Below, in pieces: positions 1 through 64,000 of a stretch of DNA of 64,000 bases. The first letter of the stretch is position 1; each line of letters begins with the position of its first letter. The notes beneath the pieces are model-generated. The model saw only the letters and a list, made by a program, of their open reading frames with translations. It was not told where the DNA came from and ran no database searches. Position numbers and translations under genes: made by a program. Origin of the DNA: Vibrio artabrorum (GTDB taxonomy: Bacteria > Pseudomonadota > Gammaproteobacteria > Enterobacterales > Vibrionaceae); NCBI RefSeq assembly GCF_024347295.1, contig NZ_AP025458.1:124001-188000 (forward strand), written 5' to 3'.

Positions 1-52
1 CAATCTCAATGACTGAAGGGAGGAGATGAGATAAATCTTTTTTTATAGGCAT
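1..52 (-). CDS. cysQ: CysQ N-terminus, 3'(2'),5'-bisphosphate nucleotidase (partial)
   Basis: Only the first 17 codons are inside the window; the gene runs off the left edge. The reverse strand from position 52 reads MPIKKDLSHLLPSVIEI, which resembles the N-terminus of Vibrio CysQ. CysQ removes the 3' phosphate from PAP/PAPS in sulfate assimilation. It lies 36 bp downstream of nudE on the same strand, a neighbour order common in vibrios. The call rests on 17 residues plus context, so it is moderate. Confidence 0.55.
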   Translation of the reverse strand, partial: MPIKKDLSHLLPSVIEI

Positions 53-88
53 AAATGTTCTCTTACGCTTCGAGTGAGCCTGTTCGTT

Positions 89-640
89 CTAATTGTTGTT
101 TAAGGTTCGAAGGGTTAATAGTAGTGCGGTAATACTACGAGCCTCACAGAAGTCGAGATGCGTTAATAACTCTTCGGCTTGAGCAAGGGGCCAACGTACA
201 ATATCCAGTGGTTCGGGTTCATCACCTTCTAGTTTCTCTGGGTAGAGTTCTTGTGCGATAAACAGTGTCATTTTGCTAGAGAAGTAAGAGGGCGCAAGGA
301 TCACTTCCTTTAGTGGGGTGAGTTTGTTGGCACCAAAACCAATCTCTTCTTTTAGCTCACGAACGGCGGCTTCATTCGGTTGTTCACCTGAGTCAATGAG
401 GCCTTTTGGAAAGCCCAGTTCATAGCGTTCTGTGCCCGCGGCGTATTCACGGACTAATAAAATATCGCCTTGTTCAGTAATCGGAACCATCATCACAGCA
501 TGGCGCCCACTCGGTTTCATGCGTTCGTAAGTTCGCTGTTCGCCGTTTGAAAAGCGCAAATCAAGAGATTCGATAGAGAACAGTTTTGATTGAGCGACAG
601 TTTGCTGAGCCAAAATTTCGGGCTTGGTCCTTTTTGTCAT
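89..640 (-). CDS. nudE: ADP compounds hydrolase NudE (Nudix hydrolase)
   Basis: 183 aa, the usual NudE length. The Nudix box is complete at about residues 79-101: a glycine, GEQ, then REL.EEIG (G-x5-E-x7-REUxEExGU). NudE hydrolyses ADP-ribose, NADH and Ap3A-type ADP compounds in the cytoplasm. It is on the minus strand upstream of cysQ, so the two are probably cotranscribed. The ATG start gives the expected MTKRTKPEIL N-terminus. Nothing unusual is visible. Confidence 0.9.
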   Translation of the reverse strand: MTKRTKPEILAQQTVAQSKLFSIESLDLRFSNGEQRTYERMKPSGRHAVMMVPITEQGDILLVREYAAGTERYELGFPKGLIDSGEQPNEAAVRELKEEIGFGANKLTPLKEVILAPSYFSSKMTLFIAQELYPEKLEGDEPEPLDIVRWPLAQAEELLTHLDFCEARSITALLLTLRTLNNN

Positions 641-852
641 TGCGCTCGCTCCTTAACTCATTGAGGTTCTTTCTTATAAAGTCATTCTAATATAGGGGAA
701 ATGACGTTGAGTTCCTAGATCCGAGTTTTTATATCCTAGAATTATTAGAGCAAGAACCGATTGCGATCACTTGAATACCTTACTGCAAATGGTAACGAGC
801 GGTGTTGAACGAGACATCACGGCTCGGAAGTGTTTCTGCTGTTTCAAATACA

Positions 853-884
853 AAAAAGGTTGATGCTTACGCATCAACCTTTTG
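853..884 (-). terminator. Rho-independent terminator of nfuA
   Basis: Perfect stem AAAGGTTGATGC / GCATCAACCTTT with a 4-nt loop (TTAC). A-rich sequence on the left reads as the U tract of the leftward transcript. It lies 42 bp after the nfuA stop. Confidence 0.85.
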
Positions 885-925
885 ATTGAATACCTTACTT
901 GGTATCGCTAAGACAGCATAAGTGT

Positions 926-1510
926 CTAGTAGTAAGAGTGCTCACCACGATCGTGCTCAGTGGCATCACGAACAGCCGTTAGTTCACCTTCAAACTGTTG
1001 AAGAAGCTCTTTTTCGATGCCTTCTTTTAGCGTTACATCAACCATAGAACAACCGTTACAGCCGCCACCAAATGCAACGATAGCCGCACCGTCTTCAGTG
1101 ATTTCCACCAAGCTTACGTGACCACCGTGACCAGCAAGCTGTGGGTTAACTTGTGTTTGAATGGCGTATTCAACGCGTTCTACAAGTGGCGCATCATCAG
1201 AGACTTTACGCATTTTAGCATTTGGTGCTTTCAGTGTGAGTTGAGAGCCCATTTTATCCGTCACGAAGTCAATCTCAGCTTCGTCTAAGAATGGTAGGCT
1301 TAACTCATCTACGTATGCAGAGAATGCTTCGAAAGAAAGCTTGGTATCAGACGCTTCGATAGCATCTGTTGGACAGTAAGAAACACCACACTCAGCGTTT
1401 TGTGTGCCTGGGTTTACCACGAACACACGAATGTTTGTCCCTTCAGGCTGCTGTGACAGCAGATTGGCAAAGTGAGTTTGAGCTGTTTCTGTAATAGTAA
1501 TATTTGACAC
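926..1510 (-). CDS. nfuA: Fe-S biogenesis protein NfuA
   Basis: 194 aa from a GTG start at 1510 ([11 protein letters not shown]), matching the family's usual N-terminus; the longer upstream reading has no family counterpart. An A-type-like N-terminal domain (with [15 protein letters not shown]) is followed by a C-terminal Nfu domain carrying the CxxC cluster site in [15 protein letters not shown]. The protein ends GEHSYY as in E. coli NfuA. It carries and transfers [4Fe-4S] clusters under oxidative stress or iron limitation. It lies downstream of comF on the same strand, with 110 bp between them. Confidence 0.93.
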
Positions 1511-1620
1511 GACGAATACCTGAGTAGATTTGTAGGTTATTAGCGCCATTCTACCCCTGTCAGATTTGTAATTCAGCCCTTTTTTTGTTGGATTGCTGTA
1601 CAAGTTGTGATTGACAGCTT

Positions 1621-2334
1621 TTATCCCGAGGGCTCAGGAGTACGGCAGATACAGTAAATATCAATCCTTTTAACGCCCACATCAAGCAGTAATTGGCATA
1701 ATTGATACACAGTACTGCCGGTGGTTACAACATCATCAATTATCGCGACGTGAGAGGGGATTGTTTCTTCAACATCTTGTTTTCGCAGTGCAAAGGCGTT
1801 GTTTAGATTGTGTAATCGTGCAGATTTGGACAGCCCTTGTTGAGAAGCGGTTGAACGAATTCGACGAAATAGCACCTCATCTTTAACGCCAAGCTCTTGA
1901 GCGGTGTAATTCGCTAGCAGCTGACTCTGATTAAAGCCACGATGAATGTATCGACGCCAATACAACGGTACACTGGTGATCAGCGGAGCAGGATGTTCGA
2001 CACGTGATGCTAATAATTTTGCCAGATCGCGTGCCAACCAAAACTTATCGGCGTACTTCATTTGTTGGATATAACGTGCCGTTGGGAAGGTGTAGTCACC
2101 GACGCAATAGAGACGATGCCAAGGTGGAGGTTTTGATAAGCATTCACCACATTGAGCGACAGTGACTCGCGTTGTTAAGCCACATCGCTGACAGCGTGGG
2201 GTAGGTTCAAATAGCCTAAGGCAACAATCACACCATCGAGGATGTGTATCGCTGGGGAGTTTATCGAGCTTGCACAGATGGCACTGAGGCGTGACCAGAC
2301 GTGGTGTGTGTTTTTGTAGCCAATCGGATAACAT
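1621..2334 (-). CDS. comF: ComF family phosphoribosyltransferase-like protein
   Basis: 237 aa from the ATG at 2334; a TTG three codons upstream is less likely. The N-terminus has paired Cys motifs (CHLCKL, CDCC, CQRCG, CGEC) forming zinc-ribbon-like fingers. The C-terminal half is a phosphoribosyltransferase fold with the PRPP-binding loop [16 protein letters not shown] at about residues 195-210. ComF is needed for natural transformation in Haemophilus and Vibrio. It is divergent from bioH across a 93-bp gap, the standard bioH/comF/nfuA arrangement in gammaproteobacteria. Confidence 0.88.
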
Positions 2335-2427
2335 AGCCCGCAATGCTTTTGGGTGATGGTGTTCTTTGGACTAACCATACTAAAAAGCGCGGATTATCGC
2401 TGATGGAAAAAGTAGGGAATATTGAGA

Positions 2428-3204
2428 ATGAGTGATGGGTTATATTGGCATGTTTCTGGGCAAGGGCCTGATTTAGTGCTGGTTCATGGCTGGGGAATGA
2501 ACGGTGCGGTATGGCAACAAACCGTTGAGGCATTACACGCTGACTTTCGAGTGCATGTTGTCGACCTTCCGGGCTATGGACACAGCGCGCACTGTCACGC
2601 TCAAGATCTTGAAGAGATTGCTCAACAACTGTTGGCTGAAGCACCTAAACACGCTATTTGGGTGGGTTGGTCACTGGGTGGTTTGGTTGCGACACACATG
2701 GCACTTCATCATTCCGATTATGTGAGTAAACTGGTGACGGTAGCCAGTTCTCCTAAATTCGCCGCTGCAAAAGAGCCAGTGTTATGGCGAGGCATTCAAC
2801 CCAATGTATTAACGGCTTTCACTGAGCAGTTAGTGGAAGACTTTCAGACGACTATTGAACGCTTTATGGCACTGCAAGCGATGGGCAGTCCTTCAGCAAG
2901 GCAAGATGTAAAACAGCTCAAGCAAGCGATACTGTCGCGCCCGTTGCCAAATCCTGACTCATTGTTGGCAGGACTAAAGATGCTGTCAGATGTCGACCTG
3001 CGCGAACAACTGCCTGAGATTTCAGTACCAATGCTGCGCTTGTATGGTCGACTAGATAGGCTGGTACCAATAAAAGTTGCCAAAGATCTAGGTAATGCAC
3101 TGCCTCATACCGAGCAATATATTTTTACTCAGTCTTCTCATGCGCCATTCATGACCGAAGCCGATGCCTTTTGCAGTGAACTGGTCAGCTTCGCGCAAAA
3201 ATAA
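2428..3204 (+). CDS. bioH: Pimeloyl-[ACP] methyl ester carboxylesterase BioH
   Basis: 258 aa alpha/beta hydrolase starting at the ATG at 2428 (MSDGLYWHVSG); a TTG six bases upstream is less likely. The oxyanion region is VLVHGWGMNG. The nucleophile elbow is GWSLGG with serine near residue 80. An acid follows in LYGRLDRLVP and the histidine in SSHAPF near the C-terminus. BioH cleaves the methyl ester of pimeloyl-ACP in the early biotin pathway. Length and motifs fit. Confidence 0.92.
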   Translation: MSDGLYWHVSGQGPDLVLVHGWGMNGAVWQQTVEALHADFRVHVVDLPGYGHSAHCHAQDLEEIAQQLLAEAPKHAIWVGWSLGGLVATHMALHHSDYVSKLVTVASSPKFAAAKEPVLWRGIQPNVLTAFTEQLVEDFQTTIERFMALQAMGSPSARQDVKQLKQAILSRPLPNPDSLLAGLKMLSDVDLREQLPEISVPMLRLYGRLDRLVPIKVAKDLGNALPHTEQYIFTQSSHAPFMTEADAFCSELVSFAQK

Positions 3205-3377
3205 TCGCTAAATTTATCGTCGGTGTGGTCGATATATGATCAACCAAGGCGTTACATGACACTCAGACCTCACTCTCTCCTGAGTTGATTGTGACAAGTT
3301 GGGCTATGCCTGTTGTACTGACTCAGTGCAATAGCGTTATGGCAATAGCGATGGGCGATTTTTGAGGAGAGTTCGCG

Positions 3378-3851
3378 ATGATTGTGTCACCTGCAACAGC
3401 AGTGAGTGTGCCATTAATCGCCCCATCTGTTAATGTGCAAACCGAGCAAGTTGCGCGTGATAATAAAGTTCGAGAACCCGTTGCTCCCGCCGTAGCATTG
3501 GCGAAAACCAATGCAGAGCGAAAGGTGAAATCGGACGATAAGCGAAGGCAGCAGTCGGCTTGGGATCCTTCAGACCATCCTGGTTATGAAATGGAGAACG
3601 AGTCAGAGGCCAATTCGATTAGCCAAGAAGAGCCACAAGATCCTTTTGAGCGGTTGTTCAACTTATTGGCATTGAGAACATACAGTGCTGACCAAGGAAA
3701 GGGCTATACCATGCGTTTCCGCCTGCCAAAGCATGTTTTAGATGCGGCGATTCAAGAGGGACAGATGGAGAAACGACGTAAGGTCATAAAATATCATTAT
3801 GGTCATGCTGTTGCGCCTCATGCTTCATCAGGAATGCTGGTTGTTTTATAA
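3378..3851 (+). CDS. Hypothetical protein, Vibrio-type
   Basis: 157 aa, not assigned to a named family. The N-terminal two-thirds is low in hydrophobics, rich in Lys/Glu/Ser/Pro and probably disordered. The C-terminal 60 residues, from PFERLFNLLALRTYSAD, look folded and end VAPHASSGMLVVL. There is no signal peptide or membrane segment. AGGAGA sits 8 nt upstream of the ATG, a good ribosome site. It stands alone between bioH and a shared terminator facing tex. Codon use is like its neighbours. Function unknown. Confidence 0.7.
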   Translation: MIVSPATAVSVPLIAPSVNVQTEQVARDNKVREPVAPAVALAKTNAERKVKSDDKRRQQSAWDPSDHPGYEMENESEANSISQEEPQDPFERLFNLLALRTYSADQGKGYTMRFRLPKHVLDAAIQEGQMEKRRKVIKYHYGHAVAPHASSGMLVVL

Positions 3852-3937
3852 ACGAGTTGTTTTATCAACCAGTTGTGTTGTGAACGGATCACAAAACGAC
3901 ACAGCCGGCCATTCGTGTCTTTTTTGAACACATAATA

Positions 3938-3969
3938 AAAACCTGCATACCCTAAGGGATGCAGGTTTT
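3938..3969. terminator. Bidirectional terminator between hypothetical and tex
   Basis: Stem AAAACCTGCAT / ATGCAGGTTTT with an inner CCC/GGG pair and TAA loop. T-rich on the right and A-rich on the left, it can end transcripts from both converging genes. Confidence 0.85.
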
Positions 3970-4039
3970 CTGTTTTAGGCGATTCAGTTTTGATGAAAGT
4001 TAAACCGACGCTTTAATCATTGTTTCGCTATCACAAGGG

Positions 4040-6370
4040 TTATTTCTTCGCTTTAGCAAAGGCAGCCGCAAAAGCGCCCCCCATCGCCGCGTTTTGTTGC
4101 GGCTCCTCACGGCGACGTTGTCCACCTTGTGAGTTTTGGTTCGGGCGGTTTTGTGCGCGAGGTGCAGTTGAGCGTTGTGCACGGTTGTCTTGTCCTGGTT
4201 CATCTTTCATACGCATGCTGAGCGCAATACGTTTACGCTGAACATCCACTTCCATGACCTTCACTTTGACGATATCTCCCGCTTTCACCACTTCACGTGG
4301 ATCAGAGACAAAGCGGTCAGTTAACGCTGAAATATGCACTAAGCCGTCTTGGTGAACCCCAATATCAACGAAGGCACCAAAGTTCGCTACGTTCGAAACC
4401 ACACCTTCTAAGATCATGCCCGGTTCTAGATCAGACATGCTGTTGACGCCATCGGCGAAGGTGGCCGTCTTGAATTCTGGGCGAGGGTCACGACCCGGCT
4501 TATCGAGCTCTTTGATGATGTCAGTTACGGTTGGTACACCAAAACTGTCATTGGTGTAATCCACGGCGTGTAAACCACGTAAGAACGCTGTGTTACCCAC
4601 CAGAGACTTGATGTCTTTTTGGTTTTTCTCGGCAATGGTTTTGACGACAGGGTAAGCTTCTGGGTGAACCGAGGATGCATCCAGTGGGTTCTTACCATCC
4701 ATAATACGGAGGAAACCAGCACACTGTTCAAAGGCTTTTGGCCCCAAACGTGCAACCTTTTTCAAGGTAGTACGTGCTTCAAAGCGACCGTTTTCATCAC
4801 GGAAATCCACGATGTTCTGAGCGATGGTGCTCGAAAGGCCAGCAACACGAGTCAACAGCGCAGCAGAAGCGGTATTCACGTCCACACCAACCGCGTTTAC
4901 ACAGTCTTCGACAATCGCATCTAGGCGCTTAGCAAGCATGGTCTGGCTAACGTCGTGTTGGTATTGGCCCACACCGATCGATTTAGGGTCAATCTTCACC
5001 AATTCTGCCAGTGGATCTTGTAGGCGGCGAGCGATAGATACCGCACCACGGATCGACACGTCCATGTTCGGGAACTCTTTTGCTGCTAACTCAGACGCAG
5101 AATACACCGATGCGCCGGCTTCGCTGACAATGATCTTTTGCGCTGTTAGATTGCCGCGTTTAATTACGTCAGCCACAAAGCTGTCGGTTTCGCGTGAAGC
5201 GGTACCGTTACCAATGGCAATCAGATCAACATTAAATTGACGAACCAGTTGCTCAACCACGTGGGCTGATTTGTCGTATTGCTTTTGTGGTGGGTGAGGG
5301 TAAATGGTTTCTGTCGCCAGAACCTTACCGGTTGAATCCACGACCGCGATTTTTGAACCGGTACGTAAACCGGGATCCAAGCCTAAGGTTGCTCGAGGGC
5401 CAGCCGGCGCTGCCATTAAAAGATCTTTTAAGTTGGTGGCAAACACTTCAATCGCTTCGATTTCAGCACGTTCTTTCATCGCGCCCATCAATTCGGTTTC
5501 CATGTGCATAGACACCTTGATACGCCATGCCCAACTAATCACTTGCTTACGCCATGCATCGGCAGGCGCGCTGCTTAAGGTAATGCCGTAGTGGTCTGAG
5601 ATGATGCTCTCACAGTAGGAACCACGTACACCTTCTTCTTGCTCTGGATCGGCGTTCATTGCTAACGTTAGAAAGCCTTCATTACGGCCTCGTAGCATGG
5701 CAAGCGCTCGGTGCGAAGGCACTTTGTTTAGCGTTTCGTTGTGTTCGAAGTAGTCTTTAAACTTCTCGCCTTCATGCTCTTTGCCTGCGACGACACGAGC
5801 GACTAGCTCAGCATTGCGGTTTAGGTGTTGGCGAACCTTCTCAAGCAGATTCGCGTCTTCTGCAATGCGTTCCATGATGATCGCACGTGCGCCATCGAGT
5901 GCTGCTTTGGTGTCAGCAATGCCTTTGTCGCTGCTGATGAAGTGAGCCGCTTCGGTTTCAGGATCGTGCTGTGGCTCGTTCCATAGCATATCGGCCAGGG
6001 GTTCTAGGCCCGCTTCAATCGCGATCTGACCTTTGGTACGACGCTTTGGCTTGTATGGTAGGTATAAGTCTTCTAGGCGAGTCTTGCTGTCGGCTTGCGT
6101 GATCTCTCGCTCTAATTCTGGCGTGAGTTTACCTTGGTCTTGAATTGATTTTAGAATCGTTTGACGACGATCGTCGAGTTCGCGAAGGTAAGAAAGACGA
6201 CTATCGAGGTTACGCAGTTGGGTATCGTCTAAGCCACCTGTGACTTCTTTACGGTAGCGGGCAATAAAGGGAACAGTGTTACCGTCATCAATTAGGTTTA
6301 CTGCGGCGGTGACTTGTTCTGAACGAACATTCAGTTCTTCAGCAATCAGTCGACAGATAGCTTGGCTCAT
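4040..6370 (-). CDS. tex: Tex, S1-domain transcription accessory / RNA-binding protein
   Basis: 776 aa, full length. The order is an N-terminal helical Tex domain, a YqgF/RNase H-like domain ([17 protein letters not shown], near residue 335), helix-hairpin-helix repeats ([19 protein letters not shown]), and an S1 domain near residues 655-725 ([22 protein letters not shown]). The tail is rich in Gln, Asn and Arg. Tex binds nucleic acid and affects transcription and RNA stability; in some species it influences toxin expression. It is a monocistronic leftward gene. Confidence 0.93.
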
Positions 6371-6488
6371 CCGATGAATCTCTTATTTAATATCGTGACC
6401 AATACATGGGGGTGAGCGTACGCTTTTTCTAGCTTTGGTTGTGTAATTATCCTGTCAGAAACCGAATTTCCTTTTGTGACGCTGACTG

Positions 6489-6506
6489 TGTGCGAGATCT
6501 CTTACA
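6489..6506. promoter_or_regulatory. GacA/VarA (UvrY)-type upstream activating box for the Csr RNA
   Basis: TGTGCG-AGATCT-CTTACA matches the 18-bp GacA/UvrY consensus TGTAAG-N6-CTTACA with a perfect right half and two changes in the left half. It lies about 160-180 bp upstream of the inferred start of the GGA-rich RNA, the spacing typical of csr/rsm RNA promoters. Confidence 0.7.
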
Positions 6507-6665
6507 AGTGATGTGCGACTAAGTCACTTTAAACCTATGTAATTGTCTTAATTTTGATGTAACACGTTGATTTGTAATGCCTTGTTGGGTTTTGCCCCTA
6601 TTGACCACAATAAAAGTTTTTTCGGCCTATCTAGGAAACTCGTTCAATTACCGTATAGTTATCTT

Positions 6666-6974
6666 GTCGACAGGGAGTTGGCAGGAACAGGAAAAAGCCT
6701 AATGGACTAGGTATCTTCAGGATGAAGATTTGATGACTTAGGATGAGTGATCAGCAAGGAAGTGATGATCTCTGGATGAGATTCGCCCGTCAGGATGACA
6801 GGCTAGTATGGACACCGCTAGGATGGCGATGAACAAAAAGGAAATCGGTTAAAGGATTTAGCCTCGATCAAGGAAAGATGCAGGGAGCACCTTATCTCGA
6901 AGAGATAAACAGTAGCCGGATTGCTGCGATAGAGACTTAACCCCGCAGGCGCAAGCCTAGCGGGGTTTTCTTTT
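6666..6974 (+). ncRNA. CsrB-family regulatory RNA (CsrA-sequestering)
   Basis: About 310 nt with no coding potential. It holds some 16 GGA trinucleotides, many as AGGA or CAGGAT, spread over 6672-6930, which is the signature of CsrB/C/D RNAs that titrate CsrA. A candidate -10 (TATAGT, 6654-6659) precedes it. A strong terminator closes it: ACCCCGC-AGGC, GCAA loop, GCCT-AGCGGGGT, then TTTTCTTTT. An upstream VarA-type box supports the assignment. Vibrios carry several copies (csrB, C, D); which one this is cannot be told here. It lies between tex and greB, both on the other strand. Confidence 0.87.
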
Positions 6975-7015
6975 GTCTGGCGTTTGTGATTTTAGATCGT
7001 GTGGTTGAGCAGCGG

Positions 7016-7495
7016 TTAATTCTCTGTGTAGTGAATGGCATTGATGAACCACTCTTTGTCGCCTTCCGGTGTGTTTACCGTAAACTCATCATCCACTTCT
7101 TTTTTGAGCAGAGCGCGCGCCATCGGTGAATCGATAGACACGTAATTTTTCACGCCGCCATAGATCTCATCGGGGCCAACAATACGGAATGTTTTGATAT
7201 CACCAGCATCATTCTCAATCTCGACCCAAGCTCCGAAAAACACTTTGCCTTCTTGCTGTGGTGAGTAATCCACGACCTTAACCTGATCAAGCCGTTTTCT
7301 TAGATAACGAACCCGTCGATCGATCTCTCGAAGGCGTTTTTTGTTGTATTGATAGTCTGCGTTTTCACTGCGATCACCAAGGCTAGCAGCCCAAGTTACT
7401 TTTTTGGTGACCTCGGGACGGTCTTCTCGCCACAAAAAATTGAGCTCAGCGGTAAGTCTTTCATAACCTTCGCGAGTAATTAGGTTTGTTTTCAT
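7016..7495 (-). CDS. greB: Transcription elongation factor GreB
   Basis: 159 aa. The N-terminal coiled-coil domain carries the Gre acidic tip in a GDRSENADYQYNKKRLREID stretch (residues about 40-60). The C-terminal FKBP-like domain contains IVGPDEIYGG. GreB enters the RNA polymerase secondary channel and stimulates transcript cleavage in backtracked complexes. The ATG start at 7495 gives the standard MKTNLITREGYERL. It is divergent from ompR, as in E. coli. Confidence 0.95.
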   Translation of the reverse strand: MKTNLITREGYERLTAELNFLWREDRPEVTKKVTWAASLGDRSENADYQYNKKRLREIDRRVRYLRKRLDQVKVVDYSPQQEGKVFFGAWVEIENDAGDIKTFRIVGPDEIYGGVKNYVSIDSPMARALLKKEVDDEFTVNTPEGDKEWFINAIHYTEN

Positions 7496-7673
7496 AAATC
7501 TGGCTTAATGAAATGATGTTCTAAAATAGAATATATAGAAAGGCAACACACGTTAACAATTCTTTAGGCGACTTTTTCTCAAAAAATGTTACATTTTTAA
7601 TGTCTTATACCCATACACAATTTACCAAGGATGCTTAGCCTTAGGTTTGAGTTTTAATAGGTGGAACCATTAC

Positions 7674-8393
7674 ATGCAAGAAAACTATAAAATTTTAGTG
7701 GTCGATGACGACGCTCGATTACGTGCATTGTTAGAGCGCTATTTGTCAGAGCAGGGCTTTCAAGTGCGTAGCGTGGCAAACAGTGAGCAGATGGACCGCC
7801 TGTTAACTCGTGAAAATTTTCACTTGATGGTATTGGATTTAATGTTGCCGGGTGAAGATGGTCTATCGATCTGTCGCCGTCTACGAAATGCCAATAACTC
7901 TCTCCCTATCTTAATGTTGACGGCAAAGGGCGATGAAGTGGATCGTATCGTGGGTTTGGAAGTCGGAGCAGATGATTACCTACCCAAACCATTTAACCCG
8001 CGTGAGCTATTAGCGCGTATTAAAGCGGTGATGCGTCGCCAAGTGATTGAAGCGCCGGGGGCGCCAAGCTCGGAAGAGTCTGTGGTTGAGTTTGGTGAGT
8101 TTCGCTTAAACCTAGGCACTCGAGAGATGTTTCGTGGTGAAGAACCTATGCCGCTGACTTCTGGTGAGTTTGCGGTGCTCAAGTCGCTCGTGATGAATGC
8201 TCGTGAGCCTATGTCTCGTGATAAATTGATGAACATGGCTCGTGGCCGTGAGTATTCAGCAATGGAGCGTTCTATCGATGTTCAGATTTCACGCCTGCGT
8301 CGTCTTGTTGAAGAAGATCCAAGTAAACCTCGTTATATCCAAACGGTATGGGGTTTGGGGTATGTATTTGTTCCTGATGGCAAAGCGGTTTAA
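7674..8393 (+). CDS. ompR: Osmolarity response regulator OmpR
   Basis: 239 aa from the ATG at 7674, preceded by GGTGGA; the family starts MQENYKILVVDDD. It has a receiver domain with the acidic pair DDD, phospho-acceptor Asp in LDLMLPGEDG and Lys in LPKPFNP. The C-terminal winged helix contains RSIDVQISRLRRLVEEDP and the end of the wing, VWGLGYVFVPDG. It works with EnvZ to control porins and other envelope genes. The 167-bp gap to envZ is longer than the overlap seen in E. coli. Confidence 0.95.
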   Translation: MQENYKILVVDDDARLRALLERYLSEQGFQVRSVANSEQMDRLLTRENFHLMVLDLMLPGEDGLSICRRLRNANNSLPILMLTAKGDEVDRIVGLEVGADDYLPKPFNPRELLARIKAVMRRQVIEAPGAPSSEESVVEFGEFRLNLGTREMFRGEEPMPLTSGEFAVLKSLVMNAREPMSRDKLMNMARGREYSAMERSIDVQISRLRRLVEEDPSKPRYIQTVWGLGYVFVPDGKAV

Positions 8394-8560
8394 GACCGGT
8401 TAATCGGTTATCTACCGGTTTCATCGGTTCTGTGAGCAGAATGGTTTATTTACGGGTCATCTCATTGATATGTGATGGCCCTTTTTGTATTTAACACAAT
8501 GAGTTAGAGTTATAGTTTCGATTATATCTTTGTTTCTCTAACTTCCAATTTAGGTCTCCT

Positions 8561-9862
8561 ATGCGCATACGTAGCTCCTTTACTCAGTCGATAGTGCTCT
8601 TCTTAACCCTATTGGTTGCCAGCCAAATTTTTTCTTATTATGCGGTGTTCAATTATGCACTGATGCCGAGTTTACAGCAGTTTAATAAGATCTTAGCCCA
8701 TGAGCTAAATATCGTATTGAACCAAGGAGATGAAATCGATTTAGATATTGATGTGCCATTGCGTCAGCGCGTGCTTGAGCAGTTAGGTGTCACCGTTCAT
8801 GCTAAAGATAGCCAAGCGGCGGATGAGTATTATCATGCTGTCTCGATTGACCTGATGAGCGAGGAGATGACCAAAGAGCTGGGCTCAGAAACGGAAGTGC
8901 GTCTGATTTCGGGCAAAGACAGCTATGTGCTATGGATGGATATTGCAAAGTTACCGAATTCCTTGATTCGTATTCCGCTGTCAGAGTTACAAGAAGAAGA
9001 TTTCGCTCCTCTCTTTCGTAATAGTTTAGTCATGGCGCTGTTGATTGTAGTGGGGGGGTGGTTGTTTATTCGACTGCAAAATCGCCCGTTAATTACATTG
9101 GAAAAAGCGGCGCAAGGTGTTGGGCGCGGTGAAATACCCCCGCCGCTGCCAGTGCAAGGTGCACAAGAAATTCGTTCAGTCACTCGAGCTTTTAATCAGA
9201 TGTCGAAAGGCATCCAAGAACTGGAAGAAGACCGAGCGTTATTGATGGCGGGGATCAGTCACGATCTACGTACACCATTGACTCGTATTCGTTTGGCGAC
9301 GGAGATGATGTCACCAGAAGACAGCTATTTAGCGGATGGGATCATCAGTGACACTGAAGAGTGTAATGAAATCATCAGTCAGTTTATGGATTACCTTAAA
9401 CCTGTCGATCGATCATCATTCCAAGCCGTGTTTGTCGATGATATTGCTCGTGAGGTGTCCAGTTCTGAAGGGGGTTACGAGGTGCAGATTGAAACCGATA
9501 TTCCACAGTCAATGAAGCCTGCGCTAGGTAACCCAATCGCGATGAAACGTGCGGTGAGTAACTTGGTGGTGAATGCGCTGCGTTACGGCAATGGTTGGGT
9601 TAAGGTGTCGACCGGTATGACGGCCGATAATAAGCTCGCTTGGGTGACGGTGGAAGATAATGGCCCGGGTATCCCACAAGACCAGATCGGTAAGTTGTTT
9701 GAACCCTTTACGCGTGGTGACACGGCTCGTGGCAGTGAAGGGACCGGCTTAGGCTTGGCGATCGTTAAACGCATTGTTAGTCAGCACCAAGGAGCCGTGG
9801 TGGTTAATAACCGAAGTGAGGGTGGTTTGAAGGCGCAGATCAGTTTCCCGGTTAAGCCCTAG
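8561..9862 (+). CDS. envZ: Osmosensor histidine kinase EnvZ
   Basis: 433 aa inner-membrane kinase. TM1 spans about residues 9-32, the periplasmic sensor about 33-155, and TM2 about 156-172 ([15 protein letters not shown]). HAMP follows, then the H-box [17 protein letters not shown] with the phospho-accepting histidine near residue 232. The ATP-binding N, G1 and G2 boxes follow ([31 protein letters not shown]). It partners OmpR immediately upstream. Confidence 0.95.
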
Positions 9863-9999
9863 TTGTTATCGGTCCGTGTGACGACGATGAGTGTGGTTCG
9901 GGAAGCGGTTAAGAGTTCCCCGACTCAGTCATGCTTACCTCTCGGGGATGACGAATTGCTAACCATGGACCTTGATGATGGAAGTTTACTTTGATCGTT

Positions 10000-10033
10000 A
10001 TTCCCTATCGTAAGGAGCGAACGAGTAGGGAAT
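10000..10033. repeat. Intergenic palindrome between envZ and recG
   Basis: ATTCCCTA (10000-10007) pairs with TAGGGAAT (10026-10033), with an inner CG/CG pair. Neither flank has a U tract, so it is not a normal terminator. It resembles dispersed intergenic hairpins of vibrio chromosomes. No second copy was recognised in this window. Confidence 0.45.
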
Positions 10034-10067
10034 CTCGTTCTTGATTGATGAAAGTAACGTGCATGAA

Positions 10068-10091
10068 AAAGGCTTCCTTGTGGAAGCCTTT
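10068..10091 (-). terminator. recG terminator
   Basis: Perfect stem AAAGGCTTCC / GGAAGCCTTT, TTGT loop, with A-rich sequence before the left arm acting as the U tract of the leftward transcript; 30 bp after the recG stop. Confidence 0.85.
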
Positions 10092-10121
10092 CTACGTTTT
10101 AAGCCGGAATATGAGGGCTAA

Positions 10122-12200
10122 TTACGCCTTCGAATAAACATCGCGCTCGCCCAACCAACGGTTGATGATCGCTTTGGCATTGTCTGGGTAGCTATCATGA
10201 ATATGACGCGCGATACGCTGCACTTCTGGGATCAAACGTTGGTCACGAACGAGGTCGGCGATCTTGAAGTCCGCTAAGCCCGTCTGCTTAGTCCCAAGCA
10301 GCTCTCCGGGGCCACGGATCTCTAAGTCACGCTGTGCAATGACAAAACCATCGTTACTTTCACGTAGTACGCCTAAGCGCTTCTGAGCGGTCTTAGACAG
10401 CGGTGAGTGATACAGCAGTACACAATGGCTTGCGACTGAACCACGGCCAACACGGCCACGCAGTTGGTGCAGTTGTGCGAGGCCGAGGCGCTCTGGGTTC
10501 TCGATGATCATTAAGCTCGAATTCGGTACATCTACACCCACCTCGATAACGGTTGTGGCAACCAATAGGTGCAGTTTGTTCTCTTTGAACTCTTGCATTA
10601 CCGATTGTTTCTCGGCAGGTTTCATTCGACCATGCACTAAGCCAATTTTTACGTCTGGCAGTTTTCGTTGCAGCTCTTCTGCGGTGTCAGCTGCAGCTTG
10701 CGCTTCCAATACTTCAGATTCATCAATCAGTGTGCACACCCAGTACGCTTGTTTTCCCTCATTGAGACAGGCATTACGCACGCGCTCGACAATGTCGTCA
10801 CGTTTAGTATCAGGAATTGCTACGGTTTGAATCGGCGTTCGACCCGGTGGTAGCTCATCAATGATTGAGGTTTCGAGATCGGCATAGGCGGTCATGGCGA
10901 GTGTTCGTGGAATTGGGGTTGCGGTCATCACCAACTGATGGGGGTAGTAGCCCTGCTTAGCGCCTTTTTCACGCAGCTCTAGTCGCTGGTGGACGCCAAA
11001 TCGGTGCTGCTCATCAATGATGACGAAGCCAAGGTTTTTGAACTCGACATGCTCTTGGAACAGTGCATGAGTACCGACCACCATTTGCGCTTCACCACTG
11101 GCAATACGCGCCAATTCCGTTTCACGAGCTTTGCCTTTGAGTTTGCCAGCCAGCCAGCCAACTTGAATACCCATTGTTTCAAACCAGTTAGCAAAATTAA
11201 TCGCGTGTTGCTCTGCGAGTAGTTCCGTTGGTGCCATCAGTGCGACTTGCTGACCATGTTCGAGTGCGCGAACAGCCGCCAGCGCAGCGACTAAGGTTTT
11301 ACCTGAGCCCACATCTCCCTGCACTAAACGCATCATAGGGTGCGGCTTTTCCAAGTCCGCTTCGATCTCTTTAGTGACTCGTGCTTGAGCATGGGTCGGC
11401 GAAAATGGCAGTTGAGCCAACAACTTATCTTTCAGCGTATTTACTGGAGGAAATGGCATTGCTTTATCTTGTTGCCCTTTACTACGAACGGACAACATCG
11501 ATAGGTTTTGAGCCAGTAGCTCTTCCATAATCAGGCGCAATTGAGCAGGGTGTTTTCCTTCATCAAACTGCTCTAGGTCAATACCTGGAGGTGGTCTGTG
11601 AATGGTATGCAGCGCTTGTGCGAGAGGCATTTGTTGGTTGTATAAACCAGATGGAAGCAGCTCGTTTACCGCCGCCTTATCTATCAGCTCGAGCGCTTGG
11701 TCTGTGAGGTTGCGCAGTGTGACTTGTCTTAGCCCTTCGGTGGTTGGGTACACCGGAGTTAGGTTCGCTTCTACATCTGGTTGCTGCCTTGGGGCAAAGA
11801 ACTTGTAGTCAGGGTGGACGATTTCCAGTCCCATATTACCGCGCTTGATCTCACCGTAGGCATGCACTTGTTTGCCTTCGGCAAAGTTATTTTTCATTCC
11901 TGCGGTAAAGTTAAAAAAGCGCAGCGTGATAGTGCCGTTTCCATCGCTGATCTTTACTGCGAGCATCTTACGTTTACCAAAAATGGTATCGACGTGCATG
12001 ACTTTGCCTTGTACAGCAGCCCAAAGGCCAGCGTGCAGTTTTACGATTGGATAAATACGCGTTCGATCTTCATAGCGTAACGGCAGATGAAACAGCAGAT
12101 CTTGTACATTGTTAAGCCCAACCTTTTCCAATTTCTCTGCGACTTTTGCGCCGACTCCAGATAAAGAGTTGAGAGGGATAGCAGATAAAAGCTGTGACAT
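10122..12200 (-). CDS. recG: ATP-dependent DNA helicase RecG
   Basis: About 692 aa, taking the MSQLLSAIPL start used across the family; an ATG 12 bases upstream is also possible. An N-terminal wedge domain (OB fold) is followed by SF2 motifs: Walker A GDVGSGKT, DEQHRFG (DExH), TATPIPRT, and motif VI LRGRVGRG. The TRG region precedes the C-terminus. RecG remodels stalled forks and Holliday junctions. It lies next to spoT, as in the E. coli rpoZ-spoT-trmH-recG cluster, but trmH is absent between them. Confidence 0.95.
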   Translation of the reverse strand: MSQLLSAIPLNSLSGVGAKVAEKLEKVGLNNVQDLLFHLPLRYEDRTRIYPIVKLHAGLWAAVQGKVMHVDTIFGKRKMLAVKISDGNGTITLRFFNFTAGMKNNFAEGKQVHAYGEIKRGNMGLEIVHPDYKFFAPRQQPDVEANLTPVYPTTEGLRQVTLRNLTDQALELIDKAAVNELLPSGLYNQQMPLAQALHTIHRPPPGIDLEQFDEGKHPAQLRLIMEELLAQNLSMLSVRSKGQQDKAMPFPPVNTLKDKLLAQLPFSPTHAQARVTKEIEADLEKPHPMMRLVQGDVGSGKTLVAALAAVRALEHGQQVALMAPTELLAEQHAINFANWFETMGIQVGWLAGKLKGKARETELARIASGEAQMVVGTHALFQEHVEFKNLGFVIIDEQHRFGVHQRLELREKGAKQGYYPHQLVMTATPIPRTLAMTAYADLETSIIDELPPGRTPIQTVAIPDTKRDDIVERVRNACLNEGKQAYWVCTLIDESEVLEAQAAADTAEELQRKLPDVKIGLVHGRMKPAEKQSVMQEFKENKLHLLVATTVIEVGVDVPNSSLMIIENPERLGLAQLHQLRGRVGRGSVASHCVLLYHSPLSKTAQKRLGVLRESNDGFVIAQRDLEIRGPGELLGTKQTGLADFKIADLVRDQRLIPEVQRIARHIHDSYPDNAKAIINRWLGERDVYSKA

Positions 12201-12302
12201 AACCGGGCTCATAAACGTAAGAGAGATAATCTATTCAAGCATTTTACTGGATTTTTGTACAGGAATGGAATGAAGCGAGGGAAATTCTAGGATGACTGCC
12301 AT

Positions 12303-12340
12303 AAAAAATCCCCTTAAGTGGTGAAGCATTAAGGGGATTT
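12303..12340 (-). terminator. spoT terminator
   Basis: Stem AAATCCCCTTAA (12306-12317) / TTAAGGGGATTT (12329-12340), 11-nt loop, with an A-run on the left that reads as a U tract for the leftward spoT-rpoZ transcript. Confidence 0.8.
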
Positions 12341-12374
12341 AAATAGCGATCAAAGTTGCTAACAAGTTCGAACG

Positions 12375-14501
12375 TTAATTCTTACGACGTCTAACTTTCA
12401 GTGCGTGTGGCATTACACGTAGCTTCTTCATAATGCTGGCAAGGTGAACACGATCTTTGGTGGTCAGCAAGATAGTCACAGTATACAAGCGTCCATCACG
12501 TTCTTCGGTTGAGATGCCGTGAATGTTAGAACCTGTTTTTGAGATGACGTTCGTTAACTCAGCTAAGGCCCCGTGATGGTTCTGAAGATCAACTTGAAGT
12601 TCTGCGGTAAATTCTTGGCTGTAATCGTCAGACCATTCCACCGCCATGTATTTGTCTGGCTCTTTTTGGTAGCCACGAACATTTGGACACGTTTCGCGGT
12701 GAACCACAAGGCCACGACCTGGGGATACATGGGCAATAATGTGATCACCTGGAATTGGGTGACAACACTTAGCGAACGTCAGCAATAAACCTTCAGCCCC
12801 TCGAATAGGAAGCTTTTTCTTTGGTATGCCGCTGTTATTTTCAACTTCAGTCAGTTCGTCAGCATCACCCAGTAGACGACGAGCTATAACGATACTCATC
12901 AACTCACCAAGACCAATTGATGCGAGCAAGTCTTCGAGGTTGGCTAGGCGAAGATCAGACAGTACGTGATCGATATTTTCTTGACCGATATCGGCAATAG
13001 AGTGCTCGCCAAGTGCGTGGTTCAGTAGGCGACGACCGAGCGTGATCGACTCCTCACGACGCATCGTTTTCAGAACTTGACGAATCTTAGTACGTGCACG
13101 CGATGTCACCACGTAATTGAGCCATGCCGCATTTGGACGTGCGCCCGGCGCACTGATGATCTCAATGGTTTGGCCATTCTTCAGCGATTTGCTGAGTGGG
13201 TAAGGGTTCATGTCTACACGAGCGCCGACACACATGTTACCGACGTCGGTATGGACCGCGTAAGCAAAATCGACCGCTGTTGCGCCAGCGGGAAGTTCGA
13301 CAATGCGACCCTTCGGCGTGAACACGAAGATCTCATCTGGGAACAGATCAGACTTTACATTTTCAATGAATTCGAATGAGTTACCTGCGCTTTGTTGCAG
13401 CTCAAGTAAGCTTTGCATCCAACGTTGCGCTTTGACCTGTGCGGTTGTCCCATTACTACTGCGCGAGCCATTACCTTTATAAGACCAGTGCGCCGCGACA
13501 CCTTTATCGGCCATTTGCTCCATGTCTTCCGTACGGATCTGGACCTCAACAGGCACTCCGTGCGGGCCGATCATAGACGTATGCAGAGATTGGTAGCCAT
13601 TGGCCTTTGGCACCGCAATATAATCTTTCATGCGGCCAGGGCGTGGTTTGTACAGACTGTGAGCCTGGCCAAGTACGCGATAGCAAGTATCAGGGGTATC
13701 CACTACGACGCGGAAAGCGTAGATGTCCATAATGGTGTGGAAGCGCTGCTCTTTGGTTTTCATCTTATTGTAGATGGAGAACAGGTTCTTTTCACGGCCA
13801 AGTACGCGAGCAGGTAACCCGACTTCTTCAAGGCGGCCTTCGATTTCGCTATGGATGCGTTGGATCATCTCCTTACGATTACCACGTGCAGCTTTCACTA
13901 CGTTTTTTAGTACGCGATAACGGTTAGGATAAAGGGCTTCGAACCCCAGCTCTTCGAGCTCGGTCTTAATGTTATGAATACCAAGACGGTGAGCGAGCGG
14001 AGAATAAATTTCGAGAGTTTCACGAGCTATACGACGCTTTTTGTCTGGACGAAGTGCCCCAAGCGTGCGCATGTTGTGAGTACGGTCAGCTAATTTGATC
14101 AAGATAACGCGGATGTCTTGCACCATAGCGAGAACCATCTTACGAAAGTTCTCTGCTTGCGCTTCTTTGCGATCACGAAATTTAAGCTTATCCAGCTTAG
14201 ATACACCATCAACCAATTCAGCAACAGTATTGCCAAACTTTTCTTCTAGATCTTCTTTAGTGACATCACAGTCTTCAATGACATCATGAAGCAGAGCAGC
14301 CTGCAGGGTTTCGATATCCAGGCGCATTTCTGCCAGAATTCTTGAAACAGCAACAGGGTGGATAATGTATGGTTCACCCGTTGAACGGGTTTGCCCTTCA
14401 TGGGCGTTTCTCGCTACCACATAAGATTGACGCAGAGCCTCAATTTGAGGCTCTGTTAGGTATTCTTGGGCAACGTCTTTGAGGCTATCGAATAGATACA
14501 A
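12375..14501 (-). CDS. spoT: Bifunctional (p)ppGpp synthase/hydrolase SpoT
   Basis: 708 aa. The N-terminal HD hydrolase domain has its metal site in ALLHDVIEDC. The synthetase domain contains GRMKDYIAVPKANGYQSLHT. A TGS domain follows (FVFTPKGRIVELPAGATAVDFAYAVH, near residue 390), then a zinc-finger-like region (CCHPIPGD) and a C-terminal ACT domain. SpoT balances alarmone levels in starvation. It follows rpoZ by 67 bp on the same strand, so gmk, rpoZ and spoT form the usual group. Confidence 0.96.
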   Translation of the reverse strand: MYLFDSLKDVAQEYLTEPQIEALRQSYVVARNAHEGQTRSTGEPYIIHPVAVSRILAEMRLDIETLQAALLHDVIEDCDVTKEDLEEKFGNTVAELVDGVSKLDKLKFRDRKEAQAENFRKMVLAMVQDIRVILIKLADRTHNMRTLGALRPDKKRRIARETLEIYSPLAHRLGIHNIKTELEELGFEALYPNRYRVLKNVVKAARGNRKEMIQRIHSEIEGRLEEVGLPARVLGREKNLFSIYNKMKTKEQRFHTIMDIYAFRVVVDTPDTCYRVLGQAHSLYKPRPGRMKDYIAVPKANGYQSLHTSMIGPHGVPVEVQIRTEDMEQMADKGVAAHWSYKGNGSRSSNGTTAQVKAQRWMQSLLELQQSAGNSFEFIENVKSDLFPDEIFVFTPKGRIVELPAGATAVDFAYAVHTDVGNMCVGARVDMNPYPLSKSLKNGQTIEIISAPGARPNAAWLNYVVTSRARTKIRQVLKTMRREESITLGRRLLNHALGEHSIADIGQENIDHVLSDLRLANLEDLLASIGLGELMSIVIARRLLGDADELTEVENNSGIPKKKLPIRGAEGLLLTFAKCCHPIPGDHIIAHVSPGRGLVVHRETCPNVRGYQKEPDKYMAVEWSDDYSQEFTAELQVDLQNHHGALAELTNVISKTGSNIHGISTEERDGRLYTVTILLTTKDRVHLASIMKKLRVMPHALKVRRRKN

Positions 14502-14568
14502 ATTAAAGGCCCGGAAGGTTAATTAGTTCGAACGACGCTATTAGCGGCTGTGATCTAACGATTGCGAG

Positions 14569-14841
14569 CTAACGAGTGTGAGCGATGCTGCTTACTGCTG
14601 CTAGTTCAGCCGCTTCTTGCTCTTGTTGCTCTTGACGCTCACGAGCATCTAGCACGTCTTTAGTGATAAGACCGTCTTCGATTTCGCGAAGAGCGATAAC
14701 CGTTGGCTTATCGTTTTCTTCAGGCACTAGTGAATCTTTACCGCCAGTTTGCATTTGACGTGCGCGGCGAGCCGCAATAAGAACTAGGTCGAAACGGTTG
14801 CCAACTTTTTCAACAGCGTCTTGAACAGTTACGCGTGCCAT
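14569..14841 (-). CDS. rpoZ: RNA polymerase omega subunit
   Basis: 90 aa, starting [29 protein letters not shown], the conserved omega N-terminus. Omega helps assemble the beta' subunit and forms part of a ppGpp-binding site on RNA polymerase, which fits its position directly upstream of spoT. It ends with an acidic, Gln/Glu-rich tail. gmk lies 119 bp upstream. Confidence 0.97.
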
Positions 14842-14960
14842 GAGGACTCCAAATAGTAATTAACTAATAAATTTTTGATGACGAGAAAGTATACAAGTTT
14901 AACTAGAGACTTTCTAGATCACCGTATACTTATCTCAATGGAAAATCTAGGGGATCTAGA

Positions 14961-15584
14961 TTATTCCGCTAATAAAGCCGTAAGCATGCCGCTGTATTTC
15001 GCTGCTTGCTTATCTTCTTTTAAGCGCTCCGCACGAATAATAGCTCTGAAGTCCATTAGGGCTGCATCAAAGTCATCATTCACGATCACATAATCATATT
15101 CTGCATAGTGAGAAATCTCTGACTTTGCTTCGCTCATGCGTTTCGCAATAACTTCGTCGCTATCTTGACCGCGAACATTCAAACGGCGCTCTAGTTCACC
15201 ATTTGATGGTGGAAGAATGAAGACACTCTTCGCTTGAGGCATTTGTTCACGGATCTGACGAGCACCTTGCCAGTCGATATCTAGGAATACATCGATACCG
15301 CGGTTTAGGTTTTCTTCAATCCAAACGCGTGAAGTACCGTAGTAGTTGCCGAACACTTCAGCGTACTCTAGGAACTCACCTTTATTAATAAGGTCTTCAA
15401 AATGATGCTTCTCTACGAAGTGGTAGTGAACACCATTTTCTTCACCAGGGCGCATACCGCGAGTGGTGTGCGAAACAGATACCTTCATTGCGTAGGTTGG
15501 ATTGGTTTCTAGCATTGCTGAGATCAAGCTCGACTTACCTGCGCCACTAGGTGCAGATACGATGTAAAGAGTACCTTTGCCCAT
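14961..15584 (-). CDS. gmk: Guanylate kinase
   Basis: 207 aa from the ATG at 15584 ([20 protein letters not shown]); the longer upstream reading adds residues that do not belong to the family. The P-loop is [14 protein letters not shown]-binding residues lie in [19 protein letters not shown]. The lid region contains [19 protein letters not shown]. It phosphorylates GMP to GDP and is essential for GTP and ppGpp supply. It heads the gmk-rpoZ-spoT group. Confidence 0.96.
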
Positions 15585-15985
15585 CTGTATATTTCCACTG
15601 TTGGTTGGATTGAGTGATGGCGATAAAACCGACACTATAAAAGATAGCACTGACTCCAATTTTTGTTCCGATGGTTACGTCTAACAAAGAGGCAACGGGT
15701 GGAAATTAGGTCAGAAAAATGGAGGCGAAGAGTAGCATATTTAGATGATTGAGAACAACTGGCTTGATCGTTATTTATGAGTAAATGGTTTTGTTGCTAT
15801 TCTTGGCACCGAAGTCATGAGCGTTGATACGTACTTTTTAGGTAAGTTGTTTGGGGGACATGTCTCGAAGGTTTCGCTCATCGCGATGGATAGCGAAACT
15901 TTAGCGTCGATGTTTTGGCAGTACGCGACTGATATCGATGCATGCTATTGTAGAGGCTGGATTAATTATTTCTTGAAGAGTGACT
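15585..15985. other. gmk-psiE divergent intergenic region with a strong inverted repeat
   Basis: The 400-bp divergent spacer holds promoters for gmk (left) and psiE (right). At 15868-15902, AAGGTTTCGCT pairs with AGCGAAACTTT (one G-T), enclosing a second perfect palindrome, CATCGCGATG. No U tract follows, so it may be an operator or an mRNA leader hairpin of psiE. I saw no clear Pho box. A 62-codon open frame here has no support. Confidence 0.4.
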
Positions 15986-16411
15986 ATGCCTTCTCACTTA
16001 CCTAAATCTTTTAGTAAGCCGTTTTTAAAAGTATTCCATATTATGGAAGCGGTATTGCTCGTGGCCATAACACTGGCGACGTTGTTTGCCATGACGGAAG
16101 AGTTCATGCACGTGTTTTCTGAACGTCGAGTCCAACTCACCGATATTCTTTTGATGTTCATTTACTTGGAAGTGCTGGCGATGGTTCAGCAGTTCGTGAT
16201 GAACGGCAAGATCCCAGTGCGATACCCTATTTATATCGCGATGATGGCGATTGCTCGTTATATCACCTTGGGTATGAAAGAGTTGGATGCGGTACTGATC
16301 GTTTGGCTGTCTGCGGCTGCATTCATCTTAGCGGCTGCCACACTGCTGATTCGAGTGGGGCACTATTATTGGCCATATGTCGATAATAGGACGAATCAGC
16401 CTGATGAGTAA
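15986..16411 (+). CDS. psiE: PsiE family protein (phosphate-starvation-inducible)
   Basis: 141 aa from the ATG at 15986 (MPSHLPKSF); an in-frame GTG six bases earlier is possible. Four predicted membrane helices include VLLVAITLATLFAM, ILLMFIYLEVLAM and VWLSAAAFILAAATLLI. The motif MAIARYITLGMKELD is typical of PsiE. In E. coli psiE is induced by phosphate starvation through PhoB; its molecular role is unknown. It is followed by its own terminator. Confidence 0.82.
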   Translation: MPSHLPKSFSKPFLKVFHIMEAVLLVAITLATLFAMTEEFMHVFSERRVQLTDILLMFIYLEVLAMVQQFVMNGKIPVRYPIYIAMMAIARYITLGMKELDAVLIVWLSAAAFILAAATLLIRVGHYYWPYVDNRTNQPDE

Positions 16412-16435
16412 CGCGGATTAGTCAAGCTTGTATAA

Positions 16436-16467
16436 AAAGAAACCTAGTTTGAATGCTAGGTTTCTTT
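16436..16467 (+). terminator. psiE terminator
   Basis: Perfect 12-bp stem AAAGAAACCTAG / CTAGGTTTCTTT with an 8-nt loop, 24 bp after the psiE stop. The following 255 bp up to the cold-shock gene would hold its promoter and long 5' leader. Confidence 0.8.
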
Positions 16468-16722
16468 CGTAACCACTGGCACAATAAATATTCATCATTC
16501 TTCAAATAACGCTTTACAATGCTACTTAGATCACCAACAATGACCTCGCTCTGTTTTCAGAGTTATTAAATGAAACATCCAGTTGTAAAGTAAAACCCTC
16601 AGTATTGCTTCATTGTTATTCTCAGTGTTTCCCTTGGCTTCATAGATACATTAAATAATTCAAGCTTTCAGCGCATCGCACTTTTGGCGATTAATTTTTT
16701 ATTTTTATATAAGGGACACATC

Positions 16723-16935
16723 ATGTCTAACAAAACAAACGGCGTAGTAAAATGGTTTAACGAAGAGAAAGGTTTCGGTTTCCTAACTCAAGACAACGGC
16801 GGCGCTGACGTATTCGTTCACTTCCGTGCTATCGCTTCTGAAGGTTTCAAGACTCTTAAAGAAGGCCAACAAGTGTCTTTCGAAGTAGAGCAAGGCCAAA
16901 AAGGTCTTCAAGCTGCAAACGTTGTAGCTCTATAA
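16723..16935 (+). CDS. Cold-shock-domain protein (CspA family)
   Basis: 70 aa from the ATG at 16723, preceded by AAGGG. RNP1 (KGFGFLTQ) and RNP2 (VFVHFRAI) are intact, giving a single OB-fold cold-shock domain that binds single-stranded RNA. Its first residues, [14 protein letters not shown], are the family signature. The upstream non-coding stretch of over 200 bp fits the long regulated leader of csp mRNAs. Which paralogue (cspA/C/D/E type) cannot be told, and cold induction is an inference. Confidence 0.9.
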
Positions 16936-16946
16936 GATTTTAAGTC

Positions 16947-16974
16947 GACGCAAGTTGCAACAGCAACTTGCGTC
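16947..16974 (+). terminator. Terminator of the cold-shock gene
   Basis: Perfect 12-bp stem GACGCAAGTTGC / GCAACTTGCGTC with an AACA loop, followed by a pyrimidine-rich tract, 11 bp after the stop. Confidence 0.85.
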
Positions 16975-17157
16975 ACTTTCTCTTTCAAACCTATTCCCCC
17001 CTCTGTTTTACCGTAATACTCTTCTCCACTTGCCATTCCTCCTCTAAATATTCTTAAGTTCTTTTGTACATCGGCTCCGTTCTATCTGTCTTTTGCTCTA
17101 AGTTAATCTCTTGCGTACTGACTTACAAACTAGTCCTGATCGTTATTACTGTCTCCA

Positions 17158-17190
17158 TAAAAAAAGCCCCTAAAACTAGGAGCTCATTTT
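17158..17190 (-). terminator. Probable ancestral yicC terminator, displaced by the element
   Basis: AGCCCCTA (17165-17172) pairs with TAGGAGCT (17177-17184), one mismatch, with an A-run on the left that reads as a U tract leftward. It lies about 65 bp beyond attL on the side where yicC would end in a chromosome without the element. Confidence 0.55.
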
Positions 17191-17249
17191 TAGTTAATCA
17201 ACACTGATTGAGCATAATGGCTATGCACAGCGTATTACTGAAAAGCGGT

Positions 17250-17272
17250 TATTCTATATTTTGAATTTGCTC
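17250..17272. repeat. attL, left attachment site of the yicC-integrated element
   Basis: TATTCTATATT-T-TGAATTTGCTC matches 34453-34475 at 22 of 23 positions (C/T difference at the twelfth base). Read on the minus strand it still encodes the last codons of YicC (EQIQNIE, stop TAA). This is the duplicated gene end left by site-specific integration. Confidence 0.88.
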
Positions 17273-17340
17273 GTGGATTGTTAATTTTTTATCTTTCAAA
17301 AACAATGAGTTAATTTTTTGTTTTGTATATTTAAGGATAT

Positions 17341-17361
17341 TACTACCCAATATACTACCCA
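17341..17361 (+). promoter_or_regulatory. Tandem integrase/excisionase arm-type repeats, left end
   Basis: Two direct copies of TACTACCCA, at 17341-17349 and 17353-17361, are spaced exactly 12 bp apart. A matching pair with the same 12-bp spacing lies near attR. An inverted partial copy (TTGGGT) follows at 17363. Placement just inside attL suggests arm-type binding sites. Confidence 0.6.
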
Positions 17362-17412
17362 GTTGGGTTACATCTCAGTGTCTCTTACAGTGACAATAGC
17401 TCTTTTTTGAAA

Positions 17413-17427
17413 TGATAATTATTTTCA
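17413..17427. promoter_or_regulatory. Fur-box-like inverted repeat
   Basis: TGATAAT-T-ATTTTCA matches the 7-1-7 Fur box (TGATAAT-N-ATTATCA) at all but one arm position. No gene starts nearby: the flanking gene (17739-18617) ends towards it. It could be a relic or serve an unseen small RNA. Confidence 0.35.
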
Positions 17428-17738
17428 TTGTTAGGTGCGGTGTTTTGACCAACCGAAACACTAAGCTGTGAGAGTTATATTTGCATGCTAAGGCAAATAT
17501 GGTGTCATGTAATTCTACCGTAAACAACAGTGTCTTTGTTTTAAACGCTGCTTCATCAGGTTGCTTAAGATGTATTCGATAAACGGAATTTTAATCCCCA
17601 TCTCCACTTCTTGTTAGTATCTCAAGTTCTAGATCGGTACGTCATCAAAACTGTCATATCACGTGTATGATACATGCCTTTATACAACTCCGCTAATGTG
17701 TTTAGACCCATCAAAGTAGGCGGTCTCTCCGTAAATGT
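17428..17738. other. Gene-free stretch at the left end of the element
   Basis: 310 bp with no supported reading frame. A palindromic patch TATCA-CGTGTA-TGATA lies at about 17658-17673. It follows the arm-type repeats and Fur-like site and precedes the stop of the winged-helix gene. Nothing else recognised. Confidence 0.4.
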
Positions 17739-18617
17739 TTACTCCAAAACTTTAAAAATCTGCTGTAAAACGACAGGAGGTATTGGTTCCTCACTATTCA
17801 CGATGAAGCTCTTTAATTCCAGCCGTAGATCGCTCAAATTTTGCAAAAATTGAAAATAATGCTTCTCAGGGGATTCTTGCGATTGATGCTCAGAACTCTG
17901 TTTTTGCTTTTCCTCAGACTCTCCCACGATCTTTTTTGGGGGCAAAAATTGTGACGCAAAATTTTCTGTTACCTGTATAAAAGTGCCAAGACTTAATTTC
18001 CCATGTTTGGCTTTTTCTTTGTGTCGTCTCACATAACCGAGTTGCTCAAGTCGATTTAAAGTATCTGACACTCGGCGAAGACTCATTCCCAATACAATCG
18101 CAATCTTGCTTTGGCTTATCCCTAAACCGTGGGTATTGCGATCAATATTTTTGGCTAAAAACGAGCAAACCAGAATCGATGCTTCCGCAGCATCATAATG
18201 CAGTTCGAGTTTGCTTTTCCAAAAGGTGTTGATGATTTTTGTTCGATTAATCTCTCTCTCGGAATAGTGACTCGTTTGCATATGGCTTTTTGAAATTGAA
18301 GAATACGGTAGCAGAATAATCCGCTTTTGTTTTTTAAGAAATGGGTGATCTTTGAATAGGCGGGTCTTATGGAGTTGCCTTATGGTTCGAGCTTCTTCTA
18401 GCTCTTTCATTAGGCTAACTCTCTTTCTATCATCAGGCCGGAGAAGTGTCGAAACCAGCTTTTCTTCTCCTTCATGGTAAAGATAGCAATTCCCTTTAAT
18501 ATCGAAAGTGTTAATGAAATTGATGATTTCCACGTTAGCGTTCAGATCGAGTGTTGGTGTTTCCTTCATGGTTGTAGTGTCTACTGATGTATCTTCATCT
18601 ATGTCGATTGATGGCAT
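17739..18617 (-). CDS. Winged-helix protein, possible replication or regulatory protein of the element
   Basis: 292 aa, family not recognised. Residues about 145-200 form a helix-turn-helix / winged helix with SQSKIAIVLGMSLRRVSDTL followed by NRLEQLGYVRRHKEKAKHG, typical of MarR-like and plasmid-replication DNA-binding domains. The N-terminus is acidic. A charged Ser/Glu/Gln linker (about 230-250) precedes a helical C-terminal piece. It is the first gene inside attL, divergent from the Gp2-like genes across a 380-bp spacer, a position often held by replication or control genes in satellites. A replication role is inferred from position only. Confidence 0.55.
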   Translation of the reverse strand: MPSIDIDEDTSVDTTTMKETPTLDLNANVEIINFINTFDIKGNCYLYHEGEEKLVSTLLRPDDRKRVSLMKELEEARTIRQLHKTRLFKDHPFLKKQKRIILLPYSSISKSHMQTSHYSEREINRTKIINTFWKSKLELHYDAAEASILVCSFLAKNIDRNTHGLGISQSKIAIVLGMSLRRVSDTLNRLEQLGYVRRHKEKAKHGKLSLGTFIQVTENFASQFLPPKKIVGESEEKQKQSSEHQSQESPEKHYFQFLQNLSDLRLELKSFIVNSEEPIPPVVLQQIFKVLE

Positions 18618-18966
18618 GACTTTTACTCTAATTTACGCTTGGTAAGGTGTAATCCGATGATATATATAGATATTTTAAGTTATTTTTTTCACTTTTTATG
18701 TGAGTGAACTCCAGAAGTAAAAATGCATGAGCCGTGATTTTTGATAAAAAATGAAGGTTAGCTGGTTAGATTTAGCCGATGTGAAGGCTCAGTAATCATC
18801 AAAAAATAGGGGAGAGTAAATCGAGGGGGATCGGTAATTAATAATATATATACCCATCTACTCACCTAATCCTAGGCCTAAGCCAATTACCTCATCACAC
18901 GATATCTTGGTTGGGGATTGGTTCCCCTACCCAAAGAGAGACTTAGAAAATAACGTCACTCTCAGT
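18618..18966. other. Divergent control region between winged-helix gene and Gp2-like array
   Basis: About 350 bp, AT-rich. It contains runs of ATATATA at 18660 and 18843 and a palindromic CCTAGG. A stem-loop at 18909-18931 has GGGGA / TCCCC extended by GGT/ACC across one mismatch. It must hold the divergent promoters and could include an origin; no iteron array was found. Confidence 0.4.
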
Positions 18967-18992
18967 ACCTATGTCATTAACAAAACATAGGT
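18967..18992 (+). promoter_or_regulatory. Shine-Dalgarno-sequestering hairpin upstream of Gp2-like gene 1
   Basis: ACCTATG (18967-18973) pairs with CATAGGT (18986-18992) around the 12-nt loop TCATTAACAAAA. The AGG of the 3' arm is the only ribosome site, 8 nt before the ATG at 19000. It is the first of three such hairpins with different stems and related loops. Confidence 0.65.
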
Positions 18993-18999
18993 CTCTATC

Positions 19000-19644
19000 A
19001 TGTCTAAAAATCTAACCATCACACACGAATCCACTTTCAACGGAAACAAGGTATACATCGACAAGGAGGGTTTGGTCGTTGAATACCTAGAAGGGATAGA
19101 GTCAGTCCTTGAGAAAGCTCTAGAGCAATACGCAAGACTTTTTATCGTTCGAGTGGACCTTAACTTACCAACAGACTTTAGAGGGGATGATTCAGCAGTG
19201 ATGACTCGTTTCTTCCGCTCTTTGAAATCTCAGGTAGCGGCATATCGAAGACGTAGTGCTCGCCTAAATGGCAAACCCTATCGTGAAACCACCATTCGAT
19301 ATGTATGGGCTAAAGAGTGTGATACCTCATCAAGCAGTCATTACCACGTTGTGCTTATCTTTGACCGGAATATCTTTCGCTCTCTGGGGGATTTTGGAGA
19401 GTATCAGCAAAGTTTGGCTAACCGTATTCGTCATGCATGGAAGCGTTCAGTGGAAGCCTCGTACTCAGGCAAAGAGAAACCAGCTATCCATTTCTCCAAA
19501 CAAGGCCAGTATCACTTGCTACGTAACTCTGAGGAGTTTGATGAGGTGTTTCAGTCCGTCTTTTATCGACTAAGTTACCTAGCGAAGAGAAGAACCAAGC
19601 ATTTTGGCAAACGTATGAACAACTTCGACCATAGTCGTAAATAG
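19000..19644 (+). CDS. YfjJ / inovirus Gp2-like protein, copy 1
   Basis: 214 aa. It matches the family seen as YagK/YfjJ in E. coli cryptic prophages and Gp2 of filamentous phages. Visible features are RVDLNLPTDF (about 51-60), IRYVWAKE before a His-hydrophobic-His triplet in SHYHVVLIFDRN (His 114 and 116), and VFYRLSYLAK (about 188-197) with two tyrosines. The HYH plus downstream tyrosines look like an HUH endonuclease arrangement; that is inference. It heads three tandem paralogues 60 bp apart and has a hairpin over its ribosome site. Confidence 0.75.
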   Translation: MSKNLTITHESTFNGNKVYIDKEGLVVEYLEGIESVLEKALEQYARLFIVRVDLNLPTDFRGDDSAVMTRFFRSLKSQVAAYRRRSARLNGKPYRETTIRYVWAKECDTSSSSHYHVVLIFDRNIFRSLGDFGEYQQSLANRIRHAWKRSVEASYSGKEKPAIHFSKQGQYHLLRNSEEFDEVFQSVFYRLSYLAKRRTKHFGKRMNNFDHSRK

Positions 19645-19666
19645 CTTAAAAATTACGGTAGTTACA

Positions 19667-19699
19667 GTTCCTGTGGGAATCACAACAAACCACAGGAAC
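19667..19699 (+). promoter_or_regulatory. Shine-Dalgarno-sequestering hairpin upstream of Gp2-like gene 2
   Basis: Perfect 10-bp stem GTTCCTGTGG (19667-19676) / CCACAGGAAC (19690-19699) around the 13-nt loop GAATCACAACAAA. AGGA in the 3' arm is the ribosome site, 7 nt before the ATG at 19705. Confidence 0.72.
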
Positions 19700-19704
19700 C
19701 AATC

Positions 19705-20379
19705 ATGATTCATCAACTCAACGTATCTCATCAAAGAGTCCACACCATTACTCATGACCGAACCTTTAATGGGAAGCCACTCTACTACTTTGAGGATGGT
19801 CTCGTTCTCGAATACCTAGAGGAGATCGACCGAGTGCTGACTGAAGCTCTAAACCAATACCCAAGAATCTATGCTGTTCACATCAACCTAAACCTACCGA
19901 GTGACTTCGGGGGTGATTACCTAACGGTGTTTGCCCATTTCTTTCGTATTTTGGAATCGGAGACTAATGAGCTCTGTAGAGACAAATACACCGACAGAAC
20001 TTATCAATACCAGCAAACGGTCATTCGCTATATCTGGGCGAAGGCCAGTGAATCCACCAGCGATCACCATCATCTTATCTTGCTCTTTGATAGGGATCTC
20101 TTTCAAAACTTAGGCACTGGTCGAGAGGGTTGGGGGCGTTTTCTCTACAAAAAAGTGAGGAAGACATGGGATAGGGTGGTTGAAGCTTATTACAGCCAAC
20201 CATGCTCAGGATTAGCTTATTCCCCTACGAATGAAGGTTTTGAACTATTCTCCGATACAGAAACATTCCCGTTACAGTTAAACGAATTCTTCTATCGAAT
20301 CAGTCGTCTCGCGGAGCCCATTGCCAACCGGAACGATCACCGCAACAAGAACTTTGGTTGCAGTCTCGACTCACCTTAA
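19705..20379 (+). CDS. YfjJ / inovirus Gp2-like protein, copy 2
   Basis: 224 aa paralogue of the genes on both sides. Shared blocks are HDRTFNGKPLYY near the N-terminus, HINLNLPSDFGGD (59-71), VIRYIWAKA, and the His-x-His triplet in DHHHLILLFDRD (His 121 and 123). FFYRISRLAE near residue 200 matches VFYRLSYLAK of copy 1. It keeps all the residues that would form an HUH site. Spacing of 60 bp to copy 1 contains hairpin 2. It is probably part of one rightward transcript with the rest of the array. Confidence 0.75.
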   Translation: MIHQLNVSHQRVHTITHDRTFNGKPLYYFEDGLVLEYLEEIDRVLTEALNQYPRIYAVHINLNLPSDFGGDYLTVFAHFFRILESETNELCRDKYTDRTYQYQQTVIRYIWAKASESTSDHHHLILLFDRDLFQNLGTGREGWGRFLYKKVRKTWDRVVEAYYSQPCSGLAYSPTNEGFELFSDTETFPLQLNEFFYRISRLAEPIANRNDHRNKNFGCSLDSP

Positions 20380-20392
20380 AAAAATACAGCGC

Positions 20393-20433
20393 GAGTAATG
20401 CCTATGTCATTCACACACAAAAAGGCATTACTC
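20393..20433 (+). promoter_or_regulatory. Shine-Dalgarno-sequestering hairpin upstream of Gp2-like gene 3
   Basis: Perfect 10-bp stem GAGTAATGCC (20393-20402) / GGCATTACTC (20424-20433) around a 21-nt loop ending ACACACAAAAA. The 3' arm abuts the ATG at 20434 and contains the AAGG ribosome site. The CCTATGTCATT stretch also occurs in hairpin 1. Confidence 0.72.
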
Positions 20434-21033
20434 ATGGCGAATAGAACCTACCTCCCAAGCATTACTCTTGATAGAACTTTTGAAGATTACCCGCTGTATT
20501 ACAGCGACAAGGGGTTATACGAGTCAGCACTGACCTCAATGGTCGATGTTTTTGAACAGGCACTCAGTCAGTTTGACATCGCTCTTGCTACACGTTTGGA
20601 CGTGTTTTTGCCAGAAGACCATCAAGATACCGACCTCAGTATCCTCAACGATTATTTTAATCTGCTTAAAGAAAAGCTTGATACGGATTCTCTGTTCTAT
20701 GTATGGCGTAAGCGGGAAGACAAGGTGCCATCCCACAACTATCGCGTGATGTTGTTTAGTGACTATAGCCAGCACTTTGGTCCCGCTATTTGTTGGGACA
20801 AGCGCAATGAATTGGTTGAGCACCTTAAAGCGGCTTGGCAAGAAGCGATAGAAAAGCACTACAGCGGCGAAGCGCGTTCATTGGTGTTTTTCAATGACCG
20901 AGGCAATTATGGGGTGGGGATGCGTTGTCGTAGCAAAGACGCCAACATAAAGAACACGCTCTTCCACCGCATGAGCAGCCTTGCTGAAGCGTGGGAAGAA
21001 AAGCGTTATTGCTTTGGCTCTAGCTTGGAGTAG
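20434..21033 (+). CDS. YfjJ / inovirus Gp2-like protein, copy 3 (divergent)
   Basis: 199 aa from the ATG at 20434, chosen because MANRTYLPSITLDRTFEDYPLYY aligns with the N-termini of copies 1 and 2. An in-frame ATG 36 bases upstream lies inside the hairpin. The family blocks remain (RLDVFLPEDH, FYVWRKRED, LFHRMSSLAE). The His-x-His triplet is changed to HNYR (101-104), and the downstream YR becomes HR, so a catalytic site of HUH type would be lost. It may act as a regulator or partner of copies 1 and 2. Confidence 0.7.
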   Translation: MANRTYLPSITLDRTFEDYPLYYSDKGLYESALTSMVDVFEQALSQFDIALATRLDVFLPEDHQDTDLSILNDYFNLLKEKLDTDSLFYVWRKREDKVPSHNYRVMLFSDYSQHFGPAICWDKRNELVEHLKAAWQEAIEKHYSGEARSLVFFNDRGNYGVGMRCRSKDANIKNTLFHRMSSLAEAWEEKRYCFGSSLE

Positions 21034-21100
21034 ACCGACTGCATTTTTTTACAGTGGCGGCTTATCACATGGGTATATACAAAGCAGGAGACGATCCCCA

Positions 21101-21307
21101 GTGAAAATGAGATTTCTACGACTTAAAGACGTGATGTCACTAACAGGGCTAGGCCGCTCCACTATCTACAAGTTCATGGCTGATGAAACCGATTTTCCGA
21201 AGAGTGTCCCACTTGGCGGACGAGCGGTAGCTTGGGTAGAAAGTGAAATCGAGGAATGGATGGAATCGCGCCTGAGTATGCGAGACAACCAAGAATCCTT
21301 TCAGTAA
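21101..21307 (+). CDS. alpA: AlpA family transcriptional regulator
   Basis: 68 aa from the GTG at 21101, which has AGGAG 10 nt upstream; the ATG two codons later is spaced less well. A helix-turn-helix lies in RLKDVMSLTGLGRSTIYKFM, followed by FPKSVPLGGRAVAWVESEIEEWM, the standard AlpA/excisionase-like fold. In CP4-57 and P4 satellites AlpA activates integrase or excision genes. Here it follows the Gp2-like array and is likely the element's excision/activation regulator. Confidence 0.87.
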   Translation: MKMRFLRLKDVMSLTGLGRSTIYKFMADETDFPKSVPLGGRAVAWVESEIEEWMESRLSMRDNQESFQ

Positions 21308-21389
21308 CACAAACATCAAATCACATCATCAATGGGGCGCAGGCTAAGCAAAGTCATGCGCCCTTTTTGCAATTAGAGAGAGATAAAAA

Positions 21390-21827
21390 ATGAGCTATTC
21401 AATTTACGTAGACGGCGCTGCACCAAACAACCAACACGGATGTACACGAGGTGGCATTGGGCTGGTGGTTATGGATGAAGACAATGAGATTGTGCATGAA
21501 GAGAGTCTCACTATTGACCGCAAAACGAATAGTGCTGAGCTTGAGCTACTGGCCTTAGTTGAGGCGTTGGAGTACGCAGAAGATGGGGACGTGATTTACT
21601 CAGATAGTGATTACTGTGTAAAAGGTTTCAACATCTGGATGGACGATTGGAAAGACCGAGGTTGGCGCCGTGCGGATAAGAAACCCGTCAAGAATCGTCA
21701 CCTGTGGCAACAAGTCGATGAGCTGAGTTCCAGGAAGTATGTTGAAGTTGAAAAGGTAAAAGCACACTCTGGTGTTGAAGGAAATGAGAGAGCTGACTTG
21801 TTAGCGGTTGAAGCCGCGGCGTTATAA
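21390..21827 (+). CDS. RNase H (type I) encoded on the element
   Basis: 145 aa. The active-site acids are all visible: Asp 8 in YVDGA, Glu 50 in SAELELLALVEAL, Asp 72 in YSDSD, and Asp 136 in the KAHSGVEGNERAD motif with His 126. It cleaves the RNA strand of RNA-DNA hybrids. The chromosome normally has its own rnhA, so a mobile-element copy may serve element replication, for instance primer removal or R-loop control. It is separated from alpA by 82 bp and has its own ribosome site (AGAGAGA). Confidence 0.9.
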   Translation: MSYSIYVDGAAPNNQHGCTRGGIGLVVMDEDNEIVHEESLTIDRKTNSAELELLALVEALEYAEDGDVIYSDSDYCVKGFNIWMDDWKDRGWRRADKKPVKNRHLWQQVDELSSRKYVEVEKVKAHSGVEGNERADLLAVEAAAL

Positions 21828-21951
21828 GGTCAGTGGCACGCAGCTTGTGGGATGTACCCCACAAGCTGTCATTCTTATTTATCATTACTATTGCTGGCTT
21901 CGAGAGTTTCTCTTAACGTTTCAGTATTGCCCAAGGAACGAGTTATCGTTA

Positions 21952-23052
21952 ATGCTCAACGAAAAGTTTAGAATGCCCGTTATCAAGTTGGGCAACCCAT
22001 TTTTACCTTCGCCGGATGAAGTCTCAGCGTTTTTGGGACTCCCTGTTTCTCCAAGAGAAAAAATAAAGTGGTTAAATGCGTCAGTGGTCAAGAGTAAGAT
22101 CCCGACAGACCGCACGCTTGATAACATAAGTAAGGAGGGAATACGGTGGAAATCGATACGTCAGTTTGCTTGGCAATTGGCGAGAGTGTTTGTTCGTAAA
22201 GGATGGTCCCTTAACGTTTCTCTCCCCGATGGTGGTATTCATAAATCAGACTTATCTTTTTGGTGGTCACACACTCTTAAAGGCGTTCAGCAAGGGTTGT
22301 CTTCGACTTCTGGTGAGTTGAATCTCGGGCTCTTGGTTAGCTATATCGATAAGCGCTGCGTCGCTTATCAAAGACAGTTGGCTTTTATTCAGGATGCTCC
22401 CGATATCAATGAGAACAACCAACATGAGTTAATTTCAGGTTATTACCTACCAGTCCTCGACTTTACGTTGCTTAGTGAGCAAGAAAAGGCGCTAGTAAAA
22501 AACTGGCTCAAATCCCCCAGTGAACTTGCCTCAAAAGAAACTGAGCAGGCGATGCTTTGTTTCTGTCATGATTTTTGGTTGTCCTTAATGTCGGTCATTG
22601 ATGTCATGTTTCTTGAAGATTGGGATAAACACTATGCAGAATACACTCCGAGTGTTCATGCGCAGCAGTACGGGTTGTTCGGGCAGGTTTTTAATAGAGA
22701 AGAAAGAACATTTCTTGGCAAGTTTTTTGGCCTAATAAAAGAGCAGACTAATCAAACTTACGCGCAGTTGTCAGAGTATGTTGTCTTACCCGTTAGTGAG
22801 TATGAACGAAATGGTCTGTTAAAGCGCGATGTTCAACAGGCACGCTTTAAAGAGTGGCGTAGCGGAAAAAGCCTCCCTTCTGTAGAAGCCTTAAGTACGT
22901 TTTTTGCCAATATGGATGCAGGGCGTCAAGGTGCGGACTTACTGATATATGCATTGTTCATGAGAGCGCTCGATAAGGTGGGTAGTCGCTCTCTACCTGA
23001 TATCTACACGACAAGTCGTTATCAACGTTACTTCCAACATTACGCTCCCTAG
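21952..23052 (+). CDS. Uncharacterised element protein
   Basis: 366 aa from the ATG at 21952 (MLNEKFRMPVIKLGN), 125 bp after the RNase H stop. The frame is open upstream to 21808 inside RNase H, but that start has no support. No family recognised. There is no signal peptide or clear membrane segment; the protein is rich in aromatic residues, with many WK/WS pairs. Near the C-terminus, FKEWRSGKSLPSVEALSTFF looks like a short helix-turn-helix-type segment, as does FIKEQTNQTYAQLSEYVVL-like sequence before it. A regulatory role is a guess. Confidence 0.6.
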   Translation: MLNEKFRMPVIKLGNPFLPSPDEVSAFLGLPVSPREKIKWLNASVVKSKIPTDRTLDNISKEGIRWKSIRQFAWQLARVFVRKGWSLNVSLPDGGIHKSDLSFWWSHTLKGVQQGLSSTSGELNLGLLVSYIDKRCVAYQRQLAFIQDAPDINENNQHELISGYYLPVLDFTLLSEQEKALVKNWLKSPSELASKETEQAMLCFCHDFWLSLMSVIDVMFLEDWDKHYAEYTPSVHAQQYGLFGQVFNREERTFLGKFFGLIKEQTNQTYAQLSEYVVLPVSEYERNGLLKRDVQQARFKEWRSGKSLPSVEALSTFFANMDAGRQGADLLIYALFMRALDKVGSRSLPDIYTTSRYQRYFQHYAP

Positions 23053-23080
23053 GCTGCGCTATGGCAGCCTAGGTTTGCTT

Positions 23081-23194
23081 CTATTTTTTGCTTGGCGGAT
23101 TATTGGTCCGTCCACCACCTGAAGGATTCGAGGTGCCATTTTTGGTCGGCCATAGTGGGGCGTTGTTTGTTGATGGTGTTTGTTTATTTCCCAT
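23081..23194 (-). CDS. Small Asn/Pro/Gly-rich protein (37 aa)
   Basis: A small gene easily missed by length cutoffs. It begins MGNKQTPSTNNAPLWPTKNG and ends NNPPSKK, with a GGG run before RTNN. A consensus ribosome site (AAGGAG) lies 6 nt upstream of its ATG, the strongest reason to call it. It is strongly hydrophilic with a single Trp and no transmembrane stretch. It converges on the 366-aa gene with 28 bp between stops. Function unknown. Confidence 0.6.
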   Translation of the reverse strand: MGNKQTPSTNNAPLWPTKNGTSNPSGGGRTNNPPSKK

Positions 23195-23443
23195 GAGTAG
23201 CTCCTTGTATTGAGATTGTCGACGAAAGTTCGTCGATAATCATCATGCATGAATCCAGAGATTCACAGGGAGGTGGGAAAGAGCGAAAGTTACTAGGAGT
23301 TACTAAGTGCTTTTTCGTTGGTGTCCAATATGGATATGTGTGTTATCAGCTTCAGTAAGCCCTTATGTATTGCTTGGTACTCCGATAGAGTTAACTCGCT
23401 TTTTTAACAGATAACATATACCTTCAAACTGGTGTATTGAGAC

Positions 23444-23484
23444 AAAAAAAGAATGGGGAGCGTGATTGCTCCCCATTCTTTTTT
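23444..23484 (-). terminator. Terminator of the small secreted-protein gene
   Basis: Long stem AAAAAAGAATGGGGAGC / GCTCCCCATTCTTTTTT with a 6-nt loop, A/T runs on both sides; it lies 17 bp after the stop of the leftward gene at 23501. Confidence 0.88.
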
Positions 23485-23500
23485 ATCGTTGCTGGTGGTG

Positions 23501-23728
23501 TTACTTTTCTTTGATTGCGTCACAGCCTTCAGGAACGGTGATGCTCGCTACATCCTTGCCTTCCTGTTGCGCCGCTTTCACATCCATTTTGTATTGAGTG
23601 CATTTGCCCACACTAACGTTGACGGCTCCCGAATCTGCGGATGGGTTGCCGCCCAGTGTTCCACCAGCAAAAGCGGAAGAGGTAGAGAAAACTAAAGCTG
23701 CTGTGATAAGTAGAGATGACTTGTTCAT
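23501..23728 (-). CDS. Small exported protein
   Basis: 75 aa with a clear Sec signal peptide: MNKSS, hydrophobic core LLITAALVFSTSSAFA, cleavage predicted after AFA at about residue 21. The mature 54 residues hold two cysteines (GKCTQY and PEGCDA) that may form a disulfide. No family recognised. A good ribosome site (AAGGATCA) precedes the ATG. It follows the lipoprotein gene by 47 bp on the same strand and is probably cotranscribed. Confidence 0.7.
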   Translation of the reverse strand: MNKSSLLITAALVFSTSSAFAGGTLGGNPSADSGAVNVSVGKCTQYKMDVKAAQQEGKDVASITVPEGCDAIKEK

Positions 23729-23775
23729 GGTTGATCCTTACGAGTTGGTTGAGTGTGTTATTGAGGAATTAAGAG

Positions 23776-24144
23776 TTAGAAGGTGTAGACAAAGGTGCCA
23801 GCACTGGAGGTGACTTCGATTTCTTTCACGCTGTCCACGGTGCAGTTGTTGCTGTATCCGGTGTAGGTCTGGCCGAACTTCAATGAAACGTTTCTTGATA
23901 GCTCTGAGGTTGTGCCTGCGGGTAATCGGCAGTTACCACGGTTAATCACTACATTGCTTATTACGGTGCTGTCGGTGATGGCTTGTAGGTCAAAGACCAA
24001 TGTTCCCCAGTGAGGGTTAGCAGATATCGACACTTCAATATCTGCTGTTGCTGCTTGAGTCTCTTCTTGGTCGCCACAAGCAGTGAGCCCGATAAACAGC
24101 ACGCTCATAGCGGCGTATCGGAGTAGGGTGTCGGTTAATGTCAT
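23776..24144 (-). CDS. Predicted lipoprotein
   Basis: 122 aa. The N-terminus is a lipoprotein signal with lipobox LTAC (VLFIGLTACGDQEET), lipidated Cys near residue 23. The mature part has two further cysteines (RGNCRLP and SNNCTVD) and ends with a beta-strand-like VTSSAGTFVYTF. No family recognised. It sits between the WYL regulator and the small exported protein on the same strand, so the element may encode a small envelope module. A superinfection or adhesion role would be speculation. Confidence 0.7.
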   Translation of the reverse strand: MTLTDTLLRYAAMSVLFIGLTACGDQEETQAATADIEVSISANPHWGTLVFDLQAITDSTVISNVVINRGNCRLPAGTTSELSRNVSLKFGQTYTGYSNNCTVDSVKEIEVTSSAGTFVYTF

Positions 24145-24174
24145 AACGGTGCTCTCCTTATCGGTGAGTGAAAT

Positions 24175-24909
24175 TCAGGGTATACTGATTCCATCGTGTT
24201 CACGCATGAACCGCTCAAGATTGAAATCAGTCGGATAGGTAAAAGAAAACGTCGATACACTGGCCTCATCAATCAAAGGCAAGGCTAGGGTGCGTATCGT
24301 GTGTTGACCGGATAATCGAAAGAGCAGCAAGAGCGCGTCACACTGAACCGAGAGTCCCAGTGGTTCAATGAGCGCCTTCTCTTGCTGCAAAACTTGACTC
24401 GATACCTTAAGCATACGGTTGTTCAGCAATGCCGTGTGTACCGCATTCAATACTTGCCTCTGCTCATTACTCCACTCACGAATAGTGGGCAATGCCACAT
24501 GGACTTTGGCTAACCATGCTTGCTCTTTTAAATGCTCTGAGCCCTTGTGGGATAAAGGTTTGTCTCTCTCCGAGGAGCGACCTTGCCCATAATTCAGTGC
24601 ATTAGGAATAAGCGGCAGTAAGTACTTGTTGGTCAACTGCCAATAGAGCATTTCCTGCTTATCGAGCTTCCATAATTGCTCAGAGGTTTTCCGATAAACA
24701 TGAGGCATGCTCATCGAATCACACTCCACGTTAAACACCTCCACAATGACTTCATCGAGGTAGCGTTTAATGCTGCGCGTGGTGCGATGGATATCGAGTA
24801 GGGCTAACTGCTGCTGCAACTCCCTAACGGTAATCCATCGATGTTGAGGAATAAGCATCAGCGTGTGCAGCAAAGCGGATAACCCTTCAATGCTGGTTTT
24901 ATTGCTCAT
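24175..24909 (-). CDS. WYL-domain transcriptional regulator
   Basis: 244 aa. The N-terminal winged helix (residues about 8-60) contains ITVRELQQQLALLDIHRTTRSIKRYLDEV. The C-terminal half matches a WYL fold: ALIEPLGLSVQCDALLLLFRL, then a beta-rich segment ending TYPTDFNLERFMREHDGI. WYL proteins sense ligands or nucleic acid and control defence and mobile-element genes; CP4-57 carries the related YfjR. It lies near the middle of the element, divergent from nothing and upstream of two envelope genes. Confidence 0.78.
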   Translation of the reverse strand: MSNKTSIEGLSALLHTLMLIPQHRWITVRELQQQLALLDIHRTTRSIKRYLDEVIVEVFNVECDSMSMPHVYRKTSEQLWKLDKQEMLYWQLTNKYLLPLIPNALNYGQGRSSERDKPLSHKGSEHLKEQAWLAKVHVALPTIREWSNEQRQVLNAVHTALLNNRMLKVSSQVLQQEKALIEPLGLSVQCDALLLLFRLSGQHTIRTLALPLIDEASVSTFSFTYPTDFNLERFMREHDGISIP

Positions 24910-25047
24910 GACTACGCTCTCAATACATCAAAGCTCCACACCGGAGTCGGACATTTAATGTCGGGAGAATAGAGGTGGGTCAGACACATAATGTCCAACG
25001 GTTAAAATGCAATCAATTCGTTTCATAAAAGTGTGAATTAATTAACA

Positions 25048-25224
25048 TTAATCAGGTTTATGCTTATCACTGAGCTCGGCAATGGCCGCCAGTAACCCAA
25101 TTAACAGCAGCACCAGAAACCCTAAACTGGATAGTGCTCCAATAGCGCCGAAGAACGGGGAAAGTGAAAACAACGTGATGAGGGCAGTGACAAGTTTGAT
25201 GGTTTGTAGAAGGAGGGAGGTCAT
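25048..25224 (-). CDS. Small membrane protein (58 aa)
   Basis: A short gene that starts 3 bp after the DUF2787-like stop at 25228, so it is likely translationally coupled. It begins MTSLLLQTIKLVTALITLF. Two hydrophobic helices are visible, about residues 4-30 and 31-50 (LGFLVLLLIGLLAAIAE), followed by a charged tail LSDKHKPD. Function unknown. Tight packing with the upstream gene is the main evidence that it is real. Confidence 0.6.
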   Translation of the reverse strand: MTSLLLQTIKLVTALITLFSLSPFFGAIGALSSLGFLVLLLIGLLAAIAELSDKHKPD

Positions 25225-25227
25225 GAG

Positions 25228-25671
25228 TTATTGCGGAGTGACGGCTATCTCGTTGTAGGAGTCCATATCAACATAGGCAAGAAAGTTATTCTCCCATAGC
25301 CGATACAGCTCTTTAGCATCACGGCTACCTTGCATCGGTAGCCAGCCACGATAGGCCACAAAGAACTGTCCAACCCGAAAATCAAAATCCAAGTTGCGCT
25401 CTAGCTCTGGATAGTAATTCCTCATATAAGCAAAGTCGGTGATGTACTCAATACTCCATTCCCCTGTTGAGGTTTGGCAAATCGCCATCTCAACCGGATG
25501 GAACCCGCCTTCTTCCGCGCTGTAACTTTTATCGCGAAAGTTAAACACCAGATAACGGCTGGTGGTCAGTGCTTCATTGCTCAGCAAATGAGCGGTGAGC
25601 TGTTCACTTAACAGCTTATGCAGTTTCTTAGACACAGGTAGTAAGGATGCAGTGAAGATTAATTTAGACAT
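25228..25671 (-). CDS. DUF2787-like protein, copy 1
   Basis: 147 aa. The block LVFNFRDKSYSAEEGGFHPVEMAI is the family's most recognisable part and aligns with [22 protein letters not shown] of the neighbouring copy. DUF2787 proteins are frequent on Vibrio and SXT-type mobile elements; their function is unknown. The C-terminal half keeps DFAYMRNYYPELERNLDFDF. It follows copy 2 by 49 bp on the same strand. Confidence 0.68.
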   Translation of the reverse strand: MSKLIFTASLLPVSKKLHKLLSEQLTAHLLSNEALTTSRYLVFNFRDKSYSAEEGGFHPVEMAICQTSTGEWSIEYITDFAYMRNYYPELERNLDFDFRVGQFFVAYRGWLPMQGSRDAKELYRLWENNFLAYVDMDSYNEIAVTPQ

Positions 25672-25720
25672 AGTGAGTCCTCCTTGTTTCAGGATTCAAA
25701 TAAGAAATACAGAGTGAGAA

Positions 25721-26164
25721 TTATTGGAACGTGCCGACCATCGTCAGTTGAACGTCATCAAAGACGTTTCTGGATAGATGGCGAACAAAGGCTTTCATCC
25801 ATACCGAGAGCAGCTCTTGTACCTCTGGGTGGGATAAATCCGTGCTCCCCACATCAGGTTGATAGCACCAGCGATTAGCCAGATGAAAGTACAACTCAGG
25901 CTCAACGGTTGTGCTGTTGTCATCGGGATAAGAGAAGCTGGCAAAGAACACCACCAGCCAAGGGCTTGAGCCTGACTCACGTTTAAGCTGCACCTCAATG
26001 GGGTGCAAACCTTGTCGATGTCGGTAGTAACTCATTTGGCGGCAGTTCAATACGAGTCGTTCCGCATTGTCCAAGATGTTGTATCTATTCAGAAGTGCTT
26101 CCAGTGACGCATGTAAAGCATCATCAATAGAAAGCTCACCATAATGTAGCTCAATCATAACCAT
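25721..26164 (-). CDS. DUF2787-like protein, copy 2
   Basis: 147 aa paralogue of the next gene downstream. Shared landmarks are [19 protein letters not shown], an aromatic [10 protein letters not shown] segment, and an [15 protein letters not shown] block matching the DFDFRVGQFFVAYRG region of copy 1. The ATG at 26164 overlaps the RadC-like gene's 3' end by 10 bp, so the two are translationally coupled. Function unknown; cotranscription with RadC-like genes is common on vibrio elements. Confidence 0.68.
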
Positions 26165-26628
26165 CCTCTCTCTGCAAATGATGTACAGGTTTTGCCCGTC
26201 ACGATATGGTCAAGCACTCGAACATCCACTAGTGCGAGCGCGTCTTTGAGTCTTTCGGTTATGCGTCTATCGGCTTGAGACGGCTTTGAGTCTCCAGATG
26301 GATGGTTATGGGCAAATATCACCGCTGCTGCATTTACTTCTAATACCGCTTTCACCACTTCTCGCGGGTAGACGCTGGCGGCGTCCACCGTTCCTTGAAA
26401 CAGTTCTTTAAATTCAATCAGTCGGTTTTGGTTATCCAGTAGCAATAAGGCAAACACTTCACGCTCATGGCTGCCTAGCTTACAGCGCACATACTCTTTA
26501 GTGGCATCAGGATTGGTTAGGGCATCACCACGCACGTAGCGTGTAGCCAGTATCTCAGCGGCATGCTCTAGGATTTCATTTTCCTGATAGCGTTGCTGCT
26601 TTTGGTAATCGGAAGTTTTGGGATTCAT
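26155..26628 (-). CDS. RadC-like JAB-domain protein of the element
   Basis: 157 aa, shorter than chromosomal RadC and lacking its helix-hairpin-helix N-terminus. The JAB metalloprotease-like motif is intact: [21 protein letters not shown], then [11 protein letters not shown] (H-x-H-x10-D type). Its C-terminus resembles the chromosomal radC at 40290-40964, which also keeps HNHPSG. CP4-57 and P4-like islands carry such proteins (YfjY type); their role is unknown and DNA repair is doubtful. It heads the leftward operon. Confidence 0.82.
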
Positions 26629-26965
26629 TTCAAGCTCCTGTCGGAATCAATGATGGGGTTTCACATTGATGACATATGCCTGAAGATTTTTGGATTGAGG
26701 TGGATGTTGTTTTTTGTTTTGGGCAAAAATACAAGATTATGTGGGTAGTTTTATGTATTTAGTAATGTTCATAGAACTCAGCTTTGATTTTAAGGTAATA
26801 TGCAACAAGTGATGCGGTTAGAGTCTAAGGTACTGAGCTAGACATATTTCCCTGACGTTACCTCAATTTTTTAGAAATTTTAATGCTTTGGGCAAAGGGA
26901 CGGTCGACATAAAGCTTATATTCAGTAAAATGCTATTAAAGAGATGATGTAGAGAATATTTAAAA
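26629..26965. promoter_or_regulatory. Control region before the methyltransferase operon, with TTTGGGCAAA repeats
   Basis: This 337-bp divergent spacer joins the element backbone to the cargo. TTTGGGCAAA, a near-palindrome, occurs at 26718-26727 and 26887-26896. The second copy sits next to a candidate promoter: TCGACA (26904-26909), 16 bp, TAAAAT (26926-26931), 35 bp upstream of the methyltransferase ATG. Autoregulation through these sites is an inference. The stretch is AT-rich with no supported frame. Confidence 0.45.
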
Positions 26966-28105
26966 ATGAATAATGAGCTGAAAATAGTCGATTTGTTTAG
27001 TGGATGTGGTGGTTTTGGTCTGGGGGCTGAGTTAGCAGGTTTTAAATCGGTTGTAGCAGTTGATATTGAGGCTAATTTGCAATCGGCCTATTCGAGAAAC
27101 TTTCCTGAAACTAGAACTCTTTTGAGTGATATCGCTCAAATGGACTCGGAGTCTTGGGGGCTGATTCTAAATAGACAGCAAATTGATGGTGTAATCGGTG
27201 GCCCTCCTTGTCAAGGTTATAGCAGGATGGGGCACTCAGATACAAATGACCCTCGCAGAACATTACTTGCTCATTTTTTTCGAACGATCAACATCATTAA
27301 GCCTAAATTCTTTGTCATGGAGAATGTTGAAGGATTGCTTGATGATAAGAATAAATATGAACTTGATGCTGCACTCGAAATAATAGATCCCCAGTATAAG
27401 GTTCTTCAACCGGTAGTCGTGAATGCGTTAGATTATGGGGCGCCTACGAGTCGAAAGAGAGTAATCGTTGTTGGTTATATGCCGGAGTTTGTTTCTGAGA
27501 TTCATGAAACGGAGTTAATTCCGGTAAACTCTAAAAGGACTACGGTTGGGGAAGCTATTTTAGATATCAACGAGCCTATACCTCAAACAAAAGATAAAAC
27601 AGATTTTGGTTGGACTACATATAGAACTGAGAGGGACTTGTCGGAGTATGCAAAGTTGATGAGAAGTTTTCCACCTAAAGGGTTAGGAGACCCTGAAATG
27701 AATAAAAAGTTATTTCAAGGATTAGTTTCCGGAAACTTTGACACTAGACATACGCCTACAGTACGAGAGAGGTATACGCGCCTAAAGCAAGGACAAATAG
27801 ATAAAACCAGTAAAGCAAAAAAACTAGAACTCAATGGTTTTTGTCCAACTCTTCGCGCTGGTACTGGAACTGATAAAGGGAGTCATCAAGCTGTTCGTCC
27901 TATTCATCCTAATTCAGGGAGAGTTATAACAGTGCGTGAAGCCGCTAGACTTCAAGGTTTCCCTGACTGGTTCACCTTTCATGCTACCAAGTGGCATAGT
28001 TTTAGGATGATTGGTAATAGTGTTTCTCCGCTTGTTTCTCGAAGAATACTTGGTTTGATAAAGAGTCGGTTAATGAGTACGCAGAATATAGCAAAAGCAA
28101 TTTAA
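26966..28105 (+). CDS. C5-cytosine DNA methyltransferase
   Basis: 379 aa, complete. Motif I is DLFSGCGGFGLG (9-20). Motif IV holds the catalytic Cys 82 in GGPPCQGYS. Motif VI is ENV near 119-121. Motif VIII is in SRKRVIVVG, motif IX is REAARLQGFPD, and motif X is GNSVSPLV. It transfers a methyl group from SAM to cytosine in DNA; the target site cannot be read from sequence. It starts the cargo operon, 19 bp before the first GHKL ATPase. Its 3' end also exists as a decayed copy at about 30157-30505. Base composition is visibly AT-richer than the backbone. Confidence 0.93.
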   Translation: MNNELKIVDLFSGCGGFGLGAELAGFKSVVAVDIEANLQSAYSRNFPETRTLLSDIAQMDSESWGLILNRQQIDGVIGGPPCQGYSRMGHSDTNDPRRTLLAHFFRTINIIKPKFFVMENVEGLLDDKNKYELDAALEIIDPQYKVLQPVVVNALDYGAPTSRKRVIVVGYMPEFVSEIHETELIPVNSKRTTVGEAILDINEPIPQTKDKTDFGWTTYRTERDLSEYAKLMRSFPPKGLGDPEMNKKLFQGLVSGNFDTRHTPTVRERYTRLKQGQIDKTSKAKKLELNGFCPTLRAGTGTDKGSHQAVRPIHPNSGRVITVREAARLQGFPDWFTFHATKWHSFRMIGNSVSPLVSRRILGLIKSRLMSTQNIAKAI

Positions 28106-28124
28106 TAAATTTTAGGATGGCTAG

Positions 28125-30005
28125 ATGGAACAAAATACTTCAGTAAAATCATTGAACAACAAGGAGCATCGTGAGGTTGTGCGGTTAAAAACGGGAATTG
28201 ATCCTAGATTTTTAGCTGACACGTTGACTACTGATATTGAACTTACTGATGCATTGTTTGACTTGATAGATAACTCCATCGATGCTGCACGAGATCAAAT
28301 TCTTAATGGACCCCATGAAACAGATTCTCGTGGTTTGCCAAGTAATTATTCTGGCTATGAAATTAAATTGAGATTTTCTCGAGAAAGCATCTTAATAGAG
28401 GATAATTGCACCGGAGTCGGGACTCAAACTCTTGAAGAAAACACCTTTTACACAGGACGACGTTCTGACCATAAGTATGGTATTGGATATTATGGACTTG
28501 GGCTAAAACGAGCATTATTAAAAGCCGGTAGCCGTTATGGGATGATAACTGATAATGGGGATTATCAATATAAGTCTCGTTTTGACATGGCAGCTTTTGC
28601 TTCTGATGGAGATGTACAGTTGTTGGCTGAGCGTTCACCATCAACAGATAGACTTCGCACCGTCTTTGTTGTTTCTTCTTTATACGAAGAAACAACATCA
28701 CAAATACATAATGCCGATTGGATTAACTCCTTAGTTAAGAGCTTAGAAGTCCGTTATTCGATTTTTATTAGTAAGGGACTAAAAATTAAAGTCGTTTGTT
28801 CTTTAGATTCTTTAACCGATACATCTTTTATTAATCCCACAGTGCCTCAGTTGAGGAATGAACTGATAGCTCCACTGAGACAAAAATTCGAGTTTGGAGG
28901 CGTCTCATGTGATTTTGAAACAGGCATCCATGCAAATTATCTTTTTCCAGGAGAGTATGGACATACGCCGAAATGTAATGAAGAGCTAACTGATCAATAC
29001 GGTGTATATTACATATTTAATGACCGCGTTATTGTTGAAGCCAGCAGAGAGAAAAAGCATGGTTTTACCACTAACTGGCACTCCGAATATGGCGGCTTTG
29101 TATGTTTAGCCCATGTAACCGGTTCTAGCCCTAAGGATCTTCCTTGGAATACGGCTAAAACTGATGTTAAGTTATTCAGTCCTCTTTTTATCAAGATTAG
29201 GGAAAACGTCGAGCCTTTAGCTAAAGAGTATCGTTCGAAAGCTAAAAAGTTGATAAATATATGGACGAATAAAGAAACCAAATCGTTGCCAGAAGAACAA
29301 CGTAAGCAAATTTTTGCCGCTAAAACTGGCGTCAAAAAGTTAGATAGATCGAATGTATCTGCTTCAACTTTAACAACACATAAAAATAATCCTAACAATA
29401 CCTCAATTACAACCCTTCTTGCTCCAAAAGAAACTAAGTCTCCTACATTAAGTACTGCTAAAAATAGCGTCAAAGCAGCGAGAAACAATTCAAATAAGCA
29501 TTCTAAGTCTTGGAAAACCATACTTCCAGATTACTTTCCAATGAGTGGAGACGCGATTTTTGATCATTTAGCTCTTGAAGCCACGACGATTGTGATCTCG
29601 GAAGTACCAAACTCTGCTAGTTTACTTTATCGCTCACTTTTTGAAGCCGCGTTTAAAGCTTTTGCGAAAAAACATTCGCTACATGATCAAATCAAAGAGC
29701 ATTACTATACAAAAGGTGAGGGACGCAAAAAGCAGCACGATAGCGATTATGTCAAAAAACGTACATTGGATCTTTCTATGTGCGCAGGGTGGATAGTTGA
29801 TAATGATAGCCTGTACCCTTCTGATATGAAAAAGCGCTTATCTTTATGTGCTAAAAGGTTTAAACAAGAGGCTCCGGTTCTCAATGGATTAGTTCATGGG
29901 AATCGTGTTTTGGGTAATGCGAATGACTTGTTTAGTATGCGTGATGCGACAATAGAGTTGTTAGAATTTTTAGCTGATGGCAAGCCAAACTTAAATGGTG
30001 CCTGA
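28125..30005 (+). CDS. GHKL ATPase, paraMORC-like, copy 1
   Basis: 626 aa. The ATP-binding boxes are clear: N box ALFDLIDNSIDAA (Asn 50), G1 IEDNCTGVG (91-99), G2 GIGYYGLGLKRA (about 119-130). An S5-like second domain follows (YYIFNDRVIVEA through KTDVKLFSPLFIKIRENVE). A Thr/Asn/Lys-rich linker (about 410-465) precedes a helical C-terminal domain with LLYRSLFEAAFKAF and LNGLVHG. MutL/MORC-type ATPases of this sort occur in restriction-modification contexts (paraMORC of Iyer, Abhiman and Aravind). Probably the ATP-driven part of a defence system; partner nuclease not seen. Confidence 0.78.
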   Translation: MEQNTSVKSLNNKEHREVVRLKTGIDPRFLADTLTTDIELTDALFDLIDNSIDAARDQILNGPHETDSRGLPSNYSGYEIKLRFSRESILIEDNCTGVGTQTLEENTFYTGRRSDHKYGIGYYGLGLKRALLKAGSRYGMITDNGDYQYKSRFDMAAFASDGDVQLLAERSPSTDRLRTVFVVSSLYEETTSQIHNADWINSLVKSLEVRYSIFISKGLKIKVVCSLDSLTDTSFINPTVPQLRNELIAPLRQKFEFGGVSCDFETGIHANYLFPGEYGHTPKCNEELTDQYGVYYIFNDRVIVEASREKKHGFTTNWHSEYGGFVCLAHVTGSSPKDLPWNTAKTDVKLFSPLFIKIRENVEPLAKEYRSKAKKLINIWTNKETKSLPEEQRKQIFAAKTGVKKLDRSNVSASTLTTHKNNPNNTSITTLLAPKETKSPTLSTAKNSVKAARNNSNKHSKSWKTILPDYFPMSGDAIFDHLALEATTIVISEVPNSASLLYRSLFEAAFKAFAKKHSLHDQIKEHYYTKGEGRKKQHDSDYVKKRTLDLSMCAGWIVDNDSLYPSDMKKRLSLCAKRFKQEAPVLNGLVHGNRVLGNANDLFSMRDATIELLEFLADGKPNLNGA

Positions 30006-30032
30006 TTTTCTTATACAACCAATTGAGTTATA

Positions 30033-30058
30033 GAGGGTGCAGTCGCACCCTCTTTTCT
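30033..30058 (+). terminator. Terminator after the first methyltransferase-ATPase pair
   Basis: Perfect stem GAGGGTGC / GCACCCTC with AGTC loop, then TTTTCTTTTTT; 28 bp after the ATPase stop. It divides the cargo into two transcription units. Confidence 0.88.
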
Positions 30059-30156
30059 TTTTTGAACGTTATCTGATTACTATAAAGCATTTACCTATAG
30101 TGATGATTTTCCCCAGTGCTTCTTTGATCGCTTAAAGGTAATCATATATGTGTTTT

Positions 30157-30505
30157 TTTGATACAACCCACACTCCAAGAGTTATGAAACGATATGATGA
30201 GACACTCTAGGATTCTGTCGATAAGATAAGCAGAGTTAAATGATTGGAATGGGAAAGCTTTTATACTAAATCGCAAGCTAGTACCAAGAAAGGAAGTCAT
30301 CAAGCTGTCAGATTAATTAACACTCGAACCCACGAGTTGTTGTCGTTATATAAGGTTGCTAGGTTAAAAGGCTTTTCGATTAATTTTTAATCCAACCTAG
30401 TTTTACAGCTTCAGGAAGATAGGCAATAGTGTCTCACCACTGGTGTCTTATCACCTGTTCCAAGGAATATACGGTAGCTGTTTAAACTCGCAGCTTACTT
30501 TTTAG
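30157..30505 (+). pseudogene. Decayed 3' end of a second C5-cytosine methyltransferase
   Basis: Reading from 30157, FDTTHTPRVMKRY matches FDTRHTPTVRERY of the intact enzyme. DKISRVK, KGSHQAVR and KVARLKGF match DKTSKAK, KGSHQAVR and REAARLQGF. In-frame stops occur at 30208 and 30241, and another TAA at 30388. A frame change then restores SFRKIGNSVSPLVS (30407 on), matching SFRMIGNSVSPLVS. The relic stops at 30505, 11 bp before the next ATPase, the same junction as in the intact pair. The N-terminal two-thirds, with the PCQ loop, is gone. Weak similarity may reach back to about 30064. Confidence 0.85.
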
Positions 30506-30516
30506 AGGTAACTAAA

Positions 30517-31917
30517 GTGTCTCAAATACCACAAGCAAATTTTACACCCACGAAGCGCTTTTTCGTAGATATGCTGACACGAGATATCGATCTTGAAGAT
30601 GCTATCTTAGATTTACTAGACAACTGTCTTGATGGTGTAACTCGATCTCAGAAAAAAGATCCCGATGAAATTGATTATAATGGTTACTGGGTAAACATTA
30701 ATTTTGATAGAAACTCTTTTACGATTGAAGACAACTGCGGTGGTATTCCCATCCAGAGTGCTGCTTACGCATTTCGAATGGGGAGACCTAAAGATGCTCC
30801 GCAGGAGAACCTAGCAACCGTCGGTGTATATGGCATCGGTATGAAACGTTCTATTTTTAAGATAGGTAGGCATTGCAAAATATCAACTGCTCACAGTGAT
30901 ACCGATTCATTTTCAATAGAGATTGATGAGGAATGGCTGAATAGTGATCATGATTGGGAGATTCCTATTCAACCTTCTCTAGTTAGAGAAAATGAACATG
31001 GGACAAAGATCGAGATAACTAAGGTACAAAAAGATATTTCTAACCAATTTAAGCAGAGCACTTTTCAATCGACGCTAGTTAACAAAATAGTCTTTGCTTA
31101 TAGCTATATTATTGATAAAGGTTTCAGCGTTAAGGTTAATGGTGAACCTATAAATCCTATGCCAGTAAGTATGCGCTATGAAAGAGTCGATACGCAAGGT
31201 AAAGCAATTCAACCTTATATCTTCAAAGGTGAAATAGACGGAGTAGATGTAAAGCTTATTGTGGGCTTTTATTCTCCACTTCCGAGTGAAAATGAAGAAG
31301 AAAACGATAAACAGCAAGCAAGGCATAATACGAGAGATGCTGGTTGGACTATTGTATGTAATGATCGAATTGTAGTCTTTAAAGATAAAACAGAGCTTAC
31401 TGGTTGGGGCTCTGACTATGCTAGATATCACACTCAATTTATAGCGATAAGCGGTATCGTTTACTTTAAATCCAAGTATCCAGAGAAACTCCCAATTACG
31501 ACGACCAAACGCGGTGTGGATATATCATCACCACTATTTTTGAAAGTTAGGAAACATATGGTCGAGGGCACTAAACTGTTTATCGACTATACCAATAAAT
31601 GGAAAGGCCAAGAGCTGATTAGCGAAAGTAACAATAGATTGAGCAAGTCAGAAGTGGCATCTCCGCTAAAAGTTATTGAAGAATTTTCAGCTGTTCCTGA
31701 TAAGTGGACGAAAGTTAGAAATAGATCTTCTGAATCTAAATTCAAGCCAACACTACCAGTTCCGAAGAATGTTGAATCTAATAAGCGTATTAGTTTCCAA
31801 AAGCCACAGGAAAAAGTTGAGATTGTTTGTGAGTATCTAAATTTGGAATCAGATGCGACCCCTAATCAAATTGGTGAGTCATGTTTTGATTTTGTCTATA
31901 TGGAGGCAACTAAATGA
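30517..31917 (+). CDS. GHKL ATPase, paraMORC-like, copy 2
   Basis: 466 aa from a GTG start at 30517, preceded by AGAGG. N box AILDLLDNCLDGV (Asn 36), G1 IEDNCGGI (70-77), G2 GVYGIGMKRS (103-112). The S5-like domain parallels copy 1: IVCNDRIVVFKDK and KRGVDISSPLFLKVRKH. It lacks the long linker and the helical C-terminal domain of copy 1. Its stop overlaps the next ATG by 4 bp, so translation is coupled. The preceding methyltransferase relic shows it was once the partner of its own methyltransferase. Confidence 0.78.
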   Translation: MSQIPQANFTPTKRFFVDMLTRDIDLEDAILDLLDNCLDGVTRSQKKDPDEIDYNGYWVNINFDRNSFTIEDNCGGIPIQSAAYAFRMGRPKDAPQENLATVGVYGIGMKRSIFKIGRHCKISTAHSDTDSFSIEIDEEWLNSDHDWEIPIQPSLVRENEHGTKIEITKVQKDISNQFKQSTFQSTLVNKIVFAYSYIIDKGFSVKVNGEPINPMPVSMRYERVDTQGKAIQPYIFKGEIDGVDVKLIVGFYSPLPSENEEENDKQQARHNTRDAGWTIVCNDRIVVFKDKTELTGWGSDYARYHTQFIAISGIVYFKSKYPEKLPITTTKRGVDISSPLFLKVRKHMVEGTKLFIDYTNKWKGQELISESNNRLSKSEVASPLKVIEEFSAVPDKWTKVRNRSSESKFKPTLPVPKNVESNKRISFQKPQEKVEIVCEYLNLESDATPNQIGESCFDFVYMEATK

Positions 31918-32885
31918 GTGGGGGTAGCATTCCATACCATTTGAGGACAAATAAGGCTATTGAAAGAAGAATATTCTTTGACTTGCTGGGCAATCTAGCT
32001 TTAGGTAGAGATTTGAAAAACTATAAATATATTAGTCTTGGTGGTCCAATGCTTGCTGATCATCAAGCTTTGCATCATGAACTAGGCCTGACTAAGCTAG
32101 TTTCTATTGAGCGAGATTCTGCTGTTCTGACACGCCAAGATTTCAACAAACCTTACTCATGTATTGAGTGCTGGGAAGGCTCTACTAGTGACTATATTAA
32201 CAACTTCAATGAAGATGATCCCGTTATAATCTGGTTGGACTACACAGATACTAAGTGGGGGGCGCAGATCAATGATTGTGTTAGCTTAATTGAGAATTTG
32301 AAAGAGTATGATATCTTTAAAGTTACCTTTAATGCTAACCCAGATAGTCTTAAAGGTAACTCAGCGGTAACTCCATTGGAGGCATTTCAAACTAAAGCTA
32401 ATTGTAGTCAACTTAGTGCAAATCTAACACCTAATGATGTTTCAGGTATGGATAGGTTTGCTTTGACTATCTCCGACATGTTTATGCGAGCAACTGAGGA
32501 TGCTTTAGGGCTAGAAGAGTTGGTTTATGTGCCGTTAACGCAGTTTCGTTACATTGATAATCGACACCAAATGTTGACTGTGACAGGAATAATTCTTCCA
32601 GAAAATCATGAAAATTCATTGTGGTCACTATTAAACGATTCTCATCTAGCAAATTGGCCGTATATGGCTGAGTCGTGGAAAGATATTCAAGAAATAAACG
32701 TCCCAGATATTACATTGAAGGAACGAGCTGAAATAAATAGGCATTTGCCTTGCCAAGAGGGTGATTTCGATCTTGATATTTTACCTTTCAAGCTGGATAG
32801 AAATGCACGAAAAGCGAAAACAAAAATAGAAAATTATATAAAGTACTATCGCTTTATCCCTAATTTTCAAAGAGTTGTTGGTTGA
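31914..32885 (+). CDS. Rossmann-like protein linked to the GHKL ATPase
   Basis: 323 aa, no firm family. Near residues 40-70, YKYISLGGPMLADHQALHH then LVSIERD looks like motif I plus the acidic strand of SAM-dependent methyltransferases. PVIIWLDYTD (about 105-114) would be the motif IV position. SNAV-like and GNSAVTPLEAF segments follow. Cysteines cluster at YSCIECWEG. It overlaps the ATPase by 4 bp. It could modify a substrate or act as the effector; no nuclease motif is evident, and assignment is uncertain. Confidence 0.6.
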   Translation: MSGGSIPYHLRTNKAIERRIFFDLLGNLALGRDLKNYKYISLGGPMLADHQALHHELGLTKLVSIERDSAVLTRQDFNKPYSCIECWEGSTSDYINNFNEDDPVIIWLDYTDTKWGAQINDCVSLIENLKEYDIFKVTFNANPDSLKGNSAVTPLEAFQTKANCSQLSANLTPNDVSGMDRFALTISDMFMRATEDALGLEELVYVPLTQFRYIDNRHQMLTVTGIILPENHENSLWSLLNDSHLANWPYMAESWKDIQEINVPDITLKERAEINRHLPCQEGDFDLDILPFKLDRNARKAKTKIENYIKYYRFIPNFQRVVG

Positions 32886-32961
32886 CGCAGGATGACACAT
32901 TGAATGTTTATTAACTCGTTGGGAATTAAAGCATTTATTAAGCTTTGTTAATTTTTAAAGT

Positions 32962-32991
32962 AAGGATGCTAATTGCATCCTTTTTCTTTTT
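32962..32991. terminator. Terminator between cargo and integrase
   Basis: Stem AAGGATGC / GCATCCTT with TAATT loop and T-rich tail; it ends the rightward cargo transcript and overlaps the end of the convergent integrase gene. Confidence 0.8.
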
Positions 32992-34216
32992 ATTGATCAT
33001 CTCTCTTCATATAGACTTTTACTAGATCGGTGACTTTTTCCAGTGCTTCTTTGCGCTCTTCCAAGTAGTCATATCGATCATAGATACCTTCAACACCTTT
33101 CAGCTTGTGATTTAAACAGCGCTCTGCGATATGGCTAGGAACTTTTACCGAAGCGAGTAGGCTACGGCAGGTGCGGCGTAGATCGTGAACCGCAAAATGT
33201 TTGATATCGCCCATTTTATTTGGTGGTTGTACCTTACGACCGGGCTCTCGACCAAATAGCTTTGAAATAGCTCTGTTCAGTGTGTCTTTGCCCATGTGAG
33301 GTACTTTGCTTTCCCTTCTGTTTGGGAAGACGTACTCCGAACGACAAGCTCGCATATGCAGTTCTTTAAACCACTCTACGCACAGCTCCGGAAGCGGAAT
33401 AGTGAAACCTGTCCCTGATTTGCTTCGCTCCGCTGGTAGGTGCCATAAAGCATTATCTAGATCGAACTCAGTCCACTTTGCTTCTGTTAGCTCTGATTTA
33501 CGAACGCCAAGACAAAGAAGCAGAGCACAAGCTAGGTAGTTGTCTCGATTGAAACTATAAATGTTTTGGTTGAAGATGGAAAAAACATGTTTAATCTCTT
33601 CAAGCTCTAAGACCCGATCTCGGCTCTCTTCAATGCCACCAGCATCATAGTTAGAAAATGCTAGTGCAGGATTAGACTCAATAACACCAATCTTCATACC
33701 GTGTTTAAAAAGCTGCTTGCAGTACATTAGCGTGTCGTTAGCTGTGGTTGGACGGCCACTGTCAGCGACTATTTGGATGATTTTGCGGATATCTAAAGGT
33801 GTAACACGTTTCAACGTGTATTGACCAATTTGTGGAGAAATCTCTTTCTGGTAGATACGCTTAGGTATATTGGGGTGCTTGAGCCTTTTGGATAGCTCCT
33901 TGTACCAGTCTTCGAAGAGGTCATCGATTATTTGTATATCGGCTTGCTTACTCCGTTTTCTTTCTGCAATTGGATTAATCCCTTCGCTTATTTGTTTTCG
34001 AAGCTCAGCGGCTTTCAACCTTGCATCTGCAAGGGAAAGCTCATCTACCTTGCCAATAGTCACTTCCTTTCTTTTCTTAAAAAGGGTGTACCTTAGCATC
34101 CAGTATGGTCGACCTACTCTAGGAATCATTAGATAGAAACCATCACCATCGGCATGACGACCTGTTTTTTGGTCTTTTACTATCGCCTTAACTTGGTTGA
34201 CAGTGAGATTACCCAT
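32990..34216 (-). CDS. int: Tyrosine-type integrase, P4-like
   Basis: 408 aa. The N-terminal DUF4102-type arm-binding domain runs over about residues 1-90 (ADGDGFYLMIPRVGRPYW). A core-binding domain follows. The catalytic domain shows Arg in LGVRKSELTEAKW, HDLRRTCRSLLAS, His in LNHKLKG, and the nucleophile Tyr in YDRYDYLEERK. It is transcribed towards the cargo and starts 236 bp inside attR. The family usually targets tRNA or gene 3' ends; here the yicC 3' end is the target. Confidence 0.94.
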   Translation of the reverse strand: MGNLTVNQVKAIVKDQKTGRHADGDGFYLMIPRVGRPYWMLRYTLFKKRKEVTIGKVDELSLADARLKAAELRKQISEGINPIAERKRSKQADIQIIDDLFEDWYKELSKRLKHPNIPKRIYQKEISPQIGQYTLKRVTPLDIRKIIQIVADSGRPTTANDTLMYCKQLFKHGMKIGVIESNPALAFSNYDAGGIEESRDRVLELEEIKHVFSIFNQNIYSFNRDNYLACALLLCLGVRKSELTEAKWTEFDLDNALWHLPAERSKSGTGFTIPLPELCVEWFKELHMRACRSEYVFPNRRESKVPHMGKDTLNRAISKLFGREPGRKVQPPNKMGDIKHFAVHDLRRTCRSLLASVKVPSHIAERCLNHKLKGVEGIYDRYDYLEERKEALEKVTDLVKVYMKRDDQ

Positions 34217-34274
34217 CTCTATCTCCTTGAATTTATAGCTCTAATCGAAGTTATCATTACATCACCCTCCAGAG

Positions 34275-34345
34275 GTGGGGAGTATGTTGTGATATTTATA
34301 CTACGGTGGGGAGTAAATAGCAAAGTGCTACCCACTATACTCCCC
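34275..34345. promoter_or_regulatory. Arm-type repeats at the right end of the element
   Basis: GTGGGGAGTA occurs twice (34275-34284 and 34306-34315). On the opposite strand sense there are TGCTACCCA (34326-34334) and TACTCCCC (34338-34345), spaced 12 bp like the pair near attL. Together with 17341-17361 they suggest a TACTMCCCAC consensus for Int arm or AlpA/Xis binding. They also cover the integrase promoter, so autoregulation is possible. Confidence 0.6.
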
Positions 34346-34399
34346 GTTTTTTCATGGCTGTTGATGAATTTCATGGATGTATATAGATGGTGAAAATAA

Positions 34400-34425
34400 C
34401 AAGGCCCTTATAAGTAAGGGCCTTG
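34400..34425 (-). terminator. Element-supplied terminator for yicC
   Basis: Perfect 11-bp stem CAAGGCCCTTA / TAAGGGCCTTG, TAAG loop, with A-rich sequence on its left (leftward U tract). It lies 27 bp beyond the yicC stop, on the element side of attR. Confidence 0.75.
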
Positions 34426-34451
34426 TGGAAGTGTGTGGAGTAGAGGGGAAT

Positions 34452-35318
34452 CTATTCTATATTCTGAATTTGCTCACGCATCTGTTCGATAAGAACTTTA
34501 AGCTCGACGCCCGATGCGGTGATGTCTGTGCTGATAGACTTAGACGCTAGCGTGTTTGATTCGCGGTTGAACTCTTGCATCATGAAGTCTAGCTTACGGC
34601 CACAAGCGCCACCTTTCTTCAATACGACATTTGCTTCTTTCACGTGAGAGTCTAGACGGTCTAGCTCTTCTGCTACGTCTGACTTCTGTGCTAGCAAGAT
34701 AAGCTCTTGTTCAACACGAGAACCTTCCAGTTCAATTTTCGCATCTTCAAATTTATTGAGTAGACGTTCACGTTGCCACTCTAGGATTTCAGGCATGCGT
34801 GCACGAACTTTCACGACTTCTGCTGTGATTGCATCTAAGCGCTGTACAATAAGCGCCTTCATGTTCTCACCTTCACGAGCACGAGCATCGATGAATTCTG
34901 TAATGGCATCGTTGAACGCTTCAAGTAGGTCTTTGTTGATGGCATCCATGTCTTGCTCGGGTGTTTCCATCACGCCAGGCCAGTTCATGATTTGGAATGG
35001 GTTCAAACGGCTGTTTTCACCCGTCATCGTCATGACTTGGTTAGCGGCATTTATGACTTGTTGTGCCAAACCTTCGTTAATGCTGAGTTCGCCCTTCGCG
35101 GCTGGGTTCGCTTCAAAGCGTAGGTTACATTCAACCTTACCGCGCGCGAGACGCTTACGGAAGCGCTCACGTAGGATTGGCTCTAAACCACGGAACTGTT
35201 CAGGCATGCGAAAGTAAGTTTCTAGGTAGCGTTGGTTAACACTACGGATTTCCCATACTGCGCTGCCCCAATCGCCTTTTACTTCTTTGCGTGCGTACGC
35301 GGTCATACTATAAATCAT
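34452..35318 (-). CDS. yicC: YicC endoribonuclease family protein
   Basis: 288 aa from the ATG at 35318 (MIYSMTAYARKEV); a longer upstream reading adds 35 unsupported residues. Conserved parts include EIRSVNQRYLETYFRMPEQ and the C-terminal LDFMMQEFNRESNTLASKS. YicC proteins form hexameric RNases that cleave single-stranded RNA, including degradation of the RyhB sRNA in E. coli. The extreme 3' end is supplied by the element, with no change to the protein. It is divergent from rph, as usual. Confidence 0.94.
   Translation of the reverse strand: MIYSMTAYARKEVKGDWGSAVWEIRSVNQRYLETYFRMPEQFRGLEPILRERFRKRLARGKVECNLRFEANPAAKGELSINEGLAQQVINAANQVMTMTGENSRLNPFQIMNWPGVMETPEQDMDAINKDLLEAFNDAITEFIDARAREGENMKALIVQRLDAITAEVVKVRARMPEILEWQRERLLNKFEDAKIELEGSRVEQELILLAQKSDVAEELDRLDSHVKEANVVLKKGGACGRKLDFMMQEFNRESNTLASKSISTDITASGVELKVLIEQMREQIQNIE
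34453..34475. repeat. attR, right attachment site inside the yicC 3' end
   Basis: TATTCTATATT-C-TGAATTTGCTC matches attL at 22 of 23 positions. It overlaps the last eight codons of yicC, which it restores exactly (EQIQNIE then TAG). Confidence 0.88.
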
Positions 35319-35532
35319 CGAATTTTCCTGTCTTTTATCATTCTGAAAATAACGCGCACACATAGTAGCACGGTATGGGGTGTACCCGAAGTCTATCGCC
35401 TTTGATGATGGATAGCTTTGCACGATAAACTGCTATATAATCTTGCCCCAATCAAAACTGTCTCACCCCTTTCTTAGGTGATGCACTCTTTCGATAGTTA
35501 ATCACTTCAGACTGTTAATAAGGTAGATACCG

Positions 35533-36249
35533 ATGCGTCCAAATGACCGCGCTGTAGATCAAATTCGTCCAATTAAAATTACTCGTAACTACACGGCTTA
35601 TGCTGAAGGTTCGGTATTAGTTGAGTTCGGCAACACTAAAGTTCTATGTAATGCGACGGTAGAAGAAAACGTGCCGCGTTGGTTAAAAGGTCAAGGAAAG
35701 GGTTGGGTAACGGCTGAATACGGCATGCTGCCACGTGCAACACACACGCGTAACCGTCGTGAAGCAGCGAGCGGTAAGCAAGGGGGTCGTACGATGGAGA
35801 TCCAACGTCTGATCGCGCGTAGCCTACGTGCTGTTGTTGACCTGAAAGTTATGGGTGAAATCATGATCACTGTCGATTGTGATGTTATCCAAGCTGACGG
35901 CGGTACTCGTACTGCGTCTATCTCAGGTGCCAGCGTTGCAATGGCGGATGCTATCAGCACTCTTCTGGCAAGCGGTAAACTGAAAAAGAATCCAATGAAA
36001 GGCCACGTAGCGGCAGTTTCTGTGGGTATTGTTGGTGAACAAGCACTGTGTGACCTTGAGTACGTTGAAGACTCAGCAGCCGATACCGATATGAACGTTG
36101 TCATGACGGAAGACGGTAAGATGATTGAGATTCAAGGCACTGCAGAAGGTGAACCGTTCAGCCACGAAGAGCTGATGCAGCTTTTAGCCCTGGCGAATAA
36201 GGGGATTGCTGATATTGTTGAAGCGCAGAAGTCGGCGTTAGCAGAATAA
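35533..36249 (+). CDS. rph: RNase PH
   Basis: 238 aa, normal length. Motifs include [15 protein letters not shown] at the N-terminus, [27 protein letters not shown] and the phosphate-binding [13 protein letters not shown] near the end. It trims tRNA 3' ends phosphorolytically. It is upstream of pyrE with a terminator-like hairpin between them, so pyrE expression depends on read-through or its own promoter, as in E. coli attenuation. Confidence 0.96.
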
Positions 36250-36256
36250 TTATTAG

Positions 36257-36286
36257 ATAGCTCCTTTCATAAGGGGCTATTTTTTT
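36257..36286 (+). terminator. Hairpin between rph and pyrE
   Basis: Stem ATAGCTCCTT / AAGGGGCTAT (one G-U) then seven Ts, 8 bp after the rph stop; it could be the pyrE attenuator terminator. Confidence 0.75.
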
Positions 36287-36355
36287 GTCTGTAAAACTCG
36301 AAAGAGTAGTGCAGAGCGTAAGTTAAGTTTTATTGAATAAACGTAGAGGAAAAAC

Positions 36356-36997
36356 ATGAAAGCATATCAACGTGAATTTATTGAATTTGCACTAGAGAAA
36401 GAAGTCCTTAAGTTTGGTGAATTTACTTTAAAGTCTGGGCGTAAGAGCCCTTACTTCTTCAATGCTGGATTGTTTAATACCGGTCGTGACCTAGCACGTT
36501 TAGGTCGTTTCTATGCCGCTGCATTGGCGGATTCAGGCATTGAGTTCGATGTGCTATTTGGCCCTGCATACAAAGGTATCCCAATCGCGACAACAACGGC
36601 GGTTGCCTTAGCGGATCACCACGATGTGGACACGCCTTACTGTTTCAACCGCAAAGAAGCGAAGAATCACGGTGAAGGTGGCAATCTTGTTGGTAGCGAA
36701 CTTGAAGGCCGCATCATGTTAGTGGATGACGTGATCACTGCTGGTACGGCGATCCGTGAGTCGATGGAAATCATTCAAGCAAACGGCGCTGACTTAGCGG
36801 GTGTTCTGGTTGCGATTGACCGCCAAGAAAAAGGCAAAGGTGAATTGTCTGCGATCCAAGAAGTAGAGCGTGATTTCGGCTGTGCAATTATCTCAATTGT
36901 TAGCCTGACTGATCTGGTGACTTTCCTTGAAGAGAAAGACACAGACGCAGCACATTTAGAGTCAGTAAAAGCGTACCGCGCTCAATACGGCATCTAA
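36356..36997 (+). CDS. pyrE: Orotate phosphoribosyltransferase
   Basis: 213 aa. It starts [31 protein letters not shown] and [13 protein letters not shown] are substrate regions, and the PRPP loop is [19 protein letters not shown]. It converts orotate and PRPP to OMP in pyrimidine synthesis. GAGGAAAAAC precedes the ATG. The rph-pyrE order is conserved in enterobacteria and vibrios. Confidence 0.96.
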
Positions 36998-37016
36998 TTC
37001 CCAAACGGCAAAAGCA

Positions 37017-37053
37017 AAAAGGCCCGAGAGATGACTATCTTTCGGGCCTTTTT
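37017..37053. terminator. pyrE / lpxL shared terminator
   Basis: Stem AAAAGGCCCGAGAGA-like left arm and TCTTTCGGGCCTTTTTT right arm, with A and T runs on both sides; between convergent genes. Confidence 0.85.
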
Positions 37054-37087
37054 TGACTTAAATATTACGGGGTAGAGCAAGGCTCAC

Positions 37088-38068
37088 TTATTTGTAGCGA
37101 ATACCGCGTTCAACGTCAGGGTCTTCCATTGTTTTGAAGCGCTTGTGTAGCCACATCCATTGCTCTGGCGCCCTTAAGATAACCTTCTCAAGATAGCGGT
37201 TCATATAGGCAGCCGCAGCTTTGCTGTCTTTTTGTGGATAGTTTTCTTCGATTGATTCGTCGGCCATGATTTCATATTGGCCCTCTGCATTTCTAAATCC
37301 GGATCCGGGAACAAGCGCACATCGGCTAGTGTAAGCCAGAATGCTAGTGCCCGTTGTGGTGCAGGCATCCGGTACTGCGAAGAAAGGAACAAATACAGAC
37401 TTGTTCCGGCCGTAATCATGATCAGGTAAATACCACAGGGTCTCCCCTTGGCGCAGCATTCGAATCATGAGTTTTACATCTTTTCTGTGAATAAGACGAT
37501 TGCCATTTTGAGTTCGGCCGCGGTGTTGAATGAATTCATATGCTGGGTTGCTGTGTGGGCGATAAACACCTAACCCAGAAATACCGAGAACAGCCATTGC
37601 TCGCGCGGTGATCTCTAGGTTCAAGGCGTGCACACAACAGAGAAGAACGCCTTTACCATTGGCTCTGTGAGTACGAAGCGCTTGGGTGTCTTTATCGATG
37701 AGGAGCCTTTGGAAGCGCCAAGTTGGCCAAAACCATGTAATGCCGGTTTCGATCAGCGCCATACCGGTATTTTTTAAATTTTCACTGGCCATCGCAGCCA
37801 CTTCGTCGGATGACTTGTCTGGGAACGCGAGTTCTAAATTTCGGGTTGCCACGGCCACGCGCTTTTTAGCAAAGAGAGTCCCGAGGACTCCCAATGATCG
37901 CCCTAACAGAAATAGTATCTTATAAGGCAGCACGTTAACGATAAGCGCCAATAAACCAAAGCCAAGCCAAACGCCCCAATATTTAGGGTGGAGCAGTGCC
38001 AGAGTAAAAGGTGGCTTAGTCATCGCGAATTGTGTCGTGTTGCTAGCCGGAGAAGTTTTCGTCGTCAT
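37088..38068 (-). CDS. lpxL: Lipid A late acyltransferase LpxL-type
   Basis: 326 aa. An N-terminal membrane helix lies at about residues 35-55. The acyltransferase motif H-x4-E is CCVHALNLEI (His near 145), with GVYRPHSNPAYE, a substrate region, following; LWYLPDHDYGRNKS is a further conserved block. The HALNLE motif groups with LpxL rather than with LpxM (HxxxxD). Secondary lauroyl-type acylation of lipid A at the inner membrane is the likely role. A second homologue at 62858-63814 is LpxM-like. It follows slmA by 24 bp. Confidence 0.85.
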   Translation of the reverse strand: MTTKTSPASNTTQFAMTKPPFTLALLHPKYWGVWLGFGLLALIVNVLPYKILFLLGRSLGVLGTLFAKKRVAVATRNLELAFPDKSSDEVAAMASENLKNTGMALIETGITWFWPTWRFQRLLIDKDTQALRTHRANGKGVLLCCVHALNLEITARAMAVLGISGLGVYRPHSNPAYEFIQHRGRTQNGNRLIHRKDVKLMIRMLRQGETLWYLPDHDYGRNKSVFVPFFAVPDACTTTGTSILAYTSRCALVPGSGFRNAEGQYEIMADESIEENYPQKDSKAAAAYMNRYLEKVILRAPEQWMWLHKRFKTMEDPDVERGIRYK

Positions 38069-38092
38069 AACCTATCACTTAAGAGTGGGGGA

Positions 38093-38683
38093 TTACTTAA
38101 TTTGAGCACTTAGCAGAGCCCAATAAGCATCAAAATTTTCTGTCGGTTGATACTTGAAGTCAGAACGCACAAATCGATTGAGACTGCCTTCAACTTGGCC
38201 GAGCAGCTGAGCGGCTAAAATCTTCTCATCAACTGGGAATGATTTCGCTTCGCGCAGTTTCCTTTCACGAAGAATTTGGCGTAGCTGAGTTTCGATACGC
38301 TCAAAAAGTTGATTGACTCGTTCACGCAGACGCTCATTTTCAAACATTAGAGCATGGCCAGATAAAATACGAGTCAAGCCTGGATTGCGCTCAGAAAAGA
38401 CCAAGATCAATTGCATGACGAGGCGGATACGTTCAAGAGTGTCTTTTTCTTCATCAAGAATACGGTTGATTCGAGATATCAATGCGTCTTCAATGAACTC
38501 GATCAGGCCTTCAAACATGCGGGCTTTACTTGGGAAGTGGCGGTATAACGCAGCTTCAGATACGCCGACTTGCTTAGCCAATTTTACCGTTGTGATACGA
38601 GAAGCCCCTTCCGTTGACTCTAACATTTGTGCCAGAGCTTGCAGGATTTCTTCACGACGGTTTGATTTTCGAGTACCAGCCAT
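38093..38683 (-). CDS. slmA: Nucleoid occlusion factor SlmA
   Basis: 196 aa TetR-like protein. The N-terminal HTH is in [24 protein letters not shown]; the C-terminal ligand-like domain is helical. SlmA binds chromosomal sites and blocks FtsZ assembly over the nucleoid. It lies next to coaBC and lpxL on the same strand, near its usual partner genes; dut, often between coaBC and slmA, is absent here. Confidence 0.93.
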
Positions 38684-38822
38684 CTATTTACTTCCTTTCC
38701 TAAAGATGAGGATTGAGTGAAGCAGGGATTATAAACACCATTCGATTCTGTTCCTAGTTTTGTAAGCGCTAGGTCAACAGAATCGAGAAGTATCAGTATA
38801 TTGTTAGCGTCACATTGTGCGT

Positions 38823-40064
38823 TTATACATCAATAAGCTGCTGGATTTGGTCGAGGATCTGAAGGCTGAGTGTGTACTTACTCTCCAGTGGTAAGGATTT
38901 ATCACCGTCTTTCCAGTAAAGGTGCAATTGATTACGGCTACTGTTAAAGCCTTGGCCTTCGACAGAGACATCGTTGGCGCAAATCATGTCGAGGTTCTTT
39001 CTTTCCAGTTTGCCGCGCGCGTACTTCTCAACATCTTGCGTTTCAGCGGCGAAGCCGACGGTATATGGGCGATCTTCGTTCATTGAAGCGACAGAAGCGA
39101 CGATGTCAGGGTTCTTCACCATCTGAATGGTCATGTCATCTTTGCCATCGACCTTTTTAAGCTTTTGGCCTGCGATGGTCTCTGGACGATAATCGGCAAC
39201 CGCGGCGCAACTGATGAAAATATCGTGTTGAGCAGCGTGGGCACTAACGACGTCAAACATCTGTTGTGCGCTGTCTACATCAATACGATTAACCTTGTTT
39301 GGTGTCGCTAATGTTACCGGGCCACTGATTAGAGTCACCATAGCGCCTTGTTTCGCAGCCGCTTCAGCCAATGCATAGCCCATTTTCCCTGAGCTGTGGT
39401 TGGTAATGTAGCGCACAGGGTCGATAGCTTCACGCGTCGGTCCCGCGGTTATTAAGACTGAACGGCCAGTTAAAGGCTTAGGCTGGAAGAAGTCTTCACA
39501 ACGATGCACGAGCTGCATCGGCTCTAACATGCGTCCCATTCCTACATCCCCACAGGCTTGTTCGCCAGCCGCTGGACCCCATATCTCACAACCACGACGT
39601 TTTAGCGTTGCGATGTTCTCTTGAGTGGCAGGATGACGGTACATTTGTTGGTTCATTGCTGGAGATACCGCAACTGGCGCATCGGTCGCTAAAACCAAAG
39701 TCGTCAGTAGATCGTTCCCCATGCCAGCTGTCATGCGCGCAATCAAATCTGCCGTTGCGGGCGCTAATAAGACCAGATCAGCCCATTTCGCCAGTTCAAT
39801 GTGCCCCATTGAAGCTTCCGCGGCAGGATCAAGCAAACTATCAGATACTGGCCTTCCAGAGACGGCTTGCATGGTCAGCGGAGTGATGAACTCTTTGGCG
39901 GCATTCGTCATCACGACTTGCACCTGTGCCCCACGCTCAATCAGGCGTCGAGTCAGTTCGGCACATTTATACGCAGCGATACCACCACTAATACCAAGGA
40001 GGATTTTTTTTCCTGCTAGGCCTTGTTGGTCAGCGCTACTCAGTTGATTACCTAATGTTTGCAT
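38823..40064 (-). CDS. coaBC: Bifunctional phosphopantothenoylcysteine decarboxylase / phosphopantothenate-cysteine ligase
   Basis: 413 aa. The N-terminal flavoprotein CoaC domain carries [18 protein letters not shown], the active-site [14 protein letters not shown], and the [20 protein letters not shown] loop with its essential Cys. The CoaB domain begins [22 protein letters not shown] and includes [10 protein letters not shown] and KKVDGKD. Two steps of coenzyme A synthesis occur in one protein; coaD, further right, completes the path. The gene is leftward and divergent from radC. Confidence 0.95.
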
Positions 40065-40289
40065 GATTCTGTTCCTTAATTTCTCTGAGACTAACGATAT
40101 CAGAACAAAGGATTAGTGCCTAGAAGCAGAGAGTGAACAGCGTTGACACTCATCAAGTTGGTGTTATCAAACTTATCAATTACATCTTTTTGTTAGACAT
40201 TCGTGTTCTTTATATTGTTCTGGCCGTGCGGCGGTCATAAACAAACTAGGCTAGAGGATCGTGTTTATGACCAACGGACGAGCTTTTAT

Positions 40290-40964
40290 ATGCCGATAAA
40301 TAAAATACCGCTTGAATCGATGCCGAGAGAAAAGTTATTGAGTCGAGGCGCTGATTCTTTGAGTGACGCTGAATTGTTAGCGATATTTCTTCGAACCGGT
40401 ACACAAGGAATGAACGTGTTAGAGCTGTCTGATAAGTTGATCAAAGATTTTGGGTCACTTCGCCACCTGTTTTCTGCAACCGAGACCGAGTTTTGTGCTC
40501 ATAGAGGGATGGGGCAGGCTAAATATGTTCAATTGCAGGCGGTTTTAGAGATGACGCAGCGCTATCTAGCGGAAACGTTATCTCGAGGAGATGCATTAAC
40601 CAACCCAAGTCATACCAAGCTCTATCTTTCGAGTATGTTGCGTGATCGCCAGCGAGAAGCCTTCTATATACTGTTCCTCGATAATCAAAATAGGGTAATA
40701 AAGGATGAAGTGATGTTTGAAGGAACCATCGATGCGGCGTCGGTTTACCCTAGAGAAGTCGTGAAACGGGCACTTCATCATAATGCAGCAGCATTAATTC
40801 TAGCGCATAACCATCCCTCTGGTGTTGCAGAGCCTAGCCCCGCAGATAGGCGAATTACACGACGATTAACCGACGCCTTAGCGCTGGTGGACATCCGAAT
40901 TCTCGACCATTTTGTCATTGGAGATGGTGAAGTGGTCTCTTTTGCGGAGCGTGGATGGATTTGA
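40290..40964 (+). CDS. radC: RadC family JAB-domain protein, chromosomal
   Basis: 224 aa from the ATG at 40290 ([17 protein letters not shown]), the family start; longer upstream readings are unsupported. The N-terminal UPF0758/HhH region (residues about 10-95) contains [17 protein letters not shown]. The JAB motif is in [20 protein letters not shown]. Despite its name its role in repair is doubtful. The C-terminal half resembles the element copy at 26155-26628. It is divergent from coaBC and upstream of rpmB. Confidence 0.93.
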
Positions 40965-41106
40965 ATCACATTTTAGGTTGTTAGTTACGTTAAATCTGCT
41001 ATTATTCCGCCCACATTTTTAGACTTAAAATCAGCTCTGATTACTCAAGCAAGCTGCGCTGCACAAAAAAAGATCACGAAATCCGTAAAAAGGATCTGTT
41101 CGGGTC

Positions 41107-41135
41107 TTGAGCAATGCGTGTCAAGTTAGTATAAT
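41107..41135 (+). promoter_or_regulatory. Sigma70 promoter of rpmB-rpmG
   Basis: TTGAGC (41107-41112), 17-bp spacer, perfect TATAAT (41130-41135), then GCGCGACC, a GC-rich discriminator typical of stringently controlled ribosomal promoters. It lies 120 bp upstream of rpmB. Confidence 0.8.
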
Positions 41136-41255
41136 GCGCGACCTTTGATAGCCTTGTATGGATTTTCCATAACGGTTTTTACCTTCTATTTTTATTTATA
41201 GAGAGGTTCGGCCACCAAGGTTGATATCGAGCTGAAACGATTGGAGAAGACATTC

Positions 41256-41492
41256 ATGTCCCGAGTATGCCAAGTAACTGGTAAGCGTCCAGTAACGGGT
41301 AACAACCGTTCACACGCACGCAATGCTACTAAGCGCCGTTTTCTGCCGAACCTACAAACTCATCGTTTCTGGGTAGAGAGCGAAAAACGTTTTGTTAAAC
41401 TACGTCTAACTGCTAAAGGCATGCGTATTATTGATAAGAAAGGCATCGATGCTGTTCTTGTTGATATCCGTGCACGCGGCGAAAACGTTTAA
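41256..41492 (+). CDS. rpmB: Ribosomal protein bL28
   Basis: 78 aa from the ATG at 41256 ([17 protein letters not shown]); a five-codon longer reading is not the family start. Strongly basic, with the conserved [15 protein letters not shown] block. A component of the 50S subunit. It is cotranscribed with rpmG 13 bp downstream. Confidence 0.97.
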
Positions 41493-41505
41493 GAGGAATT
41501 AAGCA

Positions 41506-41673
41506 ATGGCTAAAGGCATTCGTGAGAAAATTCGTCTAGTATCTTCTGCAGGTACTGGTCACTTCTACACAACTGATAAGAACAAGCGTAACATGCCAGG
41601 CAAATTTGAGATCAAAAAGTTTGATCCAGTAGTTCGCCAACACGTTATGTACAAAGAAGCTAAAATCAAGTAA
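41506..41673 (+). CDS. rpmG: Ribosomal protein bL33
   Basis: 55 aa, below common length cutoffs. It begins [20 protein letters not shown] and ends [10 protein letters not shown], the normal length of bL33. No zinc-binding CxxC pairs are present, so it is the zinc-independent form. AGAGGAA lies 8 nt upstream of its ATG. It follows rpmB by 13 bp and is closed by a terminator. Confidence 0.97.
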
Positions 41674-41716
41674 TTGATGCTTTTTTGCTCTTCTTCAGTA
41701 GAAGACAGAATTGAAA

Positions 41717-41743
41717 AACCCAGCTTAATCGCTGGGTTTTTTT
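41717..41743 (+). terminator. rpmB-rpmG terminator
   Basis: Stem AACCCAGC / GCTGGGTT with a TTAATC loop followed by a run of Ts, 44 bp after the rpmG stop. Confidence 0.9.
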
Positions 41744-41939
41744 ATGTTCAAAATTTGAGTCGTTTCAACCTTTTTAATCACATATCTGTGAATCCCATCA
41801 GTCGTGGATTCGATACTGCGCTTGATAGGTAACAGCCATACACATTGGGTCTAGATTTAATCGAGGGCTACCCATCATAGAAAGTGTCCCCCTTTTCACG
41901 ATATACTGATCGCTCAAATAGTTAGATGAGCAGAATCAG

Positions 41940-42476
41940 ATGAGATATCGTGGACGCCGATGGAACAACATACTCATGTTAAGCGTGATTGTTTTTATTG
42001 GGGTGTTAAACCTTCCCACATTGATCAAAATGTACCTTATCGAACCAGACCCCGAACCTGAACAGCAAATCAGTAGCCCTTACCCTTTTCTCTTAAACCC
42101 AACCGCAGAAATTCAGGCCTTGCATGCCGCTAAATGGTCTATCGTATTAGAAGACGGTGATTGGGTTTATCAAATGCAAGAGTCGGGTAACAAGCAAAGC
42201 GTGAGTGCTCGCGAGTTATTGCAACGCTGGCAACAGCTTATAGGTACTGAAGTCGATTCGAAAACTTATAGCAACCTGGCTCCTCAGCTTAATACGCCAC
42301 ACACTATTGAAGTATGGTATCAGCATCAAGAAGAGCCCCAGCGTATTACCTATTATCAATTGCCTGAGTTCTGGTTGTTAAAAAACTGGAATAATCAGTG
42401 GTTGGCGGTGTCTATTGAAAAGAGCTACTTGTTTCCAAACCTTAGCTCAGACAATTCCTTGATATTGGACGACTAA
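41940..42476 (+). CDS. Membrane-anchored hypothetical protein upstream of mutM
   Basis: 178 aa. A basic N-terminus is followed by one hydrophobic helix ([20 protein letters not shown], about 13-32), so it is probably a single-pass inner-membrane protein with the rest outside the cytoplasm. The remainder is mixed and ends NSLILDD. No family recognised. Its stop is 2 bp before mutM, suggesting cotranscription. Its link to DNA repair is unknown. Confidence 0.7.
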
Positions 42477-42478
42477 TT

Positions 42479-43288
42479 ATGCCTGAATTACCCGAAGTCG
42501 AAGTAAGCCGTATGGGGATCTCGCCTCATTTAGTCGGCGAGACCATTAAAACGCTTACCTTTCGCACCCCAAAGCTGCGTTGGGATATCCCACAAGAGCT
42601 TAAAAAGCTAGAAGGTCAGGTGATTCGTTCTATCTCACGTCGCGCAAAGTACCTATTGATTGAGACAGATACAGGCACGGCCATTGTTCACCTCGGCATG
42701 TCGGGCTCACTGCGCGTATTAGATGCTGACTTCCCAGCAGCAAAGCACGATCACGTGGATCTTACGCTCACTAACGGTAAAGTCTTACGCTATAATGACC
42801 CACGTCGTTTCGGTGCTTGGTTGTGGTCTGCTCCTGACGAAATACACCCGGTCTTACTGGGTTCTGGCCCTGAGCCGCTCACTGACGACTTTAATGCAGA
42901 CTATATCGCTGAAAAGGCAGAGAAACGTAAAGTTGCTGTTAAGCCATTCATCATGGACAACAAAGTGGTGGTGGGTGTGGGGAACATCTACGCTAACGAA
43001 GCGCTATTTGCTTCACGCATTAACCCTTTGCGCTCGGCAAGCAAAGTGACAAAACAAGAGTGGGTCTTATTAACCCAAGAGATCAAACAAGTGCTTGCTA
43101 ACGCCATCAAGCAAGGCGGTACAACTCTGAAAGATTTCGCACAAGCGGATGGCAAGCCGGGTTACTTTGCTCAAGAGTTACAAGTTTATGGTAAAGCCGG
43201 CGAAAAGTGCCCTCACTGTGAAGCTCTGATTCAAGAGCTGAAAATAGGCCAACGGAACACGTTTTTCTGTGAAGAGTGCCAAGTATAA
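42479..43288 (+). CDS. mutM: Formamidopyrimidine-DNA glycosylase MutM (Fpg)
   Basis: 269 aa. The N-terminus [13 protein letters not shown] gives catalytic Pro 2 and Glu 3. The minor-groove and H2TH regions include [20 protein letters not shown]. The C-terminal zinc finger has CPHC and CEEC. It excises 8-oxoguanine and formamidopyrimidines with AP-lyase activity. Length is typical. Confidence 0.96.
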
Positions 43289-43379
43289 AAAAACTGAACC
43301 TATGTTCACTTTTTTACGCTAGTTGATGGGCGGGCTAATCGCTACAATGACACTAATGATATGAATTGAGAATAACAGA

Positions 43380-44384
43380 ATGAAATATTTAGTAACTGGC
43401 GTTGCCGGGTTTATTGGCTCTGCCGTATCAGAGCGACTATGTGCAGCAGGCCATGAGGTTGTCGGTATTGATAACTTAAATGACTACTACGACGTCTCTT
43501 TAAAGCATGACCGTCTAAAACGTATCGAACATGAAAACCTAACCTTTATCGAGCTGGATCTTGCTGATAGAGAAGGCATGGCTACGTTGTTTGCTGAACA
43601 AAAATTTGACCGTGTCATTCATTTAGCGGCGCAAGCGGGTGTTCGCTATTCTATTGATAACCCAATGGCCTACGCTGATAGTAATCTTGTTGGCCACTTA
43701 GCTATTTTGGAAGGCTGTCGCCATAACAAGGTTGAACACCTCGTTTACGCTTCATCAAGCTCTGTTTATGGCTTGAACCAGAAAATGCCATTCCACACAG
43801 CAGACAGTGTTGACCACCCGATCTCATTGTATGCCGCGACTAAGAAGTCGAATGAGCTAATGGCACATACCTACTCTCATTTATACGATGTGCCGACGAC
43901 AGGCCTTCGTTTCTTTACCGTCTACGGTCCTTGGAGCCGCCCTGATATGGCGATGTTCAAGTTTGCGAACTTAATTGTAGCGGGTAAAGAGATCGACATT
44001 TACAACAATGGCGACATGATGCGCGACTTCACTTATATCGATGATATTGTTGAAGGTATCATTCGTGTTCAAGATCGTATTCCAGCCAAGCAGCCAGATT
44101 GGACGGTAGAGCAAGGCTCACCAGCGACCAGTTCTGCGCCGTATCGTGTGTTTAACATCGGCCATGGTAGCCCGGTTAAATTGATGGATTACATCGAAGC
44201 ATTAGAAAGTGCTCTAGGCGTTGAAGCGAAAAAGAACTTCATGCCAATGCAACCGGGTGATGTGTACGCAACTTACGCTGATACGGAAGATCTGTTTGAA
44301 GCGGTTGGCTACAAGCCTCAAGTTAAAATCCAAGAAGGAGCGAAAGCTTTCGCGGATTGGTATAAAGCCTATTATTCGCTGTAG
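43380..44384 (+). CDS. NAD-dependent nucleotide-sugar epimerase (UDP-glucuronate 4-epimerase-like)
   Basis: 334 aa extended SDR. The NAD-binding motif is TGVAGFIGSAVSERL. The active site has Tyr and Lys in SLYAATKKSNEL and Ser in ASSSSVYG. FTVYGPWSRPDMAMFKF and MRDFTYIDDIVEGI are typical of UDP-glucuronate 4-epimerases. It probably makes UDP-GalA for surface polysaccharide or LPS core. It opens the envelope-sugar region, convergent with coaD. Substrate is inferred. Confidence 0.82.
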   Translation: MKYLVTGVAGFIGSAVSERLCAAGHEVVGIDNLNDYYDVSLKHDRLKRIEHENLTFIELDLADREGMATLFAEQKFDRVIHLAAQAGVRYSIDNPMAYADSNLVGHLAILEGCRHNKVEHLVYASSSSVYGLNQKMPFHTADSVDHPISLYAATKKSNELMAHTYSHLYDVPTTGLRFFTVYGPWSRPDMAMFKFANLIVAGKEIDIYNNGDMMRDFTYIDDIVEGIIRVQDRIPAKQPDWTVEQGSPATSSAPYRVFNIGHGSPVKLMDYIEALESALGVEAKKNFMPMQPGDVYATYADTEDLFEAVGYKPQVKIQEGAKAFADWYKAYYSL

Positions 44385-44404
44385 TAATTGATAGCTTTGA
44401 AATG

Positions 44405-44432
44405 AAAATAGCGCTTAATGAGCGCTATTTTT
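44405..44432. terminator. Terminator between epimerase and coaD
   Basis: Stem AAAATAGCGCT / AGCGCTATTTT with a TAATG loop, A/T runs on both sides, between convergent genes. Confidence 0.85.
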
Positions 44433-44456
44433 GTTTTTCGGGGTAGACAAAGAGAG

Positions 44457-46005
<1,549 letters not shown>

Positions 46006-46071
46006 AAAGTACTCGAAAAAAGTGAATAACATCAGAATTATGCAGATACTCGCATTAGTTGTAAAATAGCA

Positions 46072-46815
46072 ATGACGAAAAGCGACCCAAAGGCCTCATC
46101 GATGGAAACGATTAGCACCAACAATCAAACAATTTGGTACGACCCTAAACTTCTTACTCAGGTAGCAAAGGGCGATATCGCTCAGATATTCGAGGTTGAA
46201 TACTGGCAGCAACACGATGCCATTTCTGGAAGTGCACAGGGTCGTGGTACTACATGGTTTATTCAGCTTGATGGAATGCAAGCTGCGTTGCGTCATTATC
46301 GTCGAGGCGGGTTGTTTGGAAAGCTCGTTGAAGATCAATATCGTTTCTTGGGTTGGGGGAGCACGCGTTGTGCGATGGAGCTTAATGTTCTTAACGTATT
46401 GGCTAAGGCTGGTGTCAATGTGCCGAGGCCGATTGCCGCACGAGCGACGAAAAGTGGACTATTTTACCGTGCTGATTTGATGTCGGAACGAATCCCTAAT
46501 GCGAAAGATCTCGTTGATGTTTTGGTTGCAAAACCAATCGATGCGAATATTTATCGTAAGATTGGCCAAGAGATACGCAAGATGCACGATGCTGGGGTCA
46601 ATCATACCGATCTCAACATTCATAATATCTTGCTTGATGGTGCGCAAACCGTGTGGATTATTGACTTTGATAAGTGTGGTCAGCAAGCGGGTGATGACTG
46701 GAAAGACGGTAACTTGAATCGCCTAAAGCGCTCGTTCTTAAAAGAGGTGAACAAGCGCCAGATTCAATGGCAGGAGTCGGATTGGGAGCCGTTGTTAAAA
46801 GGCTACCAAGGTTAA
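46072..46815 (+). CDS. kdkA: 3-deoxy-D-manno-octulosonic acid kinase KdkA
   Basis: 247 aa as drawn; the ATG at 46102 (METISTNNQTIWYD) would give 237 aa, closer to the family. Protein-kinase-like fold: the catalytic loop is HTDLNIHNILLDG and the metal-binding Asp is in VWIIDFDKCG. RGTTWFIQL and ALRHYRRGG fit the KdkA N-lobe. It phosphorylates Kdo on lipid A-Kdo, as in Haemophilus and Vibrio, consistent with its position beside waaA. A kinase of the WaaP type is less likely. Confidence 0.85.
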   Translation: MTKSDPKASSMETISTNNQTIWYDPKLLTQVAKGDIAQIFEVEYWQQHDAISGSAQGRGTTWFIQLDGMQAALRHYRRGGLFGKLVEDQYRFLGWGSTRCAMELNVLNVLAKAGVNVPRPIAARATKSGLFYRADLMSERIPNAKDLVDVLVAKPIDANIYRKIGQEIRKMHDAGVNHTDLNIHNILLDGAQTVWIIDFDKCGQQAGDDWKDGNLNRLKRSFLKEVNKRQIQWQESDWEPLLKGYQG

Positions 46816-46826
46816 TTCAATGGTTG

Positions 46827-48089
46827 TTAACCAAGAATCTGTTGCAAGGTGTTACTCAGCGCCCCTCGATTCTGCTCAACCACTTGATAAGCTGCTAAGC
46901 CTCTTTCTTTACGCAAGTCAGGTTGGATGAACAGCTCTCTGAGCTGGCTTGCCATTTCATTGCTGTTTTGACAAATAGTGACAGCTTGAGCTTCAAGCAG
47001 TTTGTCGGTGATCTCGCTGAAATTAAAGTAGCTAGGGCCATTCAGTAAAGGCAATTGCAAGGCTGCGGGTTCGAGAAGGTTGTGGCCGCCTACTTTAGCG
47101 CCCACAAGGCTTCCGCCCATAAAACAGACATCAGCACCACCGAGTAGTACCAACATTTCTCCCATCGTATCCGCAATATACACTTCAACATCAGCAGTGA
47201 GGGGTTGCTGACTCGTTCGAGTGATGGTGTTGAATTGGTGTTGTTTAGCCAGTTCTGTCACTTGATTAAATCTCTCTGGATGACGAGGCACAATCATTAA
47301 TAACGCACTCGGGTTGTCTTGTAGAAGTTGTCTATGAGCGTCTAAAATAAGGTCATCTTCACCTTGGTGAGTGCTTGCTGCAATCCAGACATCGCGCTCA
47401 AAGCCTATTTGTTCACGTAACGCTTTGCCTTTTGATACTTGTTCTGCTGAGACGTCAATATCAAACTTGATCGAGCCAGTCACATGCACCGATGCTTTAT
47501 CTAATCCCAATCGTATAAAACGTTCTGCATCACTTGGGTATTGGCAAAGTACTTGAGAGAGGTTTTTGGCTAAGAGGTCAAAAATGGCTTGGAATTTAGC
47601 ATAACGCTGGCATGAGCGTTCCGATAGACGAGCGTTGAGTACCGAAATGGGAATGCCAGCTTTCGCCACGCAATGCAGTGTGTTTGGCCAAAGTTCAGTT
47701 TCCATAATCAACATCTGCTTTGGTTTAACTGATTTTAGAAAGCTTCGCACACACCAAGAAAAATCAATCGGCATGTAGCGATGCTCGACCAAATCACCAA
47801 GCTTTTCTATTTGCTCTGCGCCTGTGCTGGTCGTGGTGGTGACAATAATGGCTTGGTTTGGATCTCGCAGCTTCAATTGCTTTATTATTGGTATGGCGGC
47901 AATAGATTCACCAACCGATACGGCATGAATCCAGATAGGATTTTTACCTTGAATTTGTGGTGTAATACCGAAATGTTCTTTCCAACGCTGACCAAAACGT
48001 GGTTTTCCGGGCTTGTTCTTATAAAGCCCATACAGAAGCAGCGGTGAGGCTAGTGACAATATAAGAGTGTATATAAGTCGTATAAGCAT
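46827..48089 (-). CDS. waaA: Kdo transferase WaaA (KdtA)
   Basis: 420 aa from the ATG at 48089 (MLIRLIYTLILSLASPLLLY), the family start; 18 further upstream residues are unlikely. One N-terminal membrane helix (about 5-22) is followed by GT30 motifs: WIHAVSVGESIAAIPIIKQL, METELWPNT, and GGSLVGAKVGGHNLLEPAA. It transfers Kdo from CMP-Kdo to lipid IVA. It converges on kdkA, whose product acts on the added Kdo. Confidence 0.94.
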   Translation of the reverse strand: MLIRLIYTLILSLASPLLLYGLYKNKPGKPRFGQRWKEHFGITPQIQGKNPIWIHAVSVGESIAAIPIIKQLKLRDPNQAIIVTTTTSTGAEQIEKLGDLVEHRYMPIDFSWCVRSFLKSVKPKQMLIMETELWPNTLHCVAKAGIPISVLNARLSERSCQRYAKFQAIFDLLAKNLSQVLCQYPSDAERFIRLGLDKASVHVTGSIKFDIDVSAEQVSKGKALREQIGFERDVWIAASTHQGEDDLILDAHRQLLQDNPSALLMIVPRHPERFNQVTELAKQHQFNTITRTSQQPLTADVEVYIADTMGEMLVLLGGADVCFMGGSLVGAKVGGHNLLEPAALQLPLLNGPSYFNFSEITDKLLEAQAVTICQNSNEMASQLRELFIQPDLRKERGLAAYQVVEQNRGALSNTLQQILG

Positions 48090-48197
48090 AAGAACAGTGA
48101 CACCAGAAGGTAAAATCAGTATTGAGAAGAGTATTTTCTTCAATCTCGAAAGTAAAGAGCGTTATAATTAAATACTTAGTTGTACTTTCAAACGGAA

Positions 48198-49253
48198 ATG
48201 GTGAATTTTATCTCATCGCTTATGCAAACCGATCAACCTTATCGTTTCTTGCTCTATGTCGAGCAAAATTACTCATTTGCTATTCTTCGCCCATTTTATA
48301 ACTACGCGAGGCAACTTGGTCATGACGTTAAATGGTTGCTAGTCGGTGAGGATGCTTCGGAACATCTTTTATTAGAGCAAGAGCAGCGTGTTTCTTTGAC
48401 TGAAGCTGTCGCCTATAATCCTTCTGCTGTTTTAGTTCCTGGTGATCGCGTTCCTGCTTTTATCCCAGGTTTGAAGGTGCAAGTATTTCACGGTTTGAAT
48501 GAAAGCAAACGAGGGAACTTATACCCTGAGCGTGGTCTATTTGATTTGTATTGCACAGAAGGCCATGAAAGAACGAACTCATTGGAACTGCTCGCTAAGC
48601 AGCGCGGCTATTTTCAAGTTAAAGAGACCGGATGGTTGAAGCTGGATAGCTTGTTTAATTACCAAGCGAGTAAGAAGCTTTTTGAAAGACCTCAAATTCT
48701 ATTCGCTTCCACTTTTTCGCCAAGCTTATCGTGTGCTGAATTGGTTTATGAAGAGCTTAAGCGCCTAAGCCAACTGAGCCAGTGGCAATGGTTAGTGACA
48801 TTGCACCCTAAAATGAAGCAAGAGACACGAGCAAAATATCAGGCGTTAGAATGCGATAATCTTCTGTTCTTTGACAATGATCGAGTGATTGAAATGCAGC
48901 ACCGAGCTGATGTGATGGTGTGTGATAACTCTTCGATATTTCAGGAGTTTTTGTTGCTTAATAAGCCGGTTGTCACGGTTAATAATCGAGATCCTCAAGC
49001 AAGCTTTATTAATATAACTCAAGCTGAGCTGTTAGAATCAGCAATTAGGCAAGCGATGCTACCGGATGAAGACAGAGATAACGCTATCGCTAATTACGGC
49101 CCGTCAATAACACCATATTTGGATGGGCAATCCTCAGCGAGAGTTCTGAGCGCTATTAGCGATGTATTAGAAAGTGGTTGGCAAGATAATAAGCCAAAAA
49201 ATTGGATTCGTAACTTTAAAATCCGTAAATCATTAAACTATTGGAAATTCTAG
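48198..49253 (+). CDS. CDP-glycerol glycerophosphotransferase-like protein
   Basis: 351 aa from the ATG at 48198; a TTG at 48180 is the longest option. The fold is GT-B-like. Landmarks are VQVFHGLNESKRGNLYPERGLFD, LVTLHPKM, and VMVCDNSSIFQEFLLLNKPVV, the last two (HP and SS-containing) shared by TagF-type transferases. It may add glycerol-phosphate or a related unit to the LOS core, as proposed for other gammaproteobacteria. Divergent from waaA. Substrate unknown. Confidence 0.7.
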   Translation: MVNFISSLMQTDQPYRFLLYVEQNYSFAILRPFYNYARQLGHDVKWLLVGEDASEHLLLEQEQRVSLTEAVAYNPSAVLVPGDRVPAFIPGLKVQVFHGLNESKRGNLYPERGLFDLYCTEGHERTNSLELLAKQRGYFQVKETGWLKLDSLFNYQASKKLFERPQILFASTFSPSLSCAELVYEELKRLSQLSQWQWLVTLHPKMKQETRAKYQALECDNLLFFDNDRVIEMQHRADVMVCDNSSIFQEFLLLNKPVVTVNNRDPQASFINITQAELLESAIRQAMLPDEDRDNAIANYGPSITPYLDGQSSARVLSAISDVLESGWQDNKPKNWIRNFKIRKSLNYWKF

Positions 49254-49262
49254 GGCTGAATA

Positions 49263-50063
49263 ATGAGAAAACATACCCTGTCTGTCATTGTTATTACCAA
49301 GAATGAAGAAGACCGAATTGAAACTTGCCTTAAATCTGTCGTTGATATTGCTGATGAGCTGATTGTTTTAGACAGTGGCTCAACGGACACAACCGTTGAA
49401 ATATGCCAAAAATACACAGATAACGTAACTATCACCGATTGGCCTGGCTTTGGTAAGCAAAAGCAGAGAGCGCTAGATAAAGCGACATGTGATTGGGTGT
49501 TATCAATCGATGCTGATGAAGCGTTAGATGAAGAGATGAGTGATGCCCTTGTTGAACTATTAAAACAAGATCAAATCAAACACACTGCGTATAAACTTCC
49601 TTGGGGCGTAACTCTCTATGGAACGACACTTAAGTACGGACGCAGTGCACGTGCAGTACTCAGACTGTTTAAGAGAGAAGGCTCGCGATATACATTGGAC
49701 GAGGTTCACGAGACGGTGGTTCCTGATAAAGGGTCTACAGGTGTATTGAAAGGTTATTTGCTTCATTACACCCATCGTGACTATGGTCACGGCCTAGATA
49801 AAGCTGCGCAGTACGCTTGGCTTGGCTCGCAAAAGTATCATCGCAAAGGCAAGAAGTCACACGGCTTATTCTTGGCTTTATTACGTGCTATATGGACGTT
49901 CTTCCTTGTGTATATCATTCGCCGTGGCTTTATGGATGGCAGTGTCGGCTTCATTATGGCGATGACTTACGCTCAAGTGAATTTCAATAAATACGTCGGT
50001 TTGTGGATTCTTGAAAACCGCTCAGATGACCGTTTAAAAGACCAAGCTAATAGGAACCGATAG
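49263..50063 (+). CDS. waaE: Glycosyltransferase family 2, WaaE-like
   Basis: 266 aa. LSVIVITKNEEDRIETCLKS is the GT2 nucleotide-sugar fold. The DxD-type motif is SIDADEALD. KLPWGVTLYGTTLKYG and LHYTHRDYGH are typical of WaaE/KdtX, which adds a beta-glucosyl residue to inner-core heptose. Two C-terminal hydrophobic patches (LFLALLRAIWTFFLVYII) suggest membrane association. It lies 9 bp after the glycerophosphotransferase-like gene and abuts the next GT4 gene. Confidence 0.83.
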   Translation: MRKHTLSVIVITKNEEDRIETCLKSVVDIADELIVLDSGSTDTTVEICQKYTDNVTITDWPGFGKQKQRALDKATCDWVLSIDADEALDEEMSDALVELLKQDQIKHTAYKLPWGVTLYGTTLKYGRSARAVLRLFKREGSRYTLDEVHETVVPDKGSTGVLKGYLLHYTHRDYGHGLDKAAQYAWLGSQKYHRKGKKSHGLFLALLRAIWTFFLVYIIRRGFMDGSVGFIMAMTYAQVNFNKYVGLWILENRSDDRLKDQANRNR

Positions 50064-51143
50064 ATGAAGATTTTAGTTTGTGCATCTTACTTACATGCAT
50101 GGAATAGTGTGCGTCCAGAAGCTGCGATTTTTATCGAGCTAGCTCGTCAAGGTCACCAAGTGACGATTATGACTCAGGGCGAATCTGAGCATGTCTCAAA
50201 GTTAGAAGAGTGTGGTATTCGAGTTGTTGATGGTTATCCAAAGCGTAAAATTTGTTTTGATACCATTAAAAAGATTCGTCACGAGCTGAAAACGTATGAC
50301 TACGACATCTGCTATGCTTTTAATTCTAAGACGATACCTAATGCGGCGTTCGCGTGTATTGGTTTCAAGGTTAAATTGGTCGTTTATCGAGGCACGACTG
50401 GCGGGTTATATCGACATGATCCGAGTGCTTATTTAACCCAGCTCCACCCTCGCGTAGATGGCATAGTCTGTGTTTCTGAAGCGGTTCGACAAGATGTAGT
50501 GAGGCGCGTTTGGAAGAACAAAGATAACGTGGTCACCATATACAAAGGGCATGAATTGGATTGGTATAAAGTGCCACCAACCGAGCGTTCTGAGTTTGGT
50601 TTGAATGAAGATGATGTCGTCGCGATTACAGCCGCGCATGTAAGACCAAGCAAGGGCATCTCTGTTTTACTTGAGGCGACCAAATACATTACTGCACCGA
50701 ACTTCCATTTGATCTTAGCGGGCAGCGGCTACGAGCCTCATTTTGATGAGATGAAAGCAAGTCCTATGAGTGAGCGAATTCACTACATTGGCCATCGTAC
50801 TGATATTCCTTCGATCATGTGTATGGCAGACTTTCAAGTTCAACCATCGATCAGCGGAGAAGGGTTACCACGTACGATTGTTGAAGCCATGGCAAACGGC
50901 ACAACATCAGTCGTTACGACTACCGGTGGAGCCCCTGAACTCGTTGTAGATGGCGAGACGGGGTATATTGTCCCTGCTGGTGACGCCAAGGCGTTAGGGG
51001 AGGCGATGGACAAGCTCGCACAAGACAAGGCCAAGTGCACAACCATGAGTGAAGCGGCTAAGAAGCGCCTAGATGAAAGCTTCAGTTCACGAGTGACAGT
51101 GAAGAAGCATCTAGAATTTTTTGAGAAGTTACTTAATCAATAA
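50064..51143 (+). CDS. Glycosyltransferase family 4
   Basis: 359 aa GT-B protein. The N-terminal half is an acceptor-binding Rossmann fold (MKILVCASYLHAW). The C-terminal half has AAHVRPSKGISVLLEA, LILAGSGY and the EX7E element in PSISGEGLPRTIVEAMANG. It starts at the base after the upstream stop, so it is cotranscribed with waaE. It probably extends the LOS core. Donor and linkage are unknown. Confidence 0.82.
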   Translation: MKILVCASYLHAWNSVRPEAAIFIELARQGHQVTIMTQGESEHVSKLEECGIRVVDGYPKRKICFDTIKKIRHELKTYDYDICYAFNSKTIPNAAFACIGFKVKLVVYRGTTGGLYRHDPSAYLTQLHPRVDGIVCVSEAVRQDVVRRVWKNKDNVVTIYKGHELDWYKVPPTERSEFGLNEDDVVAITAAHVRPSKGISVLLEATKYITAPNFHLILAGSGYEPHFDEMKASPMSERIHYIGHRTDIPSIMCMADFQVQPSISGEGLPRTIVEAMANGTTSVVTTTGGAPELVVDGETGYIVPAGDAKALGEAMDKLAQDKAKCTTMSEAAKKRLDESFSSRVTVKKHLEFFEKLLNQ

Positions 51144-51153
51144 ATATAGAGTG

Positions 51154-51175
51154 AAGAGGGCTATTTAGCCCTCTT
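51154..51175. terminator. Bidirectional terminator between the GT4 gene and legF
   Basis: Stem AAGAGGGCT / AGCCCTCTT with an ATTT loop. It overlaps the legF stop codon (51165-51167) and faces both ways. Confidence 0.85.
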
Positions 51176-51857
51176 TGTTTATAAAAAACTCGGCAAGCTC
51201 AAAATCTAATTGTTGGTCAATATCAAAAGAGACTCGATTTTCCATCACGTAGGCAAAGGATTCCTCCGTGTATTTAATTTCACCATACTCCATAAGCTTT
51301 CGAGCATCGAAGATGTAAATAGCGCCATTGAATCTAAAAAAATCACCGCAATCTTGAGAGCGCTTTAATGCTTCTGGGCGAATAAAGTCTCCCATAGCAC
51401 CATCGTCTGGAAGCGTGTTAGCCCAAAGCGGCGGGTGCTCACAGGGGGTGACGGAAACAACAGAGAAGGCCTGTTTTTCAATGAACAAATCCAATGCTTC
51501 ATCGATATGTTGAGCCGTTCGTAAAGGCGATGTTGGTTGAAGCAGTACAATGATATCTACGTCACTTCCAAATTTTTCTAACGTGTAAGTTAAAACGCTT
51601 TCTGTTGTCGCGGTATCGGATGCTAAGTGGTCTGGTCTTAGTTCTGGAACATCGACACCAAATAGGGAGGAGACGTCCGCTATCTCCTGATCATCAGTGC
51701 TAACGAAGATTTGGTCGATATATTTACTGTTTTTAGCCGCATCAATTGACCACCCAATTAATGGTTTTCCAGCTAAAGGTAGTATGTTCTTTCTTGGTAG
51801 TCGCTTACTGCCACCACGGGCAGGGATAATCGCTAATACTTTTTTAGTGTCAATCAT
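51165..51857 (-). CDS. legF: CMP-nonulosonate cytidylyltransferase (LegF/NeuA family)
   Basis: 230 aa. The signature IIPARGGSKRLPRKNILPLAGKP is the CTP-binding loop. VSTDDQEIADV and LLQPTSPLRTAQHIDEAL are family motifs, with FFRFNGAIYIFDA near the C-terminus. It activates a sialic-acid-like sugar with CMP. The neighbouring legI, legG, legC and legB make the legionaminic type most likely; NeuA of true sialic acid or PseF cannot be excluded by sequence alone. It overlaps the next gene by 1 bp. Confidence 0.82.
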   Translation of the reverse strand: MIDTKKVLAIIPARGGSKRLPRKNILPLAGKPLIGWSIDAAKNSKYIDQIFVSTDDQEIADVSSLFGVDVPELRPDHLASDTATTESVLTYTLEKFGSDVDIIVLLQPTSPLRTAQHIDEALDLFIEKQAFSVVSVTPCEHPPLWANTLPDDGAMGDFIRPEALKRSQDCGDFFRFNGAIYIFDARKLMEYGEIKYTEESFAYVMENRVSFDIDQQLDFELAEFFINKEG

Positions 51858-52915
51858 TAGAACATCTCTAAGCTATGAATATCAGCCTGCGCTCGATTGA
51901 AATCGTCCATACGTCCAATATCTAACCAATACTCATGGATTGGAAACATCAATACATTGTTGCGTTCATTCATGTGTTGCTCTAACAGCGTAGGCATATC
52001 TATGCGGTGATTTTTTGGCACAGAATCAATGACTTGAGGTGAAACCACATAAATACCAGCATTCACGAAAAAACGTTGTATTGGTTTTTCGACCATACTC
52101 GTTATTTTGTTTCCTTCGCCATTGATTACACCATAAGGGATCTGGTAGTCATATTCACGGACGCACATTGTTGCGTCAGCGTTATGATCTATATGAAATT
52201 CCAATAATCGCTGAAAATCTACTTTTGTTAGAACATCGCCATTAATCATGATGAGAGGCAAACCTTCAGGGAGGTCATCAGGTAATAAGCCTAATGCACC
52301 TCCTGTTCCTAGCGGCTCATTTTCATGAATATAGGTGATGTTAATGCCTAAATCACTACCATCGCCAAAATGGTTTTGAATTTGCTCTGGCATATAATGC
52401 GTAGAGATATAAAAGTTAACGAAACCCGCTTTAGTAAAGCTTCGTATCACCGTTTCAAGAATTGGTTTATCACCGATCTTTAGCATTGGTTTGGGGCAGC
52501 TATCTGTCAGAGGTTTCAAACGGGTACCAAAACCTCCAGCCATAATAAAGACTGGATTTTGATATTTGGGTTTGCTGAGGGCTCCTTGTAATGTCTCTAA
52601 CCCTACAACTTGCCCGTCATTTATCAATGGAATAGAGAGGATTCCCTTTGATTCCATTAAATCAATTAGTTCGTCTCTTTTTGTTCCCACATTAGCAACG
52701 GTTGGGCTAGTGTTCATAACCATTGCAATAGGGTCAGTTAGAGATAGCTTATTTAATAGCCCTCTCCGGATATCACCATCCGTAACTATTCCAACTAAAT
52801 GGTTGCTTTTGTCTATGACCAACGCAACTCGTAAAGCTTCTTTATTTATAATATCCAAAGCTTCTAAAATGGTTGAAGAAGGTTCTAATAAGACATTTTT
52901 CCACTCATGGCTCAT
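51857..52915 (-). CDS. CBS-domain sugar nucleotidyltransferase (PtmE-like)
   Basis: 352 aa fusion. Residues about 8-115 form a CBS pair (LRVALVIDKSNHLVGIVTDGDIRRGL and KGILSIPLIND). The rest is a sugar-phosphate nucleotidyltransferase with VFIMAGGFGTRLKPLTDSCPKPML and INGDVLTKVDF. In Campylobacter, PtmE makes GDP-glucosamine at the start of the legionaminic pathway, and this arrangement fits. It is translationally coupled with legF. The donor (GDP or UDP) is inferred. Confidence 0.8.
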   Translation of the reverse strand: MSHEWKNVLLEPSSTILEALDIINKEALRVALVIDKSNHLVGIVTDGDIRRGLLNKLSLTDPIAMVMNTSPTVANVGTKRDELIDLMESKGILSIPLINDGQVVGLETLQGALSKPKYQNPVFIMAGGFGTRLKPLTDSCPKPMLKIGDKPILETVIRSFTKAGFVNFYISTHYMPEQIQNHFGDGSDLGINITYIHENEPLGTGGALGLLPDDLPEGLPLIMINGDVLTKVDFQRLLEFHIDHNADATMCVREYDYQIPYGVINGEGNKITSMVEKPIQRFFVNAGIYVVSPQVIDSVPKNHRIDMPTLLEQHMNERNNVLMFPIHEYWLDIGRMDDFNRAQADIHSLEMF

Positions 52916-52952
52916 AGACCATCACCTTTATATTTAACATATCTACAGAATT

Positions 52953-53186
52953 TCACAGGGTTTGTTTCTTGTGTAAATAACCGATCACAATATTTTTTTC
53001 GAGTAACAGGTAGAGCTCTCTAGCACTGCTTTCTATAGCAGATCTGAAGTGTTGTTCTAGATTTTCCCGCTTAGGAGCTTCCCCAAAACCTGACCAATAT
53101 ATGTTCCGGAGTTCACTCTTTAGTCGTAAAAAATCGTCAAAGTGTTCATTATTGGCAAGTTTCAATTCTAAGTTCATTTTTTTCAT
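52953..53186 (-). CDS. Truncated GNAT-like acetyltransferase fragment
   Basis: 77 aa from an ATG at 53186 that overlaps the upstream stop (ATGA), implying translational coupling. MNLELKLANNEHFDDFLRLKSEL and the strand LYLLLEKNIVIGYLHKK resemble the first half of GNAT acetyltransferases, usually 150-180 aa. It stops where the acetyl-CoA motif A should begin, so it is probably broken. LegH, the pathway's N-acetyltransferase, would be expected in such a cluster. Family assignment is tentative. Confidence 0.5.
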   Translation of the reverse strand: MKKMNLELKLANNEHFDDFLRLKSELRNIYWSGFGEAPKRENLEQHFRSAIESSARELYLLLEKNIVIGYLHKKQTL

Positions 53187-54169
53187 GTGTCTAACTTCTT
53201 GATCAAACCACATATCCGCTTGATGTCTTTCGCCGTATAGCGACTATCTAACGGTAATGACAGAATAGTGTCACACAATAAACTAGGCGCTTGCCTTATT
53301 TTTGGCCAATGAACCGCTAAAAAGATAGAATGCCCCATCAATGCTTTTCGAACTCTATCGCGATTCACTAATGATAATGGTAAGAAAGATGGGAAGTTGG
53401 TATTAATATCTATGAACAGCTCTGAGTCGAGTGCTGCTTTAGCAACTCTCAAGTTCTCAACACGAATCTTCTGCTCATTTCGGTAATTTAGGGAAAACTG
53501 ACAAGCTAAGAATACACTTCTATCTTCTGGCTCATATACTCCAGAACATTCATCAAGTAAGTCCTCCGCATTAGAAAAAAGTGATAGGTAATCACTCTCT
53601 TTCCCTACTGAAGCATTGAGGTATTGAGATTTAGCCGATTTTGCTTTGTACTTAAGAGTGGAAAAGTTAGGTAGTCGTTCTTTGCATAGTGCTGCTAGTG
53701 GTGTATTCGACACTAACTGACTAAAGTCCGCTACCGCTGTAATTTTTCTTAAACTATTGAAGTAACACCATGGCACTTCAGCAAGAATTTTAGGCGCTTC
53801 AGTGCCAAATACGTCATCGATAATGAGTGGTGTATCCGCTCTCTCAATGAGTTTGTTGAAGGCGTGACTCTCGTGGCCGAAATATTTCACGAGATATATG
53901 GCACTGATACTTCTTAGTTCGTTGGGAAGTTCAAATTCAAAGTCTTCTCGAACCTGATAAAAATGCACCTCAATATCAAACTCAAGTAATACATCCACAA
54001 CTATCTGGCACACGAAGTCTGGAACAAGAACCTTCTTTCGTTGAAGAGACATAGAGCGAATCACCCACCTTAATGATGAACGTCCACTATTGGTTACCCC
54101 ATAGAAAAGACCTTCATTCTCAAGTTCTTGTTCTCCGCCGACCATTTTAGTATCAGTACTTAACATCAT
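53183..54169 (-). CDS. DegT/DnrJ/EryC1-like PLP-dependent protein (divergent)
   Basis: 328 aa. TNSGRSSLRWVIRSM at the N-terminus and LVPDFVCQIVVDVLLEF resemble the large-domain start of sugar aminotransferases. LIIDDVFG fits the PLP-pairing Asp, and YFNSLRKITAVADFSQL the SxRK lysine region. Overall similarity is weak; many conserved residues differ. It overlaps legG by 17 bp and the truncated GNAT by 4 bp. It may modify the nonulosonate side chain or another sugar. Function not established. Confidence 0.6.
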   Translation of the reverse strand: MMLSTDTKMVGGEQELENEGLFYGVTNSGRSSLRWVIRSMSLQRKKVLVPDFVCQIVVDVLLEFDIEVHFYQVREDFEFELPNELRSISAIYLVKYFGHESHAFNKLIERADTPLIIDDVFGTEAPKILAEVPWCYFNSLRKITAVADFSQLVSNTPLAALCKERLPNFSTLKYKAKSAKSQYLNASVGKESDYLSLFSNAEDLLDECSGVYEPEDRSVFLACQFSLNYRNEQKIRVENLRVAKAALDSELFIDINTNFPSFLPLSLVNRDRVRKALMGHSIFLAVHWPKIRQAPSLLCDTILSLPLDSRYTAKDIKRICGLIKKLDT

Positions 54170-55316
54170 GAAACTGCTTTGTTTTCAAACTACTTAGTTC
54201 AACAGTTTTAAGGGTTTGTACCACTTTTTCAGAGCTGTTACCACATCCGTAAGGGTTTATTATATGCTTTAAATCAGCCTTAAATTCCGGAGTATAAATT
54301 TCAGCCAATGCCGAGGTTAGATCTGCCTTGTTGGCACTTACATCGATAGTGCTGTTAGCCCGAACACGCCCTTTTTGACGATTACCAATATTAATTGTTG
54401 CAAGTTTAAACGATGGTGCTTCCACAATTCCACTCGAAGAATTTCCAACTACAGCATCCATATACTGTAACGCTGACAAGTAACGAAGTTGTCCTAAAGA
54501 GGTAAATGCAATCGTTTTTTCAGTATTTTCTGCGACATATTCATCTATCAACTTATTTATCAATCGACCACCGACGTCAGCATTCGCCTTAGTGAAGATG
54601 ATTAACGTATGTTCCAAAGTGTCTAATGCACTAAGGATCTCTCTAAAATCTCTTTCGACTTCTGCGATCTCTTGTGTCGTTTCAGGATGATAAGTGAAAA
54701 GTAAATTCCGCTCTTTTAATTTACAAGATATGGAATTTTCAAACTCATCTTTCGACATCAGCTGCATGCGAAGTAAGTTATCAAGGCCGACTTCCCCAAC
54801 GGTGAATACACGTTCTGGCTGTTCACCCATCTGAATAACTCGCGTGGAATACTCATCCATAGCAGTAAAGTGTAGTTGGGATAACTTAGTAATGGCATGA
54901 CGAATTAACTCATCGATTGCACCTTCTGTAAGCTCGCCACCACTCAAATGCGCCACTGGAATACGAGCAATATTTGCCGCGGAAACGATAGGGAGCAATT
55001 CATAACGATCTCCTAATACGACAACAATATCAGGCTTTAACTCATCAAACGCCTCTGAAAAGCTGATTTGCGCAAGACCCATACTCTTACTCACTCCAAC
55101 CGGAGTATCCGAGGAAAGCAGGATTTCTACTGTCTTATTCACGACAAATCCATCATTAAGAATTTGTTGATTCGTTAAACCAAACTCTGGAGATAAATGG
55201 CTGCCTGTTGATATAACTTGAAGCTCAAGTGCTGAATCATTTTGAATGTCTTCCAGTAGAGACTTTAACAATCCGTATTCCGCTCTGGTCGCCGTGACTA
55301 CACATATCTTGCGCAT
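54153..55316 (-). CDS. legG: NDP-sugar hydrolase / 2-epimerase (LegG/NeuC type)
   Basis: 387 aa. KICVVTATRAEYGLLKSLLED is the NeuC/LegG N-terminus. VVVLGDRYELLPIVSAANIARIPVAHLSGGELTEGAIDE is the conserved core, and VVGNSSSGIVEAPS the C-terminal nucleotide site. It releases a 2-epimerised acetamido sugar from its nucleotide. The LegC and LegB neighbours favour a 2,4-diacetamido-mannose-type product. The stop of legI overlaps by one base. Confidence 0.84.
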   Translation of the reverse strand: MRKICVVTATRAEYGLLKSLLEDIQNDSALELQVISTGSHLSPEFGLTNQQILNDGFVVNKTVEILLSSDTPVGVSKSMGLAQISFSEAFDELKPDIVVVLGDRYELLPIVSAANIARIPVAHLSGGELTEGAIDELIRHAITKLSQLHFTAMDEYSTRVIQMGEQPERVFTVGEVGLDNLLRMQLMSKDEFENSISCKLKERNLLFTYHPETTQEIAEVERDFREILSALDTLEHTLIIFTKANADVGGRLINKLIDEYVAENTEKTIAFTSLGQLRYLSALQYMDAVVGNSSSGIVEAPSFKLATINIGNRQKGRVRANSTIDVSANKADLTSALAEIYTPEFKADLKHIINPYGCGNSSEKVVQTLKTVELSSLKTKQFHDVKY

Positions 55317-56317
55317 CAGATCAGCTCTCCAACTTGGTAATCTTTCTTCGCGATTGAATTAACGACTTCATCCCATCGTGTTGGAGAAATGCCGTTGCCG
55401 GGGCGCTTGATTTCTAGCATATCGGCTGAGATAACTTGTCCTGCTGATATCACCTTGCCTGCAATAATGCTTTTTCTGACAATATCTCGGTTCGCTTTTT
55501 CCGTTTTGGTTGGTACTTTCCAACCGGATCCCATGGCTTTTTCTATGTTGCGAATCGCGGTTACCATATCCGACAGTTCATGAGGCTCTAGACTAGCTTT
55601 GTGGTCTGGGCCTTCCATTTTGTTATCTAGAGTAAAATGTTTTTCGATAACTTTTGCTCCAATCGCCACTGCGGCAATGGGAGTTTCAATACCTAACGTA
55701 TGATCTGAGTATCCAATGGTAACGCCAGGGAACGCTTTCTGAATCGTTAACATTGCTGTTAGGTTTACATCTTCTGGTGATGTCGGATAATCGGTAGTAG
55801 CGTGAAGCACGGTAATCTCTTCAAGCGATAAACCAGCTTCAGCAAGTGTGCTAATCGCATGCTCTACTTCATATAAGTAACCCATTCCTGTAGAGAGAAT
55901 TACGGGTTTTTTAAAACTAGCAATATGACGTAGGAAAGGTGTATTCGTTAATTCCCCGGAGCCAATTTTGAAAATGTCTTGTAGATCATCAAGGAACGTT
56001 GCACTCTGTTCTTCATCAGGCGTTGACATAAAAGTGATCGTTTTCGCGTCACAGTATGCTTTTAACTCGGCAAAATCATCGTAGCTCAACTCAAGACGTT
56101 TCAGCATTTCAAATTGAGTTTCTTCTCGTTGAGTATTCTCCACTTGATACTCAGCCATTTGAGCATCTTCAGTGACGAGTAACTCCGTTTTCCAAGTTTG
56201 GAACTTTACGGCATCAACTCCAGCCTCTACTGCCGCGTCAATCAGTTTCTTAGCTAAATCAATGTCACCATTATGGTTAACACCTGCTTCTGCGATAATA
56301 AAAGTTTTGTTTGTCAT
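55316..56317 (-). CDS. legI: Nonulosonate synthase (LegI/NeuB family)
   Basis: 333 aa. FIIAEAGVNHNGDIDLAKKLIDAA then VDAVKFQTWKTELL is the NeuB TIM-barrel start. STGMGYLYEVEHAIS and IGYSDHTLGIETPIAAVAIGA, followed by EKHFTLD, are metal/PEP motifs. A C-terminal SAF/antifreeze-like domain contains ISADMLEIKRPGNGISPTRW. It condenses PEP with the 6-carbon precursor. The partners favour legionaminate over sialate. Confidence 0.87.
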   Translation of the reverse strand: MTNKTFIIAEAGVNHNGDIDLAKKLIDAAVEAGVDAVKFQTWKTELLVTEDAQMAEYQVENTQREETQFEMLKRLELSYDDFAELKAYCDAKTITFMSTPDEEQSATFLDDLQDIFKIGSGELTNTPFLRHIASFKKPVILSTGMGYLYEVEHAISTLAEAGLSLEEITVLHATTDYPTSPEDVNLTAMLTIQKAFPGVTIGYSDHTLGIETPIAAVAIGAKVIEKHFTLDNKMEGPDHKASLEPHELSDMVTAIRNIEKAMGSGWKVPTKTEKANRDIVRKSIIAGKVISAGQVISADMLEIKRPGNGISPTRWDEVVNSIAKKDYQVGELI

Positions 56318-56325
56318 AGTTACCT

Positions 56326-57321
56326 CTAAGCTCGGTATAACTGGAATAGTTTCGGAATAGTAGAATCTTTGCTTTGGTCAATCCACATTTGATTCAACAT
56401 CTGGCGTTTTTCGGGTAAAAAATCCAGTCCCGCAATATAAAATGGCATCGTTAAAGGAGAGAATTTGGACTTAAACTTGAACAAACTGTCATCTGGAGAA
56501 GATGTTCGACCTCCACCTAGCATCATGTAACGACAGCCGTGGCGTTTAGCATGCTCAAAAGCGGCATCAAGTAGCAAATAATTGCCATTTTCCTTAGCGA
56601 TGTCCTGATTATTAGCAGACAAGTGGTAGTGCGCGAGTTCTTTCCCGAACATGAAAAAGCCAACTGAAGCGTATGTACTTTCTTTCTTTGTGGCGAGTAA
56701 AGATACACCATCTAAAGCATTCAAATCATGGAAGTAGTTTTCTTGGAAGTAAAAAAAGTCACTGGCTGAATTTTTCTTCATTGTTTCGTAGTACATCTCA
56801 ATAAAATCAGAGAGTTGTACTGATGTTGTATCGACAGATAAGTTTTTCTCAGCTCTCCTAACGATGTTTCTTGTTGTTTTTGAATATAATTTTCGTCGCT
56901 CTTCGGTATTCTTTGCTAGGTCAACAATCACGACTTGGCGCTCAGGAAAATGCATGTCAAATAACGATGCCAATGCACCTACAGCATTAAAAGGGTGAAA
57001 ACGAATGAACTCGCACACAATGTTTTGAGCTTTGCAATGCTCTCTGTATGCACTAAATGCACGCTGTAAAAACAGCGTGTCTGAAGAGTTAGAAATTGGA
57101 CCTCCGTAACCGTAAGGTGTTTCTAAGTCATACAACTCTTCAGTTATATTCTGGCCTGCGATACTTTGGATTCGACGTTTTAAAGCACTAAACCGAACAT
57201 AAGAGCTATCTTCGCTATACTGAAATTCAAAATGCTCACCGTCACCTTCATAAAGCGCAGAGTATTCTCGCTGATAGTATATGTCTGACGGCAAATCTGT
57301 AATGGTCATATTCAGCATCAT
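56326..57321 (-). CDS. FemAB-like / GNAT-fold transferase
   Basis: 331 aa. The C-terminal half looks like a FemAB-type GNAT fold: YASVGFFMFGKELAHYHLSANN and NYLLLDAAFEHAKRHGCRYMMLGGG. Such proteins use acyl-tRNA or acyl-CoA and occur in polysaccharide loci. It lies between legC (4-bp overlap) and legI (9 bp), so it may provide an N-acyl step of the nonulosonate, possibly replacing LegH. The start could also be the ATG four codons in (57309). Confidence 0.65.
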   Translation of the reverse strand: MMLNMTITDLPSDIYYQREYSALYEGDGEHFEFQYSEDSSYVRFSALKRRIQSIAGQNITEELYDLETPYGYGGPISNSSDTLFLQRAFSAYREHCKAQNIVCEFIRFHPFNAVGALASLFDMHFPERQVVIVDLAKNTEERRKLYSKTTRNIVRRAEKNLSVDTTSVQLSDFIEMYYETMKKNSASDFFYFQENYFHDLNALDGVSLLATKKESTYASVGFFMFGKELAHYHLSANNQDIAKENGNYLLLDAAFEHAKRHGCRYMMLGGGRTSSPDDSLFKFKSKFSPLTMPFYIAGLDFLPEKRQMLNQMWIDQSKDSTIPKLFQLYRA

Positions 57322-58469
57322 TCAGCTCTAAGAATTGGAGTACTAGGTAAGTTAACCAAATGCGCTTCAATAAACTCAGATTGAGTCAGATCGCCACGCA
57401 TGGCATTTTCAAACATTGGTAAACGATGCATTAACTTCCAAATTGGGCGAGTCATGACACCGGCAGCATTTGTTTCTTTTAGTATATGTTCACGCAGTCC
57501 AGCATCCGGACAAATAATGGCATTTAACCAGTAGTTGGATTTTGCGTATTTTGGTTCAACAACAAACTTAACGTCACTCCCTTCAAATAAACGGCTATAT
57601 TGATTGGCAAGTGAGCGCTTCTGTACAAGATATTGCTCAATCACTTCCATCTGGGCGCAACCAAGCGCAGCATTGAGATTTGGCATGCGGTAGTTAAAAC
57701 CGGGTTCATCATGGAAAAACTCATAAGGATGCGGCACTTTCGCTGTGGTAGTGACATGCTTGGTCCTGGCTCCTATTTCCTGAGTTTTACATAGAACCAT
57801 ACCGCCACCGCCAGTGGTAATGATTTTGTTACCATTGAAGCTGACTGCACCCACATCACCAATTGTACCTGTGTGCTTACCTTTATAGAAAGACCCTAGG
57901 CTTTCTGCAGCATCTTCTACTAGAACAAGATTCCATTTCAGGCAAACGGCAACCAACTCATCAAGCTCGACAGGATGACCAAAGGTATGCATAGGCACGA
58001 CGGCTTTAATTCGCTTGCCCGTTTTTTTGTGAACACATCCACTTTCGGTGACTTCAGCGTGCTCATTTAAGAATGTGTCCACAGCTTTAGGGCAAAGCCC
58101 TAGACTTACGGAAGAGACATCCACAAAAATCGGCTCAGCCCCCATATGATAAAGGGCGTTACAGGTTGCTACGAAAGTCAGAGCTTGAGTTATAACAAGA
58201 TCTCCGCGTTGAACATCTGCCATGTACAAAGCGGCGTGTAATGCCGCAGTACCATTGACGGTCGCTACCGCTTTAGCCGCCCCTGTATACGCTTCAATTT
58301 TTCGCTCAAAGTCATCAACAAATTTGCCAACGCTAGAAACAAAGGTACTTTCAATCGTTTCCATTACGTAGGATTTTTCGTTACCACTAAACGTTGGTGC
58401 ATGTAACGGAATGAATTCGTCAGTTTTATAGGTATCTCGAACAAATTCAATAATCGATGTCGCTCTCAT
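57318..58469 (-). CDS. legC: Nucleotide-sugar aminotransferase LegC
   Basis: 383 aa DegT-type PLP enzyme. Motifs include VNGTAALHAALYMADVQ, ALTFVATCNALYHMGAEPIFVD, VLVEDAAESLGSFYKGKH, and the PLP lysine in SFNGNKIITTGGGGM. It aminates the C4 keto group produced by LegB. The MRATSIIEFVRDTYKTDEFIPLHAP start is the LegC-family N-terminus. It follows legB by 12 bp. Confidence 0.88.
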   Translation of the reverse strand: MRATSIIEFVRDTYKTDEFIPLHAPTFSGNEKSYVMETIESTFVSSVGKFVDDFERKIEAYTGAAKAVATVNGTAALHAALYMADVQRGDLVITQALTFVATCNALYHMGAEPIFVDVSSVSLGLCPKAVDTFLNEHAEVTESGCVHKKTGKRIKAVVPMHTFGHPVELDELVAVCLKWNLVLVEDAAESLGSFYKGKHTGTIGDVGAVSFNGNKIITTGGGGMVLCKTQEIGARTKHVTTTAKVPHPYEFFHDEPGFNYRMPNLNAALGCAQMEVIEQYLVQKRSLANQYSRLFEGSDVKFVVEPKYAKSNYWLNAIICPDAGLREHILKETNAAGVMTRPIWKLMHRLPMFENAMRGDLTQSEFIEAHLVNLPSTPILRAE

Positions 58470-58481
58470 TACGTACTCCGC

Positions 58482-59672
58482 TTACATCTTACTATCGAGG
58501 TATTTACCGGTTTCTTTGTGCCCAAAATCAGGGAGCATGGTAAAGAAGAGTTCTACAATTTGTTTCTTGTCCCAAGCTCCCAAACTCTTCATCTCTGAAA
58601 TTCGGTGTTCAAATAAAGCAAGTAGCTCTTGCTCATAAAGAGGGGCGTTTTTAATGATTCCAAGATTTTTAAATCGAGACATGTCCAACTCTTCTTTATC
58701 TGTGAAAAATTCTTCAAAATCTTTCTCGCCCGTTGTATCACTTGCTGTGAACAGGCATGGCCACTTCCCTTGTTCTGGAAGAGTATGAGCCAATTGTCGA
58801 GCTTCTTCTTCTGTTTCACAAAGGTGAGGCTCATAGCCAAGTTGCTCTAAGTATTTCACAGCAATATCAGCAAACGAAATAAGGTGCAGAGCTTCACTCA
58901 GTTTAGGGAAGAAAATGTCACGGTTTTCACCAAAGATACAGGACATTAGACATAGCTCACCTGACTCTTGAGGTGTCACGAAGTAACGCTTGATATCGTT
59001 GGGAGCCACGATAGGTTGGCGTTTTTGAATGCGCTGGTTGAACCCATGCAATAGTGAGCCGTCCGAAAATGCAACATTGGCAAAGCGTGCTGTTGATATG
59101 GCCATTTGCTCGCTTTTACGCATTAGAAACATTTCCATGATACGCTTCGATGCGCCCATCATATTGACTGGGTTTGCTGCTTTGTCAGTAGAAACGCAGA
59201 AGTACTTTTTTGCGCCAGCATCAATCGACTGTTGGATGGTTTTATCTGTATTAAAGACATTCACATCGATCATTCGCATCAATGTATAGGGATCTTTTTC
59301 ACTTCGAACGTGCTTAAGTGCAGATAAGTTCAGTACATAATCGAATTGACCATCTGCTTTAATGAACGCATCGTACTCTAGAGAACCAATATCTAAAGCA
59401 AATGTTTGGAAGTCGCCATCAATGTAACCAAATGAGCTACGGATATCACGAACTAGCTCAACCATGTTGTTTTCACTAATATCAACAACATGCAGCTTCT
59501 TGGGGTTACGTTTGAAGATTTCTTTGGTTACAGCTTGTCCGATTGAGCCTGCTCCACCTAAAACAAGAAAGCGAGATTTTGATATTATGTCCGCTAGTTC
59601 ATATTGGTGCTGTTTTATATCAGACTTGAACAGCATCTCAGTACGACCGATAAGTGATAAGGCATTAGTCAT
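58482..59672 (-). CDS. legB: NDP-GlcNAc 4,6-dehydratase LegB
   Basis: 396 aa extended SDR. The NAD motif is LVLGGAGSIGQAVTKEIF. The catalytic region is FCVSTDKAANPVNMMGASKRIME, with Asp/Lys in the dehydratase TDKA motif. The C-terminal extension (about residues 300-396) is characteristic of LegB relative to PseB. It begins the leg operon and is followed closely by legC. Nucleotide (GDP or UDP) is inferred. Confidence 0.86.
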   Translation of the reverse strand: MTNALSLIGRTEMLFKSDIKQHQYELADIISKSRFLVLGGAGSIGQAVTKEIFKRNPKKLHVVDISENNMVELVRDIRSSFGYIDGDFQTFALDIGSLEYDAFIKADGQFDYVLNLSALKHVRSEKDPYTLMRMIDVNVFNTDKTIQQSIDAGAKKYFCVSTDKAANPVNMMGASKRIMEMFLMRKSEQMAISTARFANVAFSDGSLLHGFNQRIQKRQPIVAPNDIKRYFVTPQESGELCLMSCIFGENRDIFFPKLSEALHLISFADIAVKYLEQLGYEPHLCETEEEARQLAHTLPEQGKWPCLFTASDTTGEKDFEEFFTDKEELDMSRFKNLGIIKNAPLYEQELLALFEHRISEMKSLGAWDKKQIVELFFTMLPDFGHKETGKYLDSKM

Positions 59673-59730
59673 AGAGTTACTCTTTATGTTGAATGGAACT
59701 GGATAAGTAATTTAAGTAATTGTACTAAAA

Positions 59731-60834
59731 TTATAATTTAATTTTTTGTAAAATTTGCTTAATCCTGAGATCTAACTCTGCAGGGTTTTGCTCAAAGCTT
59801 GCGATGCTTTTGATTGCGTCGGCTATTTCTTCTTGCTTCAATATTTGAAAAACGTCACAGTACTCCTCCAGCCCCATACCAACTGATGAAAATAATGACA
59901 CAATCCCCATCTTCTTATTCGATAGCATTAGGAATAGTTCAACAGGAAGTTTTGGTGGTAATTGTTCAACGTCTTCAAAGAATTTGTTATAATCGTCTTT
60001 TGGTTCTGAAGGGTGTAGTTTTAAAACAACATTATAGCCAGCATTTATGGCCTGCATATAAATGCCTTGATAGACTTTTTTAACAAAGTTTACATCTTTG
60101 AATCGTAGAGTATTTTCTTTAGATGTCGGCTGAGTAGCTATAATTATAGTGCCTTTATTATGATTATAACTATCGACTTGGAATAGCTTTGAAAGTACCT
60201 CAATTGCATACCCTGATTTTGGTAAAGTAAGTTTCTTTACTTTATTTTTCACTTTCGATAGTGATTTTTCGGGAGAAAGAAGGTGGATTTCTAGACACTC
60301 CCTCCTTTCTCCCATTATCATCGTCTTTGAAGGGTAGTTCTTAAGTGTTCTAATTATTTTCTTTATTGGACTCTGAATGGGGATTTCAATGTAGTTCCTC
60401 ATCCCATCTTCAATCATTTTATAGGTTGGAACCAGTAATCTAAATAGTCTAGACATCTTATTGTCGTCATTGAAAACAAATAGTTCATAACAACCCGTGT
60501 CAGGTATTATGTTTTTTTTGTAATTGTTAATGTAGTTGGTTAAAGTTCTCTTCAAAAAATCAGGAATACGAAAGCCAACTATGGACGATTTTAATATGAA
60601 ATTTCCAATGAATTTTTTTTGTTTTATTTCTGATGTTAAATCATATCGACTAGCTAATGTGATTTTTATTTTACTTGGTAGTTTATGTGTGTTTATAAGT
60701 TCTGGAGGGATGTTCTGGTAGTCATTAAATAATACGATGGTTGATTTTTTATCTGATTTAATGGCATGAAAGACACTTAGCATGACATGCCTTACTGTAG
60801 AGCAAATATACAGATTTGAAATGTTATTATCCAT
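59731..60834 (-). CDS. Sialyltransferase-like glycosyltransferase
   Basis: 367 aa. Three motifs of bacterial sialyltransferase families (GT38/GT52/GT80 type) are visible in order: IEDGMRNY (D/E-D/E-G, near 143), VVLKLHPSEPKDDY (HP, near 276), and SLFSSVGMG (SS, near 315). It would transfer the CMP-activated nonulosonate to an acceptor. It is AT-rich relative to the backbone, indicating horizontal exchange. It ends 58 bp before legB begins on the same strand. Confidence 0.72.
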   Translation of the reverse strand: MDNNISNLYICSTVRHVMLSVFHAIKSDKKSTIVLFNDYQNIPPELINTHKLPSKIKITLASRYDLTSEIKQKKFIGNFILKSSIVGFRIPDFLKRTLTNYINNYKKNIIPDTGCYELFVFNDDNKMSRLFRLLVPTYKMIEDGMRNYIEIPIQSPIKKIIRTLKNYPSKTMIMGERRECLEIHLLSPEKSLSKVKNKVKKLTLPKSGYAIEVLSKLFQVDSYNHNKGTIIIATQPTSKENTLRFKDVNFVKKVYQGIYMQAINAGYNVVLKLHPSEPKDDYNKFFEDVEQLPPKLPVELFLMLSNKKMGIVSLFSSVGMGLEEYCDVFQILKQEEIADAIKSIASFEQNPAELDLRIKQILQKIKL

Positions 60835-60896
60835 GATTTACTCCGCTAGGCTACGTGTTGATTTGTATGTATGAGAGCATTCTAACTGTATAAATA

Positions 60897-61649
60897 TCAT
60901 TGTTTTTTCATGCTAAATTTGAATTTTAAATTATGTATATGACGTCGAATACTTTCGTTTAAATTAAACCACTCACGCTTACATTTCTTGAACAAGTTTC
61001 TTGTCGTAGTTCGTTTCTCATATCCGATATCAGACTCAAACTTAGGATCGTTTGTTAAGCAAGGAGTTGCAGTTCCGTAGCATTCTACATCGTTTATCCA
61101 GAATCGATCCATATAAATATCGACGGCCATATACCATTCATTTGAGTTATTAAGTAGTTTTTTTGCGCCCGAGGGTGTTAGAAAATAGCCTGTAGCACTC
61201 ATGTGACCTTTAGTGAACTTATGTATTCTGGTTGAACTACACTCAAATATAGAATAAGAACGATACTTTCGACGTTTGTTTTTAAATAAACGAATGCATT
61301 CTATATGGTTAGGTAACTCTGGGATGTCCTGTATAAAATTAATAAATGTCTCTTTAAATATAAGAGCGTCATCTTCGATTATGATTATTGGTTGGTTGAG
61401 TTCAACACACTTTTCCCATAATAAAAAATGGCTTGCATAGCAGCCTAGTTGTCCTGCACTTAGTGTCTTTGCTCGGTATGTTTGGCTCAAATCATCATTA
61501 TAACGTTTCAGTAGCGGATGAGGTGGTGACATTCGACCATCTATCGCCGAAAAAAACTCAAAAGAAAGAGATAATTCATCGAGTTGATGACTGATATTTT
61601 TTCTTCTTTCTACCGAAGACTCTAAATTAATAACGAAAATTTTAGTCAT
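60897..61649 (-). CDS. Glycosyltransferase family 25 (LPS biosynthesis)
   Basis: 250 aa. IFVINLESSVERRKNISHQL and SFEFFSAIDGR are the GT25 N-terminus. LGCYASHFLLWEKC and PIIIIEDDALIF (DxD-like) follow. GT25 enzymes are typically galactosyltransferases of LOS outer core in Haemophilus and Neisseria. It overlaps the O-antigen-ligase-like gene by 8 bp and may provide the acceptor for the sialyltransferase-like protein. Donor unknown. Confidence 0.82.
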   Translation of the reverse strand: MTKIFVINLESSVERRKNISHQLDELSLSFEFFSAIDGRMSPPHPLLKRYNDDLSQTYRAKTLSAGQLGCYASHFLLWEKCVELNQPIIIIEDDALIFKETFINFIQDIPELPNHIECIRLFKNKRRKYRSYSIFECSSTRIHKFTKGHMSATGYFLTPSGAKKLLNNSNEWYMAVDIYMDRFWINDVECYGTATPCLTNDPKFESDIGYEKRTTTRNLFKKCKREWFNLNESIRRHIHNLKFKFSMKKQ

Positions 61650-62850
61650 TAGTATCTCTCTTACATCTTGAGCAAATAGGGACTAGAAATAATAAATATA
61701 ACATCAGGGGTTGAGGATGATTAAAAGGCACATCAGTTAACCCAGCAATAAAGAATAGGCAAACCAAACCAATTGTGATATATCTATCGAGCTGTGGTAG
61801 GTGCTTGAATATCATTAGTGGGTAAAGCAGTATGCTGATAATTAATATTAGGCCTATAACTCCAGACTTAACCATTTTATCCAAAAATTGATTGTGGTAA
61901 TGACGTGAAGCAAACTTGAAAATTACGCCAGAAATTTCGCCATCCTCTAATTTTTCTTTTAATACTTTTACCTGCTTATCCCCATGACCTAGTAGTGGTT
62001 TTTGTTTTATTAATTCAGGGGCTACCTGCCATAGTTGTAACCTAATCCCAACGGAGGTGCTATAATTTCCGGATTGAATCTTTTTGACTTCATAGATGGT
62101 CTGGTTATATCTCGCATTTATTTTATCTTTAAATAAGAAAGCGCCAGTAGACGTTAAAATGGCTGTGAATAAAAATGAAAATAATATATATTTTCTCGAA
62201 GGCGGGTTTTTAATACATTTAGTAATGATTATAAAAAAGATACTTAAAGTGAACGCCAACCAAATCCCTCTAGTTTCACTTAGGATTATAGGTGGTAATG
62301 ATAGTGAAAAAGCTGTCAAAGGAAGTGCTTTCTCCTTTAAGGGTGAATTATCTAGCAATAAAGAGAATGCGATTATGGATATCAATGCGCACGCGGTTGA
62401 GTAGGGTATCGGGTTTATATAACCAGCATAGCGTCCTGTACCTATATAAAAGTTGAAATAGACGCTATTGGCGCAGATTGCCAAACTACCTATTAAAACT
62501 ACCCATTGAATTACTTTTTGAGTAAGCATTTGGTATGGAAAAGCTATAAGAAAAAGAGTAACTCCAATCAGTGTTCTTAGTTCTCGAGAACTGGAACCAT
62601 GATAATAATAGCTAAACGCAGTATATATACATAAAGCGCTAATTAACCATACAAATGGGCTCTGTATGTTATTTAATATAGTTTCTTTTTTTAATGCTAA
62701 TAGACTAACGATGATACTAATCAAAAACAGTGGGATCATTTTTTTATCGCCACTGTCTAAAATTAACATGCCTGTCACCGCAAAAAAGTAAGGCAGTAGC
62801 AGTAACGCGGTATAGAGACGATTTTTTTTATTAATATTCATATGGTTCAA
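61642..62850 (-). CDS. waaL: O-antigen ligase-like membrane protein (WaaL/Wzy type)
   Basis: 402 aa (or 399 from the second ATG). About ten hydrophobic helices are visible, starting LYTALLLLPYFFAVTGMLIL. The Wzy_C-like periplasmic loop contains GIRLQLWQVAPELIKQKPLLGHGDKQV, then SRHYHNQFLDKMVKSGVIG, the HNQFL motif of O-antigen ligases. In a LOS organism it may ligate a single unit or polymer to core. Overlaps the GT25 gene. A Wzy polymerase is the alternative. Confidence 0.78.
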   Translation of the reverse strand: MNHMNINKKNRLYTALLLLPYFFAVTGMLILDSGDKKMIPLFLISIIVSLLALKKETILNNIQSPFVWLISALCIYTAFSYYYHGSSSRELRTLIGVTLFLIAFPYQMLTQKVIQWVVLIGSLAICANSVYFNFYIGTGRYAGYINPIPYSTACALISIIAFSLLLDNSPLKEKALPLTAFSLSLPPIILSETRGIWLAFTLSIFFIIITKCIKNPPSRKYILFSFLFTAILTSTGAFLFKDKINARYNQTIYEVKKIQSGNYSTSVGIRLQLWQVAPELIKQKPLLGHGDKQVKVLKEKLEDGEISGVIFKFASRHYHNQFLDKMVKSGVIGLILIISILLYPLMIFKHLPQLDRYITIGLVCLFFIAGLTDVPFNHPQPLMLYLLFLVPICSRCKRDTND

Positions 62851-62857
62851 AGTAATG

Positions 62858-63814
62858 CTAGTTGCTATAAGGATTAAGATTGCTTTCAGGACGAGTCTTA
62901 AGCAATCTTAAGATCCACATGTATTGCTCTGGGTTTTTGCTCACATAGTTTTCAATACATTGATTCATCATGCGTGCATCTTGCTCTTCACTGTCTGTTG
63001 GGAATGGTAGAGCAGGGTAGAAGTCCAGAGTGTATTGACCAGTACAGCTATCGTATTGAGCAAACAGCGGGACAATTTTAGCCTTGCTCAGCTTAGAGAG
63101 TCGACCGAGACCTGAAATAGTTGCTTTTTGAGTTGCAAAAAAATCAACGAAGACACTGTGCTCACGACCAAGATCTTCATCCGGAAGGTAATAACCAAGG
63201 TAGCCATCACGTACTGACTTGATGAAAGGCTTGATGCCCCCACTACGGTCATAAACTCGGCCACCGTACTGTACGCGTTGCCTGTGCATCAACCAGTCGC
63301 TGAGTTTGTTTTTTTGTGCTTTCGCCATCGCAGAGACCGGAAGGTTACGTGATGCTAATAATACGGCTGGAATATCAATGGCCCACGTGTGCGGAACCAA
63401 CAAAATTACATTCTCGCCACTGTCCGTGATATCGGTTAGGTTGCTTAAGCCATTTATTGATGTGTTATTTTCTAGCCAGCCTTTACTCTTTAGTGTCAGT
63501 GCAGCAAAGCTCATCAAAAACGATATAGAAGTAACATACGATTTATAAAGGAGCTCTTCACGCTGCTCTATAGACTGTTCAGGGAAGCACATCTCAAGGT
63601 TCACTCGAGCTCGGCGGTTTGCCTTATTTTTGATTTTGACTGCTTGCCTCGCCATAAACTTAGCGAACACTAAACGAATACTATTAGGCAAGAAGCAGAC
63701 TAAAGACGATAACAGAATCGCGATCCAGGTACCCCAGTATTTAGGCGCTAGAAATCCCCATTCAAACTCAGGATTGTAAGCTTTTGGATCAAAATCATTA
63801 CGTTGTGTGGTCAT
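62858..63814 (-). CDS. lpxM: Lipid A late acyltransferase LpxM (MsbB)-like
   Basis: 318 aa. The acyltransferase motif is VPHTWAIDIPAVLLA (H-x4-D), matching LpxM, not the HALNLE of the copy at 37088-38068. VYDRSGGIKPFIKSVRDGYLGYYLPDEDLGREHSVFVDFFA is the typical LpxM core. N-terminal membrane helix at about 30-50. It would add a secondary (myristoyl or 3-OH) acyl chain to lipid A. Leftmost of the wall/LOS group, 8 bp before the ligase-like gene. Confidence 0.86.
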   Translation of the reverse strand: MTTQRNDFDPKAYNPEFEWGFLAPKYWGTWIAILLSSLVCFLPNSIRLVFAKFMARQAVKIKNKANRRARVNLEMCFPEQSIEQREELLYKSYVTSISFLMSFAALTLKSKGWLENNTSINGLSNLTDITDSGENVILLVPHTWAIDIPAVLLASRNLPVSAMAKAQKNKLSDWLMHRQRVQYGGRVYDRSGGIKPFIKSVRDGYLGYYLPDEDLGREHSVFVDFFATQKATISGLGRLSKLSKAKIVPLFAQYDSCTGQYTLDFYPALPFPTDSEEQDARMMNQCIENYVSKNPEQYMWILRLLKTRPESNLNPYSN

Positions 63815-63947
63815 TCATTCACTACATTTTTTAAATCAGAGAGTTAACGTTATACCGGTTACTCGGGGAATGATTATACGGATTAGATTGTCCAATAATA
63901 CGCCCTAAAAGTAGGGAATAATATCCGTTTTAATCTGAAATATACCG

Positions 63948-64000
63948 TTATGCGTTTGCGATCTTCATGTACTCAGCAACGCCTTCTGCTACGCTTTTAA
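63948..64000 (-). CDS. hldD: C-terminus of probable HldD epimerase (partial)
   Basis: Only the last 16 codons plus the stop are in the window. They read KSVAEGVAEYMKIANA, resembling the TVAEGVTEYM end of ADP-glycero-manno-heptose 6-epimerase. The gene would continue to the right. A link to heptose supply for the core fits the neighbours. The call rests on a short match and is moderate. Confidence 0.5.
   Translation of the reverse strand, partial: KSVAEGVAEYMKIANA

What the first reader, a model, noticed from the sequence alone, without database searches (positions are those of the whole stretch)
18967..20433. Three covarying hairpins that bury the Shine-Dalgarno of three paralogous Gp2-like genes
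Each gene of the array is preceded by a perfect inverted repeat whose 3' arm holds its only ribosome site, 7-8 nt before the ATG. Stems differ in sequence (ACCTATG/CATAGGT; GTTCCTGTGG/CCACAGGAAC; GAGTAATGCC/GGCATTACTC) yet remain paired. Loops share an ATTaAC/AATCAC/ATTCAC motif and an ACAAA run. Conserved loops with changing stems suggest a selected structure: translational autoregulation by an RNA-binding Gp2-like protein, or DNA hairpins recognised by these HUH-like proteins.
Basis: partly seen in the sequence, partly recalled or inferred. Interest (0 to 1): 0.85.

Follow-up and report, generated by a model that had tools for sequence, protein, structure and literature searches.

The report
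RNA hairpins gating satellite-island genes
Short RNA hairpins that hide the ribosome's landing site precede a whole family of island genes in Vibrio and some relatives, and they probably keep these virus-like stowaway islands silent until something, perhaps a helper phage, opens them.

Summary
All three paralogues (PF11726, YagK/YfjJ "inovirus Gp2") start behind a perfect 8-11 bp inverted repeat whose 3' arm holds the Shine-Dalgarno (z -3.6, -3.4, -5.0). Of 96 well-scoring PF11726 leaders (94 Vibrionaceae), 79 fold with z<-2, against 9 of 151 control genes. 31 of 39 protein clusters carry the SD hairpin, with differing stems. Gene-3 orthologues keep pairing; three two-sided changes, all in one sequence. 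UAAC/UCAC/GAAC occurs in 15 of 31 loops (shuffled 4.2). A box, TWAAAAATWACRRC, lies 0-12 nt 5' of the hairpin in 39 of 50 leaders. About a third of alpA leaders are structured too (16 of 52). Gp2 genes behind a DUF3987 primase gene mostly lack the hairpin.

Best reading: a default-off translational gate on early genes of satellite-type islands. Autogenous repression by Gp2 is possible but unproven; by motif, only gene 1 keeps an intact HUH active site. A DNA (HUH nick-site) role is not excluded. Nothing was measured in cells.

The parts
18944..18957 (+). W-tract/TWAC box of gene 1 (TAGAAAATAACGTC)
   Evidence: motif; window scan (score 14.1)
18967..18992 (+). SD-sequestering hairpin 1 (8 bp, 10-nt loop CATTAACAAA); SD AGGT 18989-18992 in the 3' arm
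19000..19644 (+). Gp2-1, PF11726 (E 3.6e-65), HUH-type protein with HYH and YxxK present
19646..19659 (+). W-tract/TWAC box of gene 2 (TTAAAAATTACGGT)
   Evidence: score 15.3
19667..19699 (+). SD-sequestering hairpin 2 (10 bp, 13-nt loop GAATCACAACAAA); SD AGGA 19694-19697
19705..20379 (+). Gp2-2, PF11726 (E 2e-50); catalytic Tyr position is Arg (SRLAE)
20377..20390 (+). W-tract/TWAC box of gene 3 (TAAAAAAATACAGC), overlaps the stop codon of gene 2
   Evidence: score 15.4
20393..20433 (+). SD-sequestering hairpin 3 (11 bp, 19-nt loop); SD AGG 20423-20425; pairing kept in orthologues
20434..21033 (+). Gp2-3, PF11726 (E 1.6e-32); HNYR and SSLAE in place of HUH and YxxK
21042..21055 (+). By eye, a T-tract version of the box before alpA (CATTTTTTTACAGT; low matrix score -1.3); alpA here has no strong SD hairpin
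21107..21307 (+). alpA, PF05930 (E 5.2e-27)

Best explanation
Each hairpin is a cis-acting RNA gate in the 5' leader of an early gene of a satellite-type integrative island. In the mRNA the 5' arm pairs with the Shine-Dalgarno, so translation is off or very low by default, which keeps the HUH-type protein, its two paralogues and (in some sister islands) the AlpA switch silent while the island is integrated. A trans factor that reads the A-rich UAAC/UCAC/GAAC-type loop, or a change of state brought by a helper phage, would open or lock the gate. Shown by comparison: structure, SD burial, stem turnover with pairing kept, loop motif, near-constant spacing to an upstream box, association with Gp2 and in part alpA. 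Inferred: inhibition of translation. Guessed: the factor that opens or locks it (autogenous Gp2 about 1 in 3; another island, helper or host factor about 2 in 5; purely passive silencing of read-through transcripts about 1 in 4).
For: z<-2 in 79 of 96 well-scoring PF11726 leaders (85 of all 120) against 9 of 151 control genes; stem score 7 or more in 78 of 96 against 14 of 151. Of 39 clusters at 60% protein identity, 31 have the SD hairpin in at least half of their members and 29 a median z<-2. Among the 86 of 120 genes with a stem of score 6.5 or more ending at -12 to +2 (50 distinct stems), G.U outnumbers A.C on the sense strand 27 to 11, p 0.014 if stems were independent, which they are not wholly. 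Gene-3 leaders, 12 sequences: 95.5% of cells paired (shuffles 92.7%, 0 of 500 as high; slid versions 31-49%). Loop motif in 15 of 31 loops, shuffled 4.2, 0 of 500 as high; motif set chosen after seeing the loops. Descriptor of box + SD hairpin + ATG: 76 distinct hits in 677 kb of fetched loci (overlaps included), 56 before PF11726, 4 before alpA, 16 other; locally shuffled sequence 15. alpA leaders: 16 of 52 z<-2; SD or ATG paired in 33 of 52 against 25 of 151 controls. Some alpA leaders bury the ATG instead of the SD: same outcome, other architecture.
Against: No expression data. 8 of 39 clusters miss the threshold. Hairpin detection picks the best stem, so 'own pairing' is biased. In one search the three two-sided changes all come from one sequence (L046), and two of five measures do not beat the shuffles (cells changed on both sides 95 of 500 as high, pair types 447 of 500). 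In one search only 216 of 419 single changes and 43 of 111 double changes kept a pair, with crude arm placement. The box scores below 5 in 11 of 50 leaders. The alpA of the window's own island has only a weak hairpin, and at least two of the 16 structured alpA leaders (L150, L034) have their hairpin away from the SD (by eye). Sense-strand G.U bias would also fit a top-strand DNA hairpin.
Confidence: 0.7

Rival explanations
1. The element is a DNA site: the TWAC box is a nick site and the hairpin a recognition structure for the HUH-type Gp2 protein (an origin or end); overlap with the SD is secondary, or Gp2 binds both DNA and RNA copies.
Against: The hairpin covers the SD and ends near the ATG in most leaders. 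Two of three paralogues have lost the catalytic Tyr yet keep the element. Some alpA genes, not HUH proteins, have it too. No such module was found in pA41H1. Most Gp2 genes behind DUF3987 lack it.
Confidence: 0.17
2. Autogenous operator in the strict sense: each Gp2-family protein binds the loop of its own mRNA and represses itself, as T4 gp43 does.
For: Loop motif; UAAC is also the loop of the T4/RB69 gp43 operator (PMC3014915, passages); paralogues without the catalytic Tyr keep their leaders, as binders could.
Against: Some alpA and radC leaders carry it too; most Gp2 genes behind DUF3987 lack it; about half of the cluster loops (16 of 31) lack the motif.
Confidence: 0.25
3. Passive insulation: hairpins silence transcripts read through from outside promoters (as for T4 gene e, I-TevI, IS200 tnpA), with bypass by a promoter at the box, possibly of a helper phage.
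For: Similar anatomy in T4 gene e and I-TevI, where a late promoter lies at the 5' arm (PMC3014915, passages); IS200 tnpA has an RBS-sequestering stem-loop (PMC12594629, passage); AT-rich box at near-constant distance.
Against: If the box were a promoter centred at -10, transcription would start at or just before the 5' arm, so the hairpin would be kept, not bypassed (my estimate from the spacing). The box is not an evident promoter motif in 50 kb of the Vibrio jumbo phage pTD1: hits in 3 of 46 upstream windows.
Confidence: 0.2
4. RNA thermometer or chance structures in AT-rich leaders.
For: SD-burying hairpins of moderate stability would melt with heat; leaders are AT-rich.
Against: Controls from the same loci rarely show it; loops share a motif, which a thermometer does not need.
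Confidence: 0.05

Closest known systems
T4/RB69 gp43 translational operator (seen in passages of PMC3014915)
   Same: Operator hairpin near the RBS of a replication-protein gene; loop UAAC; autogenous control
   Different: There the hairpin lies about 40 bases upstream of the start and the operator overlaps the RBS; here the SD itself is in the stem, and a protein partner is unknown
IS200 tnpA 5'-leader stem-loop (passage of PMC12594629)
   Same: Gene of a mobile element (an HUH transposase, recalled) whose RBS is sequestered by its own leader
   Different: One IS group; no upstream box mentioned in what I saw; here many gene clusters, arrays of paralogues and some alpA genes
T4 gene e, I-TevI and Aeh1 mobE RBS hairpins (passages of PMC3014915)
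   Same: RBS-hiding hairpins of mobile or late genes; in gene e and I-TevI next to an AT-rich late promoter
   Different: There the promoter lets RNA skip the 5' arm; here the spacing would keep it
I55-type jumbo-phage satellites (passages of PMC12595487) and PICMIs (passages of PMC10803314)
   Same: Island gene set of integrase, AlpA, inovirus Gp2, RadC, HTH (I55 family); alpA as switch (PICMI)
   Different: Window island lies at another site (beside a gene I read as yicC), with three Gp2 genes; helper unknown; the word 'hairpin' does not occur in the held text of either paper

Membership tests
PF11726 YagK_YfjJ_C / inovirus Gp2 proteins | Profile match above the curated cut-off | tested here: met
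   219.5, 171.5 and 113.2 bits against 25.8
HUH (Y1) replication endonuclease: protein 1 | HUH and Tyr-xx-Lys motifs | tested here: met
   H114-Y-H116, E106, Y193, K196; the single residues H114, H116, E106, Y193, K196 are invariant in the 49 aligned sequences
HUH (Y1) replication endonuclease: proteins 2 and 3 | HUH and Tyr-xx-Lys motifs | tested here: not met
   Tyr replaced in both; second His replaced in protein 3
HUH (Y1) replication endonuclease | HUH/RRM-like fold | tested here: inconclusive
HUH (Y1) replication endonuclease | Nicks ssDNA at a defined site | not testable with these tools
   -
SD-sequestering translational operator | Selected hairpin with the SD in the stem | tested here: met
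SD-sequestering translational operator | Reduces translation; bound by a regulator | not testable with these tools
   Only the loop motif hints at a binder
I55-type satellite | int, alpA, Gp2, RadC and HTH genes together | tested here: met
   Gp2, RadC and (sub-threshold winged-helix matches) an HTH gene; alpA and integrase; YqaJ was not looked for
I55-type satellite | Integration downstream of tmRNA | tested here: not met
   No tmRNA or tRNA in the window; the integrase gene (32990-34216) lies beside a gene I read as yicC
I55-type satellite | Transfer by a jumbo phage | not testable with these tools
   -
Jumbo-phage early promoter (box) | Same motif upstream of genes of a Vibrio jumbo phage | tested here: inconclusive
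   3 of 46 upstream windows in 50 kb of pTD1, one phage only
Known Rfam family | Match to a covariance model | tested here: not met
   Window 16000-30000, E up to 1: only cspA and one match far below its cut-off (mir-627), neither at these hairpins

The most novel reading that the evidence does not exclude
The box-plus-hairpin leader is a shared, mobile 'helper sensor' of satellite islands: Gp2, alpA and sometimes radC are transcribed in waiting but translationally locked, and one trans signal that appears on helper-phage entry (a phage RNA-binding protein, a phage polymerase starting at the box, or Gp2 itself titrated onto its matching single-stranded DNA origin) unlocks them together. In the last version the mRNA hairpin mimics the DNA site that Gp2 cuts, so replication releases translation.
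Probability: 0.2. Interest if true: 0.85.

Novelty: new variant of a known kind. Interest (0 to 1): 0.6.

Why it matters
RBS-hiding hairpins are known one gene or one element at a time. Here a common leader architecture recurs before the HUH-type gene, and often the AlpA switch, of many islands, with independent stems. alpA expression is reported as necessary and sufficient to activate a Vibrio satellite (PICMI), and the authors ask how the helper phage turns on the early genes (PMC10803314, passages). If the leader is the lock, that question becomes a simple reporter experiment; I did not check the leader of PICMI115 itself. It would also give a sequence tag for the poorly understood YfjJ/YagK genes, and make the paralogues without catalytic residues candidate RNA or DNA binders.

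Tried and rejected

Rows dropped or set by hand: one search lost 1 gene without a callable start (L046_6) and those aligned only from profile position 60 on; the >175 subset (96 of 120) was my score cut and includes L109 (Pseudomonas) and L060 (E. coli); three gene-1 starts called at TTG by the SD rule were reset to the ATG; four non-Vibrionaceae leaders were left out of the motif searches, and one search used the 50 leaders that had a hairpin; near-identical leaders were thinned, and alpA under 60 bits left out. In one search two DUF3987-linked Gp2 reads were not usable (L168, two pieces) or ambiguous (L170, start called at TTG, possible hairpin).

Full report
WHAT IS THERE. Three PF11726 (YagK_YfjJ_C, 'inovirus Gp2') genes lie in tandem at 19000-19644, 19705-20379 and 20434-21033, followed by alpA (21107-21307), an RNase H gene, further genes including radC (26155-26628), a DNA methyltransferase and an integrase (32990-34216, minus). 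Each Gp2 gene starts behind a perfect inverted repeat with its SD in the 3' arm. RNA folding against shuffles gives z -3.58, -3.39 and -5.03.

THE OWN GENOME. It holds 8 PF11726 places at four loci, including a second array of three. The five other copies were read. The singleton at C1:1629326 has TTTCTATACC/GGTATAGAAA. The second array has GTTCCTGTGG/CCACAGGAGC (gene 2, which has a stop in frame), CAGTACTTATG/CATAGGTACTG (gene 3) and, for its first gene, a CTATCTA-type hairpin with the SD at the loop end. The copy at C1:710811 has none; it lies beside a DUF3987 gene.

THE FAMILY. PF11726 was searched in 80 genomes of the genus (30 with a match), 121 of the family (42; overlapping sets) and 229 of the class (10 with the own genome). 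Three-gene arrays occur in ten genomes (11 arrays, two in the window's genome). 120 distinct genes with a callable start were analysed; starts were called by SD strength without regard to hairpins, and three were reset by hand. z<-2 holds for 85 of 120 genes and for 79 of the 96 with profile score above 175 (94 of these are Vibrionaceae); for 151 control genes from the same loci and the window it is 9. Of the 24 low-scoring genes 6 have z<-2. Stem score 7 or more: 78 of 96 against 14 of 151. Many of these genes are related, so the cluster count is the fairer one: grouped at 60% protein identity, 39 clusters score above 170 (three of them single non-Vibrionaceae genes); 29 have median z<-2 and 31 have the SD hairpin in at least half of the members. 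Of the 8 that miss, three (L006, L028, L029) are genes beside a DUF3987 primase gene, four (L065, L093, L102, L109) show by eye weaker, nested or ATG-covering pairing, and the last is E. coli yagK.

STRUCTURE, NOT SEQUENCE. Stems differ between clusters: the innermost six positions pair 96% within a hairpin and 45% when arms are swapped between clusters; detection bias inflates the first figure. A fairer test takes orthologues: in 12 gene-3 leaders the window's structure keeps 95.5% of cells paired (shuffles 92.7%, none of 500 as high; slid structures 31-49%). Three pairs change on both sides (2 of 500 shuffles as high), all in one sequence, L046; one further pair runs through G-C, G-U and A-U. 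Two of the five measures do not exceed the shuffles. A cruder script over all clusters kept 216 of 419 single and 43 of 111 double changes. In 50 distinct stems (86 genes) G.U outnumbers A.C on the sense strand 27 to 11 (p 0.014 if independent); this says that the sense strand is the folded one but does not separate mRNA from top-strand DNA. Loops are A-rich (47%; flank 41%), and 15 of 31 clusters have UAAC, UCAC or GAAC, expected 4.2; the motif set was chosen after seeing the loops.

A SECOND ELEMENT. With the hairpin masked, an unsupervised motif search in 50 leaders finds TWAAAAATWACRRC. In 39 of 50 it scores above 5, starts at -60 to -47 from the ATG and ends 0-12 nt before the stem; 11 of 50 score lower (log-likelihood 103 against 35-42 for four mononucleotide-shuffled sets). 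In the window it lies at 18944, 19646 and 20377. By the same matrix 7 of 63 alpA leaders score 9 or more, most of them at a like distance; others show by eye a T-tract version there.

NOT ONLY GP2. A descriptor of box, SD hairpin and ATG finds 76 distinct sites in 677 kb of fetched loci (overlaps included): 56 before PF11726 genes by profile, 4 before alpA, and 16 other, of which by eye one is a broken Gp2 gene (L004), one a broken alpA (L032) and one radC (L140); shuffled sequence gives 15. The matrix was trained on Gp2 leaders and the loci were fetched around Gp2 and alpA, so this shows association inside islands, not genome-wide exclusivity. Among 52 non-redundant alpA leaders 16 have z<-2 (controls 9 of 151) and 33 have the SD or ATG paired (controls 25 of 151); at least two of the 16 are hairpins away from the SD. 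In islands where Gp2 follows DUF3987, six Gp2 leaders (L167, L169, L171, L172, L173 and E. coli yfjJ) show no SD hairpin, one is ambiguous (L170) and one unreadable (L168). Of the alpA leaders there, L167 and L168 have strong SD hairpins, L169, L170, L171, L178 and K-12 weak ones, L172 and L173 little. My inference is that the gate tends to sit at the first gene of a unit. Outside Vibrionaceae the picture is mixed: E. coli STEC411 and a Proteus plasmid have a clear SD hairpin, K-12 yfjJ and the Psychrobacter plasmid pA41H1 do not.

HOW IT WORKS. The pattern (SD inside the stem, near-constant distance to the ATG, re-drawn stems, ATG burial in some alpA leaders) is best explained by translation control: the leader is closed by default. 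What opens or locks it is not known. The loop motif suggests a binder. Autogenous Gp2 control would match T4 gp43, whose operator loop is also UAAC (PMC3014915, passages). But alpA leaders of the same kind argue for a factor shared by the island, its helper or its host. Passive insulation against read-through, as in T4 gene e, I-TevI or IS200 tnpA (PMC3014915, PMC12594629, passages), is a sober alternative; by my estimate the spacing of the box would keep the 5' arm in a transcript started there.

WHAT IS KNOWN. An island with integrase, alpA, RadC, HTH and Gp2 genes, I55, was shown to be a jumbo-phage satellite in Pseudomonas, one of a family (PMC12595487, passages), and alpA to be the switch of a Vibrio PICMI, with helper activation unexplained (PMC10803314, passages). 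Six paper searches (listings only, plus the passages named) showed no description of these leaders; that is a statement about those searches. [quoted passage not shown] phiKZ TATATTAC, PMC7058600, passages); the box did not behave as one in 50 kb of pTD1.

VERDICT. New variant of a known kind.

Noticed in passing
L046 / G000:C1:2552231-2552857 (L004): Gene 2 of the second array in the own genome has a stop in frame, yet its leader hairpin is intact with one U.G pair.
   Followed up: partly
L020 / L045 (G068:C6): In an array whose gene 2 is mostly deleted the orphan gene-2 hairpin has two broken pairs, as if no longer under selection (one case, read by eye).
   Followed up: no
window 28125-30005 and 30517-31917: Two genes that look by eye like GHKL-type ATPases beside a DNA cytosine methyltransferase (26966-28105); the first matches PADLOC PD-Lambda-5_A (E 1.3e-8), the second nothing. 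Possible defence cassette of the island.
   Followed up: partly
window 16549-16977: Rfam cspA thermoregulator (E 5.6e-28).
   Followed up: no
L023, L025, L140 radC leaders: Some radC genes of these islands also have an SD hairpin, two of them (L023, L140) right behind an ATATATTAC stretch.
   Followed up: no
L041, L042, L043, L087; L039, L040, L046, L088; L001, L044, L086: Gene 1 of the array seems to come in three separate 60%-identity clusters while genes 2 and 3 stay the same (part of the membership inferred from cluster sizes and hairpins): the member with the active-site residues may be swapped.
   Followed up: no
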